Both the position numbers and the translations under genes were made by a program. Below the pieces are notes generated by a model. That model was not told the origin of the DNA. It did no database searches and saw nothing but the letters and a program-made list of their open reading frames with translations. From Anaerolineales bacterium (lineage in GTDB: Bacteria > Chloroflexota > Anaerolineae > Anaerolineales > UBA6663): a DNA stretch of 40,722 nucleotides. The DNA is taken from NCBI GenBank assembly GCA_016789175.1, contig JAEURK010000390.1, forward strand, positions 1 to 40,722, written 5' to 3'. Of this stretch, positions 1-40,722 are shown one piece after another; position 1 is the stretch's first letter, and each line of letters opens with the position of its first letter.

Positions 1-540
1 ATCATCAAAGCCGCCTTCATCGGTCATGGCCTTGGCGCCGCCGTGGTGGCCTTGCTCTGCCGCCTGTACCCGACCCTGGCCGACCGCGCCCTGCTGGTCG
101 GCCTGCCGATCGACACGGCCGACCTGAACGGTCGCCTGCTCGAGACGCCCCCGGGTTCCTTGATCGAGACGTTCATCGAACGCGGCCCGCACCTCGACCC
201 GATCGTGCGCGAAACCGCCAAGACCGATCACGCCGCGGTGGCGACCAGCGTCGAAGCGCTGCACTCGGCCGAGATGGCCCGGCTGTTGAGCGAACTGACC
301 CAGCCCGTCCTGCTGGCGCATGGCGCGCGCGATACGCTCGTGAGCGCTCCCGGAGACAGCGTGATCGAGGCCCTGGGCGCGAACGTGCACGGCGTCGCCC
401 TGAACGAGTCACGCCATTTTCCGATGCTCGACGAGACCGCGCGCTTCAACCGCCTGGTCAGCGATTTCCTGGCGCTCAAGGATCCGGCTGAGCTCCGCAA
501 CCTTACGCTCAAGGAGGAGTGGGTCCGGCGCGTGCGATGA
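1..540 (+). CDS. alpha/beta-hydrolase fold protein, 5'-truncated by the window edge; nucleophile Ser replaced
   Basis: The open frame runs in from base 1 and stops at TGA 538-540, so only the last 179 codons are seen. The visible part starts at the nucleophile elbow of an alpha/beta hydrolase, reading FIGHGLGAAVVA where the family has G-H-S-x-G. The serine position is glycine. The rest of the triad region looks normal: HGARD (Asp codon at 331) fits the acid loop, and SRHFPMLDE (His codon at 415) fits the family's H-F-P-x-x-E. The usual role of the fold is ester, lactone or C-C hydrolysis. Without the serine this copy may be a non-catalytic or altered-mechanism member. The substrate cannot be named. 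The frame shows no stops or frameshift in the part seen. Confidence 0.75.
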   Translation: MIKAAFIGHGLGAAVVALLCRLYPTLADRALLVGLPIDTADLNGRLLETPPGSLIETFIERGPHLDPIVRETAKTDHAAVATSVEALHSAEMARLLSELTQPVLLAHGARDTLVSAPGDSVIEALGANVHGVALNESRHFPMLDETARFNRLVSDFLALKDPAELRNLTLKEEWVRRVR

Positions 541-637
541 CGTGCCGGGTGTGGGCGCGTAACACCACCGCGCTTTGATCCGAAGTCGCAACACGCTTTT
601 CACCCCGCACCTCGCCCTCCCCACCAAGGACTCGGCT

Positions 638-666
638 TTGCCAATCTGATTCGATGCGGGCATAAT
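638..666 (+). promoter_or_regulatory. sigma-70-type promoter of the VOC gene (apparently leaderless)
   Basis: TTGCCA (638-643) and CATAAT (661-666) are each one mismatch from consensus and separated by 17 nt. The ATG of the next gene begins at 673, so transcription should start at or next to the start codon. No Shine-Dalgarno sequence lies in the 6-nt gap. Confidence 0.6.
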
Positions 667-672
667 GGGCGT

Positions 673-1113
673 ATGGCTCGCATCCTGGGCGTTAACGCCA
701 TCGTTCTGTTTGCCAACGACCCCGCCACCCTGGCCGCCTGGTATGAACGGCGGCTCGGGCTCGCTACCCTGCACAATCTCGACGACGACAACTGGTATGG
801 CGAGATCGACGATCCCCGCTCCGGCCTGACGTTTCAGTTCGCGATTTTCCCGGCCCGATCGCCGCTGACGTCCGGCGGGCGCGGTCTGATGGTCACCTAT
901 CGCGTCGACGACCTCGACCAGTTCCTGCGCGGCCTGGAGGCCGAGGGCGAGCGCATCGAACGTATGACCGCCGACTACGGACGCTTTGCCCGGCTCCAAG
1001 ATCCCGAGGGAAACCCGATCGAACTGTGGGCCTGGGATCAGCCTGAAGACGTCCTGGGCGCCGGGCACGACCACCATGGGCATCACCACGACTCGCCCGA
1101 AGCCGATGCGTAA
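673..1113 (+). CDS. VOC-superfamily (glyoxalase/bleomycin-resistance-like) protein with His-rich tail
   Basis: A 146-residue protein with the paired beta-alpha-beta-beta-beta pattern of the vicinal-oxygen-chelate fold: FANDPATLAAWYERRLGL in the first half and QDPEGNPIELWAWD in the second. VOC enzymes include glyoxalases, dioxygenases and antibiotic-binding proteins. The usual metal-binding His at the start of the first strand is not seen (VNAIVLF), although the last-strand Glu (PIELW) is present, so metal-dependent catalysis is doubtful. The extreme C-terminus is unusual, GHDHHGHHHD within the last 16 residues, and could bind Zn, Ni or Co. The start ATG is placed by the promoter 6 nt upstream. 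The stop overlaps the start of the next gene by 8 nt, which suggests co-translation. Confidence 0.8.
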   Translation: MARILGVNAIVLFANDPATLAAWYERRLGLATLHNLDDDNWYGEIDDPRSGLTFQFAIFPARSPLTSGGRGLMVTYRVDDLDQFLRGLEAEGERIERMTADYGRFARLQDPEGNPIELWAWDQPEDVLGAGHDHHGHHHDSPEADA

Positions 1114-1726
1114 CGGGCGGGTGGCCACAAGGGTCGCCCTTTCGGTCGGTTTTCCGGCTACCGCGATACTGGCGCTCGCGCTGGCGGCCTGCGCCCCGGG
1201 CGGAACGCGCACACCCACGATCTTCCCGTCGACCCGCACCCCGGCTGCGACCGCCACGTTGGGCCCGGTTTTCACAGAAACCCCGGATCCCGCTCAGGCG
1301 ATCTTCACCCTGACGCCGACCCATCCCCCGGTGGTCACGCTGGCGCCGACGCTGGGCGGCCCCTGCACGAACAACGCAGAGTTCGTGGCCGACGTGACGG
1401 TCCCGGACGGCGCGCAGTATCTGCCGGGCCAGGTGTTTGCCAAACGCTGGCTGATGCGCAACACCGGCACGTGCGATTGGGGGCCGGACTACGCGATCGT
1501 GCTCACCAACGGTGAGCCGATGGGACCGGCGACCGAGGCCGCGATCTTCCCGGCGCGCGCCGGGGCCGAAGGCGTGTGGGAGGTGGAGTTGCGCGCCCCG
1601 GACCTGCCGGGCTCGTACACCGGACGCTGGCAGGCCCGCGCCCCCGATGGCGCGACGTTCGGCCAGACGGTGTTCGTCACCATCCAGGTCATCCCCCTGC
1701 CCGTCACCGATACGCCGACCCCCTGA
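1106..1726 (+). CDS. lipoprotein with NBR1-type Ig-like domain
   Basis: A 206-residue protein. ATG 1106 is chosen because it begins directly with a basic n-region, a hydrophobic stretch and the lipobox LAAC, so the protein is exported and lipid-anchored. A Thr/Pro-rich linker of about 50 residues follows. The C-terminal 110 residues form an Ig-like domain of the 'next to BRCA1' type: PDGAQYLPGQVFAKRWLMRN, then TGTCDWG, then PGSYTGRWQARAPDGATFG. In bacteria this domain is common in Chloroflexota lipoproteins and is thought to mediate binding; no enzymatic residues are seen. The gene overlaps the VOC gene by 8 nt and ends at a strong terminator. Confidence 0.8.
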   Translation: MRNGRVATRVALSVGFPATAILALALAACAPGGTRTPTIFPSTRTPAATATLGPVFTETPDPAQAIFTLTPTHPPVVTLAPTLGGPCTNNAEFVADVTVPDGAQYLPGQVFAKRWLMRNTGTCDWGPDYAIVLTNGEPMGPATEAAIFPARAGAEGVWEVELRAPDLPGSYTGRWQARAPDGATFGQTVFVTIQVIPLPVTDTPTP

Positions 1727-1747
1727 CCGGGCTCCGATCTCGAACAC

Positions 1748-1777
1748 AAAAAGCCGCGCCAGTGAGCGCGGCTTTTG
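1748..1777. terminator. bidirectional intrinsic terminator
   Basis: An 11-bp perfect stem (1749-1759 with 1766-1776), AAAAGCCGCGC pairing with GCGCGGCTTTT, has a 6-nt loop. The A-run on one side and T-run on the other make it work on both strands. It sits between the convergent lipoprotein and B-box genes. Confidence 0.85.
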
Positions 1778-1796
1778 TCTTCGGCTGGTTCTGTTC

Positions 1797-2372
1797 CTAT
1801 GGCGTCGGGGTCAAGTACGGCGCGCTGGTCGGATAGATCGGCGGGTTGTTGGGGTTGAGGATGCTGCTGAAGAAGATCGGCAGAAACGTCAGCCCGATGC
1901 AACTGAAGAAGATCACGAGCCAAAAGACGATGCCGACCACCGAAGCGCCCAGCGCGATCCACCCCAACGTGGCGGTGCGCTTGCGGTTGAGCGATTGGCC
2001 GGCCTGCAGCACCGCGAGCGCGCCGAGCACCAGGCCGAAGATCGGCAGGACATAGATGCCGCCGAAGTTGAGGCTGAAAGCCACGACACCAACCACGGCC
2101 GCGACCAGCGCGAGCACGTCGATCGTGTTTCCCTGATACGGGGCTGTGGCGGTGTGCGCTCCCCGCAAGGCATCGGCCTGAGCGTCGTCGTGGGCTTCAA
2201 CGTAACGCTCAGGGGGCACGATCGGCTCGCCCGTGGCTTTGCGCCCCGCAGCGTGCTCCTCGCACAGCCGCTCGCCATCCTCGGTGTACCACAGACAGGC
2301 GGCGCACACCGGCCGTCCGCAGGTCTCGCACTGCTCGATCGCGGGCCGGTCGGGGTGGCGATAACAGAACAT
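1797..2372 (-). CDS. B-box-type zinc-finger membrane protein
   Basis: A 191-residue protein. The first 45 residues have a B-box-like zinc-binding pattern: CYRHPDRPAIEQCETCGRPVCAACL, then LCEEH. A polar linker follows (about residues 50-80), then two or three hydrophobic segments: DVLALVAAVVGVVAFSL, VLPIFGLVLGALAVL and WIALGASVVGIVFWLVIFF. The C-terminus is Pro/Thr-rich. Similar small 'B-box plus DUF4190-like' proteins occur widely in Chloroflexota and Actinobacteria; their function is unknown. ATG 2372 lies next to a large palindrome that separates it from ahcY. Confidence 0.7.
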   Translation of the reverse strand: MFCYRHPDRPAIEQCETCGRPVCAACLWYTEDGERLCEEHAAGRKATGEPIVPPERYVEAHDDAQADALRGAHTATAPYQGNTIDVLALVAAVVGVVAFSLNFGGIYVLPIFGLVLGALAVLQAGQSLNRKRTATLGWIALGASVVGIVFWLVIFFSCIGLTFLPIFFSSILNPNNPPIYPTSAPYLTPTP

Positions 2373-2382
2373 TGGATATTGG

Positions 2383-2449
2383 CCAATTGCTATTGGGTCA
2401 TTGGCTATTGGAAGCTTCTTCCAATAGCCAATGACCCAATAGCGAATGG
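2383..2449. repeat. long near-perfect palindrome built from CCAATAG heptads
   Basis: The core arms 2389-2414 and 2418-2443 are perfectly complementary over 26 bp around a 3-nt loop, and pairing continues outwards with two mismatches to 2383/2449. The arms are themselves repetitive (CCAATAG, CCAATGA, CCCAATAG). The element lies between ahcY, whose stop codon is 1 nt away, and the B-box start, both on the minus strand. It could form a very stable RNA hairpin at the ahcY 3' end and looks like a dispersed repeat unit. Confidence 0.8.
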
Positions 2450-2450
2450 A

Positions 2451-3806
<1,356 letters not shown>

Positions 3807-3828
3807 TTATTGTCGCGGTGGTATCCGA

Positions 3829-4782
3829 TTAAAACAACTCACTCAACAGGCCGCCGTCGTCAAAGTGTTGGCGGAAGCGGGTCAAGAACTCGGCCTGGCT
3901 GTAGTGGTGGTTCTGAGGACCGTTCTTCTCGAGGCAGTACGTGGCAGCCAACGACGCGACCTGGCCGCACAGGGCCCACGGCCACCCGGCCGCCACACCG
4001 CGCAGCAGCCCGCCCCGGAACGCGTCACCGACACCGGTCGGATCGACAATTTCCTTGGGCGCAACGGCGACGATGTCGGTGCGCACGCCGTCGGCGAAGA
4101 TCGTCGCGCCTTCCGCGCCCCGCGTGATCACGAGCACGGGCAGCTTCGCGGCCAGCTGTTCTTCGGACAACGAAGTCATCTTCTCGATCAGACCGGCCTC
4201 GTAGTCGTTGACCACGAGCATCCAGGCGCTGTCCACGCCCTCGATAAGTTCCTCGCGCGTGATCCGCGCCAGCTGCTGGCTGGGATCGTACAGATACCGG
4301 ATGCCAAGCTCACGCGCTTCCTTGACGAACTTGGACATGGCATCCGGAGCGGAGGGCGAGATCACGACCAGATCCGGCAACGGGTCGACGTCATGCAGCG
4401 ACTGCACGCCGGCAAGCGCCATCGCGCCCGGGAAGAACGACGCGATCTGGGCATTGTTGCGATCGGTGTTGCAGAAGAACGAGGCCGTGAAGGTGCCGGC
4501 AATGACCTTGGCATGTTCAGTGTGGACGCCATGCTGCTCGAGCCAGGCTCGATAGTCGGTGAAGTCCTCGCCGACCGTGCTGAGCAGATGCGCGTCACCC
4601 CCGAGCAAGGCCAGGGTATAGGCGATGTTGGGCCCGATCCCGCCGCGCTGCCGGGTCATGCCATCGACGAGAAAGCTGACGCTGATCTTCTCAAGTCGAT
4701 CCGGCAGGATATGTTCGTGGAAGTAGCCTGGGAAGGTCATCAAGTAATCCCAGGCGATCGAGCCGGTACACAACACGCGCAT
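3829..4782 (-). CDS. PfkB/ribokinase-family sugar kinase, adenosine-kinase-like
   Basis: A 317-residue PfkB carbohydrate kinase. The N-terminal half has RGGIGPNIAYTLALLGG (47-63), the substrate-binding glycine region. The C-terminal signature is DPTGVGDAFRGGLLRG (247-262), whose GxGD motif supplies the catalytic base Asp253. The family phosphorylates ribose, fructose or nucleosides with ATP. Pairing with ahcY makes adenosine the likeliest substrate, because adenosine kinase pulls the reversible SAH hydrolase reaction forward and returns adenosine to AMP; this is inference. ATG 4782 is preferred over an in-frame TTG at 4788. The transcript should start near 4838 and carry a 9-bp hairpin (4806-4828) shortly before the start. 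Confidence 0.85.
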   Translation of the reverse strand: MRVLCTGSIAWDYLMTFPGYFHEHILPDRLEKISVSFLVDGMTRQRGGIGPNIAYTLALLGGDAHLLSTVGEDFTDYRAWLEQHGVHTEHAKVIAGTFTASFFCNTDRNNAQIASFFPGAMALAGVQSLHDVDPLPDLVVISPSAPDAMSKFVKEARELGIRYLYDPSQQLARITREELIEGVDSAWMLVVNDYEAGLIEKMTSLSEEQLAAKLPVLVITRGAEGATIFADGVRTDIVAVAPKEIVDPTGVGDAFRGGLLRGVAAGWPWALCGQVASLAATYCLEKNGPQNHHYSQAEFLTRFRQHFDDGGLLSELF

Positions 4783-4844
4783 AGTCAAGCACCTTACACA
4801 ATGAAGGCGCCCTCAAATGGAGAGCGCCCGTGTGGAACGCGGGG

Positions 4845-4872
4845 ATTATAACAGGCTGGCCGCAGGCTGCAA
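4845..4872 (-). promoter_or_regulatory. promoter of the adenosine-kinase-like/ahcY operon
   Basis: On the minus strand TTGCAG (4872-4867) and a perfect TATAAT (4850-4845) are separated by 16 nt. The predicted leader of about 55 nt contains a hairpin at 4806-4828. Confidence 0.65.
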
Positions 4873-4965
4873 GGCACCGGGAGCTATGAACACTCTGCGC
4901 CCAATGCTTTCCGCTCTCCGTAGAATTCCCGAGCCCGCTTCAGCGAGCGTGATACGATGATTCCC

Positions 4966-7398
4966 ATGCCTACACCGCACAGGCAGGTCGTGCTGCTGGC
5001 CCTGGCCGGCGCGCTGGTGGCCTGCAACACAGCGCCACCGTCGCCCACGGTGCCCCCGACCTACACGGCGGCGCCCACCCTGACCCCCGCGCCCTCCGCG
5101 ACGCCATCCCCAATCGACCTGCAGACCCAGGCCGAGGCTGCGCTTTACAGTGGCGATGGCGCCGTCGCCATCGCGTTGTATCAGGCTGCGCTGACGCAGG
5201 ATCCCGCGGACGGCGCTGCCCGGATCGGGCTCGGCCGTGCCCTCCTGACCACCGGCGAGACAGCCGCGGCCGCCGACGTGTTTTCGTCGACGGCTACAGC
5301 GCTGGGCGTGACCTCGCTCGACCTCGAGGGCGCCGCCGCCGCGCCCCCGATCGGCACGGTCAGCGACACCGAAACCGCTGCTGCCGCCGTGTTCTGGTTG
5401 GGCGAATTGGCGCGCCGTGACGGCGAGTGGACCGCGGCGTTGGCACGCTATCGTCAGTATCTGGCCCTGCGCCCCGGCGTGATCGACAGCTATGTGCAGG
5501 AGCGGATCGCCGAAAGCGCCGCCGCGCTCAACGACGACGCAGCGGCAGCGGTGGCCTGGCAGGCCGCCGCCGCCGCGCCCCGGGCCGATTCGGCCGGCGA
5601 TCTGCGCGAGGCCCTGGCGGCGACCTTGCTCCGCTCGGGCGATCGGGACGGCGCGCTGGCCGAGTACGATGCCATCCTGGCTTCCGACAGTCCGGGCTGG
5701 CGCAAGGCGCGCGCCCTGGTGTTGGCCGGGCAGGCCCTGGCAACCGCCGGTGACGTCGACGCCGCGCACCAACGTTACCTCGAGGCGGTGGCGACCTACC
5801 CTGATGCGCCGGTCACGTTCGAGGCCTTGCGCGCCCTGGTCGAGGCCGGCGTTCCGGTCGACGACCTGCAACGCGGATTGGTTAATCTCAATGCCGGCAA
5901 CTACGCTCCGGCGATCGCGGCCTTCGAACGCATCCTGGCCGAACAACCCGGCCACCTCGCGGCCTGGTTCTACCTCGGGCGCACCTATGCGGCCCAAGAC
6001 GATCCCGCCAACGCGCTGCAGGCCTACCGCCAGATCACGAGCGTGGCGCCGGCCGACGTAGCCGCCCTGCCGGGTTCCGAGTTTTGGGGTCAGGCCCACC
6101 TCGAGATCGGTGAGCTCGCCCCCTTCCCCGAAGATGTGCAGGGCCTGACGGCCTTCGTCGCGGCCGCGCCCGAGGCCGCCGAAGCCCCGCGCGCGCTCGA
6201 TCGCGCCGCCCGCTTCTGCGAGCGCAATGACGATCTGGCCTGCGCCGTCACGCTCTGGTCACGTCTGGCCGAGGAATACCCGGGCTCGGACCTCGCCGCC
6301 AACGCCGCCAACGAGGCCGGGGTCGTGCTCGTCCGTCAGGCGCGCTGGGCCGAGGCCCAGACCTGGTTCGAGCGCGCCACGACCCTGGGGGCCGACGCCG
6401 TCCAACACGCCCGGGGCTGGCTCTGGGTTGGAAAAGCCCGCGCGTCGCAGGCCGACCCGACCGGCGCGCAGCAAGCCTGGGCGAAAGCTGCCGCCCTGGC
6501 GCCCGATGACTACTACGGATTGCGGGCCGGCCAGCTGAGCGCCGGGATCGCGCCGTTCGCGCCGCCGGCCGCGGTCGTGTGGAGCAGCGACGAAATCGCC
6601 GATCGGGTCGAGGCCGACGCCTGGATGAACGAACACTTCCCGGTCGACACCTCGACGCCCGGCAGCGTGACCGAACTGAGCGAGTCGGTGCGCGCCGACG
6701 GCCGCTACACCCGCGGTCGCGAGCTCTGGCGGCTTGGCCTTGAGCAGGAGGCGCACGCCGAGTTCGAGGCGCTGCGTCAGGCGTATTGGAACGATGCCTG
6801 GGCGGTGGCCCAACTCGCGCTGGACATGAATGCGCGCGGACTGTACGACATCGCGATCCGCAGCGCGCGCCAGGTGCTCGATCTGGCGGGCGTGGTCGAC
6901 ACAACGCAAGGGCCGCGCTTGTTTCAGCGCCTGCGCTTCCCGGTGCCCTTCCTGGATCTGGTCGAGCAGGCCGGCGCCGAGTTCGAGCAACACCCGTTTG
7001 CGCTGTACAGCAAGATGCGGATCGAGTCGTTCTTCTGGAAGTACGCGTACTCGAGCGCCGATGCGCGCGGGTTGAATCAGATCATTCCGACGACCGCCGA
7101 GCAGATCGCGCGCGACCTGGCCCTCGAGGATTTCGTGCTCGAGGATCTCTTCAAGCCGAGCCAGTCGATCCGGATGGGCGCCTATTACCTGCACTTCGTG
7201 GCGACCCAGGTTCAACCCGACACCGCGGTGGTGATGGCCGGCTACTACGCCGGGCCCGGCAACGCCCAGCGCTGGCTAGATCTGGCCGGCGGCGACCCCG
7301 ACCTGTTCGTCGAGGTCATCCGCCTCCCGGATGCCAAGGGCTACGTCACCACCACGTTTGGTTTCTTCGAGATGTATCGGCAGCTATACGGCCGCTAG
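4966..7398 (+). CDS. TPR-repeat lipoprotein with C-terminal lytic transglycosylase domain
   Basis: An 810-residue protein with the architecture of soluble lytic transglycosylase Slt70. The signal peptide ends in the lipobox LVAC. A Pro/Thr linker follows, then about 600 residues of Ala-rich helical TPR-like repeats. The C-terminal SLT domain has MRIESFFW with the catalytic Glu (about residue 687), SSADARGLNQIIPTTAEQIA (the GLMQIMP-type motif) and AGYYAGPGNAQRW. It cleaves peptidoglycan glycan strands to 1,6-anhydro products at the cell surface. Most Chloroflexota have thin or atypical walls, so retention of the enzyme is worth noting. ATG 4966 is preferred over ATG 4957, because a -10-like TACGAT (4953-4958) overlaps the earlier codon and leaves a 7-nt gap to the later one. 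The gene appears monocistronic. Confidence 0.88.
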   Translation: MPTPHRQVVLLALAGALVACNTAPPSPTVPPTYTAAPTLTPAPSATPSPIDLQTQAEAALYSGDGAVAIALYQAALTQDPADGAARIGLGRALLTTGETAAAADVFSSTATALGVTSLDLEGAAAAPPIGTVSDTETAAAAVFWLGELARRDGEWTAALARYRQYLALRPGVIDSYVQERIAESAAALNDDAAAAVAWQAAAAAPRADSAGDLREALAATLLRSGDRDGALAEYDAILASDSPGWRKARALVLAGQALATAGDVDAAHQRYLEAVATYPDAPVTFEALRALVEAGVPVDDLQRGLVNLNAGNYAPAIAAFERILAEQPGHLAAWFYLGRTYAAQDDPANALQAYRQITSVAPADVAALPGSEFWGQAHLEIGELAPFPEDVQGLTAFVAAAPEAAEAPRALDRAARFCERNDDLACAVTLWSRLAEEYPGSDLAANAANEAGVVLVRQARWAEAQTWFERATTLGADAVQHARGWLWVGKARASQADPTGAQQAWAKAAALAPDDYYGLRAGQLSAGIAPFAPPAAVVWSSDEIADRVEADAWMNEHFPVDTSTPGSVTELSESVRADGRYTRGRELWRLGLEQEAHAEFEALRQAYWNDAWAVAQLALDMNARGLYDIAIRSARQVLDLAGVVDTTQGPRLFQRLRFPVPFLDLVEQAGAEFEQHPFALYSKMRIESFFWKYAYSSADARGLNQIIPTTAEQIARDLALEDFVLEDLFKPSQSIRMGAYYLHFVATQVQPDTAVVMAGYYAGPGNAQRWLDLAGGDPDLFVEVIRLPDAKGYVTTTFGFFEMYRQLYGR

Positions 7399-7535
7399 GG
7401 TCGATTCTAACCTTCGACCTGACAGGTCCACCCGCGATTCTCGAGAAAATAAGGGCCTTCCAAAAACGCGCCGAGCCGATTCGCGTTCATTTTCTAACCT
7501 GAAGTCCAACCCGCGACGACATCAACCCAGGCAAA

Positions 7536-7577
7536 GCGCCGCTGCGATCCGGGCCTGGGCCCGAGTCGCAGCGGCGC
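7536..7577. terminator. strong hairpin terminator between convergent genes
   Basis: A 12-bp perfect stem (7536-7547 with 7566-7577) contains an inner 6-bp stem (7550-7555 with 7558-7563). On the minus strand it is followed by TTTGC. It lies between the convergent lytic transglycosylase and repeat-protein genes. In the rest of 7399-7606 I see only two short similar stretches ending TCCACCCGCGA and TCCAACCCGCGA. Confidence 0.7.
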
Positions 7578-7606
7578 CGATTCGATTGTTGCGAAACGAT
7601 CCGCGC

Positions 7607-8386
7607 TCACCGCGAGAGGTGCATGACGAAGTCGATGCCCACGTCGGTCGGCAGGTCAAAGGTCGGGCTGAAGCCGACCACAGCGCCGCCCCGCTCCGCG
7701 TAGACCATCCAGCGCAGCGGGCCCTGGCCAAAGCTGGAGGCCGCGACGCCCCACTGCACCACCGCCAGGCCATCGGCGTTGATCGTGGCGCTCGTCTGCC
7801 AGCCATCGACGTCTTGCCAGATGCCGTTTGCATCCAGGTACTGCACGCCGACGTACGTCGCCGGCGATGCCTGGCCCAGCAGCATCGTGATCCGGGCGAC
7901 GACTTCACCCGCCGCATCGAAGCCAACGTTCTCGGTCCAGGCCGACAGCTCGCCCGAAGCAGCCGGCGCGGACGACGCGACAGTTTGACCCGTCAGCGTC
8001 GCCTCGACGTTCTCACTGCTCGAGGTCGGCAGGTTGAACGACTCGCTCGTGGCCCAGACCGATCCGCCCTCCTCGACATACACCACCCAGCGGAACGCGC
8101 TCTTGCCGTAGTCTTCGCTCGCGACCGTCCACTGTTTGTACGGGATGCCGGAGGCCGTGGTGTCGAGATCGCCCTGCCAGCCCTCGACGGTGGACCAGGT
8201 CGAATCCGCGTTCTGCCACTGCACCGCGATCCAGGCCGTCTCGGGCGCGCCCGGCACGACCGCCGAGATCGTGGCCGAGTCGTCGGCCCAGGCCGGTTGC
8301 GCCACGACCATGCTCGAGGCCAGCGCCAGTGCGCCGATCCCGCGTGCGGCCCAGATCTTGACCGGGGCCAGTTTCCAGATATTCAT
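7607..8386 (-). CDS. secreted protein with two tandem copies of an uncharacterised beta-rich module
   Basis: A 259-residue protein. ATG 8386 is chosen because AAGGAG lies 7 nt upstream and because it opens a clean Sec signal peptide, MNIWKLAPVKIWAARGIGAL up to the cleavage site AWA-DD (about residue 35). The mature part holds two related modules. Module 1 has IAVQWQNADSTWSTVEGW, then AFRWVVYVEEGG and SESFNLPT. Module 2 has VGVQYLDANGIWQDVDGW, then PLRWMVYAERGG and SPTFDLPT. The repeats are rich in aromatic residues and have no Cys. I do not recognise the family. The pattern suggests an extracellular beta-sandwich binding or adhesion protein. It has its own promoter and terminator downstream of the cobalamin genes. 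Confidence 0.75.
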   Translation of the reverse strand: MNIWKLAPVKIWAARGIGALALASSMVVAQPAWADDSATISAVVPGAPETAWIAVQWQNADSTWSTVEGWQGDLDTTASGIPYKQWTVASEDYGKSAFRWVVYVEEGGSVWATSESFNLPTSSSENVEATLTGQTVASSAPAASGELSAWTENVGFDAAGEVVARITMLLGQASPATYVGVQYLDANGIWQDVDGWQTSATINADGLAVVQWGVAASSFGQGPLRWMVYAERGGAVVGFSPTFDLPTDVGIDFVMHLSR

Positions 8387-8501
8387 GCTGGTCTCCTTGA
8401 TGCGAAGTGGGAAGGGAGCGGCCGCTCGTCCTTCGCAGGCACACCGTAGATCCAGGTGGTTCAGGAGGGGCAAAGACCACCTGTGAGGCACCTGATGTTT
8501 T

Positions 8502-8530
8502 GATATAGGAGGAACATCATCGACTCTCAA
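8502..8530 (-). promoter_or_regulatory. promoter of the secreted two-module protein
   Basis: On the minus strand TTGAGA (8530-8525) and TATATC (8507-8502) are spaced by 17 nt. The leader of about 110 nt includes an 8-bp stem, 8483-8476 with 8460-8453 (CAGGTGGT/ACCACCTG). Confidence 0.55.
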
Positions 8531-8537
8531 CAACAAG

Positions 8538-8561
8538 AACGCCGCGGAGGTCCGCGGCGTT
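8538..8561 (-). terminator. terminator of the cobalamin operon
   Basis: A 10-bp perfect stem, AACGCCGCGG (8538-8547) with CCGCGGCGTT (8552-8561), has a 4-nt loop. It starts about 28 nt after the adenosyltransferase stop and is followed on the minus strand by CTTGTTGTTG. Confidence 0.75.
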
Positions 8562-8589
8562 TGCATCCCAGGAAAGCGATCAAAACGCC

Positions 8590-9153
8590 CTAGACGTGAC
8601 TATCCCAAAGCGTCTCCGGTCGCGCCTTGCGCAGATTCTCAAATCGCGCCATGACGAACAACAGGTCCGACAGGCGATTGAGATAAGCGTTCACGAACGT
8701 CCCAACCGGTTCGATCGCGTGCAAAGTTGTCACGTCGCGCTCCGCGCGTCGGCATATCGTGCGCGCGACGTGCAACTGCGCCGCCCCGACCGCGCCGCCC
8801 GGCAGGATGAAGTTCGCCAGCGGGCCGACCGCTTCGTTGAGTTGGTCGATCCAACCCTCGAGGCGTTCGACATGGCGCGCTTCGATCTGCGGGATGGCGA
8901 AGCGGGTCTTGTCTTCTTCGAGGAAGCACAGATCCGACCCGAGGTGAAACAGCTCGTTCTGGATCACGGCCAGCATCGTCGCGAGTTCGGGATCGAGATC
9001 GAATGCCAGGGCCACGCCCAGGATCGAGTTCAACTCGTCGACGGTGCCGTACGCGGTGACGCGAGCCGAGTTCTTGGGCACGCGCTGGCCCCCGCCCAGG
9101 GCCGTGGTCCCGTCATCGCCCTTGCGGGTATAGATCTTGGTCAAACGTGGCAT
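8590..9153 (-). CDS. pduO: PduO-type ATP:cob(I)alamin adenosyltransferase
   Basis: A 187-residue protein, normal length for the family. It transfers the 5'-deoxyadenosyl group of ATP to cob(I)alamin, making adenosylcobalamin in the cytoplasm. The N-terminal ATP-binding motif is [19 protein letters not shown]. The C-terminal helices carry [12 protein letters not shown] and [12 protein letters not shown], the family's signature Arg-rich and Asn/Asp segments. The start at 9153 is chosen over an upstream in-frame ATG because conservation begins at [12 protein letters not shown] and GGGAG lies 7 nt before it. It is the last gene of the B12 operon, 86 nt after the permease, so imported corrinoid can be converted directly to the form that the upstream riboswitch senses. 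Confidence 0.92.
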
Positions 9154-9239
9154 CCCACACTCCCTGCCGGGGCCCGGGCCCGGACCGTCTCGATTGCGCC
9201 GCGTCACCCGTTGACGAGGCAGAATGAGGATAGCGCGAA

Positions 9240-10316
9240 TTACGCAATCGGGCTGCGGCTGCGAAGGAGCACCCACGCCACCACCGGCACGCCGAACAGG
9301 GCCGTCACGGTGTTGAGTGGCAAGATCGCCTGGCTGCCCGGGAGTTGGGCGATCAAATCGGCGATCAACGCCAGCAGAGCACCGAAGACCAGCGTCGCCG
9401 GCACGACCTGGCGGTGGTCCGACGTCCCCAGCACGGCGCGCGTGACATGCGGCACGGCCACGCCGATGAAACCGACCGGCCCGCAGAACGCGGTGGTCGC
9501 GCCCGCCAATAGCGAAGCGCTCAGGATCACGGCCAGCCGCGTCAGGCGCACATTGACGCCCATGCTGCGCGCGTACGCCTCACCCAGCAGCAACGCGTTG
9601 AGCGTCTTGGGCAGCGCCAGCGCGACCAGCAGGGCCACGATCACGACCGGCGCGAAGGCGCCCAGCTGCGACCAGGTGACGCCCGAGAAGCTGCCGGCGG
9701 ACCACAGGCTGAAGGCCTGGATCCGCTCGGGTTGCGAGGTGTAGACCAGCAGGCTGACCAGCGCGCTGGTCAAATAGCCGAGCATCAAACCCAGGATAAG
9801 CAGCGCCAGCATGTTGTGCGTCCAGCGCATCAACACCAACACCACACCGAGCACCAGGGCTGCCCCGAGACTGGCGGCCACCGCCAGGCTGAGTTCACCG
9901 AAGAAGCCCAGGCCCTGGCTGAGCAGGGCGCCGCTGCCGGCCCCCGTGCCCAGGATCACGACAGCCACGCCCAGGCTGGCGCCCGAACTCACGCCCAGGA
10001 TATACGGATCCGCCAACGGATTACGGAAGAGCGTCTGGAGTTGCAAACCGGCGCCGGCCAGGGCCGCCCCGGCCAGCACGGCCGTGATCGCCTTGGGCAC
10101 GCGGAAGAGCCAGATGATGTCGGTCCACGAGGCGCGCTGGGCTTCGCCGCCCATGAGCACGCGTGCCACGTCGGAGAGCGGAATGCGCACCGAGCCCAGC
10201 ATCAGGCTGAGCAGGAAGGCCCCGGCCAGCGCCAGGAGCAAGAGGCCCCAAACGCCAAGGGCGCGCGGCCAGCGCACGGTGGCGCTGCGTGAACGTGGGA
10301 GGGTGAGATCCGCCAT
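9240..10316 (-). CDS. BtuC/FecD-type ABC transporter permease
   Basis: A 358-residue, very hydrophobic protein with about ten membrane helices and the FecCD family marks: [53 protein letters not shown], and near the end [16 protein letters not shown], the segment contacting the ATPase. Family members import vitamin B12, haem or Fe-siderophores. The riboswitch upstream and the adenosyltransferase downstream argue for a corrinoid. It follows the binding protein after 56 nt containing a strong hairpin. No ATP-binding subunit is encoded nearby, so one must be supplied from elsewhere. Confidence 0.9.
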
Positions 10317-10330
10317 GCCTGAGACCTTTC

Positions 10331-10367
10331 AGGTCGAGGCCGGGCGCGCAACGCCCGGCCTCGACCT
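10331..10367 (-). promoter_or_regulatory. perfect 16-bp intercistronic hairpin
   Basis: Bases 10331-10346 and 10352-10367 form a perfect 16-bp G/C-rich stem with a 5-nt loop, between the binding-protein stop and the permease start. No T-run follows on the minus strand. It therefore looks less like a terminator than like a 3'-end stabiliser that would keep binding-protein mRNA above permease mRNA, as in other binding-protein operons. Confidence 0.6.
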
Positions 10368-10372
10368 GCTCG

Positions 10373-11662
10373 TTACTGCAACTTGCGGTAGTACACCAGC
10401 GTGTGATCCGGCAGCAGATCCGGATGCAGGATCGCGATCAGATCCGCGAGCACCACGTCGGGCTCGGCCGCCGCCGTTTCGTAGTAGTCATTGCCGCCGG
10501 CCGCCGAGGTCCGGGCGTCGTTGTTCCAGACGGCGCCGTCCTGGAAGGCCTTGAACTCCGCAAAGCGGGCATCCTGATCGGTCAGGCCCTTCAAGTCGCT
10601 GACGTAGCCGAGATTGAGCCAGATGTCCGATTCACCGGCCCGCTCGAACACGGCTTCGAAGGCCAGCCCCAGGCTGCCGGTGGAGGCGTCCTCGGCCCAG
10701 GGATAGGTGGCGCCGGCGTCGTACAGGTAGGTCGCGGCGAAGCTGTCACCGCCGGGCACGTACCAGGTGCCCTCGAAGGGCGTCCCGATCAGCACGCTCG
10801 GCTTGGTGTCGGTGTTGCGCACCAGGGCCTGCAGCTCCTCGTAGTGGGTCACCGTCCGGTCGAAGGCCTGCTCGGCATCGGCTTCGGCGTTGTAGAAGGC
10901 GGCCACGAACTTGCCCCACTCCGCCCGTCCGAGCGGGGTGGTCTCGAGCCAGTCGGCGTTGAACACAACCTTGAGCCCGGCCTCGATCAGCTTCGGGTAC
11001 GAGTCGAACTCAGGGCTGCCCGAGCCATAGGCCAACACGACGTCGGGCTCGAGCGCCAGAGCCTGCTCGACGTTGATCTGCGGGCCGCCGCCGATCTGGA
11101 CCACCGCGCCAGAGGCAACGCCCTCGAGGACGCGCGGATTGCTGGCAAACGTCGCGTCGTCGACGGCCACCAGCGTGTCCACCACACCCAGTCGATCGAG
11201 ATACGGCAGGTTGGTGGTCGACAGACTGATCACCTTCGAGACCGGAACTTCGACGATCTGGTCTTCGGCATAGCCTTCGGGCGCGGGCGTGCCGCACTGC
11301 ACCAGCACGTACTCGATCGGCTCGGCGCCTGGATAGGGCGTCTGGACCTTGATGATTTTGTAGTTGGCGTAGTACGAGATGCTGAGCCCGGCGCTGAACA
11401 TCACAGTCGACTTCTCGGGGAAGTAATCGACGCCCTCGGCGTAAGCATCCACACAACCCGAGCGCAGATTGGCGCCGGGAGCGACAGCGGCCGGGGCCTG
11501 CGTCGGTGCTGCCGTGGGTTCGACGACAGGCGCCGCGGTGGGCGCCGAGGTCGGTTCAACCACGACGGCGACCGTCGGCTCCGAGACCGGCGTTGCGGCC
11601 GGTGCGCAACCGGTCGCCACCAGGGCGCCGGCCAAAACCAGTGAAACGATCCGCGTGTTCAT
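10373..11662 (-). CDS. ABC transporter substrate-binding lipoprotein (BtuF/FepB-like)
   Basis: A 429-residue lipoprotein with lipobox VATGC and an Ala/Pro/Thr/Val-rich linker of about 50 residues. The rest is a TroA/BtuF-type periplasmic-binding fold. The N-lobe signature PVSKVISLSTTNLPYLDRLG resembles the family's 'PKRVVSLSPSNTELLFALG' opening, followed by DDATFASNPRVLEG, NVEQALALEPDVVLAYGSG and the inter-lobe helix. ATG 11662 is chosen for the GGAGAGGAAG ribosome site and the signal peptide; longer frames run back into the riboswitch terminator. It binds the corrinoid outside the cell and delivers it to the permease. Confidence 0.88.
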   Translation of the reverse strand: MNTRIVSLVLAGALVATGCAPAATPVSEPTVAVVVEPTSAPTAAPVVEPTAAPTQAPAAVAPGANLRSGCVDAYAEGVDYFPEKSTVMFSAGLSISYYANYKIIKVQTPYPGAEPIEYVLVQCGTPAPEGYAEDQIVEVPVSKVISLSTTNLPYLDRLGVVDTLVAVDDATFASNPRVLEGVASGAVVQIGGGPQINVEQALALEPDVVLAYGSGSPEFDSYPKLIEAGLKVVFNADWLETTPLGRAEWGKFVAAFYNAEADAEQAFDRTVTHYEELQALVRNTDTKPSVLIGTPFEGTWYVPGGDSFAATYLYDAGATYPWAEDASTGSLGLAFEAVFERAGESDIWLNLGYVSDLKGLTDQDARFAEFKAFQDGAVWNNDARTSAAGGNDYYETAAAEPDVVLADLIAILHPDLLPDHTLVYYRKLQ

Positions 11663-11710
11663 CTTCCTCTCCCTTGACTCAAGCCAAGGCCCCCTCAAGA
11701 CGCAACAAAC

Positions 11711-11740
11711 AAAAAAACCCCTTGCGGGCGGCAAGAGGTT
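11711..11740 (-). terminator. riboswitch-controlled intrinsic terminator
   Basis: A 10-bp stem (11740-11731 with 11725-11716, one U-G pair) is followed on the minus strand by seven consecutive T (11717-11711). It lies about 65 nt beyond the B12 aptamer and 48 nt before the binding-protein start codon, the position expected of a transcriptional expression platform. Confidence 0.85.
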
Positions 11741-11805
11741 CATCCAGATATCGCGCGTCGATTTGACGCCGGCATCCACACCCTTCAGCGAGGCCCGTGG
11801 CATAC

Positions 11806-11938
11806 ACACCTCAGGCGGGCGACCTGGCTTGTTGGCTCTCACTTTGCAGCCAACTTACAGTTGCGCGTCAGCGCCGGACTTGCACCGGCTTCGCCGTTTC
11901 CGTCCTCAACCTTCCGGGATTGAGAACACCTGGGGTGT
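11806..11938 (-). ncRNA. cobalamin (AdoCbl) riboswitch aptamer
   Basis: Reading leftwards, the RNA has the conserved core GCCGGTGCAAGTCCGGCGC followed by TGACGCGCAACTGTAAG. It ends with the B12 box, AGCCAGGTCGCCCGCC (11829-11814), which is conserved in cobalamin riboswitches. The ends pair as P1: ACACCCCAGG (11938-11929) with CCTGAGGTGT (11815-11806), with one mismatch. The GGTG...GGAAAC part of the 5' domain is also recognisable. Ligand binding is expected to favour the downstream terminator and shut off the uptake operon. Bases 11663-12117 otherwise hold the terminator, the promoter and the start region of the divergent phosphoesterase gene. Confidence 0.93.
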
Positions 11939-11957
11939 CGACTATTTGATTGAGGTG

Positions 11958-11986
11958 AGTATAGGACCGCGAAAAACAGGTGTCAA
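11958..11986 (-). promoter_or_regulatory. promoter of the B12 riboswitch/uptake operon
   Basis: On the minus strand a perfect TTGACA (11986-11981), a 17-nt spacer and TATACT (11963-11958) lie about 20 nt upstream of the aptamer. This is the best sigma-70-type match in the window. Confidence 0.85.
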
Positions 11987-12117
11987 CTTCTGCAAAGCTC
12001 ATACAGTTGCATTGTGCAAACAATCAGTGACAAAGTACAGGCCGGGAACGATGATGAGCGATCCCGACGCTTGCGATTGGTCTTCAACGGCAGCACTCCT
12101 ATGCTACGATCGGCCGC

Positions 12118-13290
12118 ATGGTCCAGAAACGCGACTTTCGCCACGTCACGCACTTCCCCGGCACGCACGGCAACGACCTCGACCGGATCCTTCATCTCAT
12201 GGATGACCTCGAGCAGGTGCCGGCCGGGCTGTTCGTCGGTTTGCTGCTTCTGGTGGCGTTGCCGGCGGCCTGGGCCGATTGGAACGCGGCCGGGATGCTG
12301 TGGGTGTTCATGCTGGGCGATTGGGCGCTGCTGGCGGGGCTGCCGCGCCGCGGCGTCTCGTACGGGCCGGCCAAGGCCAATGTCTTGATCCTCGGCGTTC
12401 TGCGCCTGCCCTTTGCCTTTCTGCCGGATGCCTGGGCCCTGGGCGCGCAACTCATCGGGACGGCCCTGGTGGCTTATGGGTTCTGGATCGAGCCACACCG
12501 ATTGACGGTCACGCATCAAACGCTGCACTGCCCCAAGCTCGATCCCGGCCTGCCGCCGCTGCGCGTGCTGCACCTGGGCGATCTGCACATCGAGCGCATC
12601 ACGCAACGCGAACGCGACGTCGTCGCGCTCACGCGCCAGCTCGCGCCCGACCTCGTCCTGTTCAGCGGCGACTTCCTCAACCTGTCTTACATCTATGATC
12701 CGATCGCGCAGGCGGATTGTCGGCGCATCCTGACCGAACTGGGCGGGCTTCCGATCCCGTTGGGCGTTCTGGCCGTGACCGGCAGCCCGGCCGTCGACAA
12801 GGACGACGTCGTGCCCGCCCTGCTTGAAGGGCTGCCGCTGCGCTGGCTGCACGGCGAGCGCGTCACCCTGGACCACGGCGGGCACCGCTTTGACGTGGTC
12901 GGTCTGGCCTGCAGCCACAAACCGTTCGAAGATGCGCCGCAGGTCCAGGCTCTGCTCGACGACGCTGTCCACCAGCGCCTGACGATCTTGCTCTATCACT
13001 CTCCCGACCTGGCGCCCGATGCCGCCGAGATGGGCATCGATCTGCAGCTCTCGGGGCATACCCACGCCGGTCAGATCCGGCTGCCTGGCCTCGGCCCGCT
13101 GATGACTGGCTCGCTTTATGGAAAGGCCCTCGAAAGCGGCCGAAAACAGCTGGGTCACCTTGTGCTTTATGTCACGCGCGGTCTGGGCCTGGAGGGTAAG
13201 GGAGCGCCACGTATGCGCTTTCTTTGTCCCCCGGAGATCATCCTTTGGGAGATCAGCGGCGCCCCCTACCAAGAAGAGGCGAGCCAGTGA
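12118..13290 (+). CDS. membrane-anchored metallophosphoesterase (YkuE/YaeI-like) with altered GNH motif
   Basis: A 390-residue protein. The N-terminal third has three or four hydrophobic helices (about 36-54, 58-76, 88-105 and 108-124). The rest is a calcineurin-like phosphoesterase: LGDLHIE (Asp155, His157), FSGDFLN (Asp185), LLYHSPD (His294) and SGHTHAGQI (His314, His316). The third metal motif, normally G-N-H-D/E, reads TGSPAVDKDD (222-230), so the metal-bridging Asn and catalytic His are absent. Relatives such as YkuE are exported or act at the membrane, some on lipid-like substrates. The loss may change metal content or activity. A -10-like TACGAT (12105-12110) 7 nt before the ATG suggests a leaderless transcript. 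Confidence 0.85.
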   Translation: MVQKRDFRHVTHFPGTHGNDLDRILHLMDDLEQVPAGLFVGLLLLVALPAAWADWNAAGMLWVFMLGDWALLAGLPRRGVSYGPAKANVLILGVLRLPFAFLPDAWALGAQLIGTALVAYGFWIEPHRLTVTHQTLHCPKLDPGLPPLRVLHLGDLHIERITQRERDVVALTRQLAPDLVLFSGDFLNLSYIYDPIAQADCRRILTELGGLPIPLGVLAVTGSPAVDKDDVVPALLEGLPLRWLHGERVTLDHGGHRFDVVGLACSHKPFEDAPQVQALLDDAVHQRLTILLYHSPDLAPDAAEMGIDLQLSGHTHAGQIRLPGLGPLMTGSLYGKALESGRKQLGHLVLYVTRGLGLEGKGAPRMRFLCPPEIILWEISGAPYQEEASQ

Positions 13291-13301
13291 CGGCTCGCCT
13301 C
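13276..13301 (+). terminator. hairpin overlapping the phosphoesterase stop codon
   Basis: A 10-bp perfect stem, GAGGCGAGCC (13276-13285) with GGCTCGCCTC (13292-13301), has the TGA stop (13288-13290) in its loop. No T-run follows, so it may be a 3'-end stabiliser or a weak terminator between the convergent phosphoesterase and pilin genes. Confidence 0.5.
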
Positions 13302-13355
13302 CTGCTGTCGGCGCCAAGGGAAGTGGGAGTGTGCTGGAGCAAAAAGCCAGCTCGG

Positions 13356-13505
13356 TTAGATACTGACCACGATCTGGCTGTACATATTCCCGACAGTCGG
13401 CCCAAGCAGCGCCACGACGACCACCACCACGATCGCCACCAACATCAGGATGAATGCGTACTCCACCAGGCCTTGACCTTTGAGCCGCTGCGCAAGAGTC
13501 AACAT
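13356..13505 (-). CDS. Flp/Fap-type (type IVb) pilin
   Basis: A 49-residue protein, MLTLAQRLKG followed by QGLVEYAFILMLVAIVVVVV, the classic class III signal of Flp pilins. Prepilin peptidase would cut after the Gly of KG, leaving Glu at mature position 5. The rest is a short hydrophobic helix and an 18-residue tail. Flp pilins are assembled by Tad secretion machines into thin adhesive pili. No tad/cpa genes lie nearby, so this is an orphan subunit. ATG 13505 is used rather than upstream starts because the leader is then of normal length. Confidence 0.85.
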   Translation of the reverse strand: MLTLAQRLKGQGLVEYAFILMLVAIVVVVVVALLGPTVGNMYSQIVVSI

Positions 13506-13617
13506 AATAGCCCCCGATGACGCCAACGAGATAAGGCTCGCCGGCCATAATCCGCCCGAGCTTAGCCGATTACGATCCCCTGAATGGAGAGGATGGGGCA
13601 GGGATGAGACGTGTTCG

Positions 13618-14328
13618 TTAGCGCGGCCGCCGCCCAAAATGGATGGCGTGCGTGCCAAGCATGGCGCGTTCGAAGGTCACGGCCTCGAAACCGATTCGAC
13701 GCATGCGGTCGGCGAGGGCGCCGGCCTCCAGGAACCCGACCGAGGTCTCGGGCAGGTATTTGTAGGCGTCGCTGGCGCCGGTGATCAGGCGTCCCAGAGT
13801 AGGGATCACGAAGCGCATATGAAAACGCACGAAGGGCGCCAGCCAGTTGCGCGCCGGCGGCGTGGTATCGAGGCACACCACCCGCCCGCCCGGACGCAGG
13901 ACCCGGAGCTGTTCAGCCCAGGCCCGGTCAAGGTCGCCGACGTTGCGCATCAGGTAGCCGGAGGTGATGGCGTCGAAGGTCTGATCCGGGAACGGCAGGT
14001 TGAGCGCGTCTGTCGCCGACCAGCGCACTCGACGACCGGGGGCGCGGTTGCGCCCGACCCGCATCATCTCGAGCGTGAAGTCACCGCCGACCGCCTGGGC
14101 TAAATCCGGTGTCGCCTGCAGACCGGCAAAGGCCAGGTCTCCGGTGCCTGTGCCGAGGTCGAGAAACCGTTCGCCCGCCTTGAGCTCGGCCAGCGCGATG
14201 ACGCGCCCACGCAGAGCTTGATCCTGTCCGAAGGTCATCAGACGGTTGACGAGATCGTAGCGGTGGGCGATGCGCGTGAACATCGCCTGCACGTAGGCGC
14301 CGCGTTGCGAGCCGGTGAGTTGTGCCAT
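13618..14328 (-). CDS. menG: UbiE/MenG-family quinone C-methyltransferase
   Basis: A 236-residue class I SAM methyltransferase of the UbiE/COQ5 family. FTRIAHRYDLVNRLMTFGQD is the family's first signature (YDxxNxxxSxGxxxxWR). LDLGTGTGDLAF is the SAM-binding glycine loop. SGYLMRNVGDLDRAWAEQLRVLRPGGR is close to the second signature (YGIRNVxDxxxALxExxRVLKPGG). It most likely converts demethylmenaquinone to menaquinone, since Chloroflexota usually use menaquinone; ubiquinone synthesis is unlikely. A -10-like TACACT lies 9 nt upstream of ATG 14328 on the minus strand. It is a single gene between the pilin and the tRNA. Confidence 0.85.
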   Translation of the reverse strand: MAQLTGSQRGAYVQAMFTRIAHRYDLVNRLMTFGQDQALRGRVIALAELKAGERFLDLGTGTGDLAFAGLQATPDLAQAVGGDFTLEMMRVGRNRAPGRRVRWSATDALNLPFPDQTFDAITSGYLMRNVGDLDRAWAEQLRVLRPGGRVVCLDTTPPARNWLAPFVRFHMRFVIPTLGRLITGASDAYKYLPETSVGFLEAGALADRMRRIGFEAVTFERAMLGTHAIHFGRRPR

Positions 14329-14448
14329 GCGGATCTAAGTGTAGCAAAGACTGACCCAAGCGGGATGAAGGACTGGGCCTCCCTCCTCCCTCCACCATCT
14401 TCCTCTTCCTCCCAACCTCCCGCCCTTCCCGTTTGGGCGGTCTGTCGT

Positions 14449-14454
14449 TATAAT
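14449..14454 (+). promoter_or_regulatory. -10 box of the tRNA-Gly promoter
   Basis: A perfect TATAAT lies 17 nt upstream of the mature tRNA 5' end, with a weak TTCCCG at -35 spacing (14426-14431). Confidence 0.55.
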
Positions 14455-14471
14455 CAACCTGTTCGAGACAG

Positions 14472-14543
14472 GCGGGTGTAGTTCAGTGGTAGAACGCTTG
14501 CTTCCCAAGCAAGATATCGTGGGTTCGAATCCCATCACCCGCT
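14472..14543 (+). tRNA. tRNA-Gly (anticodon CCC)
   Basis: A 72-nt cloverleaf. Acceptor GCGGGTG (14472-14478) pairs with CACCCGC (14536-14542), with discriminator T. The D-arm is AGTTCAGTGGTAGAAC, the anticodon stem CTTGC/GCAAG encloses the loop TTCCCAA (anticodon CCC), and the T-arm is GTGGG-TTCGAAT-CCCAT. CCA is not encoded. It reads GGG glycine codons. Confidence 0.95.
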
Positions 14544-14554
14544 CACGTCATAGA

Positions 14555-14602
14555 AAGGGATGCCGGACGCTCAGGGCGCGAAGCCGACGTCCGCCATCCC
14601 TT
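14555..14602 (+). terminator. hairpin downstream of tRNA-Gly
   Basis: AAGGGATGCCGGACG (14555-14569) pairs with CGTCCGCCATCCCTT (14588-14602), with one 2-nt internal mismatch and an 18-nt loop, then TCTCTTGT. It probably ends the tRNA transcript. A further small stem (CGGCGC/GCGCCG) near 14645-14660 is followed by a T-rich stretch. Confidence 0.55.
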
Positions 14603-14750
14603 CTCTTGTATACCCTGACGGTTTGAGGATCGTGATCGTCGCGGCGCCCGTAGCGCCGAAAGGTCAGCTTTTTATGATCTTTTTACGGGACCGGTCGAGG
14701 ATCAAACGCCCCAGGCTGGGCTACAATAACGAGGAGCGAGAGGCAGGAAC

Positions 14751-15134
14751 ATGCCGAAGGCGAACATCCTCTACATCGAGGACAACCCGGACAATCGGAT
14801 CCTGGTCAGTCGGGTGCTGCAGGCCGAGGGGTACGCCGTGACTCTGGCCAACGATGGCCCCAGCGGTCTGGTCGCGGCGCGTCAGCGTCGACCCGATCTG
14901 GTTCTGATGGACATCAACCTGCCCGAGGTCGACGGCTACGCGATGACCGAGTTGTTTCGCGCGACGCCGGGGCTCAACGTCATTCCGATCGTGGCGTTGA
15001 CTGCCAATGTCATGAAGGGCGATCGCGAGCGCAGCCTGGCTGCCGGATGCAACGGATATATTCAGAAGCCGATCGACGTCGATACTTTGCCGACCCAGAT
15101 CGCGGAGTACCTGGCGCGCACCCCAAGCGCCTGA
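14751..15134 (+). CDS. single-domain response regulator (CheY-like)
   Basis: A 127-residue stand-alone receiver domain with all phosphorylation residues: acidic pair Glu10/Asp11, phosphoacceptor Asp54 in VLMDINLPEVDGY, Thr84 in ALTAN, Lys106 in QKP. It has no output domain, so it must act by protein contact or pass phosphate on. The sequence is of the DivK/'polar differentiation' subtype often found beside hybrid kinases. It opens the seven-gene signalling operon. Upstream are a purine-rich ribosome site (GAGAGGCAGGAAC) and a -10-like TACAAT (14722-14727). Confidence 0.92.
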   Translation: MPKANILYIEDNPDNRILVSRVLQAEGYAVTLANDGPSGLVAARQRRPDLVLMDINLPEVDGYAMTELFRATPGLNVIPIVALTANVMKGDRERSLAAGCNGYIQKPIDVDTLPTQIAEYLARTPSA

Positions 15135-15156
15135 ACAGCATTGGAGGCTGGTCTTC

Positions 15157-15573
15157 ATGAATCGAGTTGCGGTTGACCCCAAGGAAGCCACGATCTTGAT
15201 CGTGGAGGACAACGTCTCCAACTTCGTGCTGATGGCGCGGATGCTGGCATACATGGGCGTGCCCCGCTGCGAGTGGAAGACATCCGGTTGGCAGGTGGTC
15301 GAGTTCGCCGATACATTGCCGAAAATCGACTTGATCCTGATGGATTTGCGGCTCCCGTACGAAGACGGCTATGGCGCGCTCAAGAAGGTCCGCGCGACGC
15401 CCAAGATCAAGGACACCATCGTGGTGGCCGTGACCGCCGAAGCCAGCCAGGAACAGCTCAACCGAGCGCGTGAAGCCGGGTTTGACGGCTTCCTCGGCAA
15501 GCCCTTGGACCCCGATCGCTTCCCCGAGCAGATCCGGCGCCTGTTACGCGGCGAGCAGGTCTGGGAGCAATAG
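15157..15573 (+). CDS. single-domain response regulator, second copy
   Basis: A 138-residue stand-alone receiver 22 nt after the first. Phosphorylation residues are present: Glu17/Asp18, Asp63 in LILMDLRLPYEDGY, Thr93 in AVTAE, Lys115 in GKP. It differs from the first receiver in a longer N-terminus and an atypical segment between helix 1 and strand 3 (MGVPRCEWKTSGWQVVEF), so the two are not recent duplicates and may recognise different partners. No output domain. ATG 15157 is preceded by TGGAGG. Confidence 0.9.
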   Translation: MNRVAVDPKEATILIVEDNVSNFVLMARMLAYMGVPRCEWKTSGWQVVEFADTLPKIDLILMDLRLPYEDGYGALKKVRATPKIKDTIVVAVTAEASQEQLNRAREAGFDGFLGKPLDPDRFPEQIRRLLRGEQVWEQ

Positions 15574-15591
15574 TCCGTCGCGGGAGGCCGC

Positions 15592-17406
15592 GTGTCCGAA
15601 GCCCCCAACCCGGTCCGCCAACGACGTGGCGGGCTGAGTCGCACCCTATCTCTGATCTTTGTCGCTCTGGCGCTGCTGCCGGCACTGGCGGGCGGCGTCG
15701 TGTTCTACGCGCGCACCTCGGTCGCGCTCGAACAGGCCAGCCTGCATCAGGTCGAGTCATTGGCTGACCTACGCCGGATCGACGTGCTCGCCTGGGTCGA
15801 GCAACGCTCCCGAACCCTGGCCGCACTCTCAAACGATGTCGACCTCCTGGGCGCCCTGACGCCGGGCGAGCCCAACCCGGCCGCTGCGACGACCTGGCTG
15901 GACGGCCACGTCAACGACGACCCGGCCTTTGCTGCCATCTTGATCGTGCGCTCCAGCGATGGCCAGGTCTGGGCCGCCTCCCGGACGCGCGCGACCATCA
16001 CCGGTGAGACCTTCCCCGGCTGGAAGAGCGTGCGCCCGACCGGCGTCTCGCCGGCGCGCTATGAGCCCGGCCTGGCCAGCGACCGACTCTCCCTGCTCTT
16101 CACAGCCGTCGTGCAAACGCCCGACACGCCCGACACCTGGACCCTGGTCGGCGAGGCGTCGGTGCCCAATCTGCAAATCCTGGTGAGCAGCCTTTCCGAG
16201 ACCCGGGCGACGATGCGCGCCTTCCTGGTGACGGCCGAAGGTGACCCGCTGCTGGGCGCCAACGGCTCCGCACCCGTGCCGCTGGGCGGCGAAGCCGTGC
16301 GCGCCGCGACCGCCGGCGAAGACGGCTCCGGCCGTTTCGCGGGCGCCCAATCGAGCGAAACCTCGGTCGCCGCGTATCGGTGGTTGGGTGAAGAACTGGG
16401 CCTCTCCCTGATCGTCGAACAGAGTTACCTGGACGTGGTCGCGCCGCTCTCCGGCGCCGCTATTTGGGCCCTGCTGGCGCTTTTGCCGGCGCTGCTGGTG
16501 CTGGCGGTGGCGGTTTGGGGGCTGATGACGCGGCGGCTTGCGCCGCTGCAGACGATCGTGGAGACCGCCCAACGCTTTTCGGGCGGCGCCCTGACCGCAA
16601 CGGTGCCGCCTCAAACCGATCAGGAGATCGACGCCGTCGCCACAGCCTTCAACCGTCTGACCTCCGACCTGCGCCGCCAGTTCGGGGCCCTCGAGGGCCA
16701 GGCGAGTGCCCGCGCCGGGCAACTGGCCGCGGCGGAGGCCGTCCTGGCCGCCACCACAGCCCCTCAACGACTGACCGTCCTCCTGGCGCAAGGCTGCAAC
16801 GCGATCCAGGAACACTTCCCGGTCGAAACGGTCCTCGTCTTCTTGCCTGACGAGCAGGACGGTCGGCTGCATCTCCGCGCCGGCACCGAGACCGTGACCT
16901 CGCGCCTGCGGGCGCGCAACCTGTCTTTCGCGATCGACGCCACCACGACCGTGGGCTGGGCCGCCCTCGAGCGCGCACCCCGGCTGTCGCCCGATGTCTC
17001 CGAAGACAACCTGTACACGCCCTTCCCCGAGTTGCCCGAGCTGCGCTCAGCGATCGCGCTGCCGATGCTTTTCGGCGACGAAGTGGTCGGCGTGATCCTG
17101 ATCGGCGCGCGACAGACTGGCGCGTTCGGGACGCCCGACCTCCCGGCCTATCAGATCGTGGCCCACCATCTGGCGATCGCCGTCGCCAACAGCCGCCAAT
17201 ACGAACGCTCGCAACGTACCCGCCTGGTCGAGGACGTCGTCGTGGCGCTGGCCGGCGAGGTCAGCCAGACCACCGATCCTGAGCGGATCCTGTCGATCGG
17301 GGCGCGCGTCCTCGGCCTGGCCCTCGACGCGCGCAAGGCCGTTATCCGAATCGGGACGCGCACTGAGCCCCAACCGATGGACCCGTCCCCCGAGGAGGCC
17401 GCATGA
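15592..17406 (+). CDS. membrane sensor protein with HAMP and GAF domains, no kinase domain
   Basis: A 604-residue protein starting at GTG 15592 behind CGGGAGG. TM1 is at about residues 18-40. An extracytoplasmic region of about 245 residues (probably Cache-like, ending YLDVVAPLSG) is followed by TM2 (about 289-314) and HAMP (RRLAPLQTIVETAQRFSGG to about 368). A GAF domain spans about 385-540 (RSAIALPMLFGDEVVGVILI, then ADLP...YQIVAHHLAIAVANSRQ-type helix). A short helical tail (VVALAGEVSQTTDPERIL) starts but does not complete another GAF. No HisKA, HATPase, GGDEF or methyl-accepting domain follows, although the length and order are those of a histidine-kinase N-terminus. Its stop overlaps the next start as ATGA. 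Confidence 0.85.
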   Translation: MSEAPNPVRQRRGGLSRTLSLIFVALALLPALAGGVVFYARTSVALEQASLHQVESLADLRRIDVLAWVEQRSRTLAALSNDVDLLGALTPGEPNPAAATTWLDGHVNDDPAFAAILIVRSSDGQVWAASRTRATITGETFPGWKSVRPTGVSPARYEPGLASDRLSLLFTAVVQTPDTPDTWTLVGEASVPNLQILVSSLSETRATMRAFLVTAEGDPLLGANGSAPVPLGGEAVRAATAGEDGSGRFAGAQSSETSVAAYRWLGEELGLSLIVEQSYLDVVAPLSGAAIWALLALLPALLVLAVAVWGLMTRRLAPLQTIVETAQRFSGGALTATVPPQTDQEIDAVATAFNRLTSDLRRQFGALEGQASARAGQLAAAEAVLAATTAPQRLTVLLAQGCNAIQEHFPVETVLVFLPDEQDGRLHLRAGTETVTSRLRARNLSFAIDATTTVGWAALERAPRLSPDVSEDNLYTPFPELPELRSAIALPMLFGDEVVGVILIGARQTGAFGTPDLPAYQIVAHHLAIAVANSRQYERSQRTRLVEDVVVALAGEVSQTTDPERILSIGARVLGLALDARKAVIRIGTRTEPQPMDPSPEEAA

Positions 17407-20165
17407 TCGCCAATCGGCAGCGCAGCGCCTTCCTCCTATCAGCACTGACGACCGTGATCGCCCTGGCCATGACGGCTTACACGGGCAATCAATGGCGCGT
17501 GCACGGCGGGCTCAACCTCGGCGTGATGACGTCGGGCCTGGTCGCGCACCTCGTGATCGGGGTGGCCGCCGTCTGGCTGGCGTATCGCAAATACAACGAG
17601 GCCGCGACCTGGTTGCTGTTGATCGCCCAGACCGTCTTGTTCGTGCTGGTCTCGGTCCTGGTCAGCGACATCGCACCCGTGCTGGCGATCGCCGAGTTGT
17701 TCACGACGGCGTTGTTTGCGCTCCTGGTGATGCGCCCGGGTCGGCCGGCCGGCCTGTTGATCGCACTGGGTGTGATCGGCGGCCTGTCTTTGTTGGCGAT
17801 CGACTTTGGACTCGACGCGATCACGACCTGGCCCCGCCTGGTGCCGGAGGGTGCGCTCACCCAGTTCATCCTGCCCAGCGTCCTGGTCATTCTGACGATC
17901 GCCGGCGCGGTCTTGCTGTACACGCGCATGCGTGACTCGTCGCTCACGGTCAAGATCCTGGCCACGATGGCCAGCATCACCGTGGTCCCGGTCTTCGCTG
18001 CCAGCATCGTCAACAACTCTCAGACCGACCTGGCCTTGCGCAACTCGGCCAAGCTCAACCTGTACACCTCCGCCCTGCAGTCCGCCTCATCGGTCGACAA
18101 CTTCGTCGACTCCAATCTCTCGGCGGTCAGTGCCGAGGCGCGCTCGGCTGTGATCCACGACTTCATCATGCTGCCGGAATCGCTGCAAACGGGCGGCGAG
18201 GACCAGGTCCGGACGACGCTGCTCAGCTGGCAGCGCGCCGCGTTGGCGGGCGTCGAGACCTCGGAGGCGCGCCCCTTCGTGCGTGAGTTTGTGTTGCTCG
18301 ATTCCCAGGCGCGCCAGTTGATCGGGACGCGCGACCAGGGGCGTTTCCTCGCGGCCGACATGGCCCGGGTGGCGATCGAGCGCAACCGCTCCTTTGCGCA
18401 GGGTGTGTTTCACGAGAGCTCCGACCTGCGGTGGCTGTACTTTTTTGCGCCGGTTCCGGGCGACGATGGACGCCCGATCGGCGCCCTGGTGGCCCTGGTC
18501 GATGCGAGCTGGCTGGATCGGCTCCTCCAGCGCAACAACGAGTTGCTCGGCGCCGGCACCCAATCCTGGGCCATGTTGTATGACGAAAATACCCAGCAGC
18601 TGGCCTCCGGCATGCCCCTGCCCGATGACGGACCCCGTTTCGTCGTCCGACCGGATCCCGGCACCCTCCTGGCGCTCCAGGCCGAGGGACGCATCGCCAC
18701 CTCCCCACGCACGTCGTCCGACGACTTCGACGAGCTGTATCAGAGCCTGCTGCGCGCGCGCCAGCTCCCGAACCAGCCGTCGTATTACACCGGCTCGATC
18801 GACACCGGTCTGGGCACCGGCCGCTATCTGGCGGCCCTGACACCCCTGCGCAGCCTGCCGTCGTGGACCCTGGCCTACGTGCAGCCGGAGGTGATCGCGC
18901 TGCAGGCCGCTCGTAACCAGATCCGCTTCCTGATCGCGATCACGCTGGCGCTCACTTCGATCGTGGCTGTCGCGACCTGGTGGTCGGCGCGCCAGCTGAC
19001 GCGACCGCTCTCCGCCCTGGCGCGGGTCGCCCGGCGCGTCAGCGAAGGCGACCTGAGCGCCCGGGCCGAAGTCACGTCCCAGGACGAGCGCGGCCAATTG
19101 GCCAATGCGTTCAACACCATGACCAGCCGGCTCCAGGACGCCTTGCGCGAGCTGGATCAACGCGTACAACGCCGCACGGCCCAGCTGCAGGCGACCGCCG
19201 AGATCAGCCGCCTGACCGCCATCATCCGGGATGTGCCCGAGTTGCTGCGCCAGGCCGTGGTGCTGATCCAGGACCGCTTCGGCTTCTACCATGTCGATGT
19301 CTACATGGTTGACGCCCAGGGCGCCGGCCTGGTCCTGCGCGACGCTGCAGGCGTCGGCGCCGAAGCCCGTTTGGCGCGCGGTCAGGCCTATGTGATCGGA
19401 TCGCGCTCGCTGGTCGGCTGGGTCGGCCAACGCCGGCAGGCGCGCATCGCCTACGCCGACTCGGCCGACACGTATTTCACGGCGGACCCGGATCTACCCG
19501 AGGTCAAGTCGATCCTGGCCCTGCCGCTGGCGGTGGGTGATCGCTTGATCGGCGTCCTCAAGCTCTTCAGCCGCGACGAAGACGCCTTCCGCCCCACCGA
19601 CCAACAGGCCCTGCAGACCCTGGCCGACCAGATCAGCGTGACGATCGAGAACGCCGAGAGCTTTCAGCGCACGCAACAGGCCCTGGCCGATGTGCGCGGG
19701 CTCTATCAGCGCACCCTTAATCAGGGCTGGCAATCCTGGGCTGAGGGTCAGCCTCACGAGCAAGTGCTGATGCTGCGCCCCGAAACAACGTCGAGCGGCA
19801 TGACCATCCGGGTGCCGGTGCGGATGCGCGACGAAGTCGTGGGCACGATCGAGCTCGATCTTCCCGAAGGCGCATCCCCGCTCACGCCGCAAGAGACCGC
19901 GGCGCTCGAGACGGCGGCCGCCCAACTGGCCACGGCCCTGGAAAGCGCTGCGCTGGTGCATGAAAGCCAGGCCCGCAGTCGTCGCGAACAACTCATCATC
20001 GAGATCACGGATCAGATGCGCGCCTCGTTGAGCCCCGAGCTGATTCTGCAAAACGGGATCCGCAACCTGGGGCGCGCGTTGGGCGGCGCCGAAGTGACGG
20101 TGCGTCTCAACCCGCCGGGGTGGCGCTCAGGCGAAGGCGGTTCGGGAGGCCAGACCGGTGACTGA
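17403..20165 (+). CDS. large multi-TM sensor protein with Cache-like, HAMP and GAF domains, no kinase domain
   Basis: A 920-residue protein. Six or seven N-terminal helices (about residues 8-180) precede a further TM at about 185-203, an extracytoplasmic sensor of about 300 residues (VHDFIMLPESLQ, FVLLDSQARQLIGTRDQG, YYTGSIDTGLGTGRYLAAL: dCache-like), TM at about 507-527 and HAMP (TRPLSALARVARRVSEGDLS). A coiled-coil linker leads to a GAF domain (about 600-760: FGFYHVDVYMVD, SLVGWVGQRRQARIAY, SILALPLAVGDRLIGVLKLFS), part of a second GAF and a helical end. Again no catalytic output domain. The gene begins inside the stop of the previous gene and overlaps the next by 8 nt, so all three sensors are probably made together and may assemble as one receptor complex. 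Confidence 0.85.
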   Translation: MIANRQRSAFLLSALTTVIALAMTAYTGNQWRVHGGLNLGVMTSGLVAHLVIGVAAVWLAYRKYNEAATWLLLIAQTVLFVLVSVLVSDIAPVLAIAELFTTALFALLVMRPGRPAGLLIALGVIGGLSLLAIDFGLDAITTWPRLVPEGALTQFILPSVLVILTIAGAVLLYTRMRDSSLTVKILATMASITVVPVFAASIVNNSQTDLALRNSAKLNLYTSALQSASSVDNFVDSNLSAVSAEARSAVIHDFIMLPESLQTGGEDQVRTTLLSWQRAALAGVETSEARPFVREFVLLDSQARQLIGTRDQGRFLAADMARVAIERNRSFAQGVFHESSDLRWLYFFAPVPGDDGRPIGALVALVDASWLDRLLQRNNELLGAGTQSWAMLYDENTQQLASGMPLPDDGPRFVVRPDPGTLLALQAEGRIATSPRTSSDDFDELYQSLLRARQLPNQPSYYTGSIDTGLGTGRYLAALTPLRSLPSWTLAYVQPEVIALQAARNQIRFLIAITLALTSIVAVATWWSARQLTRPLSALARVARRVSEGDLSARAEVTSQDERGQLANAFNTMTSRLQDALRELDQRVQRRTAQLQATAEISRLTAIIRDVPELLRQAVVLIQDRFGFYHVDVYMVDAQGAGLVLRDAAGVGAEARLARGQAYVIGSRSLVGWVGQRRQARIAYADSADTYFTADPDLPEVKSILALPLAVGDRLIGVLKLFSRDEDAFRPTDQQALQTLADQISVTIENAESFQRTQQALADVRGLYQRTLNQGWQSWAEGQPHEQVLMLRPETTSSGMTIRVPVRMRDEVVGTIELDLPEGASPLTPQETAALETAAAQLATALESAALVHESQARSRREQLIIEITDQMRASLSPELILQNGIRNLGRALGGAEVTVRLNPPGWRSGEGGSGGQTGD

Positions 20166-23100
20166 ACCGCAAGCGCCTGGGATCCCACCGACCGCGCCCC
20201 AGCCCCTGGCTCCCGTGGGCGCCGCCAGCATCGCCGATCAGGCGATCAAGGCGGCACGCAACGACATGTTGTCGCAGATGCTGCGCAACTGGGCGATCGG
20301 CGGCCTGTTGGGCGGTGTCGCGGCCGCCTGGCTGGCGACCGGGCCAAATGCTCGCTGGGTGACGGCCACGCTGGCGGCGGTGCTGTGCCTCATAGCCTAT
20401 GGGCTTTCACGCTGGGTCCGCCTGCCCTACACGCGGCGCGCGATCATCACGCTGGTCCTGGCTTTTGGCGTCAGCCTGGCCAGCCTGCTGAACAACGGCC
20501 TCATGGGTGCGGGGCGGCTCTTCTTGCTCGCCTTCGTGCTGCAGGCCACGATGCTGTTCGGCCGGCGCGGCGGGCTCTCGGCGCTGGCCGTCGCCTTTGC
20601 GACCTGGGTGGTCACGGCCTGGCTGACGTGGGCCCACGTCATCGTACCGACCGAGATCCCGGTCAACGATAACCCGGAGTATTGGATCTCTGCGGCCCTG
20701 ACGCTCCTGGTCGTGGTCATGACCATGCTGCCGGCGCAGCGCCTGTTGATCGAGACGCAATCGTTCGTCGTCGCGCTGGCCGGACAGAAAGAGGATCTCG
20801 AGACGGCGCGCGAGCGCTTGATCGCGCAGACCGAGACCCTGGCGCAGACCCGCGACGAGCTGGCGGCCGCCAACGATCGCCTGAACACCCAGCGCTCGGC
20901 GCTCAGCCGTCGCGCCTCGCAGCTCGAGGTCAGCGCCGAGGTCGCACGTATCGCAACCACTTTGCACGACCTGCCCACCTTGCTCGACACGGCCGCGCAT
21001 CTGGTGAGCGAGCGCTTTGCGTACTACCACGTCGGGATCTTCCTGATCGATGAGTCGAAGGAGTGGGCCGTGCTGCGCGCGTCCAACAGCGTGTCGGGCA
21101 AGCGCATGCTGGCGCGTGGACACCGATTGCGCGTCGGGCAGCAAGGCATCGTCGGCCTCGTCGCCCAGACCGGGCAGTCTCGCATCGTCAATCGCGTCGA
21201 TGATGATCTGGTGCACTACAAGAACCCGGATCTGCCCGAGACCCGTTCCGAGGGTGTGTTGCCTTTGCGTAGCCGCAATAGCGTAATCGGCGCGCTCGAC
21301 GTGCAAAGCGTCGAGTCGGACGCCTTCGTCGATGACGAGATCCGCATGCTGCAGGCCCTGGCCGATCAGCTGGCTGTCGCGATCGATAACGCTCGCCTGT
21401 TCCACGCCACCGAGCAGCAACTGGTCGAACTGCGCCAGCTGCATGAGGTCCGGCTCGAGCGCCAGATGATCGACTCTGAAGGCGAGCCGCTGGCTTATCG
21501 CTATGACGGCGTCGAAGTCGATGAGGCCGTCGCCTCCAGCTCGGCGCTGGCCGAACGCAACCTTCCGTCGCTGGTCGTGCCGCTTCAGATCGGCACCCAG
21601 GCGCTCGGCACGATCGAGGTATTGACGCCCGGTGGTCCGCTGACCGAGGCGGAGCGCGATCTCACCACCGCGGTGGCCGAGCGCATGGGGCTGGCCCTCG
21701 AAAATGCGCAGTTGTTCCGTCAGGCGCGCGACAACGCCACCCGGATGGAATCGCTCTCCACCGCGATCCTGCAACTGACCGGCCCGCAGGACGACCGCGC
21801 CCGTCTGATCGAAGCCATCGGGCGCGAGGCGATGGTGCTTGCCAATGCAGAAGGCGTGGGTGTGTACATGGCCGCCGACGAGGGCCTGGCCCTGGCCTAC
21901 AGCCTCGATCTGCCCGTCGCCCTGCACGCCGAAGTGGTGGCGCACGATGAGGGCCTGGTCGGCCGGGCCTTTCAGGCCCGCAAGCCGATCCGAGTCGACG
22001 ACTATCGTACCTGGGAGGGCGCCCGCGCCGAGTACCAGGATCTGCCGATCCGGGCCGCCCTGGCCGTGCCCCTCACCTGGCGCGACACCAATGTGGGCGT
22101 GCTCGCCCTGACCCAATCGCAGCCGCGTCGACGTTTCACGGCCGAGGACGAGCAAATCGTGCGTCTGTACGCCGCCGCAGCCGCGTCGGCCCTGCAGAAC
22201 ATCAGCCTGTTCGACGAGCAACAGGAACAGTTCCGCCAGGAACTGGCGCTGAACGCCATCGGCCAGTCGCTCCGCAGCGAGCGCCGCTTCGAATTGGCTC
22301 TGAAGGAAGTCGGCCGCCAGCTCGAAGCGATCTTCCCGGCGGATGCCGTGATCGTCGCACTGGTGGAGCCGGGCAGTGAGCTGCTCTCTATCCCGCTGTA
22401 TCGCGTGCACGGCCAGGCGCTCGAATTGCCGCCGCAACGGGTCGTCAGCGGGCCGCTGGCCATGATCCTACGCAGTCGCGAGCCGCTGGTGTTGCATGCA
22501 GCCGCGCCCGAGGCGATCGGGCTGCAGGCCGCCGAGCCGATCGAACCGGCCTGGCGCTCGTTTGTGGGCGTGCCGATGCTGTTGGGCGACGAAGTCAAGG
22601 GCGTGATCGCGGTCGAGAACCACGAACACGAACGGGCATTCACCGATGGACAGCAGCGGCTGTTGGAGATCATCGCCGGCACGGTGGCCGTCACCCGGCA
22701 CAACGCCCAGCTCTTCGCGCAAACCGAGCAGGCCCGGATCGAGGCCTCGCAGCTCTACCAGGCCAGCTCGACCCTGAACCTGTCGACCACGGCTCAACAG
22801 CTGCTTGGCACGTTGCGCCTGAACACGCTGCTCGACGGCACGTCGCAGCTGATGCTCAACGTATTCGAACGCCGCTGGTCGGCGCGCGGCGAGGCGCCGG
22901 AATACAGCGAGCGCATCGCCCTGATCCCCGAGAGCGGGCATTCGTCGTCAGCCAACGAAGTGCGCAGCCACATCGCGCCCTGGCTGCGCCGGTTGCTCAA
23001 GCCCGATCAGATCGTGGCGATCGAGGACATCACCGAGCACGCCGGTCTTGACGCCAGCGCACGCGGCCTGTTCACGATCCGTTACAACGCCCGCAGCGCC

Positions 23101-24990
23101 CTGTACGTGCCGCTTGTGGTCCAGAACGAGGCGATCGGCTTCATCACCGCGCTCTACCCCGATCCCCGCAGCTTCCCGGCCGATGCGCTCAATCGCCTGA
23201 TGCTGTTAGCGCGCCAGGCCGCGGTGCTGATCGAAAACCTGCTCAACGCCCAGGAGCTGGAACGCCGCGCCCAGCAGCTGCAAACCGCCAGCCAGATCAG
23301 CCGCGCAGCGACCTCGATCGTCAACGTCGACCAGCTGGCCGTGCGCTCGACCGAATTGATCCAGGAACAATTCAACCTGTACTACGTGGCCCTGTTCCTG
23401 ATCGACAGCACCGGCCGCTGGGCTGTGCTCAAGCACGCCACCGGCGAGTCCGGTCGCAAGCTGATGGAGATGAACCACCGGCTCGAGATCGGCGGCCAGT
23501 CGATGATCGGCCAGGCAATCCACACGCGCGACTTCAAGGTCGCGAATCAGGCGCGCGTCGCGGCCGAGCGCTACGACAACCCGCTCTTGCCCGGCACCGA
23601 GTCCGAGCTGGCCCTGCCGCTGGTCGTCAGCGATACGGCTCTCGGCGCCGTCAGCGTGCAGTCGATCAAGGCCAACGCTTTTGGCGAGGCCGACATCCAG
23701 GTGCTGCAATCGATGGCCAGCCAGATCGCCATCGCCATCCGCAACGCCCAACTGGTCGGTCACCTCGAGCGCCGCACCGCGCAGGTGCTCGACGCGGCCG
23801 CCATCGGCCAATCGGTCAGCACCTTGCTGGTCGAGGACGAGCTGCTCCGGACCGCCGCGCAACAAATCCAGGAGCGATTTGGGTTCTCGGGCGTCGGGCT
23901 GTATCTGACCGACGCCGATGGCCAGGCCCACCTGGCCCAGTCCCAGGGCGATCCGGGCGCGCTGCCGCGCACGGTCTCGGCCCACGGCGACGATCTGCTG
24001 GCGCGGGCCTTGAGCACCCGCCAGCCGCAGTTCGGCGGGCTGGTGCTGGCTTTGCCGCTCAGCGCCGCCGGCACGACGGCGGGCGTTCTGGCGGCCCTGG
24101 GCGTGACGCCCTTTACGCGCGACGACGTTTCCGTGCTCCAGCCGCTGGCCGACCAGATCGCGGCCTCGCTCAGCAACGCGCGCCAGTACGCGCGCGAACA
24201 GCGCACGATCGAACAGCTGCGCGAGGTCGACCGCCTCAAGAGCCAGTTCCTGGCCAACATGAGCCATGAGCTGCGCACGCCGCTCAACTCGATCATCGGC
24301 TTCTCGCGCCTGATGCTCAAGGGCATGTCCGGCGCGGTCAGCGAAGAGCAGAGCAAGGACCTGGCGATCATCCATAGCTCGGGCCAGCACCTGCTCGGCC
24401 TGATCAACAACGTGCTCGACCTCTCGCGCTTTGAGGCCGGCAAGATGGACCTGGCGCTCGAGGCCATCGACGTGCGCCCGATCATCGAGGCCTCGGCCGC
24501 CGCCGCCAACGGCCTGATCAAGGGCCGGCCGATCACGCTCGAGCTGGATCTGCCCCAGGCGATGCCGGCCGTCTACGCCGACTCCACCCGTCTGCGCCAG
24601 GTGATGCTCAATCTGCTTGGCAATGCCGCCAAGTTCACCGAGCAGGGCTTCATCCGGGTCAGCGCCCACGTGACCGGGCCGCGCGACGGCCGGCGCTGGA
24701 TCGAGATCTCGGTGGCCGACAGCGGCGTGGGTATCGCCGAACAAGATCGACGCAAACTGTTCGAGCGCTTCTCGCAAGTCGACGACTCGCCGACCCGCCG
24801 CCACGAAGGCAGCGGCCTCGGCCTGTATATCAGCCGCCAGCTGGTCGAGCTGCACGGCGGCAGAATCTGGGTCAACAGCGCCGGGGTCGCGGGCGAGGGC
24901 AGCACGTTCACTTTCGGGATGCCCGAGTACCTGCCACCGGAAACCGACCCGCACGAAACCCTGAAAGAAGGAGCCCTGACCGGGGACTGA
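20158..24990 (+). CDS. multi-GAF membrane histidine kinase (1610 residues)
   Basis: Starts at GTG 20158 inside the previous gene. Six membrane helices (about residues 45-195) are followed by a coiled coil and six or seven consecutive GAF-type modules (about 255-420, 420-520 incomplete, 525-690, 690-860, 865-1035, 1038-1200 and 1210-1345). GAF1 and GAF6 are close relatives (FAYYHVGIFLIDESKEWAVL against FNLYYVALFLIDSTGRWAVL). HisKA has FLANMSHELRTPLNSIIGF with phospho-His1370. HATPase has the N box (VMLNLLGNAAKF, about 1482-1493), the G1 box DSGVGI (Asp1521) and the G2 box GSGLGLYIS. It has no receiver of its own, so phosphate must go to the two lone receivers or to the receiver fused to the enzyme 22 nt downstream. 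It is the only kinase among the three sensors of the operon. Confidence 0.93.
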   Translation: MTEPQAPGIPPTAPQPLAPVGAASIADQAIKAARNDMLSQMLRNWAIGGLLGGVAAAWLATGPNARWVTATLAAVLCLIAYGLSRWVRLPYTRRAIITLVLAFGVSLASLLNNGLMGAGRLFLLAFVLQATMLFGRRGGLSALAVAFATWVVTAWLTWAHVIVPTEIPVNDNPEYWISAALTLLVVVMTMLPAQRLLIETQSFVVALAGQKEDLETARERLIAQTETLAQTRDELAAANDRLNTQRSALSRRASQLEVSAEVARIATTLHDLPTLLDTAAHLVSERFAYYHVGIFLIDESKEWAVLRASNSVSGKRMLARGHRLRVGQQGIVGLVAQTGQSRIVNRVDDDLVHYKNPDLPETRSEGVLPLRSRNSVIGALDVQSVESDAFVDDEIRMLQALADQLAVAIDNARLFHATEQQLVELRQLHEVRLERQMIDSEGEPLAYRYDGVEVDEAVASSSALAERNLPSLVVPLQIGTQALGTIEVLTPGGPLTEAERDLTTAVAERMGLALENAQLFRQARDNATRMESLSTAILQLTGPQDDRARLIEAIGREAMVLANAEGVGVYMAADEGLALAYSLDLPVALHAEVVAHDEGLVGRAFQARKPIRVDDYRTWEGARAEYQDLPIRAALAVPLTWRDTNVGVLALTQSQPRRRFTAEDEQIVRLYAAAAASALQNISLFDEQQEQFRQELALNAIGQSLRSERRFELALKEVGRQLEAIFPADAVIVALVEPGSELLSIPLYRVHGQALELPPQRVVSGPLAMILRSREPLVLHAAAPEAIGLQAAEPIEPAWRSFVGVPMLLGDEVKGVIAVENHEHERAFTDGQQRLLEIIAGTVAVTRHNAQLFAQTEQARIEASQLYQASSTLNLSTTAQQLLGTLRLNTLLDGTSQLMLNVFERRWSARGEAPEYSERIALIPESGHSSSANEVRSHIAPWLRRLLKPDQIVAIEDITEHAGLDASARGLFTIRYNARSALYVPLVVQNEAIGFITALYPDPRSFPADALNRLMLLARQAAVLIENLLNAQELERRAQQLQTASQISRAATSIVNVDQLAVRSTELIQEQFNLYYVALFLIDSTGRWAVLKHATGESGRKLMEMNHRLEIGGQSMIGQAIHTRDFKVANQARVAAERYDNPLLPGTESELALPLVVSDTALGAVSVQSIKANAFGEADIQVLQSMASQIAIAIRNAQLVGHLERRTAQVLDAAAIGQSVSTLLVEDELLRTAAQQIQERFGFSGVGLYLTDADGQAHLAQSQGDPGALPRTVSAHGDDLLARALSTRQPQFGGLVLALPLSAAGTTAGVLAALGVTPFTRDDVSVLQPLADQIAASLSNARQYAREQRTIEQLREVDRLKSQFLANMSHELRTPLNSIIGFSRLMLKGMSGAVSEEQSKDLAIIHSSGQHLLGLINNVLDLSRFEAGKMDLALEAIDVRPIIEASAAAANGLIKGRPITLELDLPQAMPAVYADSTRLRQVMLNLLGNAAKFTEQGFIRVSAHVTGPRDGRRWIEISVADSGVGIAEQDRRKLFERFSQVDDSPTRRHEGSGLGLYISRQLVELHGGRIWVNSAGVAGEGSTFTFGMPEYLPPETDPHETLKEGALTGD

Positions 24991-25012
24991 GCCCCGCCCA
25001 GGAGGACGCGCT

Positions 25013-26689
25013 ATGCCCGAATTCATCTTCGCGGTCTGCCAGGACTGCGGCCATCGCCGCCCCTTTGCCGTCCGCCAGGTCACGTGCCCGAAGTGCGGCA
25101 GCGAATTCGCCGAGGCCGAGTACCCACTCGACGCCCGCGAAGGCCTGCTGGCCGAATGGCGCAATCGCGACATCGGTCTGCGCCGCTTCGGTCCGCTCCT
25201 GCCATTGCGCGAGCCTGAGCGCATGATCACGCTCGGCGAGGGCGACACGCCCCTCATCCCGCTCGATCACATCGGCCAGCTGCTCGGGCACCCGAAACTG
25301 TACGCCAAGGACGAGCGCCAGAGCCCGACCGCGTCGTTCAAAGATCGGCAGGCCGCCCTGGCCGTCTCGGCCATGAAGGAGGCCGGGCTAACCGAGGCTG
25401 TCGTCTCATCGACCGGCAACGTCGCCATCGCCTATGCCGCCTACTGCGCGCGGGCCGGCATCCGCCTGACTGCCTTCCTGACCCCGACCGTGCCGGCCGA
25501 CAAGATGCGCGAATGCGCGCTCTACGGCGCGCACATCATCAAGGCGACCACGTCGTACGACGCCTCCAAGAAACTGGCGCTGCGCTTCGCCGAAGAACGC
25601 GGGCTGTTCTACGATCGCGGTCTGCGCAGCATCCCTTCGCTCGAGAGCATGAAGACTATCGCCTTCGAGATCGCCGAGCAACTGGCGGCGCTCGAGCAGC
25701 GCCCCGGTGCGCCGCGCTACGTGGCGCCGGATTGGTACGTCCAGTCGATCAGCGGCGGCCTCGGCCCGATCGGCGTCGGCAAGGGTTTCCGCGAACTGCA
25801 CGGTCTGGGCTTGATCGACCGGCTGCCCAAGCTGGCCGGCATCCAGGTCGACGGTTGCGCGCCGATGGTGTCGAGCTTCGCCCGCGGCCTGGCCACGGCC
25901 GAGCGCGTCGACGAGCCCCGCACCCGCGTCAGCACCCTCGCGACCGGCGATCCCGGCCGCGCCTATGAGCGCGTCAAGGCTTACATCGACGCCCACGGCG
26001 GCGCGATGCTGGCGGTCAGCGACGAGGACGGCTTCCGGGCCATGCATCAGCTGGCCAAGCTCGAAGGCCTGTCGATGGAGCCCGGCGCGGCCGTGGCCTT
26101 CGCCGGCGTGATCAAGCTCATCCGCAGCGGCGTGATCACGCCCGACGAGACCGTGGTGATCAACTGCACCGGCCACACCTTTCCGGTCGAGCCCGAAGTG
26201 CTCGGCCAACAATGGTGGCGCGATTGGGAGACGATCGATACGCCCGCGCAGACCGGCTCGCTCACGCCGCAGGCCGAGGCCGAGGGCATGCCGGCCGCGA
26301 TCAGCCGGATCGACACGCGCGTGCGCTCGATCGCCATCCTCGAGGACAACGCCGACAGCCGCCGTCTGCTGCGTCGCGTGCTGCAGGCGCATAGCGATTT
26401 CGCCATCCACGAGGCCGCGGACGGCCAGGCCGGGCTCAGGCTCATCCGCGAGCAACGCCCCGACCTGATCATCCTCGACCTGATGATGCCGGGCCTCGAC
26501 GGTTTCGGCGTGCTCGACGCGCTGCGGGCCGACGAGGGCCTGCGCGGGATCCCCGTGATCGTTGTCACTGCCCGTTCCCTCAGCAGCGACGAGCGCCAGC
26601 GGCTGGCGTCGCAGGTCGGCGCGGTCTGGCAAAAGGGCGAGTTCCTGGACGACGACCTCCTGGTCGAGGTGGAGCGGGCGCTCAAATGA
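25013..26689 (+). CDS. threonine-synthase-like PLP enzyme fused to a C-terminal receiver domain
   Basis: A 558-residue protein behind AGGAGG. Residues 1-40 form a four-Cys zinc ribbon (Cys9, 12, 25, 28). Residues 45-405 are a fold-type II PLP enzyme most like threonine synthase: PTASFKDRQ with the Schiff-base Lys110, SSTGN (132-136) and the phosphate-cupping SISGGLGPIG (245-254). Threonine synthase turns O-phosphohomoserine into threonine; related enzymes act on cysteate, threonine or serine, so the exact reaction is open. After a linker (410-435), residues 438-558 are a complete CheY-like receiver: Glu444/Asp445, Asp489 in IILDLMMPGLDGF, Thr519, Lys541. The usual Lys-Pro is Lys-Gly. One continuous frame joins the two parts with no stop or restart. 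It follows the operon's only kinase, suggesting phosphorylation-controlled catalysis. The stop overlaps the exporter start (ATGA). Confidence 0.9.
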   Translation: MPEFIFAVCQDCGHRRPFAVRQVTCPKCGSEFAEAEYPLDAREGLLAEWRNRDIGLRRFGPLLPLREPERMITLGEGDTPLIPLDHIGQLLGHPKLYAKDERQSPTASFKDRQAALAVSAMKEAGLTEAVVSSTGNVAIAYAAYCARAGIRLTAFLTPTVPADKMRECALYGAHIIKATTSYDASKKLALRFAEERGLFYDRGLRSIPSLESMKTIAFEIAEQLAALEQRPGAPRYVAPDWYVQSISGGLGPIGVGKGFRELHGLGLIDRLPKLAGIQVDGCAPMVSSFARGLATAERVDEPRTRVSTLATGDPGRAYERVKAYIDAHGGAMLAVSDEDGFRAMHQLAKLEGLSMEPGAAVAFAGVIKLIRSGVITPDETVVINCTGHTFPVEPEVLGQQWWRDWETIDTPAQTGSLTPQAEAEGMPAAISRIDTRVRSIAILEDNADSRRLLRRVLQAHSDFAIHEAADGQAGLRLIREQRPDLIILDLMMPGLDGFGVLDALRADEGLRGIPVIVVTARSLSSDERQRLASQVGAVWQKGEFLDDDLLVEVERALK

Positions 26690-27762
26690 CCTCGTCCACC
26701 GGCGGATCGCGCTCGCTCAGCGCCGGCGTCTGGGCTGCCGCCCTGGCGACCGTCTCCGCCGGGCTCCTCCCGATCTTCGCTAAGCAGGCCTATGCGGCCG
26801 GCAGCGCGCCGATCGCAGTGGCAATGTTGCGCACCGTGCTGGCGGCCGGGCTGCTCTGGCTCATTCACCTGCTCTTCTGGCGCAAGTACCTGACGATCTA
26901 TCCGTTCGCCTTCGCGGCTTGCCTGGTGGCCGGCGCGGTCAACGGAATCGGATCGCTGCTGTTCTACGTCGGGCTCGCCCGCGTCGACGCGGCCCTGGCC
27001 CAGCTGCTGTTCACCCTGCACGTGCTCTTCCTGACCATGTTCTCGTGGCTCGACGGTCATCGCTTCTCCTGGCTGACCTGGCTGCGGCTTGGGTTGGGCC
27101 TGATCGCGGTGGCCTTGCTCCAGACCACCGGCTCCGGGACACTGGACTGGACCTCGGCCCTCATGCTGGTGGCGGCCGGCGGGCTGTACGCCCTGCACGT
27201 CTTCATCAATCAACGCACGCTCTACGACGTCCCGTCACCGACCGTAACGCTTTATACGTTGACCGGGATGGCTGCGACGGTCGTCATCGGCTACGTTGCG
27301 GTGGGTCTGCCAGCCATGCCCGGGACGGTCGCTGGCTGGCTTCCCATCGCGCTGCTGACCGTCTTCACCATCGTCCAGCGCCTGACGCTCTTCCTCGGTG
27401 TCAAGGAACTGGGCGGCCCGCAAACCCTCCTGCTCAACCTGGGCGAGGTCTTGATTGCGATCGTGGCCGCCGTCCTATTGCTCGGTGAGCGGTTGACGGC
27501 CGGTCAGTGGGCCGGCGCGGCCGTGCTGGGCCTCTCGGTCTGGCTGATCACGCGCGAGAACCAGTTGGGCGACCTGCCCCGTCCGCGCCCATGGGTTCAG
27601 ATCTTCACCAGCCTTTACCACACACTGACCGGCGGCGCCGAACGTTCCGGCGCCCGGGTGCACGCACCACAGCCGCCGACGGCCAACGGGGCTGCACCCG
27701 GGCCGCACGCCGAGAGTGCGCCAACGCAAGACCCGCCGGTGCCCGAGGTCGAAGCACCGTGA
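26686..27762 (+). CDS. EamA/DMT-family transporter
   Basis: A 358-residue protein with ten membrane helices in two EamA repeats (about residues 12-148 and 157-293), for example SAGLLPIFAKQAYAAGSAPIAVAMLR in repeat 1 and GGPQTLLLNLGEVLIAIVAAVLLLGERL in repeat 2, the typical end of the family. The cytoplasmic tail of about 60 residues is Pro/Ala-rich. DMT transporters export amino acids, purines and other metabolites, often as overflow valves (RhtA exports threonine and homoserine). ATGA overlap with the enzyme-receiver gene implies coupled translation and hints that it moves the enzyme's product or precursor. That link is inference from position only. Confidence 0.88.
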   Translation: MTSSTGGSRSLSAGVWAAALATVSAGLLPIFAKQAYAAGSAPIAVAMLRTVLAAGLLWLIHLLFWRKYLTIYPFAFAACLVAGAVNGIGSLLFYVGLARVDAALAQLLFTLHVLFLTMFSWLDGHRFSWLTWLRLGLGLIAVALLQTTGSGTLDWTSALMLVAAGGLYALHVFINQRTLYDVPSPTVTLYTLTGMAATVVIGYVAVGLPAMPGTVAGWLPIALLTVFTIVQRLTLFLGVKELGGPQTLLLNLGEVLIAIVAAVLLLGERLTAGQWAGAAVLGLSVWLITRENQLGDLPRPRPWVQIFTSLYHTLTGGAERSGARVHAPQPPTANGAAPGPHAESAPTQDPPVPEVEAP

Positions 27763-27822
27763 GCAGCGCGGATGAAGAGCGGGGGACGCCGCTTCGGACA
27801 GGGCGTTCCGTGATCGGGCCTT

Positions 27823-27870
27823 CGCTCCCCCGTGGGAGCGCCGCGCGTGTGCGTTCTCGCGGCCGCACAC
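27823..27870 (+). terminator. paired hairpins after the signalling operon
   Basis: CGCTCCC (27823-27829) pairs with GGGAGCG (27834-27840), loop CCGT. Directly after it GTGTGCG (27847-27853) pairs with CGCACAC (27864-27870). No T-run follows. They lie between the EamA stop and the pyruvate-kinase promoter. Confidence 0.45.
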
Positions 27871-27897
27871 CTCAAGGGGGCCTGAGGATGGAATGGG

Positions 27898-27903
27898 TAT
27901 AAT
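27898..27903 (+). promoter_or_regulatory. -10 box of the pyruvate kinase gene
   Basis: A perfect TATAAT with no clear -35 box. It predicts a leader of about 107 nt containing small stems such as CGATCC/GGATCG just after the start point. Confidence 0.45.
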
Positions 27904-28016
27904 CGCTCGATCCTGACGGATCGAAAGATCCATGCAGGTCCCGAGATCTCTGAACCAGCATCGATTGGCTCCGGGGCGGACTTTGCGCCGTAACCCGGTT
28001 GAGAAAGAAAACCGGC

Positions 28017-29447
28017 ATGCGGTACACCAAGATCGTCTGCACCATCGGCCCGGCCTGTAACACCGACGAGAAGATCGCGGCCTTGATCGAAGCGGGCATG
28101 AACGTCGCGCGGCTTAATTTCTCGCACGGCACGCATGAAGACCATGCCTCCAATATCATCAAACTGCGCCGGGTGGCCAATCGTCTCAACCGCCCGCTCG
28201 CAATTCTGCAGGACCTCCAGGGCCCGAAGATCCGCACCGGGTGGCTGACCGATCACAAGCCGGTCGAACTGGTCGACGGCGCCGAATTCATGATCACCAC
28301 CCGCGACGTGCCCGGTGACGCCCAAACGGTCTCCACGACTTACGAGGGCCTGCCCGGCGACGTCAAACCGGGCAACCGGATCCTGCTCGACGACGGCCTG
28401 CTCGAACTCAAAGTCACGGCCGTCCGCGGCGAGGACGTGCACACCCGGGTCGTGCATGGCGGCATCCTCAAGGAGCATAAAGGCATCAACCTGCCCGGCA
28501 TCCTGGTCAATACGCCCTCGATGACCAAGAAGGACCGCGAGGATCTGGCCTTCGGCATCGCGCAGGGCGTCGACTACGTGGCGCTCAGCTTCGTGCGCCG
28601 CGCCGAGGACGTCGCCATGATCAAGCGCGCCCTGGTCGAGATCGACCCGCACGCCGCCAAGACACCGATCATCGCCAAGCTCGAAAAACCCGCGGCCCTT
28701 GACAACCTGGAGTCGATCGTCGACATGGCCGACGGTGTGATGGTCGCGCGCGGCGACCTGGGCGTCGAGCTCTCACCCCAGCAAGTGCCGACCGCGCAAA
28801 AGCGCATCATCGAGACCGCCAACCGCTTGCGCAAGATCGTGATCACGGCCACCCAGATGCTCGAGTCGATGATCCATAACCCGATCCCGACCAGGGCCGA
28901 GGTCTCGGACGTGGCCAACGCGATCTTCGACGGCACCGACGCCGTCATGCTCTCGGGCGAGACGGCCACCGGCCTGTATCCGGTCGAAGCGGTCAAGATG
29001 ATGGCCGCCATCGCCGAAGAGGCTGAAGCCAACGGCGCCCAATACGCCCGCTGGCACTCGCCGACCGAGATCACGTCCGACGACTCGGTCGCGCTGGCCC
29101 GCGCCGCCCGCGAGCTGGCCCACGACCGCGAGGTGCAGGCCATCGCGGTCTTCACGCTCACCGGCCGTAACGCCCGCGTGCTTTCGAAGACCCGGCCGCA
29201 CGTGCCGATCCTGGCCTTCACGCCGGATCCGGTGACCCATCTGCGCATGAACCTGATCTGGGGCGTCACCCCTTACCTGGTGCCGCACGCCGACAGTGTC
29301 GAGGCCATGCTGGCCCACGTCGAGGCCGCGATGCTGCTCAATTCGCCCGTGCGCCCCGGCCAACAGGTCATCATCATCGCCGGCCTGCCCTCCACCAGGC
29401 TGGTGCCCGCGAATTTCATCCTGCTGCACACCGTGGGGAGGTCGTAG
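28017..29447 (+). CDS. pyk: pyruvate kinase
   Basis: A 476-residue protein, normal length for bacterial pyruvate kinase without the extra PEP-utiliser-like C-terminal domain. It makes pyruvate and ATP from phosphoenolpyruvate and ADP in the last step of glycolysis. Signatures: [10 protein letters not shown] at the start, [12 protein letters not shown], the B-domain from about residue 70, [14 protein letters not shown] with the catalytic Lys, [14 protein letters not shown] and [26 protein letters not shown]. The C-terminal allosteric domain ends at [15 protein letters not shown] 28017 is chosen because the family's first strand begins there; a TTG 18 nt upstream is in frame but adds only MRKKTG. 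It appears monocistronic. Confidence 0.95.
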
Positions 29448-29455
29448 AGCGAGAA

Positions 29456-29531
29456 GCGAAGGTGGTAGGCGAGGAGCGATAGCGCGTTGTGTTCTATGCG
29501 CCGCTGCTGCGCGGTAGCGTTCGCCCTTCGC
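29456..29531 (+). terminator. possible imperfect hairpin after pyk
   Basis: GCGAAGG (29456-29462) can pair with CCTTCGC (29525-29531), with further partial pairing inside (GGCGA with TCGCC). The loop is long and no T-run follows. A weak call. Confidence 0.25.
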
Positions 29532-29552
29532 AACCCTCAAGACACCCGGACG

Positions 29553-29558
29553 TATAAT
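29553..29558 (+). promoter_or_regulatory. -10 box of the zinc-ribbon operon (apparently leaderless)
   Basis: A perfect TATAAT ends 7 nt before ATG 29566, too close for a Shine-Dalgarno site. The -35 region is weak (TTCGCA at a 20-nt distance). Confidence 0.6.
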
Positions 29559-29565
29559 CGTATCG

Positions 29566-30354
29566 ATGCCCGCTATCGCCACCTGTACCCAGTGCGGCTC
29601 GGAGCTCAATCCTACCCCGGGCCAGCTGTTCGTCACCTGCCGGAGCTGCGGCGCTGCGGTGTATATCGACCGCAGCCAGGTCGTCTTCCACTTCGTGCTC
29701 GAGCCGACGGTCGACGAGGCCCATGCCCGTGGCCTGCTCGCGCGCTGGATGGCCGGCAACGACACGGTCAAGGACCTCGACCGCAAGGCGACGGTTCAAT
29801 CGGGCACGTTTCAGTACTTCCCGCTCTGGTACTTCAAGCGCACGGAGGCCAAAGGCTACGCCGTGATGCTCGAACCGGCCGCGGCCACGTCGATCAGCGA
29901 GCTGCGGCGCTTGCAGCTGCCGGCCGGCGATCTCAAGTCCTACGACACCCACCTCGACGGGCAATCGGTCGAGCCGACCGTGCCACTCGAAGCCGCCCTT
30001 GAATGGGCCGGCCAACAGGGCGTGCCGCGCGAGCGCATCACCGAGGCCGCGCTCGTGCACGTGCCGCTTTACACCTTCAAGTACCTGTTCAATGGTCAGA
30101 GCTACACCACCCTGATCGAGGCCGCGACCGGCAAGGCCATGGCCAACCTGTTCCCGGCCAAGGCGGAGGCCCCGTATCAGGTCGCCGGCGCCATCACGGC
30201 CGTCGTCTTCCTGGTGCTGGCGCTCTTCCCGGTCGCCGGGTTGATGATGAACGAGAGCGCCTTCGGGTTCGCGGTGTTGTTGTGCCTGGGCCTGGGCGCC
30301 GTGGCTGCGGTGCCCCTGTTCATGCTGGCCGCCTGGATCGCGGCGAAAGTATGA
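29566..30354 (+). CDS. zinc-ribbon membrane protein, first of three
   Basis: A 262-residue protein with an N-terminal zinc ribbon (Cys7, Cys10, Cys25, Cys28: TCTQCG...TCRSCG). A soluble middle region contains FQYFPLWYFKR and VPLYTFKYLFNGQSYTTLIEAATG. Two C-terminal membrane helices follow (about 206-226 and 233-258). I do not recognise a named family. The 'F/Y-P-L-W/Y, aromatic strand, Tyr-rich strand, ATG' segment recurs in the second protein of this operon, which shows common ancestry. The cytoplasmic-ribbon-plus-membrane-tail layout suggests an adaptor or sensor at the membrane. The stop overlaps the next start (ATGA). Confidence 0.75.
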   Translation: MPAIATCTQCGSELNPTPGQLFVTCRSCGAAVYIDRSQVVFHFVLEPTVDEAHARGLLARWMAGNDTVKDLDRKATVQSGTFQYFPLWYFKRTEAKGYAVMLEPAAATSISELRRLQLPAGDLKSYDTHLDGQSVEPTVPLEAALEWAGQQGVPRERITEAALVHVPLYTFKYLFNGQSYTTLIEAATGKAMANLFPAKAEAPYQVAGAITAVVFLVLALFPVAGLMMNESAFGFAVLLCLGLGAVAAVPLFMLAAWIAAKV

Positions 30355-31442
30355 CGATGAGCGACGTCCCCGCCCCGCTGCCCGCTGAAGCCCGCGCGCC
30401 GGCCCGCCCGACCACCGGCCTGACCTGCCCCCGCTGCGGCGGCGCGATCGCCGTCCCCGATGGCCAGGCGCTGGTCAAGTGCCCGTACTGCGGCCAGGCC
30501 TCGCTGGTCGATGGCGAACGCGGCGTGCCGCGCTACCAGGTGCCGGCCCGCGTCGATCGGGCCGCCGTTGAGGCCGCGCTCAAGCGCTTCCTCTCGGGGA
30601 ACATGTCGATCGCGTTCGACGCCGGATCGCGCGCGCGCGTGACCGAGGCCTTTATGGTCTCGGTGCCGTTCTGGGCCTCGTGGGGCCGCGTGCTCGGCTG
30701 GGTGTTCGGCCTCAAGCGCGTGCAATCCGGCAAACACACGCGCATGGAGCCGCGCGAGGTCAAAATCACAGAAGACGCCGCCTGGACCGGGCCGGCCTGC
30801 GACATCTCCGAGTTCGGCATCGGCTATATCCCGCTCGACGGCCGGCCGCTCGAGCCCTACAACGACGCCGACCTGCACGCGCGTGGCATGGTCTTCGAGC
30901 CGGTTGGCGCCATCGCGCAGGCACGCGAGGCCGCGGCGGCCTGGTACGCCGGCTATGCGGCTCGCCGGGCTGACGTGACCGAGGTCAACCAATCGATCGT
31001 GCGCCTGATCAACGCCACCTTTGGGCTGGTGTACTACCCGCTCTGGGTGCTGCGCTACGAGTATCGCGGGCGGCTGTATCAACTTGTCATCGACGGCTAT
31101 ACCGGCGACGTGGTCTACGGTCGCGCGCCCGGCAACACGTTGTACCGGGCGGCGGTGCTGGTCGGCGGCATGGCCGTCGGCTCGGTGCTGGGGGTATCGG
31201 TGCCGTGCTCGATCCTGCTGACGCTGGCTAACGCAAGCTCGCGCGACGGGACGGGGGTCCTGGTCTTCGCCGGCGTGGTAGCCCTGGCCGGTTTCGGCTT
31301 GATGGCCGGCGGCTATCGCGCCTTCCGCTACGGCGAGGTCCACGAGTTGCGGCGCTACAAGGCGTCGGTCGAGTCCGCGCCGGGGCTCGATCTCTTCAAG
31401 CTGGCCTCCGAAGGCTTCATTCAGCAACTGCTCAACCGCTAA
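30351..31442 (+). CDS. zinc-ribbon membrane protein, second of three
   Basis: A 363-residue protein starting at ATG 30351 in the ATGA overlap (ATG 30357 is an alternative). A Pro/Ala-rich N-terminus is followed by a zinc ribbon (Cys26, Cys29, Cys44, Cys47: CPRCGG...CPYCG) and a core with SVPFWASWGRVLGW and YYPLWVLRYEYRGRLYQLVIDGYTGDVVYG, homologous in layout to VPLYTFKYLFNGQSYTTLIEAATG of the previous gene. Two C-terminal membrane helices (about 265-290 and 302-322) lead to a short cytoplasmic tail (FKLASEGFIQQLLNR). No enzymatic motif is seen and the function is unknown. Confidence 0.75.
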   Translation: MTMSDVPAPLPAEARAPARPTTGLTCPRCGGAIAVPDGQALVKCPYCGQASLVDGERGVPRYQVPARVDRAAVEAALKRFLSGNMSIAFDAGSRARVTEAFMVSVPFWASWGRVLGWVFGLKRVQSGKHTRMEPREVKITEDAAWTGPACDISEFGIGYIPLDGRPLEPYNDADLHARGMVFEPVGAIAQAREAAAAWYAGYAARRADVTEVNQSIVRLINATFGLVYYPLWVLRYEYRGRLYQLVIDGYTGDVVYGRAPGNTLYRAAVLVGGMAVGSVLGVSVPCSILLTLANASSRDGTGVLVFAGVVALAGFGLMAGGYRAFRYGEVHELRRYKASVESAPGLDLFKLASEGFIQQLLNR

Positions 31443-31451
31443 CGGCCGATC

Positions 31452-31997
31452 ATGCCTGCCCTTATCCCGCTCACCTGTCCCACCTGTCACGCCGGCCTCG
31501 ACGGCGAGTCCGAACAGGTCGTCTTCGTGTGCCCGCAGTGCGCGGCCGGCTGGATGCTCGACGATGCGCCCGGCGCGCCGGTTCGGCTGCGGGCCCTGAC
31601 CATCCGCTACGCGCCCGAGCTGCGCGGGAGCGCCCTCGGCCGACCGTTCTGGGTCGCCGGCGGCCAGGTCCAGGTCGGGCGCCGCGATGTGCACGGTCGG
31701 GGCAGCCAGGAACGCCAGGCAGTCGAGCAGTGGGCGACCCCGCGCCGGTTCTTCGTGCCGGCCTTCAAGTGCGATCTGAACAGCGCCATCGACTTCGGCC
31801 GGCGCCTCTTGAGCGAGGGACCGCGCCCTCCGGCCGGCTCAGCCGCGCCCTTTGTGCCGGCCGTGGTCCCGGCGCGTGATCTACACGGCCTGGCTGAGTT
31901 CGTCATCGTCAGCCTCGAGGCCGAGCGCGGCGACAACCTCAAGACCCTGCGCTTCGCGCTCGAGCTGGGCGAACCTGAGTTGTGGATCCTGCCATAG
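31452..31997 (+). CDS. zinc-ribbon soluble protein, third of three
   Basis: A 181-residue protein 9 nt after the second. An N-terminal ribbon (Cys9, Cys12, Cys27, Cys30: CPTCH...CPQC) is followed by an alpha/beta region without membrane helices (RFFVPAFKCDLNSAIDFGRRLL, then LEAERGDNLKTLRFALELGEPELWILP). The phrase 'FFVPAF' echoes the 'FPLW' segment of its neighbours. It is likely the soluble partner of the two membrane ribbon proteins. I know of no assigned function. The gene ends at a hairpin shared with the convergent permease. Confidence 0.7.
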   Translation: MPALIPLTCPTCHAGLDGESEQVVFVCPQCAAGWMLDDAPGAPVRLRALTIRYAPELRGSALGRPFWVAGGQVQVGRRDVHGRGSQERQAVEQWATPRRFFVPAFKCDLNSAIDFGRRLLSEGPRPPAGSAAPFVPAVVPARDLHGLAEFVIVSLEAERGDNLKTLRFALELGEPELWILP

Positions 31998-32009
31998 ATC
32001 CAAGCGAAT

Positions 32010-32048
32010 CGCGAAGACGCGAAGTCAGCATTTCTTCGCGTCTTCGCG
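32010..32048. terminator. 15-bp palindromic hairpin shared by convergent genes
   Basis: Bases 32010-32024 and 32034-32048 form a perfect 15-bp stem with a 9-nt loop. The arm CGCGAAGACGCGAAG is itself a near-direct repeat (CGCGAAGA/CGCGAAG), typical of dispersed intergenic palindromes. The left arm and loop lie after the zinc-ribbon stop; the right arm encodes the last residues of the leftward permease, whose stop falls in the loop. Confidence 0.6.
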
Positions 32049-34025
32049 GTTTATTTGTGGAGGGTTTGGTCCTGCCGAGCGTCTCGCGCGGATCCAGACC
32101 GTCACGTACAGCAACAGACCGAACATCAGGTAGCTCATCCCACGCACGTCGAAGGCCGAACCGAAAGCGCCGCCGCCCGGCTGGAAACGGCTGAGCGTCT
32201 CTCCCAGCCAGGGGATGACGGCGCGATCGTAGAGCGCGATCAGGCCGGCCCCGACGAGCGCGCCCGGCACGCTGCCGGCCCCGCCCAGCACCACCATCGC
32301 CAGGACCATGGTCGAGACCCGGAAGTCGAGCGACTCCGGGTCGATGGTCGTGAATGTGCTCGCGTAAAGCGCGCCCGCCAGGCCGGCGATGGCCGTGCTG
32401 AGCACAAACGCCAGGGTCTTGAACCGGGTCAGGTCGATGCCGCTGGCCTCGGCCGCGAGCGGATCCTCCGCCAGCGCCAGCCAGGCCCGGCCAACGCGCG
32501 AGCGCAACAACCGCAAGCTGGCGATCACGAGCGCAGCCACCAGCGCGAGCGCGAGCCAGTAGCGCGCCGTCGGTGTGCTGAGCGAGAGCGTCGCCAGTCG
32601 CGGCGCAGCCACCGCCGCAAGGCCGTCGGGACCGGCCAGGAGCACGATCAGGCCGCGCGCGATCTGGCCCAGGGCCAGCGTGACGATCGCCAGATAGTCG
32701 CCGCGCAGCCGAAGCGTCAGCCAGCCGTTCAGCGCGCCGAACAGACCGGCCCCGAGCGCGGCCGCCAGCGCCACGACCGCGAACTCCATCCGCCCGCCCG
32801 AAACGTCCGACAACGTCGCGGCGATGTAGCCGCCCAAACCGAAACAGACCGCGTAGCCGAGGTCCAGCAAACCGGCCATGCCCAGGAGCACGTTCAGGCC
32901 GAGGGCCATCACCATGAAGATCAGGATGCTGGTCAGGCCGACCGTGCCCGCATACCCGAGCCCCCACGGCGCGACCAAGGCCAGCCCCAGCGCCAGCCAG
33001 AGGCCGCGGCGCACCCGCGGCGACAGCTGGGTCGACACGCTGGCCGTGAGCGCGTCGCGATCGGATCCGTCGGCGGGCACGTTCGCGGCACGCAGCACGA
33101 TCAGACCGATCAGCAACGCCTGAACCAGCACGGAGGTCACCGCGGTCGACAGGTAGTAGTCGCTGAAGGCACGCGCCACGCCGATGATCAGGCCCGCGGC
33201 CAGCGCGCCCAGCGGGTTGCCGATGCCGCCCAGTAGGGCCGCTGAAAACGCGATCAGGCCGCTGGCCGCGCCGTACGCGCTATACGGCGCCGTGTAGTAG
33301 GTCGCGTGCAGAAAGGCCGCCAGCCCGGCCAGCGCGCCGCCCAGCACAAAAGCGCGGTTGATCTGCCGGGTCGGATCGATCCCCAGGATCAGCGCCGCCT
33401 CGGCGTTCTCGGCGCAGGCCCGGATCGCGCGGCCCAGACGGGTGCGTCCTAGCAGCCACGTCACGCCGGCCGCCACCCCCACGGCCGCGGTCAGCACGAG
33501 CGCGTCTTTAACCAGGATCGGTGCGCCAAAGAGCGTCAGCAGCGGCGCCGTCGAATACACCTCCGGGATGCTGTCGCGCGGGAACTCCGGGATGCCGGGC
33601 ACGCTGCGATGTTCGCCCGGGATCCAATTCGGCAGCAGGTAACGCCAGACGATGCCGCCCTGATAGAGCATGAACGAGATACCGAGCGTGGCCACCAGCG
33701 GCGCCAGGCGTGACCGGCCACGGAACGGGCGGAAGGCCGCGCGCTCGATCAGGCCGCTCGCGCCCGCCGCCAGCGCGACCGAAACGACCAGGGTGAGCGC
33801 TAACCCACCCGCCAGCTCCAGCGGCCCGCTCTCCGGCCCGAGCGCCAGCACCTTGATCAGCGACGTTGTCACGACCGTGGCCAGCGCAAACAGATCGCCG
33901 TGCGCCAGGTTGAGCGTGCGGACGGTGCTGTAGATCACACTGATGGCGATGGCGTTGAGCGCGATCAGCGCGCCACCGGTCAGTCCGATCGTCAACAGGC
34001 GGGCGAGGATTTCGGGGGTATCCAT
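32025..34025 (-). CDS. fused LivH-LivM branched-chain amino-acid-type ABC permease
   Basis: A 666-residue protein joining two permeases normally encoded separately. The LivH-like half (about 1-300) has AISVIYSTVRTLNLAHGDLFAL, FRPFRGRSRLAPLVATLGIS and RAIRACAENAEAALILGID. The LivM-like half (about 330-645) has GLNVLLGMAGLLDLGYAVCFGLGGYI, LRGDYLAIVTLALGQI, RAWLALAEDPLAAEASGID and TTIDPESLDFRVSTMVLAMVVLGGAGSVPGAL. The system imports branched-chain amino acids, urea or other amides using two ATPases and a periplasmic binding protein; none of these is present nearby. The C-terminal tail after RARR (about 20 residues) runs into a repeat palindrome and may not be conserved. ATG 34025 is 10 nt after the regulator stop, so the two form an operon. 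Confidence 0.92.
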   Translation of the reverse strand: MDTPEILARLLTIGLTGGALIALNAIAISVIYSTVRTLNLAHGDLFALATVVTTSLIKVLALGPESGPLELAGGLALTLVVSVALAAGASGLIERAAFRPFRGRSRLAPLVATLGISFMLYQGGIVWRYLLPNWIPGEHRSVPGIPEFPRDSIPEVYSTAPLLTLFGAPILVKDALVLTAAVGVAAGVTWLLGRTRLGRAIRACAENAEAALILGIDPTRQINRAFVLGGALAGLAAFLHATYYTAPYSAYGAASGLIAFSAALLGGIGNPLGALAAGLIIGVARAFSDYYLSTAVTSVLVQALLIGLIVLRAANVPADGSDRDALTASVSTQLSPRVRRGLWLALGLALVAPWGLGYAGTVGLTSILIFMVMALGLNVLLGMAGLLDLGYAVCFGLGGYIAATLSDVSGGRMEFAVVALAAALGAGLFGALNGWLTLRLRGDYLAIVTLALGQIARGLIVLLAGPDGLAAVAAPRLATLSLSTPTARYWLALALVAALVIASLRLLRSRVGRAWLALAEDPLAAEASGIDLTRFKTLAFVLSTAIAGLAGALYASTFTTIDPESLDFRVSTMVLAMVVLGGAGSVPGALVGAGLIALYDRAVIPWLGETLSRFQPGGGAFGSAFDVRGMSYLMFGLLLYVTVWIRARRSAGPNPPQINREDAKKC

Positions 34026-34035
34026 GGGGCCGGCG

Positions 34036-34671
34036 TCAGCCAGCGGTCGTCCGACTGCGGGCGGTCTTGCGCTGATAGTAGCGCCGGGCCTTATCCAGGC
34101 TGCCACAGTCCTCCATCGCGCACCAGCGTCGGCTGTGGTTCTTGGTTGTGTCGAGGAAGAGCCAGCCGCAGCCGCGCGGATCCTGGCATTGGCCAACGCG
34201 TTCCAGTTCCGGTCCGGTGAGCAGCGGGACGACGGCGAGCAGGACACGCCAGAGGACGACGTGGAAGGAGCCAGCGGGCACCCTCCGCGTGTACGTGTTT
34301 CCCTGACGTCGCAGCTCCGCATGCGCGCCGGCCCGGGCCAATGCCTGCCCGACGCAGCGATCATCCGCCGGTTTTGGCGGCCGACCGCCAGCCTGGGCCG
34401 CCAGCAGCCGATGCAGCGCATCGCGGGTGGCGATAGCGACGCGCCGGGCCGCTTCAGCCCGGGCGGGCTCACGAGTCGCTCGTCGGCGCAGCGCAACCGC
34501 CTCGGCCCTCGTCAACACGCCGGCCTGGCGGGCCCAGTCGATCAGGCGACCATAGCCTGTCAAGAGCTCGGTGTAGACGGGGCGCCGTCGCCAGTGGACC
34601 GTGTTGCAGAAATCCAAGGCGACGTGGCCACCCCGGAACTTGAAGACCGCCGGGTACGACTTCTCAGGCAC
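34036..34671 (-). CDS. CGNR zinc-finger (ABATE-domain) regulator-like protein
   Basis: A 211-residue protein starting at GTG 34671. The N-terminal ABATE-like region opens KFRGGHVALDFCNTVHWR, as is typical. The C-terminus is the CGNR zinc finger: CQDPRGCGWLFLDTTKNHSRRWCAMEDCGSLDKARRYYQRK. Ligands Cys-Cys-Cys-Cys are present, but the name-giving Cys-Gly-Asn-Arg is Cys-Gly-Ser-Leu. The family is predicted to bind DNA as stress-induced transcription regulators. Position directly upstream of the permease suggests local control. A TAAAAT -10 box ends 6-7 nt before the GTG, and a 29-bp inverted repeat lies just upstream. Confidence 0.85.
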   Translation of the reverse strand: MPEKSYPAVFKFRGGHVALDFCNTVHWRRRPVYTELLTGYGRLIDWARQAGVLTRAEAVALRRRATREPARAEAARRVAIATRDALHRLLAAQAGGRPPKPADDRCVGQALARAGAHAELRRQGNTYTRRVPAGSFHVVLWRVLLAVVPLLTGPELERVGQCQDPRGCGWLFLDTTKNHSRRWCAMEDCGSLDKARRYYQRKTARSRTTAG

Positions 34672-34678
34672 GGTCCCA

Positions 34679-34684
34679 TTTTAC
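34679..34684 (-). promoter_or_regulatory. -10 box of the regulator-permease operon (apparently leaderless)
   Basis: On the minus strand TAAAAT (34684-34679) is followed by 7 nt and the GTG start at 34671. The -35 region is poor (CTATCA at 17 nt). Confidence 0.4.
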
Positions 34685-34722
34685 CTTCTATATCGTTTTT
34701 GATAGTAATAACATCAAGTAAG

Positions 34723-34785
34723 ACCTCGAAACAAATCGTCCGTGCAACGGGTTGTCCCCGTTGCACGGACGATTTGTTTCGAGGT
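34723..34785. repeat. perfect 29-bp inverted repeat with 5-nt loop
   Basis: Bases 34723-34751 and 34757-34785 are exact reverse complements over 29 bp around TTGTC. The arms read ACCTCGAAACAAATCGTCCG then TGCAACGGG, with no internal symmetry. The element lies upstream of two divergently read genes (CGNR regulator leftwards, PDZ-kinase rightwards), so it is not an ordinary terminator for either. No flanking direct repeat was found by eye. Confidence 0.9.
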
Positions 34786-35210
34786 GTACATCCCGTTAAC
34801 GATATCGCCCGCTCTGAGTGATCCCGATCGAACTGGGCTCACTAAGGGCGGGCGTCCCGTGCATGTCAAGAGTAGCGCTTAGAAATCTAACCAGCGTCGT
34901 TCAGAAGTGCGCGTGTATGAAGACCAGATTAGGGCGACTCACAGAGCCGGTCAATGGAGTGGAAGTCACGACCGAATCATGACCGTGGCTCCATGACAGA
35001 TGTCTATGCCTGAGTTATGTTGCGGGGGAAATCCCCCGACGAGATCGACGGGCTATGCCCGGCGGCCTTTGGCGGCCCTCGAGGCGATATGTGTGCCCAG
35101 CGGCCGCAGCCGATCTCGCCGGGTGTGCCCCACGGTTTTTGACCGACTCGGACAAGCCAGCTCGCAACCGCCCATGCTTCCCGTCAGGCGCAAGGCGCGC
35201 ATTCGCAGAC
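34786..35210. other. long intergenic stretch, no convincing gene
   Basis: Between the inverted repeat and the kinase promoter I see no gene on either strand. The region is visibly less GC-rich than its surroundings. It holds a short hairpin CGGGGG-AAAT-CCCCCG (35023-35038) and a weak dyad near 34816-34842 (AGTGA/TCACT). An open frame in phase with the kinase runs back to about 35000 but lacks a ribosome site and the coding character of the genes nearby. Confidence 0.5.
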
Positions 35211-35219
35211 TGATATACT
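35211..35219 (+). promoter_or_regulatory. extended -10 promoter of the PDZ-kinase gene
   Basis: TGATATACT combines the TGn extension with TATACT, which can compensate for the missing -35 box. It predicts a leader of about 53 nt ending in a small stem, AGGCG-GTT-CGCCT, just before ATG 35279. Confidence 0.5.
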
Positions 35220-35278
35220 CGTCGCCATTCGGGCTGCGTGGGCGCCTGCCTCCCGGCCCGCGAGGCGGTTCGCCTGAC

Positions 35279-37687
35279 ATGTCCATACCCACCATGCGTG
35301 CCTCTGCGCCCAACAGGACCGAGCGCCTCCTGGCAACGCTGAGTGACGCGGCGCCGATGACCGTCGCGCTGGTGTCGCTCATCACACTGTTTTGGGCAGC
35401 GTATTGGATGATTCGACTGCCCTTCACTGGATTTGGGGGGACTGAGCTACTGCCTCTCGTTTCCATAGAACCGAATAGCCCGGCCGATGGAAAGCTGAGT
35501 GTCGGGGATCGCATTCTCGAAGTGGGTGGGAACCCGATCGAGCTGTCACTCGATTCGCTTGCCCACTACTCCGCCGGTGATACGCTCGACCTTCTCATTC
35601 AAGCTCCCGACGGCGCGATCCGCCGTGAAGCCATCCACCTCATTGGTCCTGCGTCTCTGGCCACACTTTTCGATCGGTTCTCATTGCTCTTGGTGGCCAG
35701 CGCGTTTTGGTTTACAGGAGTTGTCGTCGCAGCCTTGCTTAGGCCGACCAAAGCCGGTGACTTCGCCGGGGCGCTCGTGATCGCTTATGTGCATCTCATT
35801 GCGATCTTCCTGGCGACAAGCGCTGTGTCGAGTTACTTGTTGCTGACTGCGGGGTTGCTCGCGAGGATATGCGCTCTATGGTTGGGCGTTGTCGCGCTTC
35901 AACTCCACCTCCACTTTCCGACTCAAATCCGAACGAATCTGGGAACAGGTACCTGGGTCGCCTGCTATGGGCTATGCGCCTTGCTCTCGGCGTTCCTGGT
36001 AATTGCGGTGTACACCCAACCTGACATCGCCGCCAGACTGATTGTCGAATTGGCAACCGCCCAGGGCATTTGGCTGCTTGTTGGCTTGATCATCATTTTG
36101 GCGATCCTCACGCTCAGGCAGCCGGCCCAGCACACGGAAGATCACGCTCACCAACGTCGGATCATCGTCATCGCCAGTCTGACTGGGTTTTCGCCTTTGT
36201 TGTTGCTCACCTTGGGACCACAAGCGCTACTCGAGAGTCCCGGGATTGATGCATCGCTCACGGTATTACCCCTCGCGGCCATACCGCTCGGCTACGCGTA
36301 CGCGATCCTGCGTTATCGGCTGATCCGATACGACGGTCGGGTCAGCCGGGCCGTGGGATACCTGATCGCCGTGGTGTTCGTGGCGGTGCTGCTCGTCGCG
36401 GCCGTGGTCGGTCTGATCGCGCTCGGCCTCATCGCCGCTGGCCCGATCTTCATCGTCGTTCTCGTCCTCCTCGCCAGCGTTCTCGCCATCGTATTCGAGC
36501 CCGTCCGGCGCCGCATCCAGGACTCGGTCGACGGGATCTTCTATCGTCAATACGACGAATTACGCTCTACCCTGCGCGGCGTCGACCGGGCGCTTTCGAC
36601 CTCGCCGGATGTATCCGGCTGGGCGCAGGCGCTGTGCGTGCAATTTGCGACAGCCCTCGATGTCCGGCCGATCGGTTTGCTCTATCGGGTCCCGGAGGGC
36701 AAGGTCTTGCGTCTGGCGACCTACGATCCGGACGGACTGGCGGGCCCGCTATCGCGCGAGCTCGAGGCGCTCTCGCCCGTGATCGCGCAGATCGCCGAGT
36801 GGGCCGAACCCTGCAACACCGCCGGCCTGCGCGCCGCGGTCGATCGCCCCGGCCTATCGGCGACTGAAAGGGCCTGGCTGACGACCGCGGTCTTCGACCT
36901 CTGGTGGCCGATCCTGGCCCACGGCGTCCTGCAGGCCGTGCTCGTCCTCGGGCGCAAGCCCACGACCTACGCCGCGGAGGAGGTCGAGTTGATCGCGCTC
37001 GCCTCGCGCCAAATCGGGGCCGCGCTCGAGAACGCTCAGTTCGCGCGCGAGCTTGAGCAGCTCTCGCGGGCCGCGCTGCAAACGCGCGACGAGGAGCGCA
37101 AACGCGTCTCGCGCGAGCTGCACGACCACATCATCCAACCCCTGGTCGGTCTCAACTTTTCGCTAGCGGCGGCCCGGGACGTGCCCGAGGCGGCCGAAGC
37201 GCGCCAGCAGATCTCGGGTCTCATTGATCACGTCCGGCGGATCTCGGCTGACCTGCGCCCGCCGGCGCTCGACGAGGTCGGCCTGGCAGCGGCCGCCAGT
37301 GGCCTGGCACGCACCTTCGCGCGCAACCACAAGGTCATCTGCGACCTGGCCGTGCGCCCGGATGAGGACATCGACGTGCCGGAACCGTTGGCCTCGACCT
37401 TTTTCAGCGCCCTGCGCGAGGCCCTGAACAACACTGCCAGACACGCCGAGGCGACCCGGGTGTCGGTGCTGCTGGAAGTGCAGGCGGGCTCATTGACCCT
37501 GGTCGTGCACGATGATGGGCTGGGCTTCGCGCCCCCGGCCCGGTTGGGGCAGCTTGCGCCGGCCGGCCACTTCGGTCTGCTGGGCCTGCAAGAGCGCCTG
37601 GCGGCCGTCGGCGGCACGCTCGCCCTCCACTCGGAGCCCGGCCAGGGCACGCGCCTCGAGTGCCATGCGCCGTTGCCGCGTCCTTGA
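35279..37687 (+). CDS. NarL/DegS-type histidine kinase with PDZ-like and multi-TM sensor region
   Basis: An 802-residue protein; ATG 35279 is chosen downstream of the extended -10 box and before TM1. TM1 (about 27-48) is followed by an extracytoplasmic PDZ-like domain (PNSPADGKLSVGDRILEVGGNPI). Seven or more helices follow (about 135-425), then a GAF-like domain (about 450-590). A HisKA_3 dimerisation domain has RKRVSRELHDHIIQPLVGL with phospho-His615. HATPase has EALNNTARHAEA (714-725), HDDGLGF and GLLGLQERLAAVGGTL. It belongs to the family that phosphorylates LuxR/NarL-type regulators, and one follows 96 nt downstream. The N-terminal half uses visibly more AT-ending codons than the C-terminal half. 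Confidence 0.9.
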   Translation: MSIPTMRASAPNRTERLLATLSDAAPMTVALVSLITLFWAAYWMIRLPFTGFGGTELLPLVSIEPNSPADGKLSVGDRILEVGGNPIELSLDSLAHYSAGDTLDLLIQAPDGAIRREAIHLIGPASLATLFDRFSLLLVASAFWFTGVVVAALLRPTKAGDFAGALVIAYVHLIAIFLATSAVSSYLLLTAGLLARICALWLGVVALQLHLHFPTQIRTNLGTGTWVACYGLCALLSAFLVIAVYTQPDIAARLIVELATAQGIWLLVGLIIILAILTLRQPAQHTEDHAHQRRIIVIASLTGFSPLLLLTLGPQALLESPGIDASLTVLPLAAIPLGYAYAILRYRLIRYDGRVSRAVGYLIAVVFVAVLLVAAVVGLIALGLIAAGPIFIVVLVLLASVLAIVFEPVRRRIQDSVDGIFYRQYDELRSTLRGVDRALSTSPDVSGWAQALCVQFATALDVRPIGLLYRVPEGKVLRLATYDPDGLAGPLSRELEALSPVIAQIAEWAEPCNTAGLRAAVDRPGLSATERAWLTTAVFDLWWPILAHGVLQAVLVLGRKPTTYAAEEVELIALASRQIGAALENAQFARELEQLSRAALQTRDEERKRVSRELHDHIIQPLVGLNFSLAAARDVPEAAEARQQISGLIDHVRRISADLRPPALDEVGLAAAASGLARTFARNHKVICDLAVRPDEDIDVPEPLASTFFSALREALNNTARHAEATRVSVLLEVQAGSLTLVVHDDGLGFAPPARLGQLAPAGHFGLLGLQERLAAVGGTLALHSEPGQGTRLECHAPLPRP

Positions 37688-37783
37688 GGAAGGTAGTTCG
37701 CGCACAGACGTGATGCGCTCCCTTACGCTTACCCCCTCCGCGTCGTGGCGGTTGGCCTCCTCTGTTATCATCCGCGTCAGAAC

Positions 37784-38446
37784 ATGAGCGCCAGCCCCTT
37801 GATCCGGGTCGTCATCGCCGACGACCACAAGCTCGTCCGCAACGCCCTGCGTGCCGAAATCGCGCGTGAGGCCGACCTGGAAGTCGCCGGGGAATGCACC
37901 ACCGGCGATGAAGTGCTGCCTCTGATCGCCGAGGCGCGCGCCGACGTCCTGTTGCTCGACCTGAGCATGCCCGGTCTGAGCGCGATCAATATCCTGCGCC
38001 AGCTGGCGGCCGCCCACCCCGACGTGCGGGTGCTAGTCACCACAGCCTCGGGCGACGCCGATACGATCCGGGCTTTCTTGCGCAACGGCGCCTTGGGCTA
38101 CTGGGTCAAGAACGACGACCCGGCCGAGATCGCGACGGCGATCCGAACCATCCGGACGGGCAAACCCTGGGTGAGCCCGGTGGCGGCTTCGGCGCTGGCC
38201 GAAGCAGCGGCTTCCCCGCTCGACCGCGCCAGTGAACCGCTCAGCCATCGCGAGGCTCAGGTCCTGCGCCTGCTCGCGGCCGGCGCGACCAACACCGAGA
38301 TCGCGCAGACCTTGAGCATCGCCGAAGGCACCGTCAAGAACCACATCTCCAACCTCTATCAGCGCCTCAACCTGCACAGCCGGGCCGAGGCCGCGGCCTG
38401 GGCCTGGCGAAACGGCTACGTCGACAAATCGGACGTCGTCGAATGA
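37784..38446 (+). CDS. NarL/LuxR-family response regulator
   Basis: A 220-residue protein with an N-terminal receiver (Asp13/Asp14, phospho-Asp59 in LLLDLSMPG, Thr87, Lys109; the usual Lys-Pro is Lys-Asn) and a C-terminal LuxR-type helix-turn-helix (152-210: LSHREAQVLRLLAAGATNTE, then EGTVKNHISNLYQRL). It binds DNA as the output of the upstream PDZ-kinase. ATG 37784 is preferred over an in-frame ATG at 37745, which adds 13 residues before the receiver. TATCAT at 37766-37771 may be its own -10 box, 12 nt before the ATG. Target genes cannot be deduced. Confidence 0.93.
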   Translation: MSASPLIRVVIADDHKLVRNALRAEIAREADLEVAGECTTGDEVLPLIAEARADVLLLDLSMPGLSAINILRQLAAAHPDVRVLVTTASGDADTIRAFLRNGALGYWVKNDDPAEIATAIRTIRTGKPWVSPVAASALAEAAASPLDRASEPLSHREAQVLRLLAAGATNTEIAQTLSIAEGTVKNHISNLYQRLNLHSRAEAAAWAWRNGYVDKSDVVE

Positions 38447-38530
38447 CCCGCGTTTTCCCCAGAAGGACCAGTCGAGGACCCAGGGCCGCGCCCACGGCCT
38501 AAACTGAGCCTGTCGTTCAAGGGGGAACGC

Positions 38531-40051
38531 ATGCTCGCCAAGGTCCTCAGCTGCGCCGTGATCGGCCTCGACGGGCATGTCGTCGAGGTCGAGGTCGATA
38601 CCGCCAACGGTTTGCCCAACTTCACGATCGTCGGCCTGCCGGATATCGCCGTGCAGGAGAGCCGCGAGCGCGTCGCCGCCGCGATCCGCAACACCGGCTA
38701 TGCCATGCCCATGCGCCGCCTGACGGTCAACCTGGCGCCGGCGGCGCTGCGCAAGGAGGGCCCGGCCTACGACCTGCCGATCGCGCTGGGCGTTCTGGCC
38801 GCGGTGGGCGTGCTCGAGACCGAGGTCTTTGAGCGCACGTTGATCGTTGGTGAGCTGGCGCTGGACGGGCTGGTGCGCCACGTCCGCGGCGTGTTGCCGA
38901 TGACGGCCCTGGCGCGCGCGCAGGGGTTCGCCGCCGTCATCGTCCCGGCCGTTGATGCGCGCGAGGCCGCGTTGGTGCCGGGCGTCGACGTGATTGGGGC
39001 CAGCACGCTGGACGAGATCGTCCAGCATCTTCTGGGTCTGACGCGCATCGAGCCCGAGTGCGCCGCGCTCCGGGTGCAACCCGGCCCGGTGTCCGTGCCG
39101 ACCGACTTTCAGGATGTGAAGGGCCAGGAGCATGTCAAGCGCGCGCTGGAGGTCGCGGCCGCCGGCGGGCACAACGTGTTGATGTCAGGCAGCCCCGGCG
39201 CGGGCAAGACCCTACTCGCGCGCGCCCTGCCCTCGATCCTGCCGGGCCTGAGCATCGACGAAGCGCTCGACGTCACTCGCGTGTACTCGGTCGCCGATCA
39301 GCTTCCGGCCGATACGCCCTTGATCCAACACCGGCCGTTTCGAAGTCCTCATCACACCATCTCGCACGCCGGGCTGGTCGGTGGCGGCAACGTGCCGCGC
39401 CCGGGCGAGATCTCACTGGCCCATCGCGGTGTGCTCTTCCTCGACGAGCTGCCCGAGTTCGCGCAGCGCACGCTCGAGGTCTTGCGCCAGCCGCTCGAGG
39501 ATCGGGTGGTGACGATCTCGCGTGCAAAGGGCACGCTGACCTTCCCGGCCAACTTCATGCTGGTGGCGAGCATGAACCCCTGCCCCTGTGGGTACGCCAA
39601 CGATCCCAGCCGTGAATGCACCTGCTCACCTGGGGTGGTCGCGAAGTATCAGAAACGTCTCTCGGGCCCGCTGCTCGATCGGATCGACATCCACATCGAC
39701 GTCCCGCGTGTCGAGTACGAAAAGCTGGCCGAGGTGCGCACCGCCGAGGCTTCGGCCGTGATCCGCGAACGGGTGGAAGTCGCGCGCGAGCGTCAGCGCC
39801 GGCGCTTCGTGGGAAGTGCCTGCCTGTGTAACGCCGACATGCGACCAGGCGATCTGCGCCAGCACGCGCGCCTCGACGAAGCCGGTTCCGCTGTGATGAA
39901 GGCCGCGATGAGTCGGCTCGGGCTCTCAGCCCGGGCTTTTCACCGCGTGCTCAAACTGGCGCGCACCATCGCCGATCTCGCCGGCGTCGACGCGATCACG
40001 GCCGGGCACCTGGCCGAGGCGCTGCAATACCGGCCAAAGGTGGCGGCCTGA
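38531..40051 (+). CDS. comM: YifB/ComM family Mg-chelatase-like AAA+ ATPase
   Basis: A 506-residue protein of normal family length. The N-terminal ChlI-like domain has ANGLPNFTIVGLPDIAVQES and RLTVNLAPAALRKEGPAYDL. The AAA+ core has Walker A GSPGAGKT (220-227), FRSPHHTISHAGLVGGG, Walker B VLFLDELPEF and MNPCPCGY. SGPLLDRIDIHIDVPRV precedes the C-terminal domain (MSRLGLSARAFHRVLKLART). ComM is a hexameric helicase that extends branch migration during natural transformation and recombination. ATG 38531 is preceded by AAGGGGGAACGC, and a TAAACT at 38500 may be its -10 box. The transposase-like gene follows after 2 nt. Confidence 0.95.
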   Translation: MLAKVLSCAVIGLDGHVVEVEVDTANGLPNFTIVGLPDIAVQESRERVAAAIRNTGYAMPMRRLTVNLAPAALRKEGPAYDLPIALGVLAAVGVLETEVFERTLIVGELALDGLVRHVRGVLPMTALARAQGFAAVIVPAVDAREAALVPGVDVIGASTLDEIVQHLLGLTRIEPECAALRVQPGPVSVPTDFQDVKGQEHVKRALEVAAAGGHNVLMSGSPGAGKTLLARALPSILPGLSIDEALDVTRVYSVADQLPADTPLIQHRPFRSPHHTISHAGLVGGGNVPRPGEISLAHRGVLFLDELPEFAQRTLEVLRQPLEDRVVTISRAKGTLTFPANFMLVASMNPCPCGYANDPSRECTCSPGVVAKYQKRLSGPLLDRIDIHIDVPRVEYEKLAEVRTAEASAVIRERVEVARERQRRRFVGSACLCNADMRPGDLRQHARLDEAGSAVMKAAMSRLGLSARAFHRVLKLARTIADLAGVDAITAGHLAEALQYRPKVAA

Positions 40052-40053
40052 CG

Positions 40054-40587
40054 ATGAAGCCCGGCGGCCGGCGTTCAGTGCGTTGCTCCACGTGGGATTA
40101 CACATCGCCTGGCGCGTATTACATCACCTTGAACACGCACCGTTTCCAACCGACCTTTGCGCGCACGGTGGGGCGAGCGAAATGCCTTACCGTGCGTGGG
40201 ATCCTGGCGACGGCCTGTTGGCTGGCGATTCCGTCCCACTTTGCGCACGTGCGGCTGGATGAATTCACGGTCATGCCCACTCACTTTCACGGCGTGCTCG
40301 TGTTGATTGAGGGGCCACGCTGGTTCGCGCTGGATCCAACCTGGGTGGAGCCGGAACCACGTGAGGCTCGCTTGATCTCGGGCTCGATCGGCGCCATCGT
40401 GGGGTCATACAAGTCGGCGGTCACGCGGCTCGTTCATCGGGTTGCGCCGGATGAAGCGACTCGCGTCGCTCCCGTGTGGCAGCGAGGCTATCACGATCGC
40501 ATCATCCGCGATGAGCGCGAATTCGATGCGAAACGGCGCTACACGATCAACAACTGGGACCGCTGGGTCGACGAACACCTGCGGTGA
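40054..40587 (+). CDS. REP-associated tyrosine transposase (Y1/RAYT family)
   Basis: A 177-residue protein of the IS200-like Y1 transposase fold. The HUH metal site is MPTHFHGVLVL (His77, His79) and the nucleophile is probably Tyr146 in VWQRGYHDRIIRDE, followed by the family's C-terminal YTINNWDRWVDE. RAYTs are single-copy 'domesticated' HUH endonucleases that act on neighbouring palindromic repeats. Here a 20-bp perfect palindrome lies 19 nt after the stop and a second inverted copy starts at the window end. Base composition is less GC-rich at third positions than comM, suggesting mobility. ATG 40054 is 2 nt after the comM stop. Confidence 0.85.
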   Translation: MKPGGRRSVRCSTWDYTSPGAYYITLNTHRFQPTFARTVGRAKCLTVRGILATACWLAIPSHFAHVRLDEFTVMPTHFHGVLVLIEGPRWFALDPTWVEPEPREARLISGSIGAIVGSYKSAVTRLVHRVAPDEATRVAPVWQRGYHDRIIRDEREFDAKRRYTINNWDRWVDEHLR

Positions 40588-40588
40588 C

Positions 40589-40722
40589 GGGTTGGCCTGC
40601 CGGGTGGGCGACGCATGCGTCGCCCCTACGACAACTGCACCGGGTTTCCGCGCGCCACGTACCACGACCACGCACCGCCCGCCGATGGCCAACCCCCGGA
40701 ACCCCGTCGTACGGGCGACGCA
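40589..40722. repeat. BIME-like cluster of REP palindromes beside the RAYT gene
   Basis: GGGCGACGCATGCGTCGCCC (40606-40625) is a perfect 20-bp palindrome. Reading the opposite strand, it extends as GTCGTAGGGGCGACGCA. A second copy, GTCGTACGGGCGACGCA (40706-40722), lies in inverted orientation and is cut by the window edge. A 9-bp inverted pair GGGTTGGCC (40589-40597) and GGCCAACCC (40687-40695) brackets the space between them. Paired inverted units are the usual form of RAYT substrates. Confidence 0.8.

Follow-up and report, generated by a model that had tools for sequence, protein, structure and literature searches.

Most known bacterial two-component systems have outputs that act on transcription or on second messengers. 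Receivers joined to metabolic enzymes are nevertheless a recognised class, with KaiC-REC and glycosyltransferase-REC among the examples in a 2018 archaeal census, where such fusions were found to have narrow distributions, often within one family (PMC5847659). In LqsA/CqsA signalling, a PLP-dependent autoinducer synthase is reported to be associated at the genetic level with a sensor kinase and response regulators (PMC3376566).

We analysed a stretch of 40,722 nucleotides of an Anaerolineales bacterium (contig JAEURK010000390.1, hereafter the window), in which a fold-type II PLP domain (PALP) and a receiver domain (REC) are encoded as one protein. No description of a PALP-receiver fusion was found in the literature searched, and an earlier listing in the Galperin 2006/2010 catalogues is possible. 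Like the metabolic-enzyme response regulators of the archaeal census, the protein joins a receiver to a metabolic enzyme, and signalling could act on activity directly. Unlike the archaeal examples, PALP-REC spans a class and reaches another, and it is accompanied by a conserved kinase and transporter. With LqsA/CqsA it shares a PLP enzyme linked genetically to a sensor kinase, which is an analogy only. CqsA and LqsA are fold-type I enzymes that are not known to be fused to a receiver, whereas the enzyme described here is of fold-type II and receiver-fused.

We read the fusion as the output of a two-component system with a metabolic enzyme as effector, acting on an amino-acid substrate other than that of threonine synthase (ThrC), with an EamA-type transporter moving the product or a related metabolite. 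We give this reading a probability of about 0.5.

The fusion protein and its domains

The fusion gene and its parts are located as follows.

25013..26689, + strand: PALP-REC fusion protein of 558 aa in one uninterrupted frame between ATG and stop codon, with full-length homologues
25037..25096, + strand: zinc ribbon Cys9-Cys12-Cys25-Cys28, the four Cys invariant in 122 homologues
25226..26173, + strand: fold-type II PLP domain (PALP, residues 72-387), Pfam E 2.9e-63, full profile, 214 bits
25340..25342, + strand: codon of Lys110, the expected PLP Schiff-base lysine, aligned with K61 of Thermus thermophilus ThrC and invariant in 122/122
26180..26323, + strand: linker, residues 390-437; a conserved helix, E-G-L-L-x-A-L, stands right before the receiver, and pLDDT is <50 at 407-436
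26330..26683, + strand: receiver domain, residues 440-557, Pfam Response_reg at 440-531, E 4.5e-19
26477..26479, + strand: codon of Asp489, the expected phosphoacceptor, invariant in 122/122

The initial annotation had read a zinc ribbon, a fold-type II PLP domain and a complete receiver in this single frame, and the open reading frame and the Pfam matches confirmed it. All the residues that it had named were found at their positions, i.e. the SFKD Lys110, SSTGN at 132-136, Glu444/Asp445, Asp489, Thr519 and Lys541. The receiver thus carries the acidic pair, the phospho-Asp, the Thr/Ser and the Lys of a response regulator. On the other side of the linker the fold, the Schiff-base lysine, the glycine loop and the Asn of STGN are those of a fold-type II PLP protein.

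Structure prediction, which had been proposed together with that annotation, gave a PLP domain and a receiver that are flexibly joined. The AlphaFold2 model had two confident domains with a mean pLDDT of 82.5; it says nothing about the oligomer or about inter-domain contacts. The flexible part of the linker fell at residues 407-436.

Distribution and conservation

A domain-architecture search across Chloroflexota, likewise proposed earlier, showed the fusion to be common. Of 298 genomes sampled from the class, 100 had full-length or near-full-length homologues, and a phylum-wide sample had fusion homologues in 42 of 400 genomes, six of them from one genus outside the class with genomes of about 6-7 Mb each. 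Within the class many families have the fusion, which also reaches another class, and some genomes have two paralogues. The 80 genome matches listed were all titled Chloroflexota or members of it, except for one metagenome-assembled genome titled Blastopirellula marina (L096), which is probably a misnamed bin. The isolate Bellilinea caldifistulae GOMI-1 also carries the fusion (L111).

Since full-length homologues are widespread, with the cultured Bellilinea among them, the fusion is no assembly accident. A stop or frameshift at residues 405-438, which the initial annotation had named as an observation that would refute its reading, was looked for and not seen: the 122 unique homologues read through the linker, whose length is 37-53 residues (median 42). 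An assembly chimera or a frameshift is ruled out by these homologues, which include the isolate.

The architecture was PALP-REC in 119 of 129 open reading frames and PALP-REC-REC in nine, and in one frame PALP appeared as two matches before REC. The PALP-REC-REC proteins are about 690-720 aa long (L121, L122, L123, L124, L126 and L129-L132, with L124 lying inside a 1695-aa frame), and a stand-alone receiver gene usually follows their genes. Two longer frames were discarded as architectures. For a 1157-aa frame at G037 the opposite strand had been picked, and the long frame at G096 (1784 aa; 1695-aa ORF), whose first 1028 residues gave no Pfam match, probably results from a frame run-on.

Alignment of the 122 unique fusions showed that the four zinc cysteines, K110, S133-T134-G135-N136, S247, G248, G251, D445, D489 and K541 are invariant. 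Position 444 was E or D and position 519 was T or S in all 122. The SGG-x-G loop at 247-251 was conserved, with A at 249 in one fusion. A degenerate PLP or receiver domain can be ruled out, with 0 losses in 122. Against the nearest relative, L038 (87% amino-acid identity), dN/dS was 0.09 for the zinc ribbon and PALP, 0.28 for the linker, 0.16 for REC and 0.11 overall; purifying selection is acting on both halves. Because of this residue conservation and dN/dS, the PLP site and the phosphorylation site are seen to be maintained together by selection in one polypeptide, which is the main evidence that the two activities belong together.

The kinase, the sensors and the transporter

The fusion lies in a same-strand run at 14751-27762 with gaps of at most 22 nt, in which three gene pairs overlap. 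The other genes of this run are, in order:

14751..15134, + strand: stand-alone receiver 1, with best matches to a stand-alone receiver of L066 and to the receivers of REC-kinases beside other fusions
15157..15573, + strand: stand-alone receiver 2, with 197-226 bits to stand-alone receivers in L140, L041 and L066, near PALP-REC genes
15592..17406, + strand: membrane sensor with HAMP and GAF by domain search, no kinase
17403..20165, + strand: membrane sensor with a Cache-like region (dCache_1 39.8 bits, below the cut-off of 45), HAMP and GAF, no kinase
20158..24990, + strand: histidine kinase, 1610 aa, with MASE11, six GAF stretches, HisKA and HATPase, without a C-terminal receiver
26686..27762, + strand: EamA-type transporter, 358 aa, Pfam E 7.5e-20, 72 bits, in two stretches

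The kinase frame stops at 24990 and leaves 22 nt to the ATG of the fusion, which agrees with the distance given in the initial annotation. In 106 of 129 fusion loci the same-strand gene directly before the fusion encodes a histidine kinase, with a median gap of 23 nt, and 85 of these 106 are hybrid kinases with C-terminal receivers. The gene order of L066 (REC, REC, GAF protein, kinase, PALP-REC) is close to that of the window. Some loci have no kinase directly upstream, among them Thermoflexus L109 and L114, where the upstream gene is not a kinase gene, and L139 and L140. In L109 an IF-2B-family gene (7940-8974) stands before PALP-REC in the kinase's place, and L114 has, further upstream, a gene for ribonucleotide reductase that includes intein domains (3120-7571). 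An OmpR-type regulator often faces the fusion cluster.

Relatives of the Cache-like sensor were found near fusions in other loci. Amino acids are bound by Cache domains with the published motif Y-x4-R-x-W-Y. A relaxed form of this motif matched 0 of 22 Cache-bearing neighbours, and amino-acid sensing by it is therefore not supported.

On the other side of the fusion, the transporter gene starts with a 4-nt overlap of the fusion stop, and its product has EamA domains of the EamA/DMT type and is 44% identical to the product of the equivalently placed gene in L138. An EamA-type transporter related to that of the window is encoded directly downstream on the same strand in 81 of 129 loci (median gap 31 nt). 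It does not directly adjoin the fusion in the other 48, among which are those second-paralogue and PALP-REC-REC loci that were looked at; the gene directly downstream in other loci encodes a REC-kinase or a stand-alone receiver. The EamA protein probably moves the product of the fusion or a related metabolite. A pyruvate kinase gene follows shortly after EamA (27999-29447), and L113 and L115 have one too, within a few genes on the downstream side.

These neighbourhoods, crowded with stand-alone receivers, REC-kinases and sensors of the GAF and Cache kinds, and also the PALP-REC-REC variants, would fit a PALP domain that is a sensor and not an enzyme: it would bind PLP and an amino acid and tune either the phosphorylation of the receiver or its choice of partner, as a ligand-aware receiver in a network of many receivers. 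We judge this unlikely, as STGN, the Schiff-base lysine, the pocket residues and the glycine-rich loop are completely conserved, beyond the usual need of ligand binding, and a transporter is commonly encoded beside the fusion.

A ParA/MinD-like ATPase gene lies just upstream of the hybrid kinase in 49 loci (e.g. L138:11788-12573), and none was found among the annotated neighbours in the window. Its position next to the kinase could suggest localisation, and together with the flexible linker it would suit a receiver that does not control catalysis, serving instead as a phosphate sink or as a tag for docking or localisation, by which a constitutive enzyme would be drawn to the sensor complex. 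However, none of the phosphorylation-switch residues is missing from the receiver, T/S519 among them, and the helix before it is conserved, and such a role seems to us clearly improbable.

Substrate of the PLP domain

According to the initial annotation, phosphorylation from the kinase would switch the flux through threonine or a related amino acid, with the fusion converting O-phosphohomoserine to threonine under control of its receiver. In the PDB, threonine synthases are its nearest relatives by sequence (T. thermophilus 1uim, E 2.2e-43), and the fusion is 35-36% identical to the T. thermophilus structures over about 318 residues. Like T. thermophilus 1uim/1v7c and Mycobacterium tuberculosis 2d1f, it has the fold-type II PLP fold, the Schiff-base lysine and the STGN loop. 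The best structural match of the model was Arabidopsis threonine synthase 2c2b (Z 42.8). Cysteate synthase CapA2 9k3c came second, at Z 40.0 over 384 residues that take in the N-terminal part, and the T. thermophilus threonine synthases gave Z 36-38. The best NCBIfam model was also a threonine synthase, NF006050, and fusions of five genomes (G010, G252, G270, G388 and G395) barely passed TIGR00260, with 168-189 bits.

The window protein, however, fell below the cut-off of every NCBIfam threonine-synthase model listed, with 226.6 bits vs 303 for NF006050 and 115 vs 167 for TIGR00260. A separate, much stronger ThrC was encoded in 12 of 12 genomes checked (255-325 bits), including the host genome (289 bits). 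We then compared 32 fusions with 14 canonical ThrC, 12 of them from the host genome and its relatives and two from the PDB. T88, N154, S155, R160 and N188 (T. thermophilus numbering) were invariant in the 14 canonical sequences and replaced in all 32 fusions. In the T. thermophilus enzyme these residues bind the substrate phosphate (N154, S155, R160 and N188) or act in catalysis (T88). The fusions carry instead Q113, G203, S247-G248-G249, T311-G312, N384 and H388-T389, and their own near-invariants are R102 (121/122), Q113, T311-G312, N384 (121/122) and H388-T389, in addition to the C-terminal receiver that ThrC does not have. In a tree the fusion PALP domains formed one clade with 100/100 support, apart from seven ThrC-like sequences; the deeper order of this tree is unreliable because of long branches. 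No homoserine dehydrogenase or homoserine kinase gene was found among the annotated neighbours.

A housekeeping ThrC is ruled out by the separate ThrC of the genomes and the five replaced positions, and a phospho-regulated threonine synthase is, in our estimate, most improbable. From the missed cut-offs, the separate ThrC, the replaced residues and the separate clade it follows that the substrate is likely an amino acid other than O-phosphohomoserine, and the amino acid made by the enzyme is probably not threonine. The threonine part of the earlier interpretation is not supported, while its other part, a PLP enzyme and an intact receiver in one chain with a kinase directly upstream, held and is conserved in the 106 loci given above. 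The result warns against annotating PALP-REC genes as threonine synthase. The fusion also scored below the cysteate-synthase cut-off: TIGR03844 gave 85.3 bits for the window protein and 117.2 for the Bellilinea protein vs a cut-off of 324.9, and identity with CapA2 was 21%. Unfused threonine-synthase-like PALP genes were seen close to a PALP-REC gene in L135 (8365-9549) and L125 (3014-4543).

Proposed mechanism

In the scheme that we infer for phosphotransfer, domain coupling, PLP catalysis, substrate class and transporter cargo, Asp489 of the C-terminal receiver would be phosphorylated by the product of the adjoining upstream kinase gene, or in relatives by a hybrid kinase. A conformational change or dimerisation of the receiver would then pass to the PLP domain and alter its activity, and the conserved E-G-L-L-x-A-L segment before the receiver could carry this signal. 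The PLP domain would be catalytically active as a fold-type II enzyme, belonging to the threonine synthase / cysteate synthase group but with an amino-acid substrate that is not O-phosphohomoserine, and the adjoining EamA-type transporter would move the product or a related metabolite. As the enzyme and the phosphorylation switch share one protein beside a kinase and an exporter, the enzyme rather than a gene is the probable switched target. The general mechanism of the initial annotation is in this respect plausible and is strengthened by the wide conservation; direct control by phosphorylation is what we infer from the arrangement. If true, a widely conserved receiver-bearing PLP enzyme would let a sensor kinase set amino-acid chemistry quickly and without new protein. 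Several fusion loci carry further receivers, which could be the main phosphate targets; these, the loci that lack an adjoining kinase gene and the loci that lack an adjoining transporter gene count against this mechanism.

An extended form of this reading, which is speculative and rather unlikely, would be a self-contained chemical signalling module. The kinase-gated PLP enzyme would make an amino-acid-derived molecule, EamA would export it, and the Cache/GAF sensors of the operon would respond to the molecule or to a related cue. By direct phosphorylation of the synthase, the kinase would then set how much signal the cell itself puts out.

The cultured Bellilinea carries the fusion, and the substrate, the phosphotransfer and the coupling are therefore directly testable. 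Elsewhere in the window, at 35000-38446, a HisKA_3-type histidine kinase (35000-37687) is followed by a receiver-bearing frame (37745-38446), which resembles a separate two-component pair.
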